A stretch of DNA of 64,000 bases, from the NCBI GenBank assembly GCA_019454045.1, contig SKCR01031852.1, forward strand, positions 22,721 through 86,720. The letters are read 5' to 3'. Positions 1 through 64,000 of this stretch are shown in pieces. The stretch's first letter is position 1. Every line of letters starts with the position of its first letter. Both the position numbers and the translations under genes were made by a program. The notes beneath the pieces were generated by a model. It saw only the letters and a list, made by a program, of their open reading frames with translations, did not search any database and was not told the origin of the DNA. This DNA is from Zanthoxylum bungeanum (Eukaryota; Streptophyta; Magnoliopsida; Sapindales; Rutaceae).

Positions 1-654
1 CGCCCTCATATGTCAAAGTTTTTCAAATATAGAGCAGCACACAGTTATCAGATTTTCAGAAACACAGTTTTCAAAAACCAGATTTTAGCAATAGTTTTCA
101 AAAGCTAGTATTTTAAAAGAAGCAGTTTTCAGAAAGAAAAGTTTTGTTAAAAGAGATTTCATATGAAGTGATTTTTATGAAACTTTAGTTTTAAAAACCT
201 AATGTTTTGATTTGAGTTTTTCGGTTTTCTTGTCCACTCACTTAGATCGAAAAGCGATCTAACCCCCTCACTTCCAGTTTTCTTTGGTTGCAGGTTTTCT
301 TGGAGGACGAGCCCGGGAGGACGGATACTGATACAGTCACTAGGGTTTGGATTCCACTATTTCAGAGTTAGGGAGCATAAGAGTCCAGTCAGAGTCAAAG
401 TAAAGTTGCATGCATACATTTATGTCTTATAAATCATTATAAATGTATGTTAAAATGTTGTAAAGAGAAGTATGTTTGAGTATACTGTTATGAGTAATAA
501 AAGCACTTTATATTGTTAAGTTGGGCTAAGGTCCATGTGAATGACTTTGCATTTAGATGGTTTAGTAGCGAAGAATATAGTCTAGGAGTCAGAGGCTTAT
601 GGGGTTAATACTGCTATCCCCTGCCGGTGACATCTCCCAGATTGGGATTTTACA
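1..654 (+). repeat. Possible 3' part of a Gypsy-type LTR (low confidence)
   Basis: No coding frame of note. The stretch holds A/T-rich text, a possible polyadenylation context (gtaataaaagcac near 494) and a right end, at about 610-654, reading 'ctgccggtgacatctcc' followed by 'gattgggattttaca'. That kind of ending resembles the end of plant Ty3/Gypsy LTRs. No second LTR copy, primer site or target duplication is seen in the window, so the call rests on general resemblance only. Confidence 0.28.
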
Positions 655-1002
655 TTTTATGTCCAGTAACGTCTTGAATGCCCTCAATGGGTCGGGGATA
701 TGCTTCCCATCCAATTTTCATATAAATTGGCAAACATGGTATTTTAAAGTCAGATTCTCGAGACTATATTATTGTCTTTATTTTTGAAATTGTGTGTGCG
801 AATTGCAAATCACTCGATGAACATATCCACTAGGATGCGTCTCAAGAGTAAAAGATATTCCATCTAAAGACTCATTCCTCAAGCCATCTCTAATGAATTA
901 AATTTTATCTTCGTGATTTTCATACACCATTTCTAAAGAATGACAACGAGTGCTGTATGTCCAACGTGCATATTTATAACAAACACCTAATTATTTAGCT
1001 CT

Positions 1003-1107
1003 TCATTTCTTATCATATGTGTTTTTCCCTAAACCAGACATGTAAGAAATGAAGGAGTTAGATAAATCATTCGCCAAAAGAACCATTGCTTTAATTACCC
1101 AACGAAT
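1003..1107 (-). pseudogene. C-terminal half of a coding-like frame split by Copia-1
   Basis: On the minus strand the reading frame that enters from 22938-23116 continues here once Copia-1 and one CGAAT copy are removed. It runs for about 33 codons (…WVIKAMVLLANDLSNSFISY…) to a TGA at 1003-1005. The frame is kept exactly across the insertion site, which suggests a once-coding segment. I do not recognise the family. The remaining flank, 655-1002, also reads as fragmentary coding text on the minus strand (for example ETHPSGYVHRVIC near 790-850) but with stops. It could be an old gene fragment or another retroelement. Confidence 0.35.
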
Positions 1108-3041
1108 TGTTGGACAATTATGACCCATAACATCACTATTTGTACAGAACATGATGTTGTTGCAAATTAATTATGTGACAAAGGAAATTACTCTTTTATC
1201 ATTTGTAATTAGATTACCAAGATATATAAATGATAAAAGTCCATATGATTAGTACCGGATTAATAAGATATAAGACAGTATTAATCCACTAAGGTTTAAT
1301 CATTAAAATATCCATAGTCGTAGTATTATCGAGACTGGACATCGATAATGCGGAATAGACTAGTATTGCACTTGTGCGCGTTGTGGGAGCATAACTGCAT
1401 AGTTCTCATATATTTAAGTATTGGATACTTATGCAAGTGTAATAGAAGGTCGTGTTTATCGATGGTACGGAAACAGCTTCGCTCTGGATAGACCCCTCGG
1501 AATTCTATTGGTAGTATGACTTTGTGTCTATGGAAATCCGAATCAGGGTAGGTGTATTTGGTCTTAACCTGAGACTTGCATCGCTAATACTTGCGACAAT
1601 CAATATACTTTGGTTTTGATCGTCCAGGGCTTTAACATGTTCTGTGTACGCCTCTTCTAGGTATATTGAGAATCGTAGTGTATTGGATGTGATGTCAAGA
1701 TGGAAGTATCACTCCAGTCATATGGAGATGATAATCACGTATGATACAGAACTAGTACTCTTATGTACTGCAGTCATCGGGATAATATGACTAGGTCATG
1801 TTTATCCAATTATAGAGACTAGTTACCAGAGATCTGATATGTGCTTCGTACGAGGCAGACACAATTCCAGCCCCAGGCCTAGCATGTGACGTAATACGCA
1901 ATACTACGTATACTACGCCTGATACAGATTATATATATCTTTAAGAATATTTCTGGAGAATTGGGTAAGCACGATGCTTTGCTAGAAACCAACCATGTCT
2001 CGTAAATCGGTAAAAACGTAGTACTAGGTACGTACGTGTTCGGATAGTCCGACGACCGAATTTACTGCCAACATATCCAGGGATCTCATAGGTCGCATCC
2101 CGAAGATTCACCGATGACGTATGACTCACACATAATTAATCTGAGATTAATTATAAGAGAGAGAAAATTAATCTAGGATTAATTACGGAGAAATTTTATC
2201 TGGGATAAAATACTATTTAAAGAGAAAGAACGATTAATTCGGAATTAATCGGTAAAATAATATATTCGATATATTAAACGAGATTAGATTTCGACTTGGA
2301 ATTAAAATTAAATTTTAATCCGGGTGAACGAGTTAATTTAGAATTAATTCGCTAGCGACATAAATAGTAATTTTGCTAGGCATAATTATTTAATTAAATT
2401 TGAATTAATTACGTCGCAACGGAAAATTCGTTAATTTCGAATTAGCGAACCCGAGCCCGGGATGTGTTGCAGGCCCACTCGGATTTTGAATCAAGTGGGG
2501 CCCACATGTCACATCACAAGTCACATCACTTGTCACTTTAGTTGATGGTTTTGGTGAGTTGGTGAGGACTTGTTCAACACACTTGGTAAAATTGATGGCT
2601 TGAGTGACATATTCCAAATATTTGGTATATCTTTTTTTTTTTTTTTGAAATCAATTAACACAAGTCATTCACTCTCTCTCACTCTCTCATGCTCTCGGCT
2701 TTGAGCCATTTTTCTCTCAAATATTTTCCTTCTTGGCCGAGAATCAAATAGGAAGAACAAGGAAATTTTGTAGCAAAATTTCCAAAGCTAGCACTTAAAG
2801 GAGTCATTCAAAGGTGATAGGGAAACCTATCCTTGAGCTTGGAATGAAAGATGCATTGATTCAACATTCAAAGAGGAGCTTGAAGCACAACTCAAGGGCT
2901 TGGCCGAAACTTCAATGAGCAATTTTTTGTGTTCAACGCATCCAAAACCGATCAAAGTGAGTACTTTCCGCATTCTTACTTTGTTGTATTCACATGATTT
3001 CTTGCTTAATTTGATCTTGCTTTGACCTAGAAAACCCAACA
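1108..3041 (+). repeat. Copia-1 5' LTR
   Basis: A 1934-bp LTR with TGTTGG…CCAACA ends. It matches 20976-22937 along its length, with indels: it lacks about 15 bp near 1888 (after 'gcatgtgac') and about 11 bp near 2845 that the 3' LTR retains. Homologous LTRs occur at 40401-42070 and 58123-60084, so this is a multi-copy family. A TATA-like 'ctatttaaag' lies near 2213; the promoter position is not established. Confidence 0.95.
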
Positions 3042-3042
3042 A

Positions 3043-3054
3043 TGGTATCAGAGC
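3043..3054 (+). promoter_or_regulatory. Copia-1 primer-binding site (initiator Met tRNA)
   Basis: TGGTATCAGAGC starts one base after the LTR end. This is the standard complement of the 3' end of plant initiator tRNA-Met, used to prime minus-strand synthesis. Confidence 0.93.
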
Positions 3055-5560
3055 CATAATTGAGCATGAAATTGAACTTAGGGTTTATATACTAAAATTT
3101 GGGTAAATTTGATTTGAGCATGTTTTAATCAAATTGTTTGTTTGAGTATGCTTGTATGTTAATAACTTGGAGTTATACATGATCTATTTGAAGAAAATTG
3201 AATTGGATTAATTTTCCCCAAATGTTGTATGATGGCCGAATGTTATATGCCCTAAAAGTCATGGTATTTTTTGTTCTTTTTATCATTGGATGAGCTTAAG
3301 GACTTGGGAAATATTGATTTGAGATTCAATTGGATTGATATCGGAATTGGATATAAAATCCCTATAAATACCGTGAGCTTTAAGCATGAAATAAGATGAT
3401 TTTTTGTTTCAATAATGTTTGACATGTATTGATGATGAATAAGCATGATTAATTGATTAGATTAGTATTTTGGAAATGTTAATTTAAATAGTTAATCATG
3501 GTTAAACATTTTAATTAATTAAATCATGATATTTGGAATATTAAAATTTAATTAGTTGGGCTTAATTTAGAATTGGGCTTATAATGTTGTATTTGGGCCT
3601 ATTGGGATTGGTTGGGCCAAGTAGGTTTAGGTCAATTGGATTGGATCCAAATTGGGCCTAAACCATTCCATTAAGTTCAAATATGACAAATGGGCCTTTT
3701 ATGTTTAATTGGGCCTAATGGGCCGAAATTGGTTTCTTGGCAAATAGGATGATTCCTTAATTGGGCTTTGGTATTTGAGTTTGACCAATATTGACCAAAG
3801 TCCATGCCTTAAGAAATTAATTGAAAGCCCATTTGACTTTAATTAAATGACATTGGATGTTAATTGGGCTTTGAGACCATTTAGATTAGATTTGGAATCT
3901 AAGTCGTAAAGGCGCATTTAAAAGTGTAATTATTTAATTTGGAATTAAATATAGAATTAGTATTGAATACAAATTAAATTAGATTTATATTGTAGTTCGA
4001 TATAATTCAAGAATTCGTACTTTGAGAACTTATTCTTAAACGAGTTGGACTCGCGCAAATCAAATCGTTGTTTGAACATTGGATGATCACTTTATTCAAA
4101 GATTAATTAATTGGATTAGATTGATTGAATAACATGCTTTATGTGAATACATGGATGTGATGTATGAATAATGTATATCAGATGGATATTAGATGGGTGA
4201 GGGCAATTTTGGAAATTGTTGTAATAAATTTAGAATTTATTAAATTGGACCTGCGTGTCCAGCCTATTACCTATTGACTCTTTGTATTTCTCTTCTCACC
4301 TATTCCCATCAATGTAAATGAGGTTTCTTTAGAAGTGTTATGTAATTGGGTAGAAGTAAGAATAATGCTAGCGAGAGAGATGAAATGGAGAGATTTGTTC
4401 TAGGAATAAAATGTTTTAAATATCCATCCGCATATCATTATTAATTTATTTACTGCGCCTTATTATGCTTTTAAAATGCATGCTTAAGGGTGTATGATGA
4501 GACCTAATCAAAGATAATTAATTGGTTGCCAATTACGCGAAAAACCCTTAACAAATATTAAGCGTTTTCCTTCCATTGAGTGATTCTCTCTCAAGATCCA
4601 AGATTGGCACTGGTTTGTTGGCCAAAGTCAAGACCTTTGTCCATCGCGGATGTGTTTGAATCATGAAAGCTTTGTTCCATATCGCATGTCTTGTCCAAGT
4701 TGTGATTTGTTGGCCAAAGTAAAGATCACTTATAGTCCATCGACATCGATTACGAAGCTTTCCAATGTCAATGGGTCCCGCTTAACTGGAATCATTAAGC
4801 TTGTTGTGCCAAAGCCAAGGCTTAGATGATTCAGAGGAAAACGTTTAGGCAATATATTGTATATATTGGCATATATTGGATATATGTTTCGGACTTGGAT
4901 GTCCACCTACTGGATCTAGGAATTGGATGGGATCCAATTGATCTTAGAGATATACCTAGTTAAATATCATACAACTTGTTGGCCAAAGTCAAGGTTGTGT
5001 GTTATTTAACGGGATCCTAGCCCACTAGGAAACTAGGTTTCCCGAGTACTCAACATAGGGTTAGAGGCTCGCCGAAAAATAGTGGGAGGCAAGTATTAAA
5101 TTTGCAATTTCGTTTAGATACTTGCCAATACGCTCTCATTTCAATTTTTCATCATTAAAAATAAATATATTAGTTAGACTAATATTTAATTGTTGTTTTA
5201 AATTAAACAGTTGGACTGTATTCAAACTACTTCAATTTATAGTTGATTATATAATTGGATTATAGTAATCAATATATTTGAATTTAACCAATCAAATTAT
5301 AGTTGATTATATAGTTAGACTATAGTAATCATTATATTCAATAGTTTCCGGAATCGTTGATTGGATAGTTGGACTATTGAAATCAAGATAACTGAAAGAT
5401 TAGCGTTTAGAACATAATCCTGGGTGAAAAAGTCTTTAAACGACTTTAATTTTTAGATTGGGAATAAATCCTCAGGATAGTCCTAGGAACTAAGAAGTTA
5501 TTCTATTTGATAGAGAAACATCTCGGGCCTGAGCCCGGAGTTGAGCAAATAGTAGAACAT
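3055..5560 (+). other. Copia-1 long non-coding leader
   Basis: About 2.5 kb between primer site and gag with no sustained frame. It holds spaced copies of a motif near GTTGGCCAAAGTCAAG (about 4617, 4709 and 4978, with a variant GTGCCAAAGCCAAGG near 4797). It then has an A/T-rich stretch (about 5200-5400) with degenerate repeats around TATAGTTGATTATATAG and GTTGGACTAT. The same order of blocks recurs in Copia-2 (42084-44560) and Copia-3 (60100-62640). Retention in three divergent copies suggests an RNA function such as packaging or dimerisation, but this is inference. Confidence 0.7.
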
Positions 5561-5699
5561 GATCTTTGGAAGATTCATGTAATGATAACTTTAGTGCTCA
5601 ATCCATTATGCTTGCCGCAAAGACTCCTTAATTTCTTCATCAGAACTAAGGATTAGATCCTTATAGTATGATATTGAAATTGAAGGATCTTCATAGATC

Positions 5700-6170
5700 T
5701 ATCCTTAGATCTTAGAAGTATGAATTTCAAAAGAAGCTCTTTCGCTCACGTATGTCAGAGGGTACATCTATCGAGCACTAGGTGTCGCAGATGATTGCTG
5801 ACGTCGATCAGCTAGGTTAGCTGGGCATTACCTACGTGGCCGAGACTAACAAAGATTTAATCTTATAGTCTCTACCCGAAAGCTGGGCAGGTTCATTATG
5901 AACCAAGAGTAAACTCTTGGAGAGTTGATGGCTATGCTCTAGGAGGCGGAGCCAGAGCTTCTAAAATGGGCAAAGGCAAAATCATCACAGTCTTCTAGGA
6001 AGACATATGACATATCCCAATATGTCTGCCTAAACTGTGGCAAACGGAGTCACTGGAAGTGTGATTGCCGTATGGACAAGGCAGACGTGAAGGAAGTGAA
6101 AGCGGGGCAAGGCTCCAACTTCAAGTATGTTTGTCATAAACATGTTCACTATTAGTTTCAAAATTGGATT
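5700..6170 (+). pseudogene. Copia-1 gag C-terminal part with CCHC zinc knuckle (degenerate)
   Basis: Broken frames match the cleaner gag of Copia-3 (62700-63201). The knuckle at 6027-6068 reads C-L-N-C-G-K-R-S-H-W-K-C-D-C, which keeps the C-x2-C-x4-H-x4-C spacing of retroviral nucleocapsid proteins that bind the RNA genome. Upstream codons match '…AETNKDLIL…SLPESW…' of copia gag but with in-frame stops. Not functional as it stands. Confidence 0.8.
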
Positions 6171-7419
6171 TTTGATACTAGATGTGGTACATAAATATGT
6201 ACTGATGTGCAGAATCTGCTGATTAGCAGGAGACTGACTTCAGTTGAGACCTATCTTCGAGTCGAAAATGGGACGAGAGTCGCTGTTTTAACCGTAGAAT
6301 CCTAAGTTTAGAAACTACCCTTTAGGTATGTACTTAAATTAGGAAACTGTTATAATATACCTAGTTTGACTAGAAACATTATCTCTATATCTAAGTTTAA
6401 CCTGTTGCGGGTATACCTTTATATTCTAGAACACTAAGTGTTTTATTTTATAAAGATGATATTGAGATAAACACATTAGATGTGAATAACAGTATTTATA
6501 TTTTGAATATAAATGAATCTCAAATATATAACATGACAAACAAATAGCTCAAACTGAATTAATCAGATGAGACTTAAAAGTGGCATTGTTGTCTGGGACA
6601 CATTAACAAGACTCGTATATCCACACTTTCGAAGAGTGGATACTAGGACGAATTTGATTCTAATTCAAATGATGTCTACGAATCTAGTTTATTAGGCAAA
6701 GTGCCTAAGACACCTTTTACTTGGTAAAAGTACGAGTGTCACCGATCTGTTAGCCCTCGTTCATAGTGACATAAGTGGGCCCATGTCTAGCTAGGCTAGA
6801 GGTGGATATGAATACTTCGTAACCTTTACGGATATGGCATCGCGTTATGGTTATGTGTATCTTATGAAACACAAGTCAGAAACTTTTAGAGTTTCAACTC
6901 GAAGTAGACAGAAAGACTGGCTAAACTATTAAAACCGTCACGGTTAGACCGTGGTGGAAAATACTTAAGCAATAAGTTTATTGTTTACATGAAAGTGTAT
7001 AGTATTCTTTCACAGTGGACTCCTCTCGGAACACCTCAATTTGATGGTGTGTCCGAACAGAGAAACTGAACTTTTTTGGACATGGTAAGGTTAATTATGA
7101 GTCGCTCTGAGCTACCATTTTCCTTCTTGGGATACGCATTAATCAGTGCAAAACTTATTTTGAATAAGGTTCCATGAAAATCTGTTAGACAGACTTCATG
7201 TTAGATATGAACAGGAAAGAAACCGGGTTTTCTCATTTCTGAAGATTTGGGAATGCTAGGCATATGTTTGGATGATACCAAACTAGAACCCAAAATCGGA
7301 TAAGTGCCTATTTATAGGTTACCCTAGGGAAACCAAAGTATAGTACTTATACAACTCACAAGAGAACAATTTAATTGTTGCTCTCCATGCGGTTTTCCTA
7401 AGAGGAATATCTATATGCA
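6171..7419 (+). pseudogene. Copia-1 protease / pre-integrase / integrase remnant
   Basis: In shifting frames one can read a pre-integrase box (W-H-C-C-L-G-H-I-N-K-T near 6580-6620), then integrase core text: LVHSDISGPM (about 6750-6785), YEYFVTFTDMASRYGYVYLM (about 6808-6868), a 'D(R)GGKYLS'-like stretch near 6945-6975 and 'GVSER' text near 7045-7060. Integrase inserts the cDNA copy into the chromosome. Many stops and small indels mean no product can be made. Confidence 0.8.
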
Positions 7420-7701
7420 GTGGTAAGTGGGAGGAAAGTAAAACTCGATGAAAATCAGAGTAATACTGTTCCAGACACCGATTCCTTAATAGAACACAAA
7501 AAGTTCATCAGGGATGAAACTGTACCACAATCTTCGAATACACAAGAACCGCGTAAGTCCGAGAGAGTTAGAAAACAACCTGGGAGGTATGAGTTTCTGA
7601 TCTCACCTCATAAAGATGTCAATCTTATTGAGGAACACGAACCGACGACGTATGAGGAAGTGATTCAAGGTATCGACTCCTTTCACGGAAAAATGTCATG
7701 A
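7420..7701 (+). pseudogene. Copia-1 integrase-to-RT linker segment
   Basis: A 93-codon open stretch holding the R-K-S-E-R-V-R-K-Q-P-G-R-Y box that precedes reverse transcriptase in Copia polyproteins, followed by acidic linker and the run-in to RT (TYEEVIQGIDS). It is the longest open piece left in this pol gene. It is part of one polyprotein, not a separate gene. Confidence 0.75.
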
Positions 7702-7818
7702 AGTCCGAAATTAATTCCATGTATACCAACCAAGTTTGGATACTGGTTGTTGTACCGGAAGGCATTGTGCCTATTGGTACTATATGAGTCTTCAAGGAAG
7801 ATAAACATGGATGGAAAC
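7702..7818 (+). pseudogene. Copia-1 reverse transcriptase, 5' part before the Tat-1 insertion
   Basis: Codons resembling 'SEINSMYTNQVWILV…PEGIVPIG' and 'VFK…MDGN' of Copia RT end at 7818, where Tat-1 begins. The RT resumes at 19756 after the repeated GAAAC (7814-7818 and 19756-19760), in the expected place for 'Y-K-A-R-L-V-A-K-G'. Confidence 0.8.
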
Positions 7819-10246
7819 TGTAGGACACAGAAACTGGGCGACACATGCCGTTCCGGACTCGCGGCCCGGTTAGGAGTACGGAGTAGCCCGCGGGGGACTA
7901 AAGAGGAGAATAATAAGTCGCCACCCGGTGTGAACCGGAAAAATGATTTAAGGCCGCACTCACCCCTCGAAAGGGAAGACCTCAAACCGTTGGGTTCGGA
8001 ATGGCCTCTTACTTATTTCGTTTGTAATGAATGGATTTGTGCAATATTAACCAAGTCTACTCAACATACATATTGGTCAAAGTAGTCTAAATTCTTATAA
8101 AGCCTAAATCTAGGTTTGCATGCTTCAAAAGTAAACTTTCATTATGACAAACATTCAGCATCACATAAAAGCATATTAAATAAAATACGATTTAGACATG
8201 ATGTAAATCAAACTCCTATTGCAAAATAAAGTAATTAAGTCATGCTAAACATAAAACAACATTCTAATGGCCTAATCATGCTCAAATAAAAGTTTGGATG
8301 AAATGAAATATGTGAATCCTTCGAGTGGTATGGGGCATTGTATCCCGAGTGCAGACTATAATACCGTCCATTCGGATACGGCTATGGAATTTATGTCTGG
8401 GTTTCCATCCAATATACCACAAGAGGGAACACACATTTCACTTATCCGAATCACATCATACACTAATTATTAATTCTCATGCGACGAAAAATAAGTTACA
8501 TGTTTTTCTAAGATAATAATTTATATAATGTAAATTAAATAACATGCTAAACTAATTATTCATGCTAAACATCATAAAACACATTTCCTAAGTTATTTTT
8601 TTCATTCGAAGAAATTCAAACAACATGCTAAACTAATTATTCATGCTAAACATCATAAAACACATTTCCTAAGTCATTATTTCATGTGAAGAAATTCAAT
8701 AATATAAGCCCTCAGGTCTAACCTTTTGTGTCGTCTCTCGAAAGTGCGTTATACGGCCGTCGGAAAGGCTAAAACACCGTGATTCCACCAGTTCGAGGTT
8801 TTGACGTTTTTGCTCGCTGTTTCATCGTTTTATCCGCTGTTTCCACTTCGTTTAGCTGCGATTCAGATCACCACACTTAACTCACTGGTTGGCAGGGAAT
8901 TAGGGACTGTTTTGGTGATGGTTTGGGCATGAATGTGGAGGGCTGAACTGGGCAGTGTGTGCGTGAGTTATGGGGCTAAATAAGGCAGTTTTATGCGTGA
9001 ATATTATAGGCTAAATGAGGCTGATTTAGGTGTGAGTTCCAGGGGCTAAATGAGGCAGTTTATGCGTGAGGATTATAGGCAGTTTATGTGTGTGTTTCGA
9101 AGGTTAAGTGAGGCAGTTTGAGGCGCAAGTTGAGAGGAAGTGAGGGGCTGATTTAGAGGCAGTTAAGGGGCTGATTCAGAGGCAGTTAAGGGGCGTGAAA
9201 AGGATGCTGAATGAGGACTTAATGGGGAGCTGAACTGGGCAGAATATGAGAGCTAAATTGGACAGTTTGTACGTTGGTTCCAGGGGCTGGTTGAAGGTGT
9301 TTTGGGCGTGAGTTTCAGTCTATAATGGGGCAGTTTGGGGTGAATTATGGGGCTGAAATGGAGGGTGTTTTGGGTGTGAATTAGGCAGTGAAGGATGGCA
9401 GTGTTCCAGGCGTGAAGATGATGGGCTGATTTGGAAGCAATGTGCGTGAGTTGTAGGCAGTGAGGGATGGCAGTGTGCGTGAGGATGAGGCAGTGAGGAT
9501 GATGGCTTTGGGCGTGACTTGTAGAGGGAATAAGGGGGCTGTTTTGTGTTCGCTAAATGCAAAGTGTTTGCTTAATGTGTGCTAGGTGTTTCAAGGGAGG
9601 AACATGGTGGTTTATATAGGCAAATAAGGTGAGCATTAATTAGGTAGGCCAAGTGATGGTGAAGGGTAATTAATTTGGTGACTTTTTTTGTTGACAAATG
9701 AAGGAAAAGTGATGGAGCTTTGTTGAAAATGAATAAAGGTTGTGATTAGTGTGTTGAAAATGGATAAAGAGAGGTTATATGGTCATTGGTGTGGGGTACC
9801 AGCATAAATGATGTAGGGTTGTCTTAATAAATGGCTTGGAAAGTTGGTGTCAAGGTAAAAGTGAGGTCAAAGGTGTAAAACAAGCTTGGTAGAAGGGTAA
9901 ATCATGTTTGAATAGTGGATGAAGCGGTGAATTTTGTGTGTTGGGCGTGGGCTTCATGGTTGGTGGGCTTGGTGTTTGATTTATTTTGGTTTCTTGGGCT
10001 TTGGATGTGGGTTTTGGTGTTTAGGTGAGCTTAGAGTGGTTTGCGGGGATTTCGGGCCAAGGATATGCCTCGAAACGAAGATTCAACAAGCAAACTCCAA
10101 GCGAATTCAACGAATTAAAACCAATGATGTGTCAATTCTTGTCCTCTCCTTTCCGACGACCGTTTTCCGCGACTTCCAAGACTTAAAGGTAGTGCCTCCT
10201 TACAAGGCTCATCATCGGGCTGGTATGCAAAAATACAATGCCTACA
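7819..10246 (-). repeat. Tat-1 3' LTR (left in window)
   Basis: A 2428-bp LTR matching 17349-19755 (2407 bp). In element sense it starts TGTAGGCATTG and ends CTGTGTCCTACA. A TATA-like CCTATATAAA lies at 9611-9620 (minus strand); the 5' LTR has the variant GCCTATATAG at 19121-19130. A roughly 70-bp unit around 'aacatgctaaactaattattc' occurs twice in tandem (about 8540-8690) in both LTRs. G/T-rich text around 8900-9560 has degenerate short repeats such as 'aggcagtt' and 'ggggctga'. Confidence 0.93.
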
Positions 10247-10719
10247 GTCGGCCCCACTTTGATGGGATATGTACAGTGTGTGACAGTGACAGTCATATCA
10301 AAATTCGTGCAATGTATTTTTACTTACCGGGCTTGCCAGCTGCCACCTAACTTGCCTGTTGTGCGGAATTAAGTTAATATTGCCGCACCTGGCGTGCTAA
10401 ACCCCGTACCTGAGGTGTCGATGTTGCATCTCCGTACCTAGAGTGCCGCAGTGGTGATGATTGTCCATTTTCGAACCATGCTCCATTTTCGGAGAGTCAT
10501 TTTCGGCATATGATGTGGGTGCTCCATTTTGGAGCGCCATTTTCGGCAGCTGATGTGGTAGCGGTCCATTTCTGAACTGTGATGTGTGAGAATGTGGCTC
10601 ATTTTGAACCGTTACTTGATGAGAGGTGGCACATTTTTGAACCATTACTTGATGAGATGGTCTTTGCCGCCACAAACCTGCAAATACAAAGCAAAAATTA
10701 CATGTATATAATATGTCGT
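10247..10719 (-). other. Tat-1 3' untranslated region next to the 3' LTR, with polypurine tract
   Basis: In element sense the bases just before the LTR read 'caaagtggggccgac' (10247-10261), a plausible polypurine primer for plus-strand synthesis. The rest has scattered single monomers of the AAAATGG-type repeat (10440-10570) and a splice-acceptor-like TTTGCAG at 10678-10684. It is duplicated at 12373-12844. No convincing gene. Confidence 0.65.
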
Positions 10720-11103
10720 TCGGAGTGCCATTTTCGGCATCTGTTGTGTGTGCTCCATTTTGGAGCGCCACTTTCGGCATCTGATGAGTGTGCCCCATTT
10801 TCGGCATCTGATGAGTGTGCCCCATTTTGGAGCGCCATTTTCGGCATCTGATGTGTGTGCTCCATTTTGGAGCGCCATTTTCGGCATCTGATGAGTGTGC
10901 CCCATTTTGGAGCACCATTTTCGGCATCTGATGTGTGTGCCCCATTTTGGAGCGCCATTTTTGACATCTGATGTGTGTGCCCCATTTTGGAGTGCCATTT
11001 TCGGCATCTATTTTGTGTGCCCTATTTTGGAGCGCCATTTTCGGCATCTGATGAGTGTGCCCTATTTTGGAGCACCATTTTCGGCATCTGATGAGTGTTC
11101 CCC
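10720..11103 (-). repeat. 40-bp tandem array, copy 1
   Basis: About ten monomers. 'tcggcatct' or a close variant recurs at 10733, 10773, 10801, 10841, 10881, 10921, 10961, 11001, 11041 and 11081, a 40-bp step except for one 28-bp partial unit. Each monomer holds two AAAATGG boxes in element sense. No monomer contains a stop in any of the three sense frames, giving long overlapping frames with a 40-residue period (three monomers, 120 bp). I regard these as repeat-born frames, not evidence of a protein. Confidence 0.93.
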
Positions 11104-11117
11104 ATTTCGGGCCAAGG

Positions 11118-12372
11118 ATATTATAGGTTAAATGAGGCTGATTTAGGTGTGAGTTCCAGGGGCTAAATGAGGCAGTTTATGCGTGAGGATTATAGGCAGT
11201 TTATGTGTGTGTTTCGAAGGTTAAGTGAGGCAGTTTGAGGCGCAAGTTGAGAGGAAGTGAGGGACTGATTTAGAGGCAGTTAAGGGGCTGATTCAGAGGC
11301 AGTTAAGGGGCGTGAAAAGGATGCTGAATGAGGACTTAATGGGGAGCTGAACTGGGCAGAATATGAGAGCTAAATTGGACAGTTTGTACGTTGGTTCCAG
11401 GGGCTGGTTGAAGGGTGTTTTGGGCGTGAGTTTCAGGTCTATAATGGGGCAGTTTGGGGTGAATTATGGGGCTGAAATGGAGGGTGTTTTGGGTGTGAAT
11501 TAGGCAGTGAAGGATGGCAGTGTTCCAGGCGTGAAGATGATGGGCTGATTTGGAAGCAATGTGCGTGAGTTGTAGGCAGTGAGGGATGGCAGTGTGCGTG
11601 AGGATGAGGCAGTGAGGATGATGGCTTTGGGCGTGACTTGTAGAGGGAATAAGGGGGCTGTTTTGTGTTCGCTAAATGCAAAGTGTTTGCTTAATGTGTG
11701 CTAGGTGTTTCAAGGGAGGAACATGGTGGTTTATATAGGCAAATAAGGTGAGCATTAATTAGGTAGGCCAAGTGATGGTGAAGGGTAATTAATTTGGTGA
11801 CTTTTTTTGTTGACAAATGAAGGAAAAGTGATGGAGCTTTGTTGAAAATGAATAAAGGTTGTGATTATTGTGTTGAAAATGGATAAAGAGAGGTATATGG
11901 TCATTGTGTGGGGTATGGTGTGGGGTACCAGCATAAATGATGTAGGGTTGTCTTAATAAATGGCTTGAAAGTTGGTGTCAAGGTAAAAGTGAGGTCAAAG
12001 GTGTAAAACAAGCTTGGTAGAAGGGTAAATCATGTTTGAATAGTGGATGAAGCGGTGAATTTTGTGTGTTGGGCGTGGGCTTCATGGTTGGTGGGCTTGG
12101 TGTTTGATTTATTTTGTTTCTTGGGCTTTGGATGTGGGTTTTGGTGTTTAGGTGAGCTTAGAGTGGTTTGTGGGGATTTCGGGCCAAGGATATGCCTCGA
12201 AACGAAGATTCAACAAGCAAACTCCAAGCGAATTCACGAATTAAAACCAATGATGTGTCAATTCTTGTCCTCTCCTTTCCGACGATCGTTTTCCGCGACT
12301 TCCAAGACTTAAAGGTAGTGCCTCCTTACAAGGCTCATCATCGGGCTGGTATGCAAAAATACAATGCCTACA
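11118..12372 (-). repeat. Truncated internal copy of the Tat-1 LTR
   Basis: Matches 9001-10246 with a few small indels. In element sense it is the first 1.25 kb of the LTR, from the genuine TGTAGG start at 12372. It lies inside the internal region because of the 2.1-kb duplication, so the element has two and a half LTRs. Confidence 0.9.
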
Positions 12373-12844
12373 GTCGGCCCCACTTTGATGGGATATGTAC
12401 AGTGTGTGACAGTGACAGTCATATCAAAATTCGTGCAATTATTTTTACTTACCGGGCTTGCCAGCTGCCACCTAACTTGCCTGTTGTGCGGAATTAAGTT
12501 AATATTGCCGCACCTGGCGTGCTAAACCCCGTACCTGGTGTGTCGATGTTGCATCTCCGTACCTAGAGTGCCGCAGTGGTGATGATTGTCCATTTTCGAA
12601 CCATGCTCCATTTTCGGAGAGTCATTTTCGGCATATGATGTGGGTGCTCCATTTTGGAGCGCCATTTTCGGCAGCTGATGTGGTAGCGGTCCATTTCTGA
12701 ACTGTGATGTGTGAGAATGTGGCTCATTTTGAACCGTTACTTGATGAGAGGTGGCTCATTTTGAACCATTACTTGATGAGATGGTCTTTGCCGCCACAAA
12801 CCTGCAAATACAAAGCAAAAATTACATGTATATAATATGTCGTT

Positions 12845-13265
12845 CGGAGTGCCATTTTCGGCATCTGTTGTGTGTGCTCCATTTTGGAGCGCCACTTTCG
12901 GCATCTGATGAGTGTGCCCCATTTTGGAGCGCCATTTTCGGCATCTGATGTGTGTGCTCCATTTTGGAGCGCCATTTTCGGCATCTGATGAGTGTGCCCC
13001 ATTTTGTAGCACCATTTTCGGCATCTGATGTGTGTGCCCCATTTTGGAGCGCCATTTTTGACATCTGATGTGTGTGCCCCATTTTGGAGTGCCATTTTCG
13101 GCATCTATTTTGTGTGCCCTATTTTGGAGCGCCATTTTCGGCATCTGATGAGTGTGCCCTATTTTGGAGCACCATTTTCGGCATCTGATGAGTGTTCCCC
13201 ATTTTGAGCGCCATTTTCGGCATCTGATGAGTGTGCCCCATTTTGGAGCACATTTTCGGCATCCG
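12845..13265 (-). repeat. 40-bp tandem array, copy 2
   Basis: About eleven monomers of the same 40-bp unit, with the 40-bp step broken only near the right end (38-bp unit near 13178-13216). It lacks the 28-bp partial monomer present in copy 1, so the two arrays have changed length separately since duplication. Confidence 0.92.
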
Positions 13266-13527
13266 TTGTTGTAGTGGTCCATTTCTTAACCATGCTGATG
13301 AGAGAGTGGTTCATTTTTTAACCGTTGTTGATATGAGAGTGGTCCATTTGCGAACCATTATTGATGCTGATGTGGGCCTCGCCCCCAGAGTGCCATACCC
13401 GGCAAGGCTGATGTTGATGTTGTGGGCCTCGCCCCTGGAATGCCATACCCGACGAAACTGATAATAATGGTGTGGGCCTCGCCCCTAGAATGTCATATTG
13501 CCTCTCATGAGAGAATCTTGATAGCTG
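13266..13527 (-). repeat. Relic units of the GAGGCCCACATCAG-type repeat
   Basis: In element sense three spaced units contain 'gccgggtatggca' and 'ggggcgaggcccaca' (about 13370-13500). These match the 29-bp array and its longer parental unit in Tat-2 (50290-51150). Here the unit stayed at about three copies, whereas in Tat-2 it expanded. Two or three 'gttcgaaatggaccac'-type units lie at 13270-13360. Confidence 0.8.
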
Positions 13528-14240
13528 GACATACTTTTTTCCTCAATGAATGCTTTGCGTCGAAACCTGAGAACCTTCAAAGTACTCGATACAACTCAAA
13601 TCCGACCGTTTGAGTGAATGATCTGAGCTAGACTCCAAGTGTGTGTGTGACGGGGCTCTTTCGCAGCTTAGTCCTTAAGAAAACCAACTCGATGATTTCG
13701 TCTCGGAGAATCGGACCAGTGGGTCTAACCAACCTAGATGTCTGGATCACGCTCTGTGAGTACTTCGTCATACTCAACATGATATGGTCTTCTTCTTTTT
13801 CTTTTGTCTCTTTCTTTTCTTTATTTTCATTTTGAACTTTTTTTTGACACACCTACCCTTTAAGGTAGCATTTCTCCTCATGGTGGTCCTAATACTCGCC
13901 CATGAGTAGCTTCACGCTTATCGGTTATAGGTGGTCTATTTTTTTTTTCATCGGAGAGACTTTTTTTTCGTTTCCAACAACATCATATATCGTAGCATCA
14001 GTAAACCAGGGTGGACATCCAGGCAAACGGTCATTCACTGATCCATCATCTCTTCAACTAGTCACTTTGCCAACCACTCAGGCTTCTACTGCTAGGATCC
14101 CGTAATCAAGTGCTCACGGGTCTAGCTAAGATCAATCCATTCAGAATATCGGACGAGAGCACGTCTCGCACTTATCGTTTCTAAGGTTTCTCCTTTCAGC
14201 ATACAATGTCATCACCGGACATATGTCTAGCCACCAAAGA
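13528..14240 (-). other. 700-bp module shared with the Athila-type element
   Basis: From 'cctcaatgaatgc' to the 'cttatcgtttctaagg' region, this block matches 24719-25432 in order and orientation, both on the minus strand of their element. Shared anchors include 'gtgtgtgtg', 'atgatttcgtctc', 'cctaccctttaaggta', 'ctcctcatggtggtccta' and 'cttcacgcttatcggtta'. No long frame is open. It lies between gag and the 3' LTR in both elements. It is either a captured segment or a conserved 3' module. Confidence 0.85.
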
Positions 14241-14374
14241 TTTCTCATTCTCTGACATTCCTCTTTTCAATTGCTGGTAATTTGGGGCTTCGCCCCCAGG
14301 GGTTCATTTCTGAATATTGCTGGTATTATTTTATATGCTTTCAACTTGCTTGTATTCTACCGCTTTCTCTTTCC

Positions 14375-14620
14375 TTCTTTGAGACCTGCAAACACAAACA
14401 AAACAATAGAATGAAAACATGTGCGTGTGATGTGTAAGTATGCAAGTGTAGAGGTACTCCCTTTTTGTGATGGGTTGGATCCTCATTGTGCTCCTTGTCG
14501 CCATATGTCTTTGGTCGCCCCCTGCTGGTTATCTTTTGTTTGAAATCTGCAAAAACAAAACACAAAACAAGGGATGCAAGTTACGTGTATGCATGTATGC
14601 ATGGATGAATTTCCTATCCT
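14375..14620 (-). other. Two intron-acceptor-like cassettes
   Basis: In element sense there are two similar units, each with ATGCATAC-like text, then a T-rich run, then TTTGCAG (14386-14392 and 14547-14553). Comparable cassettes are at 10678-10684, 12802-12808 and, in Tat-2, 51372-51374. Ogre elements are known to splice an intron inside their genome, so real acceptors are possible. Donor sites were not identified. Confidence 0.45.
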
Positions 14621-14626
14621 ATTGGG

Positions 14627-14899
14627 TTAGGTTTTCTGCCAATTCCCTTGGTGATTGCTCGGTTTTCTCTTCCTCAGGCAAAGTACAACATTAATCGGCT
14701 CGGTGAACTCATTCCTTTCCAAGTCTGACAGTTTCGCTGCCCCGTTTCCCAATTTCTGAATGGCCATTCTACCTTTTCTGCTTGCTTCTTCTAGGAGTTC
14801 TCTGCGTTCCAGATACCGTTGAATATCAGGGTACCAAGGTTGAATACTTTTGTCAAATATCCTCATGTCGTTCAGGTTGAAAGGGAGGGGCTCAGACAT
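14627..14899 (-). pseudogene. Short frame with an integrase-N-terminal-like box
   Basis: A 90-codon minus-strand frame contains PWYPDIQRYLERRELLEEAS. That resembles the W-Y-x-D-I-x-x-Y-L segment just upstream of the zinc finger of Gypsy/Tat integrases. Nothing after it matches the HHCC finger or the catalytic core. It may be the last trace of pol left when this gag-only element formed, or an unrelated small frame. I am not sure. Confidence 0.4.
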
Positions 14900-14971
14900 G
14901 TAAACGAAATGAACATCTTTATTATCATTAAGAACAAAACAAGTTTGAACAAGTAGACAAAACCAATGTCT

Positions 14972-16417
14972 TTAAAGATGCAGGGTTGCAATCAAATAAA
15001 CTAGGAGGAACAACTTCATCATTCGCCTCATGGCCTTCTTCCTTGGCCTAAGGTTATTCACTGTTGTCCTTCTTATCCCCATGAAAGAAACTGGGTGGTT
15101 AAGAGCTTGAAGGACAAAACTTTCAGGCAGGCCGGAGTTGATCATATAAGTGGGTGGTGGAACGGAGTGGTAGTTTGGTGGAGGATTTCTGTGTGTGTTG
15201 GGTTTTTTCTGGATCGGGTATTTTATGGGTGTCAATGAGGTTTTGGATTTCATGTCTAAGGCGGATGCAGTTGTCAGTTTCATGGACTCTCCTCTGATGG
15301 AAGTGACAATATAGGCTCAGGTCAAGGTTATGTGGCACAGGGTTTGGAATTGGTTTGGGCTCTAAAGGTTCTAGAAGTCCTTGTGCCTTCAGCTTTTCGA
15401 ACACCCTTGAAAGAGGCTTACCAAGGTTGGAGAATCGCCTGTTTTTTATGGTAGCGATCTCAGCAGTAGCGGGCTTGGTCTCAGAAGGCCCCCCAAAAGT
15501 CCGCATATTCTGGTTATAGAACTTTCTGTTCTCAGCTTCTTCTTCTTCAATATCCATGACAGTCTCCCTAAACTGTCGGAAATCTACAATCATGGAGGCC
15601 ATTCTTCTTAACTTGCCATAAATAGAGGGCTTAGTGCCCTTGATGATCATTTTGATCTGGTCCTTCTCTGAGGGCCGAGTTTGTATCTTCAAAAGCTGGC
15701 TCCTCCAGCGGTCTACATACTCCTTGAAGCTCTCCTCCGGCTTCTGCTTGATGTTTTCCAAGTCACGGAGTGACAAATCGATCTCCAGGTCTGTAATATA
15801 CTGTTTTAAGAAGGCATCAGCTAGTTCCCTCCAATCTTCCTTAACCTTTTTCTCTAGGTTGTGATACCACACTACAAGTGCTCCCTCAAGAGACATCCCA
15901 AATATTTTCAGCACCTGCTGCTTTGATAAATCCACTGAACTCATAACTGAGACGTACTGGTGGAGATGGACCCTCGGATCCCCATTCCCATTGAACTTGG
16001 CCATATCCGGCATCTTAAACTGAGCTGGCAGCTGCTCCTCAAAAGTCATTGTTTCACAGTCTAGTAAGTCTTCGTCCTTACCTTTCATCTTGCGGGTAAC
16101 CAACTCTACCTGGTCACAGAGTTTTTGTATTTCAGCCTGAGACCCAGCTATCCTCCCCGCGACATATTCTGCTATATCATCATCGAAGATAGGATATCAT
16201 CATTCACCCTGTTTGGAGGCTCTTCACGCCTCTCATTCTCAGATCTACCCCCAGCACGGGGCACAACCATATTAGACATGGCGACAGTGAACGCTTGCAG
16301 TTGTTCAGTCATTTTGGCGAGATTAGCTTCAATCTGGTCCACTCGAGACCCATCGTTGACAGATTTATTCATATTTGCTACCGGCCTTTTGGTGAGTCTC
16401 CATTCTTCCCTAACCAA
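14972..16417 (-). pseudogene. gag: Tat-1 gag (frameshifted)
   Basis: Gag forms the particle and binds element RNA. The frame starts near 16417 (MVREEWRLTK…), shifts near 16180, runs for 326 codons to 15123, then shifts again near 15190 into a frame ending at 14972. The core has AQFKMPDMAKFNGNGDPRVH, the capsid-type W-Y-H-N-L…DW-R-E-L-A-D-A-F-L segment and EESFKEYVDRWR. The C-terminal knuckle is C-H-F-H-Q-R-R-V-H-E-T-D-N-C, the C-x2-H-x4-H-x4-C form of Tat-clade gags. Compared with the intact gag of Tat-2 (48699-50006), the two frameshifts are the main defects. Confidence 0.88.
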
Positions 16418-16463
16418 ACGGGAATCTATGATGGCTTTTAAGACGCAAAAAGGGTTAGCATGA

Positions 16464-17327
16464 TGCGTTTATGCATGACATGTTTGCAATTTATGGAATA
16501 AATAAGCTCATAAAAGAATTTACACTAATTGGCCTGTTATCATTTCAAAGTATTCAATCACACTATTGCGCGGTGCAAACTTGTCCTAGTTGAAGAGGCC
16601 CAACAAGTTCATACTTTTGCGATAACATGACTAAACGACTTCAAATAATAAGTGGTCTAAGCACAAAATGGCCCATCATCATTTTAGAAACTTTTGGCCC
16701 AATTTTCAAAGGACATGAACTTGTCCCAGTTTAAATGGCCCAACAAGTTCACATCTCTTGACAAAAGATCCAACTGAATCCAAATAACGATGGTCCTAAA
16801 CACAAGCATAAATAAATATTTTCTAAGGGTCATATAACTAAGGTTCACATGTAGGTTTCAGGAGTGTAAAAAAAGGCCCTCGCTGATGAAGGATTGTTCA
16901 CAACTAGGACTCCCCACTCAAGGGTTCAAGCGACCAAGTGAACGCACCTTTTTTATACCTTACAGTACGTGCCAACGAGTTATGGTGTGTGACTGACTGT
17001 CAAATGGATTTCCCATTGTAGATTCCCCAGAGGGAGGGTGGAGCGAGGCTCTCTTAAGTACCCAAGCCTCTTAGGCTCTAATCGCTTGGTGTCAGGAATA
17101 AACAACGAGTCCTCCAAATTAGTCTATCACAATGAGCTACGGGTGAATGATTATCTAGGTGCCTTCACAGCTTTTCCTTTAGAAAGGTAGTGAGTGAAGG
17201 GAGACACCAAACCATCACCTAGCCTTAACAATTCCTTTAATTAAACTCCTTAAACCCACAGTAGACATGATTAATTAAAACACAAATCACAAACATTACA
17301 AGATATTATTTCGGGGCCGATTCTCTA
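16464..17327 (-). other. Tat-1 leader between primer site and gag
   Basis: No open frame. It matches the Tat-2 leader (47705-48698). It contains two copies of a unit with 'ggcccaacaagttca' next to 'aacttgtcc(t/c)agtt' (about 16578-16612 and 16715-16754), also double in Tat-2. There is no ORF1 upstream of gag, unlike full Ogre elements. Confidence 0.75.
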
Positions 17328-17345
17328 TCCCTAGTGGAGTTGCCA
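17328..17345 (-). promoter_or_regulatory. Tat-1 primer-binding site
   Basis: In element sense TGGCAACTCCACTAGGGA, three bases after the LTR end. The Tat-2 version is TGGCGACTCCACTGGGGA. This form is the site reported as complementary to tRNA-Arg in Ogre-type elements. The Tat-1 copy has two changes. Confidence 0.82.
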
Positions 17346-17348
17346 GAC

Positions 17349-19755
17349 TGTAGGACACAGAAACTGGGCGACGCATGCTGTTCCGGGCTCGCGGCCCGGT
17401 TGGGAGTACGGAGTAGCCCACGGGGGACTAAACCGGAGAATAATGGAGTCACCACCCGGCGTGTACCGGAAAAATGATTTAAGGCCGCACTCACCCCTCG
17501 CAAGGGAAGACCTCAAACCGTTGGGTTCAGAATGGTCCCTTACTTATGTCGTTTGTAATGAATGGATTTGTGCAATATTAACCAAGTCTACTCAACATAC
17601 ATATTGGTCAAAGTAGTCTAAATTCTTATAAAGCCTAAATCTAGGTTTGCATGCTTCAAAAGTAAACTTTCATTACGACAAATATTCAGCATCACACAAA
17701 AGCATATTAAATAAAATACGATTTAGACATGATGTAAATCAAACTCCAATTGCAAAATAAAGTAATTAAGTCATGCTAAACATAAAACAACATTCTAATG
17801 GCCTAATCATGCTCAAATAAAAGTTTGGATGAAATGAAATATGTGAATCCTTCGAGTGGTACGGGGCATTGTATCCCGAGTGCAGACCATAATATCGTCC
17901 ATTCGGATACGGCTATGAAATTTATGTCCGGGTTTCCATCCAATATACCATGAGAGGGAACACACATTTCACTTATCCGAATCACATCATACACTAATTA
18001 TTAATTCTCATGCGACGAAAAATAAGTTACATGCTTTTCTAAGTTACTAATTTATATAACGTAAATTAAATAACATGCTAAACTAATTATTCATGCTAAA
18101 CATCATAAAACACATTTCCTAAGTTATTATTTCATTCGAAGAAATTCAAACAACATGCTAAACTAATTATTCATGCTAAACATCATAAAACACATTTCCT
18201 AAGTCATTATTTCATGTGAAGAAGTTCAATAATATAAGCCCTCGGGTCTAACCTTTTGTGTCGTCTCTCGGAAGTGCGTTATACGGCCGTCGGAAAGGCT
18301 AAAACACCGTGATTCCACCAGTTCAAGGTTTTGACGTTTTTGCTCGCTGTTTCATCGTTTTATCCGCTGTTTCCACTTCGTTTAGCTGCGATTCAGATCA
18401 CCACACTTAACTCACTGGTTGGCAGGGAATTAGGGACTGTTTTGGTGATGGTTTGGGTGTGAATGTGGAGGGCTGAACTGGGCAGTGTGTGCGTGAGTTA
18501 TGGGGCTAAATAAGGCAGTTTTATGCGTGAATATTATAGGCTAAATGAGGCTGATTTAGGTGTGAGTTCCAAGGGCTAAATGAGGCAGTTTATGCGTGAG
18601 GATTATAGGCAGTTTAGGTGTGTGTTTCGAAGGTTAAGTGAGGTAGTTTGAGGCGCAAGTTGAGAGGAAGTGATGGGCTGATTCAGAGGCAGTTAAAGGG
18701 CGTGAAAATGGTGCTGAATGGGGGCTTAATGGGGCGCTGAACTGGGCAGAATGTGGGAGCTAAATTGGACAGTTTGTACATTGGTTCCAGGGGCTGGTTG
18801 AAGGGTGTTTTAGGCGTGAGATTTAGGTCTATAATGGGGCAGTTTGGGGTGAATTATGGGGCTGAAATGGAGGGTGTTTTGGGCATGAATTAGGCAGTGA
18901 AGGATGGCAGTGTTCCAGGCGTGAAGATGATGGGCTGATTTGGAAGCAATGTGCGTGAGTTGTAGGCAGTGAGGGACGGAAGTGTGCGTGAGGATGAGGC
19001 AGTGAGGATGATGGCTTTGGGCGTGACTTGTAGAGGGAATAAGGGGGCTGTTTTGTGTTCTCTAAATGCAAAATGTTTGCTTAATGTGTGCTAGGTGTTT
19101 CAAGGGAGGAAAATGGTGGTCTATATAGGCAAATAAGGTGAGCATTAATTAGGTAGGCCAAGTGATGGTGAAGGGTAATTAATTTGGTGACTTGCTTTGT
19201 TGGCAAAGGAAGGAAAAGTGATGGAGCTTTGTTGAAAATGAATAAAGGTTGTGATTATTGTGTTGAAAATGGATAAAGAGAGGTTATATGGTCATGGGTG
19301 TGGGGTAATAGCATAAATGATGTAGGGTTGTCTTATTAAATGGCTAGGAAAGTTGGTGTCAAGGTAAAAGTGAGGTCAAAGGTGTAAAACAAGCTTGGTA
19401 GAAGGGTAAATCATGTTTGAATAGTGGATGGAGGGGTGAATTTAGTGTGTTTGGCGTGGGCTTCATGGTTGGTGGGCTTGGTGTTTGATTTATTTTGGTT
19501 TCATGGGCTTTGGATGTGGGTTTTGGTGTTTAGGTGAGCTTAGAGTGGTTTGCGGGGATTTCGGGCCAAGGATATGCCTCGAAACGAAGATTCAACAAGC
19601 GAACTCCGAGCGAATTCAATGAATTAAAACCAATGATGTGTCAATTCTTGTCCTCTCCTTTCCGACGACCGTTTTCCACGACTTCCACGACTTAAAGGTA
19701 CTGCCTCCTTACGAGGCTCATCATCGGGCTGGTATGCAAAAATGCAATGCCTACA
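17349..19755 (-). repeat. Tat-1 5' LTR (right in window)
   Basis: A 2407-bp LTR, the partner of 7819-10246. It ends in CCTACA at 19755, directly followed by the GAAAC target repeat. It shows small differences from the left LTR: a shorter G/T-rich block near 18660-18720 and several substitutions. The element is therefore not very recent, but its LTRs are still easily aligned by eye. Confidence 0.94.
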
Positions 19756-20964
19756 GAAACATATAAACGTACAAAGCTATGCTTGTAGCCAAAAGGTATC
19801 GCTATCAACATTGTGTCGATTACGACGAAACCTTTTACTCGTTGCCATGATTAAATCCATTTGGATAATGCTTGCTAATGCTGCATGTTTCATTTATGAA
19901 ATATGGCAGCTGAACATCAAAATCCGCTTTCCTTAAACGGAAACCTTTTGGAGGATGTTTATCAACATCCTAACGGTTTTGCCGTACCAAAATAAGCAAA
20001 CAAGGTTTGCAAGTTAAATCGATCCATTTATGGATTGAAACAAGCATTGCGTTCTTGAAACCAGCGTTTTGATGTAGTCATAATGATATATGATTTAATT
20101 CAAAACGAACATGATTCTTGTGTATATAAGGAGGTTAGTGGGAGCGCACTAACAGTGATTGTCCTATATAATGATGACATGTCATTTCTTGGAAATGACA
20201 TTCCCATAATACAATCGGTGAAATCTTGACTTTCATGAAAATTCTCCGTAGACTACTTGGGAGTGACAAACTTTATTCTAGGAATAAGTATCTACTAGGA
20301 TAGATCTAAAATTTGATGGCACTCTTCGAGAACTCGTACATTGAAAAATATGTACGCGACCTGGTGTCTCATATGCTTTGAGCATATGGAGTCACAATCA
20401 GGCCGATCCAGATGATAGTCACTGGATTGATGTTAAGAACATCTTTGAGTATCTTAGACGAACTAAGGATGCGTTCTTAATTTATGGAGAAGGAGAACTT
20501 GAAGTGACTGGGTTCACCGCTGCAAGTTTACAAACTGACAAAGACGACTGTAAATCGCAATAAGGGTAATATATAGTTTGAATAACGAAACAGTGAGCTG
20601 GAAATCTTCCAAGCAAGATATTGTTGCCGAATAAACAACAAAAATAGAATATTGCTGCAGCTGAGGCAGCAATAGAAGCACTTTGGATCTATATAATCCT
20701 AATTGGATTAGGAGTAGTTCTATTAGCAGCCGAGCTAGGCTACATCACAAGCTAAAGAATTAATGGTCTCATCAACGATCCAAGTATATACTTCAACTAT
20801 TCATCTGATTTGTTCAGATCATAAATCGTGGCGATGTGATGATCGAATAAATCGCATCAGATGATAACTTTGCAAATCTGCTGACGAAATCAGTTTCTCA
20901 GCAGAAATTTGAGCAACCCGTACATAGTTCAAGTGTAGGACACTTGAGTGATTGGCTATAGGCC
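19756..20964 (+). pseudogene. Copia-1 reverse transcriptase (3' part) and RNase H
   Basis: After the Tat-1 insert, RT codons resume in several frames ('YQHCVDYDETF…' then IKSIWIMLANAA and the K-V-C-K-L-N-R-S-I-Y-G-L-K-Q-A text near 19990-20045). The catalytic box reads Y-N-D-D at 20167-20178 instead of the usual Y-V-D-D. A 61-codon frame at 20378-20563 (HNQADPDDSHWIDVKNIFEY) and the following 'VSWKSSKQDIVAE' are RNase H. Stops and shifts abolish function. Confidence 0.85.
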
Positions 20965-20974
20965 AAGTGGGGGA
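20965..20974 (+). promoter_or_regulatory. Copia-1 polypurine tract
   Basis: AAGTGGGGGA lies one base before the 3' LTR start and would prime plus-strand synthesis. Confidence 0.88.
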
Positions 20975-20975
20975 T

Positions 20976-22937
20976 TGTTGGACAATTATGACCCATAGCA
21001 TCACTATTTGTACAGAACATGGTGTTGTTGTACAAATTAACTATGTGACAAAGGAAATTGCTCTTTTATCATTTGTAATTAGATTACCAAGATATATAAA
21101 TGATAAAAGTCCATATGATTAGTACCGGATTAATAAGATATGAGACAGTATTAATCCACTAAGGTTTAATCATTAAAATATCCATAGTCGTAGTATTATC
21201 GAGACTGGACATCGATAATACGGAATAGACTAGTATTGCACTTGTGCGCGTTGTGGGAGCATAACGGCATAGTTCTCATATATTTAAGTATTGGATACTT
21301 ATGCAAGTGTAATATGAGGTTGTATTTACCAATGGTACGGAAACAGCTTTGCTCTGGATAGACCCCTCAGAATTCCATTGGTAGTATGACTATGTGTCTA
21401 TGGAAATCCGAATCAAGGTAGGTGTATTTTGTCTTAACCTGAGACTTGCATCGCTAATACTTGCGACAATCAATATACTTTGGTTTTGGTCATCCAGGGC
21501 TTTAACAGGTTCTGTGTACGCCTCTTCTGGATATATTGAGAATCGTAGTGTATTGAATGTGATGTCAAGATGGAAGTATCATTCCAGTCATATGGAGATG
21601 ATAATCATGCATGATACAGAACTAGTACTCTTATGTACTGCAATCATCGGGATAATATAACTAGGTCATGTTTATCCGATTATAGAGACTATTTATCAGA
21701 GATCCGATATGTGCTTCGTACGGGGCAGACACAATTCCAGCCCCAGGCCTAGCATGTGACATCCGATACTGGATCGTAATACGCAATACTACGTATACTA
21801 CGCCTGATACAGATTATATATTCCATTAAGAATATTTCTGGAGAATTGGGTAGGCACAGTGCTTTGCTAGAAGCCAACCATGTCTTGTAAATCGGTAAAA
21901 ACGTAGTACTAGGTACGTACGTGTTCGGATAGTCCGACAACCGAATTTACTGCCAACATATCCAGGGATCTCATAGGTCGCTTCCCGAAGATTCACCGAT
22001 GACGTATGACTCACACATAATTAATCTGGGATTAATTATAAGAGAGATAAAATTAATCTAGGATTAATTACGGAGAAATTTTATCTGGGATAAAATACTA
22101 TTTAAAGAGAAAGAACGATTAATTTGGAATTAATCGGTAAAATAATATATTCGATATATTAAAACGAAATTAGATTTCGACGTGGAATTAAAATTAGATT
22201 TTAATTCGGGCGAACGAGTTAATTTAGAATTAATTCACTAGCGACGTGAATAGTAATTTTGCTAGGCATAATTATTTAATTAAATTTGATTTAATTACGT
22301 CGCAACGGAAAATTCGTTAATTTCGAATTAGCGAACATGAGCCCGGGATGTGTTGCGGGCCCACTCGGATTTTGAATCAAGTGGGGTTCACATGTCACAT
22401 CACAAGTCACATCATTTGTCACTTTAGTTGATGGTTTTGGTGAGTTGGTGAGGACTTGTTCAACACACTTGGTAAAGTTGATGGCTTGAGTGACATATAC
22501 CAAATATTTGGTATATCTTTTTTTTTTTTTTGAAATCAATTAACACAAGTCATTCACTCTCTCTCACTCTCTCATGCTCTCGGCTTTGAGCCATTTTTCT
22601 CTCAAATATTTTCCTTCTTGGCCGAGAATCAAAGAGGAAGAACAAGGAAATTTTGTAGCAAAATTTCCAAAGCTACCACTTAAAGGAGTCATTCAAAGGT
22701 GATAGGGAAACCTATCCTTGAGCTTGGAATCAAAGATCAAAGCTTGGAGCATTGATTCAACATTCAAAGAGGAGCTTGGAGCACAACTCAAGGGCTTGGC
22801 CGAAACTTCAAGGAGCAATTTTTTGTGTTCAACGCATCCAAAACCGATCAAAGTGAGTATTTTCCGCATTCTTACTTTGTTGTATTCACATGATTTCTTG
22901 CTTAATTTGATCTTGGTTTGACCTAGAAAACCCAACA
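20976..22937 (+). repeat. Copia-1 3' LTR
   Basis: A 1962-bp LTR with TGTTGG…CCAACA ends, followed directly by CGAAT. It matches the 5' LTR with modest substitution and a few indels. A run of about 12 T near 22519 and 'ctctctctcactctctc' near 22558 are shared with the other LTR copies. Confidence 0.95.
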
Positions 22938-23116
22938 CGAATATCACTAGTAATACCATTGACCATAAGAAGCCTCATTCTTTCGGTGCATGTTTTGTAA
23001 ATTTTCATCACAACATTTTTGGGGAGAGAAGGAAAATGTTTGTGGAGTCTTACAAGAGTTTCTTCCATACCTTGATTATAGGGCATCAACAATTTTAGGA
23101 AGCTGAAAGAACCGAC
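22938..23116 (-). pseudogene. N-terminal half of the coding-like frame split by Copia-1
   Basis: The minus strand is open from about 23116 to the insertion site and includes LLMPYNQGMEETLVRLHKHF and ERMRLLMVNGITSDI. It joins 1102-1003 in frame when the insert is removed. I cannot assign the family. It could be an exon fragment of a host gene or part of an older mobile element. The Athila-type LTR begins 26 bp further right. Confidence 0.35.
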
Positions 23117-23141
23117 TTAGAGTCACATAGTACCGTTGTTG

Positions 23142-24447
23142 TGATATTTTATATCGTACTGCAAGTGTACGGTATCAAGTTTTAGTAAAATATAAGTGAA
23201 AAAGTATCGAACCCACCGGGATTGTATTCAACTCATACTAAGTACTATAATTAATAACCCTAACTTTATTTAGAAAGCAACAAAATTTCGATTAAAAACT
23301 AAATAATTAAAAAATAAAATGTTTGATAAAGATGAACCAAGATATGAGAGATTCTAGAGACTGATTTCACCTAGCTATCCCATATGTATTTGTTATGCCA
23401 ATCATTTCTTATTCAGTTGTATTGTTTATAAGTCAATAATCCTAAATCATTCCAACTCCCTCTCCCGAGTTCCGAGTGAATATATTTTCAATTACAGACT
23501 TCGATATCCCTATAAAAATCTAATAATTAACAACTCAGTACGCTTTGTGATTCTTTGTTAAAGACTTCAAAGGGATTATATATTCTCCTGAACTCTACAA
23601 ATCTCCTAGGTTATATTCTCTATATCCTATTCAAATTCCCCTCTCCCGAGCGATAGATTCTAAACATTCATCATCTTAATTTATGACCAACAAACTAGAA
23701 ACATTAAACACAATAGAATATAAATAAACTAAATTAAAACTTTATAACAATCAATTGGTAATTAAAACATAGATTCAAGCATTGGCTACATCATCCTCTA
23801 GAATAATAGAGTCAGTTTATGACTAAATAATAAAACAATGAAAGCATGGTCATGAACATATTAGAAATCATTAGAGTTGAAGAAAAAAACTACATGATTA
23901 AATCTGAATCGAATCCCTTCATCTTTGGACGTCACCACCTCGTCTCAATTTTTTGCTCTTCAATCTTCCTCATTGGTTCTCTCTAAAATACGTGTTTTAA
24001 GTCTTGAGTTGTGTATTAGTCTCCATTCTAGGATTTTGGATGAGCTTCTATATTTATAGGGAAGTCTTGGAGTCATTGTGCTAGTAGAACACTGAAAATT
24101 GACGATTCTAGGCTTCTGTTACAGCGTCGCGGTGCCATAATTGGCTTTGCGACACCAAATCCTTGGGAAACATGTATGTAGTTTGTCTGGGCGTCGCGAC
24201 GCTACAATGGGTGTCCCGACGCCATGTTAAATTTTTAGAATAGGTTTTTCTGCATTTTCTGCTTTCCCGCATGTTTTCGATGTGTCCGTAAGGTCCCAAA
24301 ATAAGTCCATTTGCCCCAAGATCCATGTTCCAATGCTTCTTATCAATAAAACATAAAACAAATTACAAAATATATTAAATGATACGAAATATAACAAAAT
24401 AGTAATCTAAAAGTGCGAGAATAAGTGGGTATAAACCGCACTTATCA
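23142..24447 (-). repeat. Athila-1 3' LTR
   Basis: 1306 bp. In element sense it begins TGATAAGTGCGGTTTATACC, a start typical of Athila-type LTRs, and ends AAATATCA. The first 240 bp or so recur at 27995-28232. It contains 'gcgtcgcgacgc'-like GC-rich text near 24190 and an A/T-rich remainder. Confidence 0.82.
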
Positions 24448-24465
24448 AACACCCTCAAACTTAAG
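24448..24465 (-). promoter_or_regulatory. Athila-1 polypurine tract
   Basis: Element-sense 'taagtttgagggtgt' directly precedes the LTR start, as is usual in Athila-type elements. Confidence 0.7.
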
Positions 24466-26169
24466 ATTTTGCTAGTCCCGAGCAAAAGACTTAATAAAAA
24501 CAAACAAACAAAAAGTAACAGAATTATTTAGGCCACTTTCGTAGGGATCGCGGTTGCATTTAGCGAATGCAACAAGCCTTTAAACCCCTAGGCAGCCATA
24601 GTAGACGAGTTATAGTCTCGTGAGGGATTACAGCGACGGCACCCACAAACGTCATTCACAAACATGGAATCATGAAAAAAATAATAAAATAAAATAAAAT
24701 AGTCCTGGTAGTTATGCATAATATTGTCCTCAAAGAATGCCTATCAATGAAATTAGAGAACCTTCAAAATAATCAATGCAACTAAAATCCAAGTTCTTGA
24801 ACAAATTATCTAAGCCAGACTCAAAGTGTGTGTGTGTGTAAATGTCTATTCACAACTCGAATCCTAAGTAAGTTAACTCAATGATTTCGTCTCAAAAATT
24901 GGGATCCGATGGGTCAAACCAACCAAGATATCTCAAAAGTATTATGTAATTGCCTTTCTTTGCTCAGTATGGTATGATTTTTTTTCTTTTTCCTTTTTTA
25001 ATTTTTTTTCAACATACCTACCCTTTAAGGTAACTATTCTCCTCATGGTGGTCCTAACACTCTCCCATAGGTAGCTTCACGCTTATCGGTTATAGGTGGT
25101 TTAACTTTTTTTTTTCTCTTGCTTTCATTTTTTTTTCAATCAATTTTTTTTTCTTTTGTTTTTAACCATACCATCCATCATAACACTAGCAAATCGAGAT
25201 AGACATATAAGCAAACGATCATTCATCGACAATCAATTTCTTCAACTAATCACTTTCCCAACTACCTAAGGTCTTACGGCTAAAAGTATTTTGTTAAGTG
25301 CTTACGAGTCTAACCTAGATCGCCTCCTCAAGACATGAGATAATAGTCAATTGGGCACTTATCGTTTCTAAGATTTCATTATAAAGCAAACAATACTTAT
25401 CATTTGGACCTATGATTTACTACGTAGGACTAAATTTGTTTTTTTAAATAACATGTACTATCACTTCATACACACATCCCCAAACTTAAAATTTACATTG
25501 TCCTCAATGTAAGATAAATATAAAGAAACAAGAGTGAGGAACAACACTACCATGCATGGAGTTGATCAGGCTCATGTTGGTCATAATTTGATTGCGTGAG
25601 TTGTGTGGGTCGTTCTACATGCATAAATACATATGCAAACTAATAAACTATCAAATAGTACACAATAAAATAAAACTAAAGTAACGAAAAATAAAAATAA
25701 AAATGCAAGAATTGCCTTCCCGCTAGCGCTAAGTTTAACGTCTTCAGCCAGACGGGAAACCACCCAAATGGTCATGGTGGCTTCAACATAGCAAACCGGG
25801 TAATCTCATGTGCTTTCTTCTTTGATATCCACCGGTGATTATGACTTGAAAAAGATTACTTGGCTGGCTACGGTAATTTATCCATGGATGCTCATTCAGG
25901 GTCCACTGATTATTGAAATTTCGGACTGCACATGTGGAAAAATTTGCTCGACCATTTTTTGAGCTTTCCAGGGATCATCTTTAGGTGGTCACTGAATTTT
26001 GATTTCCTTCTTTTACGGCACTTTAGAAGTGGTTTTAGGATTGGCTGCGGAGGATCTTTGTTGCATGGCTGCACTATGCTCATTGGTTGTTTGATTACTG
26101 ACTCACCATGCCTGTTGACTTGATTACATGTAGATGGGCCTAACACATGGTCATTATCTCTTGCAACTC
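24466..26169 (-). other. Athila-1 non-coding 3' region, including the module shared with Tat-1
   Basis: 24719-25432 is the homologue of 13528-14240. The rest is A/T-rich with T runs. One 87-codon minus frame at 25910-26173 (basic, KCRKRRKSKF) has no recognised match; it may be a remnant of the region downstream of protease. No RT or integrase text is visible. Confidence 0.7.
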
Positions 26170-26770
26170 CCATATTTACAGTGTCTATAATGCGACATTA
26201 TTCATCACTCTGAGGACTTGACATGGCTTTGAAAACACTGGTGACTTGTTCATCTTGAACTCTCATTTTCAGTTCACCTTTTTGCACATCAATGATCAAC
26301 ATAGCAAACCGGGTAATCGCATGTTGCCAAGAACGGTCTCCCAAGGATGATTGGGACATCATTATACTATTCTATATCAAGAACAAGGAAGTCGACATGG
26401 AATTAGAACTTATCCACCTTAACCAAGACATCCTCTACTATTCCTCGTGGGTAGGTGAGGGATCTATATGCTAATTCTAATGTGATGGTGGTTGGCTTTG
26501 CCTCTCATATGCCCAACTGTTTGTAAATGGATAAAGGCATGAGATTGATACTTGCCCCCAAATCGCATAGTGTCTTACCAAAGTATCGATTTCCAATAGT
26601 GCACAGTATGATAAATCTGTCAAGATCCTTCAAGTTTAGAGGAAGTTTCTTCTGTATAATGGCATTGTACTCCTCTGTGAGTGCTACTGTTTCAAACTCT
26701 GTCAGCTTCATCTTCTTAGACATCACCTCATTCATAAACTTCACATAATTGGGCATCTGTTCCAAAGCTT
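26170..26770 (-). pseudogene. Athila-1 retropepsin-like protease
   Basis: The minus frame 26505-26765 carries L-C-D-L-G-A-S-I-N-L-M-P-L-S, the Athila-type protease active site (D-L-G-A-S in place of D-T-G-S). Further left one reads SLTYPRGIVEDVLVKVDKF and VPIILGRPFLAT across stops. The protease would cut the gag-pol polyprotein. It is broken by several stops and shifts. Confidence 0.82.
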
Positions 26771-26848
26771 CTACGAAAAGGGAATGTTGATATGGATCTT
26801 TTTAAGGATATCTAGAAATTTAGCAAACTGAGCATCTTATTTCTTCTT

Positions 26849-28005
26849 TTAAAAGCGCTGAGGGTACGACAAATGTGTCTTTAGGATGGGTGGTGGCTTA
26901 TATGGAGGAGCTATTGCACTGTTCTCTTCTTCTGTCACTGTTTCCTCTTGAAGTGCCGCTTCTTTTTCTTTACTACCTAAATCCTTATGACTATCTCTAA
27001 TCTCTTTCCCACTCATGAGGGTAATGGCCTGACACTGCTCCATAGGATTAACCTCAGTATTATTAGGAAATGTCCCTTTCTGTTGATTAGCCTTGGAAGA
27101 TTGCACTTCTAAGGACTTCATTGTTACCCCTATATTACCCATGTGTGTTTCAACATTGTCCAGCATCGACTGATTCTTCTCAAACCTCTTTGAAGTTTTA
27201 GCAACAAACGTGCTCATGAGGTCTTCTAATGATGGTTTCTGCCAAACTCTTTGATTATTGAATCCAGGAGGAGGTTGTAAGACATTCTATGTGTTAGCAT
27301 ATGACAAGTTCATATGATAATAGTTAGGCATATGATTGCCTCTATAGTCATTGAAGTTTCAATTGTTCACATATTGGACTTGTTCATATCCCCCGTCAGG
27401 TAAGATCATTCTATTAGCAGTAGTAGCTTCAATAGATGGTTGGCCCTATTGATTGGTCAATACTGCTAGATGAGTCGTGAGGGTTAACACTTGAGCTGTA
27501 AGTGCAACCATAAGATCCACCTCGTATAAACCAGCCATCTTAGGCACACTGGTGCATTCACTTGGCCATTGGAAATTATTAATGGCCATCTCATCTAGCA
27601 GAGCATAGGCATTTTCGGCAGATTTCTTGAACTTGATTTCTCTAGCAGCTGCATCGACCATGATCCTGTTTGGACCATTCAACCCATTGTAGAATAACTG
27701 AATCTGAACTCAGTCTTCAAAATTATGTTGTGGGCACCTTATAAGTATATCTTTAAAGCGCTCCAAAGCCTCGTACAGATTCTCAGTCTCCGACTACCTA
27801 AATATGCTAATTTCTGTTCTCAGTTTAGCTGATTTAGTTGGTGGAAAGAACCTCGCAAGAAATATTGTAGCCATATCCTGTCATGTCATGATGCTCCCCA
27901 TCTGGATAGATTACAGCCAACCCATTGCCTTGTCTCTTAACGAGAATGGGAACAAGCGTAGCCTGATGGTCCCTTTGATAACGCCATTCATCTTGATCCC
28001 GCGAT
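26849..28005 (-). pseudogene. gag: Athila-1 gag (fragmented)
   Basis: Three minus-strand pieces in order: GVIKGTIRLRLFPFSLRDKA (about 27911-27990), MNGPNRIMVDAAAREIKFKK…ENAYALLDEMAINN (27446-27682) and MSTFVAKTSKRFEKNQSMLD with a Q/K/E-rich tail (26849-27217). The first is the start of the Athila gag core. The N-terminal part is missing because the frame runs straight into LTR sequence near 28000. Confidence 0.8.
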
Positions 28006-28232
28006 GCCATGCTAAATTTTTAAAATAGGTTTTTCTGTGTTTTCTGCTTTCCTGCGTGCTTCCGATGCGTCCGTAAGGTCCCAAAACAAGTCCATTTGCC
28101 CCAAGATCCATGTTCCAATGCTTCCTATCAATAAAACATAAAACAAAATACAAAATACATTAAATAATACGGAATCTAACAAAATAATAAGCTAAGAGTG
28201 CGGGAATAAGTGGGTATAAATCACACTTATCA
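27995..28232 (-). repeat. Athila LTR 5' fragment lying between two Athila bodies
   Basis: Matches 24210-24447, the first 240 bp of the LTR in element sense, ending TGATAAGTG at 28232. It serves as the 3' LTR start of the pol-bearing body to the right and touches the truncated gag to the left. Confidence 0.8.
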
Positions 28233-28543
28233 ACTATTATCCGCTATTTAACGAGGGTGTAAAACTCTGAAAAAAACAAAAATGCTGCAAAACACAAGGA
28301 AAAAAATAGAAATTAGACAAAAATAAAAGAAAATAAAATAAAATAACAGCTTACATCAATCACAGTACATTGGGTTTGAAAGGAAAAAATTCTTGAAAAT
28401 TTGAACACTCCAAAAAATGGTTTCAGACTATGGGTAAACGTGCTTCCCAATAAATGGGCCATTCCATTTGGATTTTAATTTTCTAGGAAATAAGTGAGAT
28501 GAGAATTATAAAGTAAATTTTTTTGACCAATTTCAAATGTTTT

Positions 28544-29242
28544 TCATGAAATTCGACTATCATGAAATACCTTAATTTTAGTTTTAAGAATTTTCGCATT
28601 CTTATATGAATCATTCATTAGCTCTTCAAGTTCATTTAATTGCAGTTTACGTTCATGACCGGCATTTTCAAAGTTTGAATTGAATGCTTTAATAGCCCAA
28701 TATGCCTTATGTTCAAGTTCTACAAGCAAATGATAAGGTTTTTCATAATCTAGACAATAGAGAGACATTCATAAAGAGGTTTTCAAAGCTGTTCGGTATG
28801 CCCAAAGTACATCAGTCAGTTGAAGAGACCAATCTTTACGATTTGGGTAGACTGTTTTTTCCAAAATTTATTTGATTTTCCTATTTGTTAGTTCAACTTG
28901 ACCATTTGTCTGAGGGTGATAACATGTAGAAACTTTATGTGTAATTCCATACTTTTTCATTAGTGCCACAAAAGGTTTGTTACAAAAGTGTTTACCTCCA
29001 TAACTTATAATGGCTCGAGGGATTCCAAATTGACTTAAAATATGTTCTTTTAAAAATTTAATCATAATTTTGTGATCATTATTTCGACAAGGAATCGTCT
29101 CAACCCATTTTGAGACGTAATAGACTACAACTAAAATATATAAAAATCCAAATGATGGTGGAAATTGACCCATGAAATCTATTCCCCAACAATCAAAGAT
29201 GAGATTTAAAGGCATCATGTTTCTTTTAGAAATGGATCCCAA
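28544..29242 (-). pseudogene. Athila-2 integrase
   Basis: The frame 28868-29242 shows the integrase core: CWGIDFMGQFPPSFG with the first catalytic D, the YVSKWVE box, FGIPRAIISYGGKHFCN (usually S-D-G-G; the second catalytic D is replaced by Y) and YHPQTNGQVELTNRKIK with the catalytic E. A second frame at 28544-28768 (MSLYCLDYEKPYHLLVELEH) is the region after the core. The loss of one catalytic D and the break between frames mean it is dead. Confidence 0.88.
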
Positions 29243-29464
29243 CTTTTGACAATTTTCACAAGTTTTGCAGAAAGCATGTGTATCTTTATATAGGGTGCCC
29301 GAATAAAATCCATATTGTAAGATTTTTGCAGTGTTTTTTTAGACGAGAAGTGATCTCCGCATGCTTTTGAATGATAGAACTGAATAAACACCACTTATCT
29401 CATTGTCCGGTGTGCATTGTCGGAAAATCTGATCAGGACAATACTTGAACAAATATGGATTATC

Positions 29465-29776
29465 CTAGTAGAATATTTTGACTTCGGTCAAAAATTTCTT
29501 CTTGTCTTGATGGCTCCAGTCTAGAGGTATTTTTCCTATTGTAAGAAAATTGACAATATTAGCATACCAAGACATTATATTTATAGAAAATAAAAAATCA
29601 TTAGAAAAAGTGTCATTGATAGGATTTGTGTCAATTGATGACTCATTTGTGAGTCTCGGTAAATGATCTGCAAATACATTCTCTGTTTCTTTCTTGTCCT
29701 TAATTGTGAGATTGAATTCTTGAATTAAAAAAATCCACCGTAGTAATCTTGGCTTTGCATCATGTTTAGACATCAA
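29465..29776 (-). pseudogene. Athila-2 RNase H C-terminal part
   Basis: The text HDAKPRLLRWIFLIQEFNL and KKETENVFADHLPRL is the well-known end of Gypsy RNase H, where the D of 'V-A-D-H-L-S-R' is retained. Just to the right (29777-29830) 'VVYSDHTAIRYL' continues it in another frame. Confidence 0.85.
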
Positions 29777-30059
29777 ATATCTAATAGCAGTATGGTCAGA
29801 ATAAACAACGGTTGATGAACCAATTAAATATAATCAAAATTTATCCAATGCAAATATTACAACAAATAACTCTTTTTCTGTGGTAGTGTAATTCATTTGT
29901 GCACTGTTTAAAGTTCTACTTGCATAATAAATTACATACGGCTTACCTTCCTATATCTGTCTTAATACTGCGTCAACTGCATAATCACTGGAATCACACA
30001 TTAGCTCAAAAGGAAAAGACCAATCGAGGGTAAATGATAGAGGCAAAAGTTAAAAGACT

Positions 30060-30386
30060 GATAATCTTTTCAAATGATTTTGATATTATTCTGTCCATTC
30101 AAATTTTGTATATTTTAATATAAGGTTACACAATGGTCTATATATGGTACCAAAGTTTTTAATAAACCTATTATAAATCCTATATGTCCTAAGAAAGAAC
30201 GAATTTCCTTGACTATTTTTGGTGGTGGCAATTTAGGGATCACCTCTATTTTTGCCTTGTCAACCTCAATATCTTAAGATGACATAACGTGACCCATAAT
30301 AATTCCTGAATCAGTCGTGAAATATATTTTTCCCAATTTAACACAAGTAAATATTTTTTCCAAGGTTTCCATCTACCGAAAGGTGA
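30060..30386 (-). pseudogene. Athila-2 reverse transcriptase thumb region
   Basis: Minus-strand codons include ETLEKIFTCVKLGKIYF, GIIMGHV, DIEVDKAKIEVIPKLPPPK and RSFLGHIGF, matching the end of Gypsy RT ('I-R-S-F-L-G-H-A-G-F-Y-R-R-F'). The palm with Y-x-D-D would lie to the right but is replaced by microsatellite DNA. Confidence 0.8.
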
Positions 30387-30404
30387 TGACAATTTTTTTT
30401 ACAA

Positions 30405-30407
30405 TAA

Positions 30408-30438
<31 letters not shown>

Positions 30439-30510
30439 ATCTTGGTGGGACCTCCAATAATATATATATATATATAATCTTGGTGGGTCCTCCAAAATAT
30501 AATAATAATA

Positions 30511-30560
<50 letters not shown>
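30405..30560. repeat. TA and TAA microsatellites with a short duplicated unit
   Basis: Two (TA)n runs (about 30410-30438 and 30462-30476), each followed by 'atcttggtgggNcctccaa', then (TAA)n from about 30498 to 30560. The repeated 'cttggtggg…cctcca' shows that a roughly 45-bp unit was duplicated along with the TA run. Confidence 0.93.
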
Positions 30561-30565
<5 letters not shown>

Positions 30566-30929
30566 TGCATATGTGGGTAAATACATTATAAGCTCGCTTT
30601 GTTGCCAATCTAAATAAGATGAATGTTTTCCAAGTCCGATTTCATATCCATTTTCCTATTGAGCATCCAAAGTAATATTTTACCTATGCAATAAATAAAA
30701 ATCACAATAAAAATATATAGAATATAAATATAATTATTATTTAACAAATGTGTTAAATTAAGAGAATTAATTGAATTATAAATGTAAAATGATTGATTTC
30801 TCTTTTAATAAATATATAATTTTTAGTGTTCATCAATAAACTCTCACACCTTTATGAACAATACAATCAACAAATAGTTATATTTTCATATATTTATATA
30901 TTTATTAATTGGTGATCTAATATAACCTG
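30561..30929. other. A/T-rich spacer, nothing recognised
   Basis: No frame, repeat boundary or motif that I can support. It lies between the microsatellite and the Gypsy-2 LTR. Confidence 0.6.
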
Positions 30930-31639
30930 TGTTGGCGGTATTTTCAGGCCCTATGATATTTAAGCAGTACGACATGGGTAAAAAGGTAATTCCCTTCTTG
31001 GTCAAGATCATTTATGCCGACCCGACCACTAAAAGCCAACAATAAGGGGTCGAGCACTTTATGATCGGTAACCGACCACTCCAAACCGGATGGTCGGGCA
31101 TTATCAGATCGATAGCAGCATTCTCAGTTCAAAAGACCATTGTGACCGACCTCATGAAGACCGAGAATATGGCGAGATATGCTCCATATTCTTACGGATA
31201 AGAAGATAAGTTATCCTAGTGTCATGGGGAAAAGTTGATAAGTCAGTGTCCTAATAGGATAAAGGAAGTGAAGGTAGTTTCGACTAAGAATTCTTATGGG
31301 AAAAGAAAAATAGTTTCTTTGCTATTATAAATAGGAGGGGAAAGCGTGCTTGTAAGGTACAGTTGAGAAGAGAACAAGAGAGAATTCGACTTATAAACAC
31401 AAAACAGATCAGAGAAACATATTTCGGTAATAAAACATCGTCCGTTCTATGCCCGTGGATGTAGGTTGGATCTGATCCGCCGAACCACGTTAAAACTCTT
31501 TGTTGATTGGTGAATTTACTTATCTTTTACCAAATTTGCTTTTGATTTCCCATAACCAAACAAATTCACTGTTGAAGGAAGGTTATCCTGGGAGCAATAT
31601 TTCCCTTATTTCCCCTGAGACGAAAATCAGCCGTCAAGA
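30930..31639 (+). repeat. Gypsy-2 5' LTR
   Basis: Begins TGTTGGCGG and ends CCGTCAAGA, near the inverted CCGTCAACA seen in the next LTR. A TATA box 'attataaatag' is at about 31324-31334. The transcript would start near 31350. Confidence 0.88.
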
Positions 31640-31640
31640 G

Positions 31641-31659
31641 TTGGCGCCGTCTGTGGGGA
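31641..31659 (+). promoter_or_regulatory. Gypsy-2 primer-binding site
   Basis: TTGGCGCCGTCTGTGGGGA, one base after the LTR, is a common primer site in plant Gypsy elements. I do not assign the tRNA. Confidence 0.82.
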
Positions 31660-31692
31660 ACTTCAACAAAAAGCAGCACGCGTAGTAAGACA

Positions 31693-32601
31693 ATGGCAGA
31701 AGGTGGAAATCATCGGTCGTCAGGGAGTTCAACAGCGGATTGGATGGAGAAGATGAAGGAAAATATGAGGAAAGATAGGGAGGAAAATCAAATCCTTTTT
31801 AAATCCATGATGAACAGACTAGAGAGGATGGAAGAGACGAATAATGAGAGACTTGAAGCCGAAACCAGTCGGAGGAGAGGCGAAATAGCGGAAGGAAAAA
31901 TGGTTGCAGATGTGAGTGATGACGATGAACCTAGGAGGAAGGGTCCCTACGGGATGAGGTCCGTAGTGGTAGAAAAAGATTTACAAACGGAGGATACATG
32001 GGAAGAAGAAGAGTGGAGACAGTCGCCAGATTCTTCCTATGATGGCCCCCGCGACACCAGAAGGGGAGACATGAAGTATGGTGAAACTGGACGGGAAATC
32101 TCAAGTCATGAGGAACGCCGCAGCCGGGGTGACAGACGCGAAAAAGGCCGCGGGAGGCGGCATGGTAACACAGTTGGCAATATAAGATATTGGTTAAGAA
32201 AATAAATGGCCAAGTGGGGAGTGAACCTCAAAACTGACACGGGAGATGCTCGGAACGGCGAGGTTGAATCTCTCTTCACAGAAGAAATAAGGTCGGTAAA
32301 GTTCCCAAGACGGTTCAAAATGCCGTCCATGACGCCCTATAAAGGCCATACTGATCCAAAATCCCATATCGAGGGTTTTGTCCTATTGATGGAGGTCCAA
32401 GGGGTGGTAGGGGATGCCGTTTGCAAAGTATTCCCCCTAACCTTAGGTGGGTCTGCCATTCTGTGGTTCAGAAGTCTAGCCCCAGGGAGCATCAGTAGCT
32501 TTGCACAACTCAGGAAGTCATTTGTTCGGCACTTCAAAGGGTACACCGGATTATGCCACCGCTCTGGAAACAGCCCGGAAGTTTATTTTGTTGTAAGATG
32601 A
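31693..32601 (+). pseudogene. gag: Gypsy-2 gag with one in-frame stop
   Basis: The first frame (31693-32205, 170 codons) is charged and coiled-coil-like (KMKENMRKDREEN; Arg/Glu-rich tail). It ends in a single TAA at 32203-32205 and the same frame resumes at once for 131 codons. The second part has the gag core: RFKMPSMTPYKGHTDPKSHI and SAILWFRSLAPGSISSFAQL followed by F-V-R-H-F. After about 32560 the frame is lost. Apart from the TAA the N-terminal half looks little decayed. Confidence 0.87.
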
Positions 32602-32825
32602 TGAGAGAATTACCCGGAGGGGGACAGCTATCAGAGAGAGGACAATGAGGGCAGAAGCTCCTCGTAGGCCAGACAGAGAGTTCAAAAAAACCACCCCCGA
32701 GGCGAAGGGAATTCAAGCCGGTACCTCGGGATTACCTGGAAAAGAGAATCTCGACTCAGGTGAACCATGTGGCCGGGGAAGAGGCATATATATCCTCTGA
32801 ATAAAAACCACTAGGGCAAATCGTC

Positions 32826-33119
32826 ATGGAAATCCAGGGAAAAAGTCTCTTGATAGAACCTGACCTCAGGAGATTCCCGCCAGACATGAGGAATAAAAAA
32901 TCTTATTGCATGCATAATAATTTGAGGGGACATACGACGGATGGATGCAAAGACTTGCGGGAGCAAATGGAAGACCTGGCGTGGAATGGGTACTTGAATA
33001 ATTATATTGACCATGAAGTTATGACGGCCAGGCAGAGAGCACATTGCCGACAGGTGAATATCATCGCATGGGGGAAGACACTGGCCGAGGACTCTAACCG
33101 GTCAAGAAAAAAACTATAG
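32826..33119 (+). pseudogene. Gypsy-2 gag C-terminal knuckle region
   Basis: Carries C-M-H-N-N-L-R-G-H-T-T-D-G-C, the Tat-type C-x2-H-x4-H-x4-C box with the first H displaced or replaced by N, then L-R-E-Q-M-E-D-L-A-W-N-G-Y-L. It is the end of gag in a shifted frame. Confidence 0.78.
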
Positions 33120-33132
33120 TCGAACTCGGGGG

Positions 33133-33636
33133 TTGGAAGTGTTAGAAACAGAACGGGCCTCGGGAATACAATGTGGTCGGTCAGTGCCAGCAATGTTCAC
33201 GGATGAGGATGCTCGAGGGGTGAGTTTCCCCCACGATGATGCATTAATAATCAAGGCGATAATCGGCGGTTCTGAGGTAGACATAATCTTAGTGGATCCC
33301 GGGAGTGCAGTGGATATAATCTCCAAGGAGGCTTTGGACGACCTTGGAGTGGAGTATGCGGCTCTAACCAACGATGGGACTCCTCTATACGGCTTCGGGG
33401 GCTCGATGATCGTTCCATTAGGAAGGATTACAATTGGCAATGACGATCGGAACCCGTCCCCGGACTCGGACGATTATGATGAATTTCACGGTGGTAGATT
33501 GCATGAGCAATTACCAGGTCATTGTTGGTCGACCTTTCATGATGAAGACAAAGGCTGCAATGTCTTGCTATTACTTAAAGTTAAAGTTCCCCACCCGGAT
33601 GATGGGGTCATCGGCCAAAGAAAGTTGCCCGGCTAG
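33133..33636 (+). pseudogene. Gypsy-2 aspartic protease
   Basis: A 167-codon frame with FPHDDALIIKAIIGGSEVDI, then the active site L-V-D-P-G-S-A-V-D-I-I (catalytic D at 33295-33297; the usual T or G is P) and the flap-side text L-Y-G-F-G-G. A frameshift near 33440 separates the protease end (MTIGTRPRTRTIMMNFTVVD, 33434 on). Confidence 0.82.
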
Positions 33637-33656
33637 GGGCAGTCGAAGAATTAGAG

Positions 33657-34100
33657 GTGATGGAACTTTTCGGACTTGGGAAGAATGTAAAAATAGGGGG
33701 AGACTTAGTCGAGGTCCTGAAACATGACCTGCTGAAGTGTCTAAAGGAGTACGCATACATCTTTGCATGGGGGCATGACGATATGCCCGGAATTGATCCG
33801 AAGTTCATCAATCACCGCTTGGCAGTAAACCCATCACACAAACCGGTCAAACAAAAAAGAAGGACCTTTAACTAGGAACGGTGCAGGGCAATGGCTGCCG
33901 AAGTAGAAAAACTGTTGAAAGCCGGTTTCATCAGAGAAGTGAAAGCCGATTTCATCAGAGGGCGGTGAAAAGATTTTGTTTTGGCAGAAAAAGAAGTCAG
34001 CCGAACATCTTGGTTGTACCGAGGACGTGGTGGCGACAGGCCAATAAAACTTCTCCTCACAAAGGTCACCCGTCACTCCATCAGGAGTACTATTCTTATA
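33657..34100 (+). pseudogene. Gypsy-2 start of reverse transcriptase, truncated
   Basis: The frame 33657-33875 has LKEYAYIFAWGHDDMPGIDP and HKPVKQKRRTFN, the classic entry to Tat-type RT. After a stop, 'MAAEVEKLLKAGFIREV' follows, with a tandem 22-bp duplication near 33920-33960 (the 'ttcatcagag' text twice). The rest of RT is missing; by 34110 the sequence is the end of the internal region. Confidence 0.82.
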
Positions 34101-34153
34101 TAGTTCCCGGCACCAACTTGTATACTCGTTGGAACCGAGAACTAGGGGACAGA

Positions 34154-34862
34154 TGTTGGCGGTATTTTCAGGCCCTATGATATTTAAGCAGTACGGCATG
34201 GGTAAAAAGGTAATTCCCTTTTTGGTCAAGATCATTTATGCCGACACGACCACTAAAAGCCAACAGTAAGGGGCCGAGCACTTTATGATCGGTAATCGAC
34301 CACTCCAGACCGGATGGTCGGGCGTTATCAGAGCGATAGCAGCATTCTCAGTTCAAAAGACCATTGTGACTGACCTCATGAAGACCGAAAATATGGCGAG
34401 ATATGCTCCATATTCTTACGGATAAGAAGATAAGTTATCCTACAGTACGATGAAAAGTTGATAAGTCAGTGTCCTAATAGGATACAGGAAGTGAATGTAG
34501 TTTCGACTAAGAATTCTTATGGGAAAAGGAAAACAGTTTATTTGCTATTATAAATAGGAGGGGAAAGCGTGCTTGTAAGGTAGAGTTGAGAAGAGTTTAA
34601 GAGAGAATTCGACTTGTAAACACAAAACAGATCAGAGAAATATATTTCGGTAATAAAACATCGTCCGTTCTGTGCCCGTGGATGTAGGTTGGATCTGATC
34701 CGCCGAACCACGTTAAAACTATTTGTTGATTGGTGAATTTACTTATCTTTTGCCAAATTTGCTTTTGGTTTCCCATAACCAAACAAATTCACTGTTGAAG
34801 GAAGGTTATCCCGGGAGCAATATTTCCCTTATTGCCCCTGAGACGAAAATCAGCCGTCAACA
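34154..34862 (+). repeat. Gypsy-2 3' LTR (middle LTR)
   Basis: 709 bp, TGTTGGCGG…CCGTCAACA, preceded by a polypurine-like 'ctaggggacaga' (34142-34153). A TATA box 'attataaatag' lies near 34550. Confidence 0.9.
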
Positions 34863-34888
34863 GTTGGAACCGAGAACTAGGGGACAGA
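34863..34888 (+). other. 26-bp internal-region scar between two LTRs
   Basis: These 26 bases are identical to the last 26 bases of the internal region at 34128-34153, including the polypurine tract. Their start 'gttggaaccg' resembles the primer-site start 'gttggcgccg'. This suggests a second internal region collapsed by deletion between these two similar 10-mers. Confidence 0.85.
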
Positions 34889-35598
34889 TGTTGGCGGTAT
34901 TTTCAGGCCCTATGATATTTAAGCAGTACGTCAGAGGTAAAAAGATAATTCCCTTCTTGGTCAAGATCATTTATGCCGACCCGACCACTAAAAGCCAACA
35001 GTAAGGGGCCGAGAACTTTATGATCGGTAACCGACCACTCCAGAACGGATGGTCGGGCGTTATCAGATCGATAGTAGCATTCTTAGTTCAAAAGACCATT
35101 GTGACCGACCTCTTGAAGACCAAGAATATGGCGAGATATGCTTCATATTGTTACGGATAAGAAGATAAGTTATCCTACTGTCATGGGGAAAAGTTGGTAA
35201 GTCAGTGTCCTAATAGGATAAAGGAAGTGAAGGTATTTTCGACTAAGAATTCTTATTGGAAAAGGAAAACAGTTCTTTGCTATTATAAATAGGAGGGGAA
35301 AGTGTGCTTGTAAGGTAGAGTTGAGAAGAGAACAAGAGAGAATTCGACTTGTAAGCACAAAACAGATCAGAGAAACATATTTTGGTAATAAAACATCGTC
35401 CGTTCTGTGCCCGTGGATGTAGGTTGGATCTGATCCACCGAACCACGTTAAAACTCTTTGTTAATTGGTGAATTTACTTATCTTTTGCCAAATTTGCTTT
35501 TGCTTTCCCATAACCAAACAAATTCACTGTTGAAGGAAGGTTATCCCGGGAGCAATATTTTCCTTATTGCCCCTGAGACGAAAATCATCCGTTAACCA
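34889..35598 (+). repeat. Third Gypsy-2 LTR in tandem
   Basis: About 710 bp, TGTTGGCGG start, end decayed ('ccgttaacca'). It has the same internal landmarks, including the TATA box near 35283. It marks the outer end of an LTR-body-LTR-(collapsed body)-LTR array. Confidence 0.87.
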
Positions 35599-36516
35599 CA
35601 TGTATTTTTATTATATCAAAGAATTATTTCATGGGCATTAATGTCCAGTTGGCAAGCACCGTGTTCACTTTTTGAGGACTCCCCTCATAAAGATTAAAGA
35701 AAAGCATTTATTTAGATTTTCATTTCAGACAAGTTTGGTCCAAAACATTTCATCACTTTTTTTTCTAACCGAAAAAAAAGAAAGAGAGAAGAAATTGTAA
35801 CGGATCCCTTTTGATTGGTCACTCCTGGTCCAACTGGAAAACAAAACAAAACAGAACGTAATAGTATTAAAATCGAAGCAACCATTCTCTTTATGGGATT
35901 GCTTGATTGATTTGCCATGGTGGACATAATTGACATTTCAGAAACTTATCAACAGAAAGAATTGTTTGGTGTAATGACAAAGTAATGAAATTGGCTCGAA
36001 AAGACTCCACTCCACTAGGGGAGAGGTGGTTAGAGATTATAATGAAATTGAAGAACAATTCAATGGTAACATTGTAATTATGAGGTGATAGCTGTGCCAG
36101 AAGATGTACCTAATCTTAATCATTGAAGCTCTGGATCTCATTTTTTTTATTAAAAAAAAATTAATGTACTTGTGTTTTAAATTAGAATTTTTTGGACATC
36201 AAGAGAGAACATTCCCAACAAATGAAGCAAAAATCTTCTCACTCACCTTGCTGAGCTACCCTACCACTTCAAATTCTTATCCATAACAATTTTTAAAGAG
36301 CTTTTTATATCATATCAAAGATGCTTCCCCAAGCTTACATTAAATTTTGTTGTTCCTTATCCAAAAAGTCTTATGGATTGGGATGGCTGTAATGACTTTG
36401 AGTTTACGACACGACACGAATGAGTAAAGATTACAGTGTAATATAGACTCACGCTTGAGATTGAATCGTTTCACTCTATACTCTGCTACTGTATTACATA
36501 ACTGATAATACATAAC
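35599..36516. other. A/T-rich spacer, no supported gene
   Basis: Short frames only, none with a recognised motif. It could be ordinary intergenic DNA or decayed repeats. Confidence 0.5.
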
Positions 36517-36533
36517 AAGTAATGAAATGACGT

Positions 36534-36770
36534 AACCTCAGGAGTTGTCTCAGTGGTAAAGGCTTTAGCCTTGAGTGGTTTGCTCCCTCTCGGATTCAAG
36601 GTTCGAATTCCACTGGATGTATTTCCTTGGGGCCATGCCCCCTAGTGTGAAAAGCCAGCGACTTACCATGATCTGTGTTGGGAAACTTCTGAGAGCATGG
36701 GGCACAGATCCCAAGGATTAGTCGAGGTGCGCGTAAGCTGGCCCGAATACCCCGGTTATCCAAAAAAAAA
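36534..36770 (+). mobile_element. tRNA-derived SINE
   Basis: A 237-bp body with an A-box-like TTGTCTCAGTGGT (about 36545-36557), a strong B box GGTTCGAATTCC (36600-36611) and a terminal A tract (36762-36770). It is flanked by perfect 17-bp direct repeats 'aagtaatgaaatgacgt' (36517-36533 and 36771-36787). Boxes A and B are the internal RNA polymerase III promoter. The long target repeat and A tail show insertion by LINE-type machinery. The family is not identified. Confidence 0.93.
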
Positions 36771-36854
36771 AAGTAATGAAATGACGTTGCTTTTCTGTTT
36801 TTCTTCTTCTATAAGAATTTGATTTTTATGATTTTAATGTTTCTTCTTCCTATA

Positions 36855-37175
36855 TGAATTACTAGTGTGTACCCGTGCCTACGACACAATGTTACAAAAT
36901 TTATAGAGAGATTAAGATTATGTTATTTAATTTGTTTATAATGAAATGATTTTATTCATTAATAAATGATTTTATTCATTAATTTATTTGGTAGTTTTCA
37001 TTTTCCATTTTTATAGAGATTCTATAATGGAATGATTCTTTATCAGCCATTAGATTATAATGAAATAATCTGAGCCGCCAATTAAGCCACGCCTTTGGAT
37101 ACATTATCTCTCTTAATCATAACCATTGATTGCTTTCTCTTTCCTCTCACACCATTGTGCTTTATAATATAGATA
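36855..37175. other. Possible MITE-like or other small element (uncertain)
   Basis: The left text 'tactagtgtgtacccgtgcc' and the right text 'gctttataatatagata' resemble phrases common at edges of small plant repeats, and 'attaataaatgattttattc' is duplicated near 36947-36985. I could not establish terminal inverted repeats or target duplications. Confidence 0.25.
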
Positions 37176-37808
37176 TTTGGATGCCATTAGGGCTTTGTTT
37201 TTCCAAACCTACTCGATGAATGTGGTCTAGTCTTGGTATTGACCCGATTCTATTTATATATGTTAGGGGTAAATTAGAGTCAATTTTTGAGTTTTAAATG
37301 TAAAAAAATTTTAAATGCCAATTTAATTTTGATAATAATATTTTTCAAACTCTTGTTTATATCTTTAAAACAAACAAAATTTTTTAATCATAAAATTCAT
37401 CAATTGCTCAATATTTTTCTTTAACAATATTCAACGCTAGAGAACTAAATTATTTTTTTAAATTATAACAATTTGTGATTGGGTTGAAAAACAGCGCCCA
37501 AAGCCAACGTACAAGGCCCTGAGATTGGGCTTTAACTAAAACGTCGGGCCGGGCCCATATGATTTTAATTTATAAATAATAATTGTTAAAAAAAAAACAG
37601 ATACACTTAATTACTTATTACACCCGTTCTTTAAACTTAATTATTTGGCTTTTAATAATAATAATAATAATAATAATAATTATAATTATATATCTTAAAG
37701 AAAATCTGGGGGGCCCTGCATATGGGCCAGACATGGGCTTGGCAAAACGTGGTCAGGCTGGCGCGTTTGCCATACCTATAGTCATAGCATAAAAGTTGGT
37801 GTAACTAC
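37176..37808. other. A/T-rich spacer with an AAT microsatellite
   Basis: (TAA)n at about 37651-37680 and many A/T runs. No gene found. Confidence 0.7.
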
Positions 37809-38306
37809 TGTTTCATGAGTTCCGAGTATGATGGCAGAACTTACTATTAGAGTACGAGAACAGAATCCATCATTAGAATCTGAAGTCTAAACCTTGTCAA
37901 AGTTCGAATTCGGAGCTATCCGATATGAGTTTCATCTCAGGTTTGGTTCCCATAAATGCAAGCAAAGATCATGCGAATATTGAGCCTGAGATATAAGCTC
38001 CTTAATGACACGAATCTGCTAAACATGAAATGAGACATCCAATTAATTACTTTTCATTTCTTTAAGCTGGAAAATTATCTAGAATAGAGAAGTTCCGAGA
38101 TTCCAGGGAGTGGGTCAGTTAATGAAAAATATGAATGAAATGTAACCGCTGTCAGTTTATTATCCTTGTAACGAGTTATTATAAATAGTGCAAAAAATCC
38201 TAAAGTAAGGGATCGATCTTTTGTTTATTAAATAATAATAGAGAACTCTTTATATATCTCTGTATTTTGTTGAATTTTATTATTTGTGAGATTAATTGCA
38301 TAAACA
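37809..38306 (+). repeat. Probable Gypsy-3 5' LTR
   Basis: The right border is set by the primer site. The left border is chosen because TGTTT pairs with the terminal AAACA, giving 498 bp. A TATA box 'attataaatagtg' is at about 38178-38190. No second copy exists in the window to confirm the left end. Confidence 0.55.
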
Positions 38307-38307
38307 A

Positions 38308-38327
38308 TTGACGCCATCTGTGGGGGA
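38308..38327 (+). promoter_or_regulatory. Gypsy-3 primer-binding site
   Basis: TTGACGCCATCTGTGGGGGA, close to the Gypsy-2 primer site with a few changes, one base after the LTR end. Confidence 0.75.
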
Positions 38328-38394
38328 TTGAAGATGAAAAGATGTGTTCACGATTTTTTTTATAATTATTGAATCTAAAAAACGAGTAAGGATG

Positions 38395-40057
38395 GCCACA
38401 AGAAACAAAGAGTTCAGAATCTCTGTATCCACCGTTCACTAGGAGAAAGAAGTATCCAACCATCTGATAGCCTTGGTGGGCATCTCGACAATTAATGATG
38501 AAGAAAATGGAAGACCAAATACAGGCCATGAAAAAGTAATTTCAGGAACAGATGCAGCCCATACAGTAAGAAAACCAGGCGCTCAAAGCTCAGATCCAGA
38601 GGGTTGGCCCCAGTAAAGACAAAAGGAAAAGGGAAGGAAGTCGAGAACACCTATGAGGAGGGGCGATCAGATAAGAACCACGCTGAAAACCCCAAGAAAA
38701 GAGCTCCATTTAGACTGATGATGCAGGTTTCGATGCAGAGGACTACATGGGTCAAGGCAGGACGTGGAGAGAGGTGGAGCATAGAGAGATAGGCAAAAAA
38801 TTGGAGGTGAGTCGCAATAGGAAGGACATTCGCTAGAACTAGGAGTTTATCGATAAAAAGCTGATGGTGGGCATAGCAAAAATAATTGGGGCATTCGGGT
38901 GTAGATCCCTACAGACTTGGCTGACCTGGCGATCATGGGGATGTCCACTTCCCCATTCCAGGATTAGATCAAAGAGGAGTTGAAGTCTCGAGACTTCACC
39001 CCACCTAGCTTCGACAAATATACAGGGAAGTCAGACCTAGTCACTTACCTGGTGCAGCAGTCTCTTACCTGGTGCAGTTTTGACAGAGGCTCTCACTGGA
39101 GACCACCAACGAGGCTCTAATGTGCAAGATGTTCGTTACCACTCTTACTGCAATGCCCTCTCTTGGTTTCTGCAATTTCCAGAGAGATCCATAGGGAGTT
39201 TTGAAGACCTAGGGCGAAGGTTCATTGAGCAGTACCACATAAACCACCCCATTGAAGTTTCTATGACGAACCTGCAGCTGGAGCAGAGAAATGATGAGCC
39301 CCTTATGCAGTATTTACAAAGGTTCATTGACAAGATGAACACCATCAATAACCTAGATTCCAATTTAGCAGCGACATTCTTCGTCGGAGGATTAGTCAGC
39401 GGGTCCTATATTCATGAGGAGTTCCTGAAGGCACCTCTATATGACATATCGAAAGTACAAGCCAGAATTGAAGGCCTGCTAAAGGTAATAGAGCATAGAA
39501 ATAAGATAACTAAAGCTGCTGCAATAACAATGGTAGATCAGGTGATAGCAGCAGCAGAACCAGAAACGAGTAAAACCAAGACTCAAGGGAAACAAAGCCA
39601 GAGGGAAATAGAAATGGAGTCAAGACTTCAGGAGATACTGAACAGATGGGAAGATACGAGTCTGAGCCTAAATGCCGAGGTGGGAATGTTACGGGATGTT
39701 GTATGAATTCACCATACCACATAAGCATATCTTCCACAAAGTGAAAAACCATGGTCTACTATGAGAACCACAGCCAGTAAGAGTGCCAGAGAAGTACCGA
39801 GACAAAGAGCTCTACTGCGAGTTTCATAGAGAGGTAGGACACATCACTATTATATGTAAGAACCTATACCGACAGTTGAAAGATTATGAAGAAATGCAAG
39901 TTGTTAGAGTATTTAAAAGGGAAGAGACAGCCGGAAGGGCAGAGCTCTACCCTAGGAAGTCAACTACCAAGAGCATCACAGCTAGAGAAGAGCTCGACAA
40001 GGACCTAAAGCAACACCGAGTTGTACCTCACGAGGTGTAGGGGGTTGGCTCATGTTT
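38395..40057 (+). pseudogene. gag: Gypsy-3 gag (fragmented)
   Basis: The N-terminal part (38395-39075) is broken by stops, ending in RDFTPPSFDKYTGKSDLVTY. A 'cttacctggtgcag' duplication (39046-39078) precedes the best frame, 39080-39706 (208 codons), which has ALSWFLQFPERSIGSFEDLG and QYHINHPIEVSMTNLQLEQ of the gag core. The frame 39783-40040 has the knuckle C-E-F-H-R-E-V-G-H-I-T-I-I-C (C-x2-H-x4-H-x4-C). All three are one gene in shifted frames. Confidence 0.83.
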
Positions 40058-40161
40058 CCTGTGTAAGGGTGGACGTGTTCAAAGAATGACATGGGAAACA
40101 ACGCAGATTAGAATGCTGGCTCGTAAAAAAGAAGGATCAGATTAGAGCAATCAGATTTAAA

Positions 40162-40400
40162 GTGAACCGCACCAGGTCAGGAGCAGGACTTAACACCTAC
40201 TCAGCACATATATCATTCACAGACAGAGACATGAACATCTTGAGGCCGGCACACTCGGATCCTCTGTTTATTAGATTACCCATAGCAGACAAAATGATAT
40301 CCAGCGTGATGGATGAGGATAGATCAGAGCCTCGTATCACCATCTGGAAATCAGTGTTAGCATTCAACAATGACATGATGAAGCCCCTAAGGACAATAAC
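40162..40400 (+). pseudogene. Gypsy-3 protease start, cut by Copia-2
   Basis: Codons ISFTDRDMNILRPAHSDPLF, LPIADKMISSVM and VLAFNNDMMKPLRTIT are the run-in to a Tat-type protease. The active-site triad is not visible (internal deletion). The frame ends at 40400; it continues at 55063. Confidence 0.75.
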
Positions 40401-42070
40401 TGTTGGACAATTATGACTCATAGCGTCACTATTTGTACAAATCACGGTGTTGTTGTACGAATTAACTATGTGACAAAAGAGATTGCACTCTTATCATTTG
40501 TGATTAGATCACCAAGATATATAAATGATAGGAGGTCCTAATGATTTGTTCCTGGATTGAGAATGATATGAGACAGTATCAGTCCACGAAGGATAAATCA
40601 TTAAATATCCCTAGTCAGAGTATTATCGAGATTGGACATCGATAAATTATCGAAGTGTCACTCCAGTCATATGGAGATGATGGTCACGTAGGATATGGTA
40701 CTGGTTCTCTTATGTACTGTAGTCATCGGGATAAAATGACAAGGTCATGTTTATCCGATTATAGAGACTAGTTACCAGACATCCGACATGTGCTTCGTAC
40801 GGGGCAGACACAATTCCAGCCCCAGGCCTAGCACGTGATCATCCGATATTGGATCGACATACGCAATACTACGTATACTACGCCTGATATAGATCCTTAT
40901 ATTCATGTACGGATATTTCATGAGAATTGGGTAGGCATGGCGCTTTGCTAGAAGACAACATTGTCTTGTAAATCGGTATAAACGTAGTACTAGGTACTTA
41001 CGTGTTCGGATAGTCCGACGACCGAATTTACTGCCAACATATCCGGGGATCTCATGGGTCGCTTCTCGAAGATTCACCGATGATGTATGACTCGCACTTA
41101 TTAATTACGGAGATATTTTATCTGGGATAAAATATCATTTAAAGAGAGATAACGATTAATTTGGAATTAATCGATAAATTAATATATTCAAAATATTAAA
41201 CGAAATTGGATTTCAACGCGAAATTAAAATTAGATTTTAATTCGGGCAAACTAGTTGATTTAGAATTAATTCGTTAGCGATGTGAATAGTAATTATGCTA
41301 GGCATGATTATTTAATTAAATTAGATTTAATTACGATGCAACAGAAAATTCGTTAATTTGGAATTAACGAACCCGACCCTGGGATTGTTTGCGAGCGCAT
41401 TCGCATTTCGAATTCGAGTGCGGCACGCAAGTCAAATCAAGCGTCAAATTGCTAGTCGCATCTAGCGTCACATCATTCGTCAATCAAGTGATAGATGTCT
41501 TTCACTTTGAGTGATTGACGCCAGTCACTATTCATTGATTGATGGAAGTTGATGTGAGTAGTTGGCAAGCATTTATGGCTTGATTTTTTGAAAATCAAAA
41601 GTTGTATATGTTTAATTGTTTTTAGAAAACAATTATCAATTACACATTTTCATCTCTCTCTCCTTGGCTCACGAATTGGAGCCAAATTTCTTCATCTCTC
41701 TCTCTCGGCATTTAGGTTTTCACTGGTTTTCTGGGCAAAACCGTGAGCAAGGGAAGCAAAAGTGTGGTGATTTTGTGGTAAAATCATCAAGAGCTAGCAC
41801 TCCGAGAGACATGCGAAGGTGATCGGGAAGTCCACCCATGAGCTTGGAATCATTTGACGAAGCTTGGAGCTTGACGAAGATGATCCAAAACCGAAAATGG
41901 AGGACACCATTGCAGTGAATTGCCGTGACCATGACAGTGAGCATAAAAGAATTTTTGTTCGTTTCCGCGTCACTCAACCGATCGATGTGAGTATTCCGAA
42001 ACTCCGTGATGTATTCCCATGTTTATTTTATGCTTGTTAATCGATCCTCGGGGCCGTAGAAACTCCAACA
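40401..42070 (+). repeat. Copia-2 5' LTR with an internal deletion
   Basis: 1670 bp, TGTTGG…CCAACA. About 350 bp present in the other LTRs (equivalent to about 1340-1700) are missing at 40645, between 'gacatcgata' and 'tcactccagtc'. The 3' third is more diverged than the Copia-1 LTRs. Confidence 0.92.
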
Positions 42071-42071
42071 A

Positions 42072-42083
42072 TGGTATCAGAGC
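42072..42083 (+). promoter_or_regulatory. Copia-2 primer-binding site (initiator Met tRNA)
   Basis: TGGTATCAGAGC, one base after the LTR. Confidence 0.92.
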
Positions 42084-44560
42084 GATTGAAAAGCATGAAA
42101 TTTGGTTAGGGCTTAAATTTGGGTAAAATATTTTTGAGCATGATTTGATTAAATTGGATGTTTGAATATGCTTAAATGTGTTTTAATTGAAGTTTGATTT
42201 GATCAATTTCAAGAAATTGTGTTTGGAACAAATTTCCCCAATATTCATGGCTTGGCCGAGAGTTCAAGAGCCCTAATTCTTGGTAATTTTTGTTTCCTTG
42301 ATCATTGGATGACTTGAAACGATTGAGGATGTTGATTTAATGTCGATTGTGGAATTAATCGGATTGAAACCGAATCTGACACAAAATCCCCTACAATTGC
42401 CGAGAGCCTTAGCATGTATATGGGTTTGATTTTTGATGAAATGTGTTGGACATGTTTTGTTGTAAAAGAGCATGATTAATTAGACAAATTTGTGTTTTGG
42501 AAATATTGATTTGGGTAATTAATCGTGTTATACACTTTTTGTAATTAATTAAATTGGGATAATTTTGGAAATTGGGCTTAAATGTTGTAAATGGGCTAAT
42601 TGGGCTTGGTTGTGCCAAGAAGGGTTTAGGCTAAATTGGTTGGATCCAATTAGGCCCAAAACCGCTTCCATAAAGCCCAAATGCGACTAATGGACCTTTA
42701 AAGTTTAATTGGGCCTAAATTGATTTCTAGGCTTATGGGGTTACTCCTTGATTGGACTTTGGTTATTGGGTTTGACCCGAGTTGACCAAAAGTCCACGCC
42801 TTAAAGAAATTAATTAAAAGCCCATTGGACTTAAATTAAATTAACGTTGGACGTTAATCGGGCTTTGAGACCCGAAGCGATTAAATTTGGAATTTAAGTC
42901 TTAAAGGTTTATTAATAAAGTGTAGTATTTAATTTGGAATTAAAATAGCGAATTAGTATTAAATACAAATTGAATTGGATTTAATTTTGTAGTTTAATTT
43001 AATTCAAGAATTCGTACTTTAAGTACTTATTCGCAAGACGAGTTTGACCCGAGCAAAATCAAATCTTTGTTTGAACATTGGATGGTCATTAATTATCAGA
43101 TTAATTAATTTGATTAGATTGATTGATAACATGCTTGTGTGAATACATGGTTGCTATGCATGAATAATGTATATCAGATGGATATTAGATGGGTGGGGCA
43201 ATTTTAGAAATTTTTGTAATAAATTTGGAATTTATTAATGTAAATGAGGTTTCTTTAGAAGTGTAGTGTATCGGGTAGAAGTAATACATCTGCTAGTGGG
43301 AGAGAGAAAGGGAGAGATTTGATCTAGGATAAATGTGTAAAGTATCCATCTGCATATCATTATTACTTTATTTATACGCGCTTTATTATGTGTTTAGAAT
43401 GCATGTTTAAGGGTGTATGATGATGAGACCTTAACAAAGATAATAAATTGGTTGCCAATTTGCACTCGAAAAACCCTCACAAATATTAAGCGTTTTTCCT
43501 TCCATTGAGTGATTCTTACTCAAGATCTAAGACTGGCATTGGTTTGTTGGCCAAAGTCAAGGCCTTTGTCCGTCGAGGATGTGTTTGAATCATGAGAGCT
43601 TTGTTCCATATCGGTGTCTTGTCTAAGTTGTGGTTTGTTGGCCAAAGTCAAGACCACTTCTTGTCCATCAACATTGATTACGAAGCTTTCCATGGTCAAT
43701 GGGTCACGCTTGACTGTGATCACTAAGTTTGTTGTGCCAAAGCCAAGGCTTAGTTGATTCAGAGGAAAAAGGTTAGGTAATATATTGGATTTATTGGCAT
43801 ATATAAGATATATGTTTCGGACTTGGATGTCCCCCTATTGGATCTAGGAATTGGATTGGATCCAATTGATCTTAGAGATCTACCTAGTTAATTATCATAC
43901 AATTTGTTGGCCAAAGTCAAGATTGTGTGATATTCAACGGGATCATAGCCCGCTAGGAAACACGGTTTCCCGAGTACTCTACAGAGGGTTAGAGGCTCGC
44001 CGAAAAATAGTGGGAGGCAAGAATTGAATTTGCAATATTCGTTTAATTACTTGCCATACGCGCTCAAATCAAATATCATTCGTCAAATAAATTAAATGTT
44101 AGTTGGACTAATATTTAAACGTTGTTTTAACAAACAGTTGGACTGTATTCAAACAAATTAAATTATAGTTGATTAAATAGTTGGACTATAATAATCATTA
44201 TAATAAATAGTACCGAAAATCGTTGATTAAATAGTTGGACTATTAGAATCAAGATAAAATTGAAAGATTAACGTTTAATACATAATCCTGGGGAAAATGT
44301 AATTAAATGGTTTAATTTTCAAATTGGGAATAAAAATTTCAGGATGGTCCTGGAAATTAATAAGTTACTTTATTTGATAAAATAACATATTATGCCTAAG
44401 CCCGGAGTTAAGCAAATAGTAGAGCATGGTGTTTGCAAGATTCATGTGATGATAACTTTAGTGCTTAATCCATTAAGCTTGTCACAGTAGACTCCTTAAT
44501 TTCTTAATCAGAACTAAGGATTAGATCCTTAAAGTATGATAATGAAATTGAAGGATCTTT
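42084..44560 (+). other. Copia-2 long leader
   Basis: Same block order as in Copia-1. The GTTGGCCAAAGTCAAG-type motif recurs at about 43546, 43638 and 43913, with the GTGCCAAAGCCAAGG variant near 43733, and the GTTGGACTAT-type A/T-rich repeats are at 44110-44260. No gene is supported. Confidence 0.7.
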
Positions 44561-46776
44561 ATAGTTCTATTTTAGATCTTAGAAGTACTAAATTGCAATA
44601 ATAACTCTTGGAGAGTTAATGACTATTCTCAAGGAGACAAAGTCAAAGTTTGCAATTAGACAAGTAGCGCTAGTGGCACCTTACTTCGATATTCTAGAAA
44701 CCTGAGGCTAGGCCAAAGGCTTCTAGAATGTGGAAAAGGGCAAAGACAAAATCATTATAATCTTCTGGGAAGATAAAATGACATATCCCAAAATGTCTAC
44801 CTAAATTGTGGCAAATGGAATCGCGGAAGCATGACTGCCATTTGGACAAGGTAGACATGAAGGAATTGAAGATGAGCAAGGCTCAGACTTCAAATATGTT
44901 TTTCATAATATGTTCACTACTAGTATTGAAATTGGATTTTAGATACTTAGTGTGGTACATAAATATGTACTGATGTTCAGAATCTGCTATGAGCATGATA
45001 CTGACTTCAGTTGAGATTAATCTGCGAATCGGAAACGGGACGAAAGTCTCTGTTTCAACCGTAGATACCTAAGTTTAGGAACTACCCTTCGGGTGTGTAC
45101 CTAAATTTAGAAACTGTTATAATGTAACTAGTTTGACTAGAAACATTATCTCTATATCAGTGTTTAATCCGTTGCGGATTTACCTTTATATTCTAGAACA
45201 CTAAAGTGTTTTATTATATAAAGATGATATTGAGATAAACACATTTGATGTGAAATAACAGCATTTATATTTTGAATATAAATAAATCTCAAAAGTATAA
45301 CATGACAAACAAATAGCTCAAACTGATTTGATCAGAAGAGACTAATTGTGGCATTGTTGTCTGGGACACAATTAAACAAGAATCGTATATCCACACTTTT
45401 GAAGAGTGGGTACTAGGACATATTTGATCCTATTCAAATAAAGTCTACGAATCTAGTTTATTGGGCAAAGTGCATAAAATACTATTTACTTGGTAAAAGT
45501 GAAAATGCCACCGATCTGTTAGCCCTAGTTCATAATGAAGCTAGTGGGCCCATGTCTAGCTAGGCTAGATGTGGATATGAATATTTCGTGGCCTTTACGG
45601 ATGTGGCATCACATTATGGTTATGTGTTTCTTTTGAAGAACACAAATCGGAAACTTTTACAATTTCGACACGAAATAGACAAACAGATCGGCTAAAGTAT
45701 TAAACCGTCACGGTAAGACCATAATGAAAATACTTAAGCAATAAGTTTCTAATATACTTGAAAGAGTATAGTATTCTTTCAAAGAGGACTCCTCCTGGAA
45801 CACGTCATTCTGACGGTGTGTCCGAACCGAGAAACCGAATTTTGTTAGACATGATAAGGTTAATCATGAGTCGCTCTGAGCTACCATTTCCTTCAACGGA
45901 TAAGCATTTACAGTGCAGAACTTATTTTGAATAAGGTTCCACAAAAATATGTTTGACAAATTTCATATTAGATATGAACAGGAAAGAAACCAGGTTTCTC
46001 ATTCCTGAATATTTGGGATGCTAGGCATATGTTTGGATGATACCAAACTAAAACCCAAATTGGATAAGTGCCAATTGTAGGTTATCCTAGGGATACCAAA
46101 GTATAGTACTTATACAACTCACTAGAGAACAATGTAATTGTTGCTCGCCATGCGGTTTTCCTAAGAAGAATACCTATATGCAGTGGTAAGTGGGAGGATA
46201 GTAAAACTCGATGAAAATCAGAGTAATACTATTCCAGGCACAGATCCTTAATGGAACACATAAATAGTTCATCAAGGATGAAACTATACCAATAATCTTT
46301 GAATACACAAGAACCGCGTATGTCGGAGAGAGTCTGAAAACAACCTAGGGTATGGGTTTCTGATCTAACCTCGTAAAGATGTCAATCTTTTGAGGTATAC
46401 CAACTGATTACGTATGAGGAAGTGATACAAGGTATCGACTCCCTATTATGACAAAGTGTCATGAGTCCGAAATGGATTCCATGTATACCAACTATGTTTA
46501 GACACTAGTTAATGTACCGCAAGGTATTGTGCCTATTGGTACTATAAGTCTTCAAGGAATACATACATGAAAGGCAACATACCAACGTATTAAGCCAGGC
46601 TTTTAGCGGAAAGGTATCGTTATCCACATTGTGTTGATTACGACGAAACCTTTTACCTGTTGCCACGGTAAATCCATTTGGATAATGCTTGCTAATGCTG
46701 TATGTTTCATTTATGAAATATGTCAGCTGAACGGGAAAATCGCTTTCCTTAAAAGGAAACCTTTTGGAGGATGTTT
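44560..46776 (+). pseudogene. Copia-2 gag-pol remnant
   Basis: Gag knuckle text at about 44797-44840 has lost part of its spacing. Integrase text is at 45500-45860 ('GPM', 'YEYFVAFTDVASHYGYVFL'). RT begins near 46440 and ends at 46776, including NPFG and IMLANAVCFIYEICQLNGKI. Stops and indels are more frequent than in Copia-1. Confidence 0.8.
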
Positions 46777-47683
46777 CTGTTCGAACGCGTTAACAAACGC
46801 TATACGAACGTGAGCATTCTGTTTCATTTCCGTTCGAACGCGTTATCAAACGCCATACGAACGCGAACTTTCTGTTTTCCGTTCGAACGCGTTTACGAAT
46901 GCTACACGAACACGAACACACTGAACTGAGACATATTCATCACATGCCATGTATAATTGTTTCTTAGGTGATTTTTTTATGGAACCACACATAGTCATTC
47001 TTATCTTTGTGCACATAATAATGAAAAGCATGTTTATTCCATTAGTTGCATCATTTGCCTTAGTCTTGATTTAACGCATTACGATTCATATACCTGTGCC
47101 ATGATGACTTTGGAGTATTATTTCTTGTGATATATCGGATGGAAACCCAGACATAAATTCCGTAGCCGATTCCGAATGGACGGTAATGCGGTATGTACTT
47201 GGGATACAATTCCATGTATCACTTGGAAAAGTGCTCACATGTATGCTTGTGCGGTTATTATGTATGCTTGTGTTTTTCATGAATATGATATGCTGAATGA
47301 AGTTATATGTTCGTTGTTACTTTGAGGTATTTTCAGGCATGTGTTATTAGATGTGAGATATATGTGAAATGTATGTTTAAGTTTTATTTTGTACCCGTGA
47401 ATTTAGAAGCATGATACTCTTGGAAATAAGTGCCACTTAAGCCTGATTAAATTATTACATAAATCCTGCCATTACAAGTGACATAAGTAAGGAACCATTC
47501 CGAACCCAACGGTTTGAGTTCTTCTCTTGCGAGGGGTGAGTGCGGCCTTAAATCTCATTTTTCCGGTTCACACCGGGTGGCGACTCCATTATTCTCCGGT
47601 TTAGTCCCCCGTGGCTACTCCGTACTCCCGACCGGGCCGCGAGCCCGGGACAGCATGCGTCCCCAGTTCCTGTGTTTTCCACA
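46777..47683 (+). repeat. Tat-2 5' LTR, 5'-truncated
   Basis: 907 bp matching 53400-54305. It begins inside the 53-bp repeat zone ('ctgttcgaacgcg') directly against Copia-2 RT, and ends 'gttttccaca'. Confidence 0.9.
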
Positions 47684-47686
47684 GTC

Positions 47687-47704
47687 TGGCGACTCCACTG
47701 GGGA
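47687..47704 (+). promoter_or_regulatory. Tat-2 primer-binding site
   Basis: TGGCGACTCCACTGGGGA, three bases after the LTR. It is the unchanged form of the Tat-1 site and agrees with a tRNA-Arg primer as reported for Ogre. Confidence 0.87.
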
Positions 47705-48698
47705 TAGAGAATCGGCCCCGAAATAATGCCTTGTAATGTATAGATTTATGTTTTAATTAACCGTGTCTACAAATGTGTGAAATGGGGGTTGTGATCAAAG
47801 GCATTTTGAGGCTAGGTAATGGTTTGGTGTCTTCCTTCACTCACTACCTTTCTAGAAGGAAAAGCTGTGAAGGCACCTAAATAGCCATCTACTCGTAGCC
47901 TATTGCGATGGACTAATTTGGAGGACTCGTTATTTATTCCTGACACCAAGCGATAAGAGCCTAAGAGGCTTGGGTATTTAAGTGAGCCTCGCTCCACCTT
48001 CCCTCTGGGGAATCTACAACGGGAAATCCATTTGACAGTCCGTCACACACCATAGCTCATTGGCACGTACCTTAGTGTATAAAAAAGGGTGCGCTCACTT
48101 GGTCGCTCGAACCCTTGAGTGGGGAGACCTAGTTGTGGGCCATCCTTCGCCGGTGAGAGCCTTTGTCTATACTCCTACGAACCCACCCATAGACCGGGTT
48201 CGCATGGTTAAAGTAACAATTATTTCCTTGAGTATGGGCTAGTGGACCATCCTCATTTGGATGCAGTTGGACCATTGTCAGAAATGCGGACTTGCTGGGC
48301 CATTTAAACTGGGGCAAGTTCGTACCTTATGACCATTGGGCCAAAGCTTCTGAAATGTTGATGGGCCATTCTGTAGAAATTATTACTCTATGTTTGCATT
48401 ATCTTTCTTTTATGCTTGTGCTTGGGAACATCATCATTTGGACCATTTTTCATGAGATGTGAACTCGTTGGGCCGTTTAAACTGGGACGAGTTCATTCCT
48501 ATGACAGTTAGCCCAAAAGCTTCTAAAGTGATAGTGGGCCGACTTGTATGAAAATTTTAGTTGATTTAGTATGTTATATATGCATCTCATGCACCCCATG
48601 CATACATACATCATGTTAACCCTTGTGTTCTGAAAGCCATCATAGATTCCCGTTGGGTTAGAAAAAGGGGAAGACTCACCAAAATACTGAGAACAGAC
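47705..48698 (+). other. Tat-2 leader
   Basis: No gene. It holds two copies of a unit with GGGCCATTTAAACTGGGGC or GGGCCGTTTAAACTGGGAC (about 48296 and 48470), each followed by 'aagcttct(g)aaa' and 'tgggcc'. The same double unit is in Tat-1. Confidence 0.72.
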
Positions 48699-50006
48699 AT
48701 GAGTGAATCAGATATTGAGGTATCCCGGATAGATCAGTTGGAAAATGGCTTCGCCAAGATTACTGAACAGTTGCAAGCCTTGACTACTGCCATGACAAAT
48801 ATGGCTGTGCCCCGTGCCGGGGGAAATTCTGAGAATGTGAGGCGTGATGAGCCTTCGAATGGGTTGGGGGATGATGTCCCCACTTTTGATGATGACATGG
48901 CAGAATATGCAACAGGCAGAGTGATTGGGTCTCAGGCAGAATTTCAGAAGCTCCGGGATCAGGTTGAAACAGTTACCCGTAAAATGAGGGGTAAACATGA
49001 AGAGTTGTTAGATTATGAGACAATGACGTTCGGAGAACAACTGCCAGCTCAGTTTAAAATGCCCGACATAGCCAAGTTTAATGGGAATGGAGACTCGAGA
49101 GTCCATCTGCATCAATATGTCTCAGTCATGAGTTCAGTGGGCCTATCACAGCGCCAAGTCCAAAAGATGTTTGGGATGTCACTCGAGGGGGCACCTGTGG
49201 TTTGGTATCATAGCCTTGAGAAGAAGGTTAAGGAAGATTGGAAGGAACTAGCTGATGCTTTTCTGAAGCATTATGTTACAGACTTAGAAGTTGACTTGTC
49301 ACTCCGTGATTTGGAGAACACTAAGCAGAAGCCGGAAGAAAGCTTCAAGGAGTATGTAGACCGCTGGAGATGCCAGCTTCTGAAAATGCAGACTCGGCCC
49401 TCTGAGAATAACCAGATTAAAGTGATCATCAAGGGCACTAAGCCCTCGATCTACAGCAAGTTGAGGAGGATGACCTCCATGATTGTTGATTTTCGACAGT
49501 TGAGGGAAACTGTCATGGATATTGAGGAAGAAGAGGCTGAAAACAGAAATTTTTATGGCCAGAATAGAAGAACTTTTGGGGGGCCTTCTGAGACCAAGCC
49601 CGCTACTGCCGAGGTCGCTACCGTCAAGAACCGGCATTTCTCTAACCTGGGGAAGCCGTTATCAAAGGTGCTTGAGAAGTTGAAGGGACAAGGACTCCTA
49701 AAACCCTTAGAGCCTAAACCACTTCCAGATCCTATACCACCCAACCTTAACCTAAGCTTGTATTGTCACTTCCATCAGAGGAGAGGCCACGAAACTGACA
49801 GCTGCACCCGCCTTAGGCATGAAATCCAAAACCTCATCGATGCTCAGAAAATACCTGACCCAGAAAGAGAACAACCCAACGCACACAGAAATCCCCTACC
49901 CAACTACATGATCAACTCTGGCCTACCCGAAACCCTTGTCCTCCAAACTCTCGACCACTCAGCTTCATTCATAGGAATAGGGGATGACAACGGTGGAGAA
50001 CCATAG
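48699..50006 (+). CDS. gag: Tat-2 gag polyprotein, intact frame
   Basis: The longest open gene in the window, 435 codons with no stop. It would form particles and package element RNA. The N-terminus MSESDIEVSRIDQLENGFAK is followed by a helix-rich segment with E-Q-L-Q-A-L. The capsid-type core is at about residues 105-240 (AQFKMPDIAKFNGNGDSRVH, VVWYHSLEKKVKEDWKELAD, EESFKEYVDRWRCQLL). An acidic DIEEEEAENR follows. The knuckle C-H-F-H-Q-R-R-G-H-E-T-D-S-C (C-x2-H-x4-H-x4-C) is near residue 355. The first ATG after the leader is used as start. No protease or RT follows, so the protein would not be processed by an element-encoded protease. Expression is unknown. Confidence 0.9.
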   Translation: MSESDIEVSRIDQLENGFAKITEQLQALTTAMTNMAVPRAGGNSENVRRDEPSNGLGDDVPTFDDDMAEYATGRVIGSQAEFQKLRDQVETVTRKMRGKHEELLDYETMTFGEQLPAQFKMPDIAKFNGNGDSRVHLHQYVSVMSSVGLSQRQVQKMFGMSLEGAPVVWYHSLEKKVKEDWKELADAFLKHYVTDLEVDLSLRDLENTKQKPEESFKEYVDRWRCQLLKMQTRPSENNQIKVIIKGTKPSIYSKLRRMTSMIVDFRQLRETVMDIEEEEAENRNFYGQNRRTFGGPSETKPATAEVATVKNRHFSNLGKPLSKVLEKLKGQGLLKPLEPKPLPDPIPPNLNLSLYCHFHQRRGHETDSCTRLRHEIQNLIDAQKIPDPEREQPNAHRNPLPNYMINSGLPETLVLQTLDHSASFIGIGDDNGGEP

Positions 50007-50289
50007 GCCAAGAAAGAATGCAATATTGCGAATGATGAAATCATCCCTCCTAGTCTATTTGATCATGCATTTTTAATATAGACATTGACTTAGTCTACAT
50101 GTTCGAATCATTTTTAAATGATAATAAAGACATTTTTGGCTGAATCTCTTATGCAATATGAGTATATTTGAGAAAAACATTCAACCTTGGCACTATGAAA
50201 TTCAGTGATGTTTAGAACACGGGGAATCTTCGGGAGCAACAACAGTACAGTCAGTCTCAGAAATTAATCAGTATCAGTTTGGAGATGAA
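50007..50289 (+). other. Spacer after Tat-2 gag
   Basis: A/T-rich, no frame, no pol motif. It leads into the repeat arrays. Confidence 0.6.
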
Positions 50290-50975
50290 TCCCAGGGCTG
50301 AGGCCCACATCAGCATCAGTGTAGTAGCTGAGGCCCACATCAGTTACAGTTTGGGGATGAGTCACAGGGCCGAGGCCCGCATCAGTATCAGCTTGGGGGC
50401 GAGGCCCACATCAGTTCAGTATCAGTTCTGCCGGGAATGGCATTATGTGGGATAAGGCCCGTATCAGTATCAGTCTGGAGGCGAGGCCCATATCAGTATC
50501 AGTCTGGGGGCGAGACCCATATCAGTATCAGTCTGGGGGCGAGGCCCATATCAGTATCAGTGTTGGGGCGAGGCCCATAGCAGTATCAGTCGTGGGGCGA
50601 GGCCCGTATCAGTATCAGTCTGGGGGCAAGGCCCATATCAGTATCAGTCTGGGGACGAGGCCCATATCAGTATCAGTCTGGGGGTGAGGCCCATATCAGT
50701 ATCAGTCTGGGGGCGAGGCCCATAGCAGTATCAGTCTTGGGGCGAGGCCCATAGCAGTATCAGTCTAGGGGCGAGGCCCATATCAGTATCAGTCTGGGGG
50801 CGAGGCCCATATCAGTATCAGTCTTGGGGCGAGGCCCATAGCAGTATCAGTCTTGGGGCGAGGCCCATAGCAGTATCAGTTGGGGGCGAGGCCCACATCA
50901 GCATCAGTCTTGGGGCGAGGCCCATATCAGTATCAGTTTGGGGCGAGGCCCATGTCAGTCTCGGTCTGGGGGTGA
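50290..50975 (+). repeat. 29-bp tandem array
   Basis: About 18 regular units from 50445, with irregular units before. The unit reads GGCGAGGCCCATATCAGTAT followed by CAGTCTGGG. The step is 29 bp (for example 50471, 50500, 50529). Units alternate between ATATCAG and ATAGCAG forms. All sense frames are open over long parts, giving a 29-residue periodic translation (three units, 87 bp). Confidence 0.94.
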
Positions 50976-51160
50976 GGCCCATGTCAGCATCAGTTTCTGC
51001 CGGGTATGGCGTTCTGGGGGGCGATGCCCACATCAGTTCAGTATCAGTTCTGCCGGGTATGGCATTCTGGGGGGCGAGGCCCACATTGGTTCAGTATTAG
51101 TTCTGCCGGGTATAGTACTCTGGGGGCGGGGCCCACATCATTATCAGTAACGGTTCGGAA
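50976..51160 (+). repeat. Longer parental units of the 29-bp repeat
   Basis: Three units of about 58-60 bp with TCTGCCGGGTATGGC, 'ggggggcgaggcccaca' and 'ttcagtatcagt'. They correspond to the three relic units in Tat-1 (13370-13500), so they probably represent the state before the 29-bp core expanded. Confidence 0.82.
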
Positions 51161-51454
51161 ATGGACCATTATCACATCTCGCCGAAAATGGCACTACGAA
51201 AATGGAGCACAGTTCGAAATGGACCATCATCTCATCTCGCCGAAAAGGGCACTCCGAAAATGGAGCACGGTTCGGAAATGGACCAAGGAAGGCCTAACCC
51301 ATCGGAATATAATACATATACATGCATACATGCATACATATCACATACATACAATGTTTGTTTTGTGTTCGCAGGTTTATAGCAGCAAAAACCATCTCCT
51401 CAAGTAATGGTTCAAAAAGGAGCCACAATCTCGCACAACACAGTTCGGAAATGG
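51161..51454 (+). other. Spacer with dispersed AAAATGG units and an acceptor-like cassette
   Basis: Units 'ggttcggaaatggacc' and 'cgccgaaaatggcac' occur two or three times. Then ATGCATACATGCATACAT, a T/G-rich run and 'ttcgcag' (acceptor-like CAG at 51372-51374), followed by text matching Tat-1 10678-10640. Confidence 0.65.
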
Positions 51455-51745
51455 ACCGCTACCACAACAGATGCCGAAAATGGCGCCCCAAAATGGAGCA
51501 CACATAGCAGACGCCGAAAATGGAACTCCAAAATGGAGCATTCACAACCGATGCCGAAAATGGCACTCCAAAATAGAGCATTCAGAACCGATGCCGAAAA
51601 TGGCACTCCAAAATGGAGCTCTCACAACAGACGCCGGAAATGGCACTCCAAAATGGAGCACTCACAACAGACGCCGGAAATGGCACTCCAAAATGGAGCA
51701 CTCACAACAGATGCCGAAAATGGCGCTCCAAAATGGAACACACAC
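51455..51745 (+). repeat. 40-bp tandem array, short version
   Basis: About seven units of the same monomer as in Tat-1 (GATGCCGAAAATGGCGCTCC type), with 40-bp spacing ('aaatggagca' at 51491 and 51531; 'ttca(c/g)aaccg' at 51541 and 51581). In Tat-1 the array has about ten and eleven units. Confidence 0.92.
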
Positions 51746-52560
51746 AGCAAAACAGAAGCCACATTCACGTGGAAAACAACCAAAACAGAGCCACATTCAC
51801 GCCTACACAGCAGTCCCTTTTACCATAAAACAGCAGCCCCCTTCCCACCAAAACTGACCCAAACAAGTCCCTAAATCACGCCTAAACAGCAGTAATTTAA
51901 CCCCTAAAACAGCAGCAAAAATACACTTAAAACATTGCCTAAAAATCTTAAAAACAGTAACATAAAGAGACTGCATTCATAATCCTTAAAATAATCACAC
52001 ACAACTGCACTAAGAACCCACACAACTTGGAACAGTTCATTGAAACGTCAAAACAGGTGGCCTGAGCAGTGAGCAGCAAAACAGAGGCCGAACAGGAGCT
52101 GAACGGAGTTCGAACCGCAAGCAAAACAGCAAAGCAGTGAGCTAGGACGCTAAACCAGTGAACTGGAGAAGTTGAGGAGCTGTACCCTTCCGACATCCAT
52201 GAAACGCAAGCCTGAAAGTTGGCAAAAAGGTTAGACCTGAGGGTATCTTTCACACTCATTTTTTTTGTATTATTTATTAAATATTACTTGCATGATTGTC
52301 ATGTTGAAATGCATGTTGTGGCCCTTGAGTAGATAAATATGCATGAATTATGAGATATAGTATGTTGTGGATGTGGAATAAAATGAGAGACGTGTCAACT
52401 CTCGCGGTATATCGGATGGAAACCAGGACATAAATTTCATAGCCGATTGCGAATGGACGGTAATATGATCTGTACTCGGGACACAACTCCACGACCGCTT
52501 AAGTAAACGACACCCTCTTTTATTTTGTGTTGCTTTTGTTTATTTTTCGTCACTTGAATT

Positions 52561-53232
52561 CTGTATGTTGTTTATTTATGCACGATTCAATCGAGCGCAT
52601 GGGCTTAGTAAGTGGAATGAAAGATCCCCTATGGGGAGGGGTTAAAGCCCTTTACCACGATGCTTTGCCGCGCCAGTTGATGTGTGTTCGGTTGGATGCA
52701 AGATACGTTCAATCGGGCATACTTAGTTTGATATTATTGTCTTTATCTTTTTATGCATGGTTCAATCAAGCGCATGGGCTTAGTAAGTGGAATGAAAGAT
52801 CCCTTATGGGGAGGGGTTAAAACCCTTTACCACGATGCTTTGCCGCACCGGTTGATGTGTGTTCGGATTGGATGTAAGATGTGTTCAATCGGGCATACTT
52901 GGTTTTGATATGATTGGCTTTATTTTTGTATGTATGATGGGATCGAGCGCATGGGCTTAGTGAGTTTGTCCAAAGGTCCTCTATTTGAGAGACGAAGAGC
53001 CTAAAAGGCCACCTTTGTGACACTACTTCGCCGCGCTGGACGAAGTGTGTTTGGGTTGAATGTACGTTCAATTGGGCATACGAAGTCCTACACTTTTATT
53101 GTCTTTATTTCATGCGTTGTGATGTGACGCGCATGGGCTTAGTATGTTGGTCTAAAGGTCCACTCTTTGAGAGACCAAGAGCCCCAAAAGGCCACCTTTA
53201 CGGCAGTACTTCGCCGCGCCCCTTTATTTTGT
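52561..53232 (+). repeat. About 178-bp tandem repeat, four units, inside the Tat-2 LTR
   Basis: 'gcgcatgggcttagt' recurs at about 52595, 52770, 52947 and 53129 (steps of 175, 177 and 182 bp). Units 1 and 2 are close; units 3 and 4 share a 'gagagac(g/c)aagagcc' variant. I see no counterpart in the Tat-1 LTR. Confidence 0.9.
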
Positions 53233-53269
53233 TGTTTATGTATTGCGTCCCATTTCATGCATCAGGTCT

Positions 53270-53545
53270 GTTCCCGTTCGAATGCGTTTACGAACGCAAC
53301 TCGAACGCGCATGCATTTTGCCTTATCATGCATCAGGTCTCATTTCCGTTCGAACGCGTTCACGAACGCCATACGAACGTGAGCATTCTGTTTCATTTCC
53401 GTTCGAACGTGTTAACAAACGCCATACGAACGTGAGCATTCTATTTCATTTCTGTTCGAACGCGTTATCAAACGCCATACGAACGCGAACCTTCTGTTTT
53501 CTGTTCGAACGCGTTTACGAACGCTACACGAATGCGAACACACTG
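53270..53545 (+). repeat. 53-bp tandem repeat with CGTTCGAACG palindrome, about five units
   Basis: Steps of 53 bp (53346, 53399, 53452) and one of 49. Each unit holds the palindrome CGTTCGAACG or a one-base variant, and a second 'tacgaacg' box. Two to three units survive at the start of the 5' LTR copy (46777-46920). Confidence 0.9.
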
Positions 53546-54305
53546 AACTGAGACATATTCATCACATGCCATGTATAATTGTTTCTTAGGTGATTTTTTT
53601 ATGGAACCACACATAGTCATTCTTATCTTTGTGCATATAATAATGAAAAGCATGTTTATTCCATTAGTTGCGTCATTTGCCTTAGTCTTGATTTAACGCA
53701 TTACGATTCATATACCTATGCCATGATGACTTTGGAATATTATTTCTTGTGATATACCAGATGGAAACCCAGACATAAATTCCGTAGCCGATTCTGAATG
53801 GACGGTAATGCGGTCTGTACTTGGGATACAATTCCACGTATCACTTGGAAAAGTGCTCACATGTATGCTTGTGCGGTTATTATGTATGCTTGTGTTTTTC
53901 ATGAATATGATATGCTGAATGAAGTTGTATGTTCGCTGTTACTTTGAGGTATTTTCAGGCATGTGTTCTTAGATGTGAGATATATGTGAAATTTATGTAT
54001 AAGTTTTATTTTGTACCCGTGAATTTAGAAGCATGATACTCTTGGAAATAAGTGCCACTTAAGCCTGATTAAATTATTACATAAATCCTGCCATTACAAG
54101 TGACATAAGTAAGGAACCATTCCGAACCCAACGGTTTGAGGTCTTCCCTTGCGAGGGGTGAGTGCGGCCTTAAATCTCATTTCCCCGGTTCACACCGGGT
54201 GGCGACTCCATTATTCTCCGGTTTAGTCCCCCGTGGCTACTCCGTACTCTCGACCGGGCCGCGAGCCCGGGACAGCATGCGTCGCCCAGTTCCTGTGTTC
54301 CCACA

Positions 54306-54397
54306 GTCTCTTTTAGGACATAGTCTTCTGGAAGGCCAGAACTAATCATGTAGATTGGTGGGGGTACAGCTCGGTAATCCCTTTCTTTCACTCATGG
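54306..54397 (-). pseudogene. Inverted scrap of a Tat-type gag 3' end
   Basis: The minus strand reads RDYRAVPPPIYMISSGLPED then YVLKE, matching the gag tail of Tat-1 (…SVPPPTYMINSGLPESFVL). It lies in inverse orientation directly against the end of the Tat-2 LTR. Confidence 0.8.
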
Positions 54398-55062
54398 TAG
54401 TTGCATTCTTTGGCATCATTATGGCATGTTCATCTTTAATGTAAAATTGCATCTTTGATAGTTCATCTTTGGCATACTTTCTTTCTTCATCTTCTCAAGT
54501 TATGTGTTTGTATTGATTTTGTTTATCATGCGGTTATTTTGACCATATTTTATATGCTTCTTTACATAGTGCGCCTATAACATTATTTGTCGTCATCTTG
54601 ATTTCCTTTATATTACATGCAAATATTATCATGACTATTTGTGTGTATGTTTACATAAATGATTGAATTCTTGTGATGTTATGTGCTTGTTGTTGCAAAA
54701 GCCTACCTTTAAGCATGTGAACTTAGCAATAGGACTTGATTTCATGCATGTTAGATGTAAACTTTACTTTCAAGCATGTGAACTTAGGATTGTGGTACAC
54801 TTGGAAATATATGTCATAGGCTTGGTTGGATTATTGTATAAATCTTTACATTACAAGTGGCACAAGTAAGGGACCATTCCGAACCCAATGGTTTGAGGTC
54901 TTCCCTTGCGAGGGGTGAGTGCGGCCTTAAATCTTTGTCCCGGTTCACACCGGGTGGCGACTCCCTTATTCTCCGGTTTAGTCCCACGTGGCTACTCCGT
55001 ACTCCCAACTAGGCCCCTGAGCCTGGAACAGCATGCGTCGCCCCAGATCCTGTGTTCCCACA
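54398..55062 (+). repeat. Further Tat-type LTR end (third Tat copy)
   Basis: The last 220 bp (from 'ttacaagtggcacaagtaagg') match the Tat-1 and Tat-2 LTR ends and finish 'gtgttcccaca'. The upstream part is more diverged and has 'aagcatgtgaacttag' twice (54711 and 54773). The left border is not visible. Gypsy-3 resumes at 55063. Confidence 0.75.
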
Positions 55063-55855
55063 ACTACCAGTGTACGCTACAGATAGGGTAATTTTGGTTG
55101 AATTCTGATCTTCAACGCTACATCTCCGGTGAGTGTGATCATGGGTCACAAATGGATCCACACAATAAATGATGTGGTATCAACCCTACATCAAGTAATG
55201 AGATGTCAGTCCTAGAAAATGCTGTATACCATCGATATCAATAGTGATCCCTCTCAGGCCAGACAATACTATAACATCAAATTTGGGGGAGTGCACATGA
55301 TGTTAGAGAGGGAGATACAAAGGTCTAGCAAGACCAGAGGATCTGAAGAATCTGAAAAATATCAATCATAGGACTACCTACCTGCCTACCTAAAACACCT
55401 AGAGGATGAGCCAGACAAGCTAGAAACTACCATCGAAAAATCTGGAGGAGGTTATTTTGGATGAGGCAGAGCCGGAGAAAAATGTGTTGTTAGGAGCCTT
55501 ACTGTCAACAAAGATGTGTTTGCCTGGACACATAAAGATATGACAGGGGTAGACCCGACCGTGGCATCACATTGTCTCAATATTGATCTGAAGTTCCCAC
55601 CAGTTAAATAGAAGCAGATGAGGTTCACCCCAGAGAGGAACATGATTATCAATGAAGAAGTGGAAAAGCTCATGGAGTTAGGAGTCATAAAACCTTGCCA
55701 ATACCCTGGATGGGTATCTAATGTGGTTATAATGGCAAAAAAGAATGAAAAATTGAGAGTCTACATCGATTTCACCTACCTTAATAATGCATGCCCGAAA
55801 GATAGCTACCTTATGCCAAAGATAGATCGGTTGGAAGATGCAACCTATTAGAGAA
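55063..55855 (+). pseudogene. Gypsy-3 protease end and reverse transcriptase start
   Basis: Begins 'actaccagtgtacgc', which follows on from 40400. It then encodes, in broken frames, the text before RT (KDVFAWTHKDMTGVDP) and a 78-codon frame 55618-55851 with MRFTPERNMIINEEVEKLME, CQYPGWVSNVVIMAKKNEK and LNNACPKDSYLMPKIDRL. These are the finger and first palm motifs of Gypsy RT. A stop follows at 'ATY'. Confidence 0.83.
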
Positions 55856-56637
55856 GCGATCGGTAAGGACCTGAAACAACACCGAGCAGTACCTCAAGAG
55901 GTGTAGAAGGGTTGGCTCACATTTCCTATGTAAGTGTGGACGTGTTTGAAGAATGACATGGGAAATAACACATATTACAATACCGGCTCGTAAAAAGAAT
56001 CACTGGATGAGGGCCATCAGATTTCAAGTGAACTGCATCAGGTCAAGGGCATGACCAAACAACTACTCAGCACTGATCTCATTCACAGATAGAGACATGG
56101 ACATGTTGAGGCCGACGCACTCAGATCCTATGGTAATCGGATTACGCATAGTAGACGTAATGGTATCTCGCGTGTTGGTAGTTAAAAAAAATTAATTAGT
56201 TCAGACATCATCTATTGGGAAGCATTCTAACGAATGGGGATAAATCAAAGCTGCCTATCACCCACCTTGAAACCAGTGTTAACATTCAACAATGCGAGGG
56301 TGAAGCCCATAGGGACAATAACACTGCCAGTGTACGCCGCAGAGAGGGTAATTCCGGTCGAATTTCTGATTAGTAATGCTATATCTCCGGTGAATGTGAT
56401 CATGTGTCACAAATGGATCCTTGAAGTGAAGGGTGTGGTATCAACCCTGCACCAAGCAATGAGATGTTAGTCCCCGAGTGAGCTTTATACTATCGATATC
56501 AAAGGTGATCCCTATCAGGCTAGACGATGCTACAACATCAGTTCTGGGGGAGTGCACAATATGTCAGAGAGGGAGATACAAAGGTCCAGCGAGACCAGAT
56601 GATATGAAAAAGTTGACAAATAGCAATCATAGGACTG
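55856..56637 (+). pseudogene. Second, diverged copy of the Gypsy-3 gag-end/protease segment
   Basis: 55856-56316 matches 39985-40400 and 56317-56637 matches 55063-55372. It includes LPVYAAERVIPVEFLISNAI (frame 56234-56470), the protease tail. It joins the RT text at 55855 out of order, so either a tandem rearrangement or a fragment of a second element. Confidence 0.8.
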
Positions 56638-58122
56638 ATGGAGTTGGTGCTTGGAGTGCCAATCCGATTTGTAAATTTAATTATTTATTAATAAAATAAC
56701 TACATTTTTCATTTCATACCTTATTAATGGTATTGTCATTATGCGTATTAAATTGATGTATAGATATGCTAAGAATGACATCGACCTTAGAATAGTCTTG
56801 ACACTAGGTGTAAACTATTCTTAAAGTAAATATTCCTAGTCGTTGGTTTTGGAATATGGTCGAATTCATATAACCTAAAAGACTAGCACATGTCGTATAT
56901 TGGAATTGGAGTTCCAATGGTTTAACGCGATGTACCATGAGTTTTGGAAACTCGTATAGACATGTGGGTATTCGTTGGAGTGAATACTGAATGACTCATA
57001 GGTGATTCCTAATAGTAGGAAGTACACACCACCGTCAATAGGAATCTCCTCGAGTCGAGTAACATATGTCATCCTTTGACTATAAGATATCATTGATTTT
57101 GTGTGAGATCCTCCACACTTTGATACCATGTATGTCAGAAACCTTTCATGGTCCGACCTCTAGATGTTCATTGGGTATGGACCGATGCACTCAGTAATCA
57201 AGTGCGAAGTAAGGTAGGATCAGTCGGCCCATATGTGTACCATAAGTGGTTTAGGTATCCATGTGAGTAAAGTCACGATTCTTAAAGACTTTGGCCAAAG
57301 CCGATCACCTAGGGTGGATCACATAAGTTCTAAGGAATTGTGGACATGTCGACATGAGATGTGCGCCTAGGAAATTTGACGATATATTCTATGTTTCCTA
57401 AGCACAACTCGGATAGCCTACGACAGAGGGATTGTTAAACATATGTGATGACCTCGACTTGTATAGTTCAGAAAGGTCGTTCGTGTTCTTCGCAAATTCG
57501 GAGGTGGCCGAATTGCATACATATTAGCTTGGCTTATATGACGAACATGTCTGAACTTAGAGAGTCCCAATATGAAGTGTACTCGTTGAGCACTTGGGTA
57601 GCCGATTAATTTTGATAAAATATAATATTCGATATTATAATTATCAATGAAGATAATCAAATGTTATTGGGTAACATTGATTATTTACTTTGACCTAATT
57701 GGATTAATTGGATTAATTCACAAAGGCTTAATTGTAAAATCATATTTATCTCTACCATTTGAGGATATTATGGTAATTGTAAGTATGTAATAATAGATGG
57801 TTTGGCTTGATTTAATTGGATTAAATCAAGGTGGAAAACATTTAACTAATCCATTTCCTAATCCTTGGCTTGATTTAATTGAATCAAATTAAAATGAGAG
57901 ACAATGGAGATTAGTTACACCTAATTATACATATTTGGATAACTTGGATTAAGCCCACTTAAAAGTTGATTACAATTTTTAATAATTAAAAATTACCTAA
58001 GTTTTTACTATAAATAGCAAGCTTTATGAAGGTTTTAATTATAAGAAAAAATACAAGCATAAGAAAATTCTTGAGACATTAGCCTAAGTTAGAGAAGTGT
58101 TTAGAGAAACTTGTGAGGTCTC
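56638..58122 (+). repeat. LTR-like sequence of another family, cut by Copia-3
   Basis: Begins TGATGGAGTTGGTGC right after Gypsy-3 text and continues without frames for about 1.5 kb. A TATA box 'actataaatagcaagc' at about 58008-58023 is followed by a leader-like region up to 58122, where Copia-3 starts. The promoter placed near the right suggests a 5' or solo LTR whose end was removed or lies beyond. There is no second copy in the window. Confidence 0.5.
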
Positions 58123-60084
58123 TGTTGGAAAAATATGACCCATAGCATCACTATTTGTACATAACATGGTGTTGTTGTACAAATTAACTATGTGACAAAT
58201 GAAATTGCTCTTTTATCATTTGTAATTGGATTACCGGGATATATAAATGATAAAAGTCCATATGATTAGTTCCAGATTAATAAGATATGAGGCAATATTA
58301 ATCCACTAAGGTTTAATCATTAAAATATCTCTAGTCGTATTATTATCGAGACTGGACATCGATAATGTGGAATAGACTAGTATTGCACTTGTGCGTGTTA
58401 TGGGAGCATAACATTATAGTTCTCATATATTTGGGTATTGGATACACATGCAAGTGTAATAGGAGGTTGTGTTTACCGATGGTACGGAAACAGCTTCGCT
58501 TTGGATAGACCCCTCGGAATTACATTGGTAGTATGACTATGTGTCTATGGGAGTCCGAATCAGGGTAGGTGTATTTGGTCTTAACCTGAGACTTGCATAG
58601 CTAATACTTGCGACAATCAATACATTTTGGTTTTGGTCGTCCAGGGCTTTAACAGGTTCTGAGTACGCCTCTTCTGGGTATATTGAGAATCGTAGTGTAT
58701 TGGGTGTGATGTCAAGATGGAAGTATCACTCCAGTCATATGGAGATGATGGTCACGTAGGATAAGGAACTGGTACTCTTGTATGCTGCAGCTATCGGGAT
58801 AATATGACTAGGTCATGCTTATCCGATTATAGAGACTAGTTAGCAGAGATCCGACATATGTTTCGTAGAAGGCATACACAATTCCAGCCCCAGGCCTTGC
58901 ATGTGACATCCGATACTGGATCGTAATACACAATACTACGTATACTACGTTTGACAAAGATTAATTATTCCATTAAGAATATTTCTGGAGAATTGGGTAG
59001 GCACAGTGTTTTGCTAGAAGCCAACCATGTCTTGTAAATCGGTAAAAACGTAGTACTAGGTACATACATGTTCGGATAGTCCGACGACCAGATTTACTGC
59101 CAACATATCTAGGGATCTCATGGGTCGCTTCTCGATGATTCGCCGATGACGTATGACTCGAACATAATTAATTTGAGATTAATTATACAAGAGGAAAAAT
59201 AAATCTTGGATTAATTACGGAGATATTTTATCTAGGATAAAATTCTATTTAAAGAGAGAGAACGATTAATTTGGAATTAATCGATAAAATAATATATTCG
59301 ATATATTATACGAAATTAGATTTCGACGCGGAATTAAAATTAGATTTTAATTCGGGCGAATGAGTTAATTTAGAATTAATTCGCTAGCGACGTGAATAGT
59401 AATTTTGCTAGGCATAATTATTTAATTAAATTTGATTTAATTACGTCGCAACGGAAAATTCGTTAATTTGGAATTAGCGAACCCGAGCCCGGGAGTGTTT
59501 GCGGGCCCACTCGGATTTTGAATCGAGTGGGGCCCACATGTCACATCATAAGTCACATCACTTGTCATTTGACTTACCTTTATGGTGATGGAATTTGGTG
59601 GGTGGGTGATGGCTTGTTTTACACTCCAAGTTGGTGAGGTTTTTGACATAGACCAAAATATTGGTTTTGGTATATAATTAATTGATTTTGGAAATCAATT
59701 AGAAGTCAACTCATTTTTTCTCTCCTTCTTCCTCTCTTCTCCATTCACGCCACTCTCACTCTCTTGGCATAAGGCTTGGCCGAAACTCACCAAGGGAAAT
59801 TGGAAAATTTGTTGCAAATTTTTCAAGAGCTAGCACTCAAAAGAGTCATTCAAAGGTGATAGGGAAACCCATCTATGAGCATGGAATCTATATTCAAAGC
59901 TTGGAGCTTGAAGATCAACATAAGGAGCACAACCAAGGGCTTGGCCGAGAGTCTCAAGGAGAAAATTTTTGTGTTCAACGCATCGCAAAGCCGATCAAAG
60001 TGAGTATTTCCGCTACTTTACTTTTTTGTATTCACACATTTCATTGCTTAATTTGATCTTGGTTTGACCTAGAAAACCCCAGCG
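58123..60084 (+). repeat. Copia-3 5' LTR
   Basis: About 1.96 kb, TGTTGG start; the end is decayed ('ccccagcgaa'), so the last base is approximate. The region near 59580-59720 differs from Copia-1. Confidence 0.9.
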
Positions 60085-60085
60085 A

Positions 60086-60100
60086 AAAGTATCAGAGCGG
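60086..60100 (+). promoter_or_regulatory. Copia-3 primer-site remnant
   Basis: 'aagtatcagagcgg' stands where TGGTATCAGAGC is expected: the first two or three bases are changed. Confidence 0.75.
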
Positions 60101-62640
60101 TAATTAAGCATGAAATTGAATTTCGGGTAAAATTTGGGTAAATTTGATTTGAGCATGATTAACCAAATTGTTTGTTTGAGCATGCTTGTATATGGATAAC
60201 TTGGAGTTATATGTGATCAATTTTATGAAAATTTAATTGGATTAATTTTCCCCAATTATTTTGGCTTGGCCGAATATAAGATATGCCCTAATCGTGGTAT
60301 TTTTTATTCTTTTGATCATTGGATGAGTTTAAAGACTTGGGATAAATTGATTAATGATTTAATTGGATTGAAATCGAAATCGGTTTAAAAAAACCCTAAA
60401 ATGCCGTGAGCTTCAAAGCATGAAATGAGATGATTTTTTGTTTCAATAATGTTGGACATGTGTTGAACAAATTAAAGCATGATTAATTGATTAAATTGAT
60501 ATTTTGGAAATGTTAATTTAGATAATTAATTAGTGTAATACACTTTAATTGATTAAATTATGATATTTAGAATATTGGAATTTAATTAGTTGGGCTAAAT
60601 TTGGAATTGGGCTAATAAAGTTGTATTTGGGCTTATTGGGCTTGGTTGGACCAAGTTTGGTTTAGGTTAATTGGTTGGATCCAATTGAGCCTAAAACCAT
60701 TTCCATAAAGTCCAAATATGATTAAATGGGCCTTTAAAATTTTAATTGGGCCTAAATTGATTTTTGGCAAAAGGATGATTCCTTATTGGGCTTTGGTTGC
60801 CAAAGTCCATGCCTTATAAATTAATTGAAAGCCCATTGGACTTTAATTAAAATGACATTGGATGTTAATTAGGCTTTAAGACCCATAATGATTAGATTTA
60901 GAATCTAAGTCGCAAAGGCTCATTAATAAAGTGTAATTATTTAATTTAGAATTAAATAAGGAATTAGTATTGAATACAAATAAATTGGATTTAATTTGTA
61001 GTTTGATATAATTCAAGAATTCGTACTTTGAATACTTATTTTTAAAACGAGTTGGACTCACGTAAATCAAATCGTTGTTTGAACATTGGATGGTCATTAA
61101 TTTCAGATTAATTAATTGGATTAGATTGATTGATAACATGCTTTGTGTGAATACATGGATGTTATGTATGAATAATGTATATCAGATGGATATTAGATGG
61201 GTGAAGGCAATTTTGGAAATTATTGTAATAAATTTAGAATTTATTAAATTGGACCTGCGTGTCCAGCCTTTTACCTATTGACTCTTTGTATTTCTCTTTC
61301 ACATATTCCCCTCAATGTAAATGTGGTTTCTTTAGAAGTGTTATGTAATTGGGTAGAAGTAAGAATAGTGCTAGCCGGAGAGAGGAAAATGAGAGATTTG
61401 TTCTAGGAACAAAATGTTTTAATATCCATCAGCATATCATTATTAATTTATTTACCGCGCCTTATTATGCTTTTAGAATGCATGCTTAAGGGTGTATGAT
61501 TAGACCTAATCAAAGATAATTATTGGTTGCCAATTACGCGAAAAATCCTCAACATATATTAAGCATTTTTCCTTCCATTGAATGATTCATTCTCACGATC
61601 CAAGATTGGCACTGGTTTGTTGGCCAAAGTCAAGACCTTTGTCCATCGCGGATGTGTTTGAATCATGAAAGCTTTATTCCATATCGCATGTCTTGTCCAA
61701 GTTGTGATTTGTTGGCCAAAGTCAAGATCACTTCTTTTCCATCGACATCGATTACGAAGCTTTCCAAAGTCAATGGGTCCCGCTTAACTGGAATCATTAA
61801 GCTTGTTGTGCCAAAGCCAAGCTTAGTTGATTCAGAGGAAAAATGTTAGGGAATATATTGGATATATTGGCATATATTAGATATATGTTTCGGATTTGGA
61901 TGTCCACCTACTGGATGTAGGAATTGGATGAGATCCAATTGATCTTAGAGATCTACCTAGTTAAATATATACAGCTTATTGGCCAAAGTCAAGGTTGTGT
62001 GTTTTTTAACCGGATCCTAGCCCACTAGGAAACTAGGTTTCCCGAGTACTCAACAGAGGGTTAGAGGCTCGCCGAAAAATAGTGGGAGGCAAGTATTAAA
62101 TTGCAATTCATTTAGATACTTGCCGAAACGCGCTCATTTAATTCTTCGTCATTATTTAATATATATTAGTTGGAATAATATTTATTGTTGTTTTAAATTA
62201 AATAGTTGGACTGTATTCAAACTACTTCATTTATAGTTGATTATATAATTGGATTATAGTAATCAATATATTTGAATTTAACTGATCAATTGTAGTTGAT
62301 TATATAGTTAGACTATAGTAATCATCATATTTAATTGTACCCAAAATCGTTGATTGGATAGTTAGACTATTGGAATCAAGATAACTGAAACATTAGCGTT
62401 TAAAACATATTCATGGGAGAAAATGTCTTTAAACGGCTCCAATTTTCAGATTGAGAATAGAACCTCAGGATAGTCCTGGGAACTGAGAAGTTATTCTATT
62501 TAATGGAACAACCTCTTGGGCCTAAGCCCGAAGTTGAGCAAATAGTGGAGCATGAGTTTTGGAAGACTCACGGTGATGATAATCCTTTATGCTTACCGCG
62601 ATGACACTTTAATTCCGTCTCAGAATTAAGGATTAGATCC
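60101..62640 (+). other. Copia-3 long leader
   Basis: Has the same blocks as Copia-1: GTTGGCCAAAGTCAAG-type motif at about 61620, 61713 and 61980, the GTGCCAAAGCCAAG variant near 61808, and GTTGGACTGT/TATAGTTGATTATATA repeats at 62200-62380. No gene is supported. Confidence 0.72.
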
Positions 62641-62699
62641 TTGTACCATGATGTTGAAATTAAAGATCTTCATAGATCTATTCTTAGATCTTAGAAGTA

Positions 62700-63201
62700 C
62701 AAATTGCAAAAGAAGCTCTTTCGCTCATGTATGTCAGAGAATACATCTGTCGAGCACAAGGTGTCGCAGATATTTGCTGAGATCGATCAGCTAGGTTAGC
62801 TGGGCATTACCTACGTGGCCGAGACTACTAAAGATTTGATCTTATAGTCTCTACCCGAAAGCTGGGGCAGGTTCATTATGAACCAAAAGTAAACTCTTGG
62901 AGAGATGATGGCTATGTTCAAGGAGGCAGAGCCAGAGCTTCTAAAAGGGGCAAAAGCAAAATCATCACAGTCTTCTGGGAAGATAAAGGACATATCCCAA
63001 GATGTCTGCCTAAACTGTGGCAAACAGGGTCATTGGAAGCGTGACTGCCATGTGGACAAGGCAGACGTGAAGGAAGAAAAGACGGGCAAGGCTCCGACTT
63101 CAAGTATGTTTGTCATAAACATGTTCACTATTAGTTTCAAAATTGGATTTTTGATACTAAGTGTTGTACATATATATGTACTGATGTGCGGGATATGCTG
63201 A
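62700..63201 (+). pseudogene. gag: Copia-3 gag C-terminal part with intact CCHC knuckle
   Basis: The frame 62905-63201 starts MMAMFKEAEPELLKGAKAKS and includes C-L-N-C-G-K-Q-G-H-W-K-R-D-C at 63007-63048, a perfect C-x2-C-x4-H-x4-C nucleocapsid knuckle, then a Lys-rich tail. Codons upstream (62700-62900) continue gag but with stops. It is the best-preserved gag piece among the three Copia copies. Confidence 0.83.
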
Positions 63202-64000
63202 TAAGTAGGAGATTGACTTCAGATGAGATCGAACTACGAGTCGGAAACGGGACGAGAGTCGCTGTTTTAACCGTAGAATCCTAAGTTTAGGAACTACCCT
63301 TAGGGTATGTACTTAAATTAGGAAACTGTTAGAATGACCTAGTTTGACTAGAAACATTATCTCTATATCTAAGTTTAACTCGTTGCGGGTATACCTTATA
63401 TTTTAGAACACTAAGTGTTTTATTTTATAAAGATGATATTGAGATAAGCACATTAGATGTGAATAACAGTATTTATATTTTGAATATAAATGAATCTCAA
63501 ACGTATAACATGACAAACAATAGCTCAAACTGAATTAATCAGATGAGACTTATTTATGGCATTGTTGTCTGGGACACATTAACAAGACTCGTATATCCAC
63601 ACTTTTGAAGAGTGGGTACTAGGACAGATCTACGAATCTAGTTTATTGGGCAAAATGCCTAAAACACCTTTTACTTGGTAAAAGTGCAAGTGCCACGATC
63701 TGTTAGCCCTCGTTCATAGTGACGTGAGTGGGCCCATGTCTAGCTAGGCTATAGGTGGATATGAATATTTCGTAACCTTTATGGATGTGGCATCGCATTA
63801 TGGTTATGTGTATCTTATGAACACAAGTCAGAAACTTTTAGAGTTTCAACTTGAAGTAGACAGACAGACCGACTAAAGTATTAAACCGTCACGGTTAGAC
63901 CGTGGTGGAAAATACTTAAGTAATAAGTTTCTCGAATATTTGAAAGAGTATAGTATTCTTTCATAAAAGACTCTTCACAGAACACCTCAATTTGACAGTG
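63202..64000 (+). pseudogene. Copia-3 protease/pre-integrase/integrase remnant
   Basis: The pre-integrase box W-H-C-C-L-G-H-I-N-K-T-R-I (about 63558-63600) and integrase text LVHSDVSGPM (about 63706-63740), YEYFVTFMDVASHYGYVYLM and R-G-G-K-Y-L-S are readable across stops. Cut by the window end. Confidence 0.8.

What the first reader, a model, noticed from the sequence alone, without database searches (positions are those of the whole stretch)
13528..14240. A 700-bp module shared by a Tat element and an Athila element
13528-14240 (Tat-1) and 24719-25432 (Athila-1) align in order and orientation over about 700 bp with many exact anchors. The two elements differ in gag, LTR and lineage. In both, the module sits between coding region and 3' LTR. 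It is absent from Tat-2. Capture by template switching between co-packaged RNAs would explain it, and a shared function in non-autonomous elements is possible.
Basis: partly seen in the sequence, partly recalled or inferred. Interest (0 to 1): 0.78.

Follow-up and report, generated by a model that had tools for sequence, protein, structure and literature searches.

The report
Shared RNA rod in plant retrotransposons
Two distantly related families of plant jumping genes carry, just before their end repeat, the same stretch of about 750 letters, which is not a gene but looks like a long folded RNA rod whose base pairs evolution has kept in both, so it probably does a job that both can use.

Summary
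Window 13507-14232 and 24694-25410 are homologous (67% over 693 columns, E 4e-57), non-coding, and lie in the sense (minus) strand between coding region and 3' LTR of two different LTR-retrotransposons; Tat-2 lacks the module. New: it is a long quasi-palindrome that in the sense RNA folds into a rod of about 750 nt with an A-rich internal loop and a 94-nt apical hairpin, 92% conserved between groups. In 24 copies the shared sense fold beats shuffled alignments (z -11.8; antisense -3.0), with 161 pairs, 31 covarying. Structure taken from Tat copies alone predicts compensatory changes in Athila copies (23 against 10.8+-2.7; 0 of 400 permutations). An exact hairpin 20-mer occurs 14,049 times in this 3.96-Gb genome (reversed control 0). 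Tat-type and Athila-type modules are parted by one branch (100/100). Copies beside integrase exist in both lineages; there the integrase C-termini are 27% identical. Best reading: a cis-acting structured RNA, exchanged once between lineages long ago and kept by selection, perhaps for export or packaging of genomic RNA. Function is inferred, not shown. Against: the Athila window copy alone folds no better than host windows; all copies come from one genome.

The parts
13507..14232 (-). Module, Tat-1 copy (homologous core); with the outer paired ends 13488-14260
   Evidence: 67% to the Athila copy; outer ends pair with each other
13985..14260 (-). 5' arm of the RNA rod, Tat-1 copy (limits approximate)
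   Evidence: arm-to-arm score 96 against 39.8+-6.8, 0 of 1000 shuffles as high
13488..13789 (-). 3' arm of the RNA rod, Tat-1 copy (limits approximate)
   Evidence: profile positions 15-133 match the opposite strand at 13518-13635, E 2.6e-6
13846..13939 (-). Apical hairpin, best conserved piece (92% between Tat-type and Athila-type copies)
   Evidence: exact 20-mer inside it found 14,049 times in the genome
13940..13984 (-). A-rich unpaired side of the internal loop, 5' side
   Evidence: A fraction of both A-rich sides together 0.63 in Tat-type and 0.69 in Athila-type copies, sense strand
13790..13845 (-). A-rich unpaired side of the internal loop, 3' side
24694..25410 (-). Module, Athila-1 copy (homologous core); with outer ends about 24675-25440
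   Evidence: arms score 71.5 against 45.4+-6.6, 1 of 1000 shuffles as high
25010..25107 (-). Apical hairpin, Athila-1 copy
   Evidence: same predicted fold as the Tat-1 copy
14627..16468 (-). Host element Tat-1: gag and a short pol remnant upstream of the module
   Evidence: Retrotrans_gag E 1.9e-13 for 15123-16196; residues 74-114 of frame 14627-14971 match L083 at the end of its integrase C-terminus
7817..10247 (-). Tat-1 LTR at the 3' side
   Evidence: 95.4% to 17347-19756
17347..19756 (-). Tat-1 LTR at the 5' side
26505..27286 (-). Host element Athila-1: gag and protease pieces upstream of the module (named by recall)
   Evidence: protease piece finds 281 proteins at E <= 1e-3; of the 120 listed, those given with an organism are plants
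23141..24447 (-). Athila-1 LTR at the 3' side, begins TGATAAGTGC
   Evidence: two near full-length LTR copies in L061 match it; start read
25475..25510 (-). Polypurine-like motif with a short palindrome just upstream of the Athila module
   Evidence: read by eye
24448..24468 (-). Polypurine-like motif abutting the Athila LTR, downstream of the module
   Evidence: read by eye
50267..50994 (+). Tandem array that occupies the module's place in Tat-2
   Evidence: Tat-1 shows pieces of the same array type on both sides of its module (partly by eye)

Best explanation
[quoted passage not shown] In the genomic RNA it folds into an imperfect rod of about 750 nt, with paired arms, an A-rich internal loop and a conserved apical hairpin (shown by covariation, not by probing). 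One lineage got it from the other in a single old exchange, most likely by recombination between co-packaged RNAs (inferred). Each lineage then kept it, in pol-bearing and in deleted elements, under selection for base pairing in the sense RNA (shown statistically). The job I think most likely is handling of the full-length RNA through a factor that both lineages share, first of all nuclear export of unspliced RNA, as transport elements do for mammalian retroelements. I put about 0.35 on export and about 0.25 on packaging or dimerisation; the rest is open. The stated confidence is for the structured-RNA and old-exchange reading, not for export.
For: Homology and position. Inverted-repeat arms in both window copies. 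Fold: in 24 copies sense energy -93.4 against -34.4+-5.0 for 60 shuffled alignments (z -11.8), 161 pairs, 96.1% of cells paired, 31 pairs covarying, 55 with one standard type only; antisense -46.6 against -30.8+-5.2, z -3.0. In 58 copies (28 Tat, 30 Athila) sense z -9.6, antisense -1.8, 24 shuffles each; of 137 pairs 94 are unchanged, 25 changed on one side and kept, 17 compensatory, 0 broken (each in over half of the comparisons; 1 pair in no class), while partners slid by 1 or 2 columns give 0-2 compensatory and 88-98 broken. Not circular: pairs taken from the 28 Tat copies alone, Athila changes permuted only among paired columns of like base, counted on every fourth copy (7 Tat, 8 Athila): 23 compensatory against 10.8+-2.7, 39 broken against 55.0+-3.8, 0 of 400 permutations as extreme. 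Strand: pairs that are Watson-Crick in Tat copies became G-U 26 times and A-C 9 times in Athila copies; variants inside the families are even, 24:21 and 22:24. Abundance: 14,049 exact 20-mers, control 0. Old exchange. Pol-bearing hosts on both sides.
Against: No function was tested and no RNA was probed. All copies come from one genome. The Athila window copy alone is weak: MFE z -1.8, inside the range of 17 host windows (-2.95 to +2.91), and its apical hairpin z -1.2; its whole-copy self-complementarity is no better than shuffled (289 of 300 shuffles as high). The apical hairpin of the Tat copy folds about as well in antisense (z -2.7 sense, -2.6 antisense). Within each family alone antisense is significant too (Tat -7.8 sense, -5.5 antisense; Athila -3.7 and -2.9), and Tat-derived antisense pairs pass the permutation test (21 compensatory against 11.1+-2.6), as expected where both strands share Watson-Crick pairs. 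The G-U excess is 12:3 where both strands predict the pair (p 0.018), 5:2 and 9:4 elsewhere (p 0.23, 0.13); 50 further Watson-Crick pairs became other mismatches. On the window pair alone that count is 14:15 in the Tat and 37:23 in the Athila copy, and a four-arm test gave 14 covarying against 5 cross columns, inconclusive. Copies were chosen by similarity to the window copies or by an exact 20-mer. Unpaired arm positions are 59% identical between groups, so vertical descent is not fully excluded.
Confidence: 0.74

Rival explanations
1. Vertical inheritance: the module was in the common ancestor of Tat and Athila and strong structural constraint kept it recognisable.
For: Modules form two clean groups. 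Paired arm columns are better conserved between groups than unpaired ones, 0.736 against 0.591, although the pairs were chosen on the same alignment.
Against: Even unpaired arm positions are 59% identical, while the DNA between integrase end and module is barely above chance (z 2.1), and the integrase C-terminal DNA is at chance (z 0.8; 27% aa identity), against z 55.7 for the loci with the modules. Tat-2 lacks the module.
Confidence: 0.17
2. Recent template switch between these two elements or their immediate families, with no function needed.
For: Recombination between distant Athila families is documented in Arabidopsis (PMC2410132, section read).
Against: Module divergence is 33% while the two Tat-1 LTRs are 95.4% identical. 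No module of one type falls among those of the other in 24 copies. Compensatory evolution needs time and selection.
Confidence: 0.03
3. An independent DNA transposon, MITE or foldback element inserted into both.
For: The module is an imperfect inverted repeat.
Against: Outer ends differ between the two window copies and no target-site duplication was seen by eye. The module keeps one place per family: matches to the Athila element run beyond it in 30 of 30 loci, window copy included, and at least 85 bp beyond it on one side or the other in 26 of 27 further Tat copies (the other, L027, 17 bp). Of 8 copies drawn by the 20-mer, 7 have a Tat or Athila context, two of them (L074, L076) from only some 45-75 bp of flank, and 1 (L071) was not examined.
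Confidence: 0.02
4. On function: the rod is a packaging or dimerisation signal by which non-autonomous elements use particles made by autonomous partners.
For: Both window elements look pol-less. SINEs sharing the 3' end stem-loop of a partner LINE are a known parallel (PMC5135761 and PMC6510757, abstract starts seen in the listing).
Against: Each family keeps its own gag, without DNA or tblastx similarity between them, and the module is also in pol-bearing copies. A shared Gag ligand is therefore less likely than a shared host factor (inference).
Confidence: 0.25
5. On function: the rod is a double-stranded RNA source or decoy that feeds or misleads the host small-RNA machinery.
For: A long imperfect hairpin is a plausible Dicer-like substrate; the long structured leader of plant pararetroviruses is an analogue (recalled; a paper on its export is cited in PMC12786077, reference seen).
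Against: A decoy would need only pairing, yet the apical hairpin is conserved in sequence (92% between groups). No small-RNA data were available.
Confidence: 0.12

Closest known systems
RNA transport elements of mammalian LTR elements: RTE of IAP, MTE of musD (passages of PMC12786077); CTE of Mason-Pfizer monkey virus (recalled; named in an abstract start in the listing)
   Same: Structured cis-acting RNA in the sense strand of an LTR retroelement; a position near the 3' end, between coding region and 3' LTR, is recalled for the mammalian ones.
   Different: Longer (recalled sizes), rod-like, in plants, no sequence relation tested, no export shown. [quoted passage not shown]
Shared 3' stem-loop of LINEs and their partner SINEs (PMC5135761, PMC6510757; abstract starts)
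   Same: Different elements share a structured 3' end, so a common recognition machinery is plausible.
   Different: Here LTR elements, a far larger RNA, and each family carries its own gag.
Recombinant Athila families of Arabidopsis (PMC2410132, abstract and section 7)
   Same: Pieces exchanged between distant families, many elements non-autonomous.
   Different: Those exchanges were of gag, pol, env or LTR pieces within Athila; this one is a non-coding structured piece across the Tat/Athila divide.
Long POL-3'LTR regions of Retand elements with tandem repeats and antisense ORFs (PMC11963269, abstract and part 1 of section 11)
   Same: Tat-clade elements with a long, often repeat-bearing region downstream of pol.
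   Different: No open antisense frame through the module; the feature is an RNA fold shared with Athila.

Membership tests
Retroelement RNA transport element (CTE/RTE/MTE type) | Lies between coding region and 3' LTR | tested here: met
Retroelement RNA transport element (CTE/RTE/MTE type) | Conserved secondary structure in the sense RNA | tested here: met
   by covariation only:
Retroelement RNA transport element (CTE/RTE/MTE type) | Promotes export of unspliced RNA or binds an export receptor | not testable with these tools
   needs reporter and binding assays
Described Rfam family | Match above a family's gathering score | tested here: not met
   0 matches in the whole window; for 13300-14400 with lax threshold only two hits far below their gathering scores, E 0.5 and 4.8
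MITE or foldback DNA transposon | Same terminal repeats in every copy, flanked by target-site duplications | tested here: not met
   outer ends differ between the two window copies, no duplication seen by eye there; other copies not inspected for this
MITE or foldback DNA transposon | Found at many unrelated sites | tested here: not met
   host sequence beyond the module in 30 of 30 Athila loci and 26 of 27 Tat copies; 7 of 8 drawn copies with host context, 1 not examined
Non-autonomous LTR-retrotransposon family (both hosts) | Two LTRs, replicated family, part of pol missing | tested here: met
   L061 and L062 read LTR-gag-protease-module-LTR; no RNase H or integrase hit in 8 of 8 Athila loci, reverse transcriptase not tested; Tat loci L067-L070 with pol remnant and, in 3 of 4, gag pieces
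Tat and Athila lineages by phylogeny of reverse transcriptase, RNase H and integrase (PMC6317226, passages) | Place in a domain phylogeny; additional RNase H for Tat | not tested

The most novel reading that the evidence does not exclude
A previously undescribed class of plant retrotransposon RNA element: a rod of about 750 nt, whose hairpin core is present some fourteen thousand times in one genome, that a host factor recognises to export or sort full-length retrotransposon RNA. Because it works with a host ligand rather than with the element's own Gag, it could cross between the Athila and Tat lineages and serve both, including elements that have lost pol.
Probability: 0.3. Interest if true: 0.88.

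Novelty: new variant of a known kind. Interest (0 to 1): 0.74.

Why it matters
Non-coding regions of large plant retrotransposons are easily passed over as filler. Here one has a base-paired architecture kept by selection, shared by two distant lineages, at high copy number. That makes a concrete question testable: by what RNA signals do plant retrotransposons, including pol-less ones, get their genomic RNA out of the nucleus or into particles? It also suggests that structured RNA modules, and not only coding pieces or LTRs, can move between lineages.

Tried and rejected
Rejected: coding function (all frames broken). Known RNA family. Independent transposon, and recent exchange (see rivals). 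Hammerhead core suggested by CTGATGAG in the Tat-1 minisatellite: the partner motif is on the other strand, by eye only.

Led nowhere: plasmid collection, no match; viral contigs, 0 for a 22-mer and no confirmed relative of either protein; prokaryote genome contigs, 0 for a 21-mer. The integrase query in the own genome did not complete. Relatives of the protease piece (281, 120 listed) carry plant names where an organism is given; of 16 gag relatives one is named, from Vicia. Literature: searches (two of them with no result at all) listed no paper that by title or abstract start describes a structured RNA shared by Tat and Athila or such a rod in plant LTR elements; this is a statement about those nine searches only. 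PMC11410651 looked relevant, but in the passages seen its hairpins are synthetic constructs. PMC1142308, PMC6317226 and PMC12786077 were seen as passages only. On the window pair alone, one search found more pairs kept than a permutation null (144 against 126.4+-6.6 for inverted-repeat pairs, p 0.006; 165 of 211 against 150.7+-4.6, p 0.0015), but that null is biased by plain decay of an inverted repeat, and compensatory changes were not significant (18 against 13.0+-3.0, p 0.07); one search was inconclusive.

Limits of sampling: of 40 scored hits for the Tat copy I used 28 (L001-L028, window copy included), and of 40 for the Athila copy 30 (L029-L058, window copy included). The 8 further copies were picked by hand from the 100 places listed among 14,049. 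The 24-copy tree and fold use 16 of the 58 plus those 8; Tat or Athila labels there were set by the better-matching module, and host sequence bears them out for 23 of 24 (not examined for L071). One search counted on every fourth copy. The conservation of the apical hairpin in the 8 is partly due to the 20-mer by which they were found.

Full report
What is there. The window comes from a genome of 3.96 Gb in 51,709 contigs, a plant by its proteins. Downstream of the coding region and upstream of the 3' LTR each carries the module. The match is 67.1% over 693 columns, E 4e-57, score 590.5 against 86.4+-11.0 in 500 shuffles. Homology ends at about 13507/14232 and 24694/25410. No other blastn match links the two hosts and none links Athila-1 to Tat-2, and a profile finds only these two copies in the window.

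Not coding, and strand matters. All frames are broken in both copies and no Rfam family matches. In the element's sense strand the 5' part of the module pairs with its 3' part. Arm against arm the Tat-1 copy scores 96 against 39.8+-6.8 (0 of 1000 shuffles as high), the Athila-1 copy 71.5 against 45.4+-6.6 (1 of 1000). Tested as whole copies, the Tat-1 copy is self-complementary beyond shuffles (0 of 300 as high) but the Athila-1 copy is not (289 of 300 as high). A profile of the 5' end finds the 3' arm of the Tat-1 copy on the opposite strand with E 2.6e-6. The middle is a hairpin of about 94 nt (13939-13846) predicted alike in both copies, flanked on both sides by A-rich sequence, A fraction 0.63-0.69. 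A plain DNA inverted repeat would be A-rich on one side and T-rich on the other, so this looks like an internal loop of an RNA (inference). MFE z-scores: Tat-1 copy sense -6.1, antisense -3.0; Athila-1 copy -1.8 and +0.3; 17 host windows of the same length, sense strand, lie between -2.95 and +2.91. The apical hairpin alone: Tat-1 -2.7 and -2.6, Athila-1 -1.2 and -0.3. So single sequences show the fold clearly only in the Tat-1 copy.

Covariation. With 58 copies from the genome (28 of 40 scored hits for the Tat copy, 30 of 40 for the Athila copy) the joint sense fold has -69.0 kcal/mol against -28.3+-4.3 for 24 shuffled alignments, antisense -20.7 against -14.4+-3.6; family by family the z-scores are -7.8 and -5.5 (Tat, sense and antisense) and -3.7 and -2.9 (Athila). 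Of 137 joint pairs 94 are unchanged between families, 25 changed on one side and kept, 17 changed on both sides and kept, 0 broken (each in more than half of the comparisons; one pair falls in no class); sliding the partners by 1 or 2 columns gives 0-2 compensatory and 88-98 broken. These pairs were chosen on the same alignment; 40 refolded shuffles give 84.7 pairs and 7.5 compensatory on average, maximum 12. A non-circular test takes the structure from the 28 Tat copies alone and asks how Athila copies changed, permuting only among paired columns of the same base and counting on every fourth copy (7 Tat, 8 Athila): 23 compensatory against 10.8+-2.7, 39 broken against 55.0+-3.8, none of 400 permutations as extreme; pairs from the antisense fold give 21 against 11.1+-2.6. 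With 24 diverse copies the sense fold has 161 pairs, 96.1% of cells paired, 31 covarying pairs and z -11.8 over 60 shuffles; antisense 86 pairs, z -3.0.

Why RNA and not DNA. A decaying inverted repeat should change Watson-Crick pairs to G-U and to A-C equally often. Between the families, pairs that are Watson-Crick in Tat became G-U 26 times and A-C 9 times (12:3, p 0.018, where both strands predict the pair; 5:2 and 9:4 elsewhere, not significant each); 50 became other mismatches. Within families, at the pairs that both strands predict, where changes are mostly post-insertion decay, the ratio is even, 24:21 and 22:24. On the window pair alone the count was 14:15 and 37:23, so the effect shows clearly only with more copies.

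Where it occurs. An exact 20-mer of the hairpin occurs 7075+6974 times in the genome; the reversed control 0 times. Matches to the Athila element run beyond the module in 30 of 30 loci, and to Tat-1 at least 85 bp beyond it on one side or the other in 26 of 27 further copies. Eight copies were picked from the 100 listed places: by module four are Tat-type and four Athila-type. Host context: L072 Tat gag; L073 a sequence like an integrase C-terminus continued by Tat-1-like sequence (69%); L078 Tat-1-like sequence before the module; L075 Athila gag; L077 Athila integrase upstream and polypurine tract plus LTR start downstream; L074 and L076 only some 45-75 bp of Athila flank; L071 not examined. 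The L083 integrase piece was recognised by motif recall; its alignment to the Athila integrase C-terminus scores 79.5 against -12.4+-9.0 for shuffles. So pol-bearing hosts exist on both sides, although the two window families look pol-less.

History. In a tree of 24 modules Tat-type and Athila-type copies are separated by one branch with 100/100 support; labels were set by module type and agree with host sequence in 23 of 24. In the pol-bearing pair, integrase C-termini are 26 of 95 residues identical (27%) and their DNA is indistinguishable from chance (z 0.8), the stretch between integrase end and module gives z 2.1, and the loci with the modules z 55.7. Unpaired arm positions are 59% identical between groups, 84% within Tat-type and 79% within Athila-type copies. 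One old exchange followed by separate descent explains this best; vertical descent under constraint stays possible. Direction is open. That Tat-1 has pieces of a tandem array on both sides of the module, an array that fills the same place in Tat-2 (partly by eye), hints that Tat was the recipient. LTR pairs: Tat-1 95.4%, L067 98.8%, L069 95.5%, Athila L061 86.4%, L062 82.2%; all younger than the module split.

Function. Shown: position, structure by covariation, sense-strand preference, high copy number, presence in pol-bearing and pol-less members of both lineages. Inferred: that it acts in the genomic RNA. The two hosts share no gag similarity by blastn or tblastx, so a host ligand is likelier than Gag; this, and the position, point to export of unspliced RNA, as for RTE and MTE (passage in PMC12786077). 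The same review notes that plant LTR-retrotransposon RNA export has not been studied directly and that Ogre elements have functional introns; 3' splice-site-like segments also stand upstream of the module in Tat-1 (by eye). Packaging and a small-RNA role are the main rivals.

Verdict.

Noticed in passing
window 9001-11107 and 11118-13204: Part of the Tat-1 LTR and 3' untranslated region is duplicated in tandem (97.4% identical), including the 40-bp minisatellite.
   Followed up: partly
window 25475-25510 and 24448-24468; L081, L082: The Athila module is bracketed by two polypurine-like motifs, the upstream one with a short ACATTG...CAATGT palindrome; L082 shows the downstream one with the LTR start, and the end of L081 seems to hold a like upstream motif (judged from its translation only).
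   Followed up: partly
window 50455-50994: Tat-2 has about 19 copies of a 29-bp unit with a GGGC-GAG-GCCC mini-palindrome where Tat-1 has the module; Tat-1 keeps pieces of this array type on both sides of the module.
   Followed up: partly
window 28868-29833 and 28002-28233: An Athila RNase H/integrase remnant ends in 232 bp of LTR fused directly to the gag of Athila-1, as if two elements shared one LTR and lost the pieces between.
   Followed up: no
window 26296-26324 and 25783-25811: A 29-bp direct repeat (97%) of downstream sequence sits inside the Athila-1 protease region, like filler DNA.
   Followed up: no
window 14385-14580 and 51340-51376: 3' splice-site-like segments (T-rich then GCAG) upstream of the module in Tat-1 and downstream of the array in Tat-2.
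   Followed up: no
L052, L054, L055: Three Athila copies share the same junction with an inverted Tat LTR end at window-equivalent 24581, so they are probably duplicates of one nested insertion.
   Followed up: no
window 13507-14283 against 24694-25461: Differences are skewed: 125 sites G/C in the Tat copy and A/T in the Athila copy, 47 the other way, as methylation decay of the older Athila copy would give.
   Followed up: partly
window 24447 (LTR start) and module: The 9-mer GATAAGTGC occurs both in the module and at the start of the Athila LTR; GATAAGCGTG is in the apical hairpin. Unexplained.
   Followed up: no
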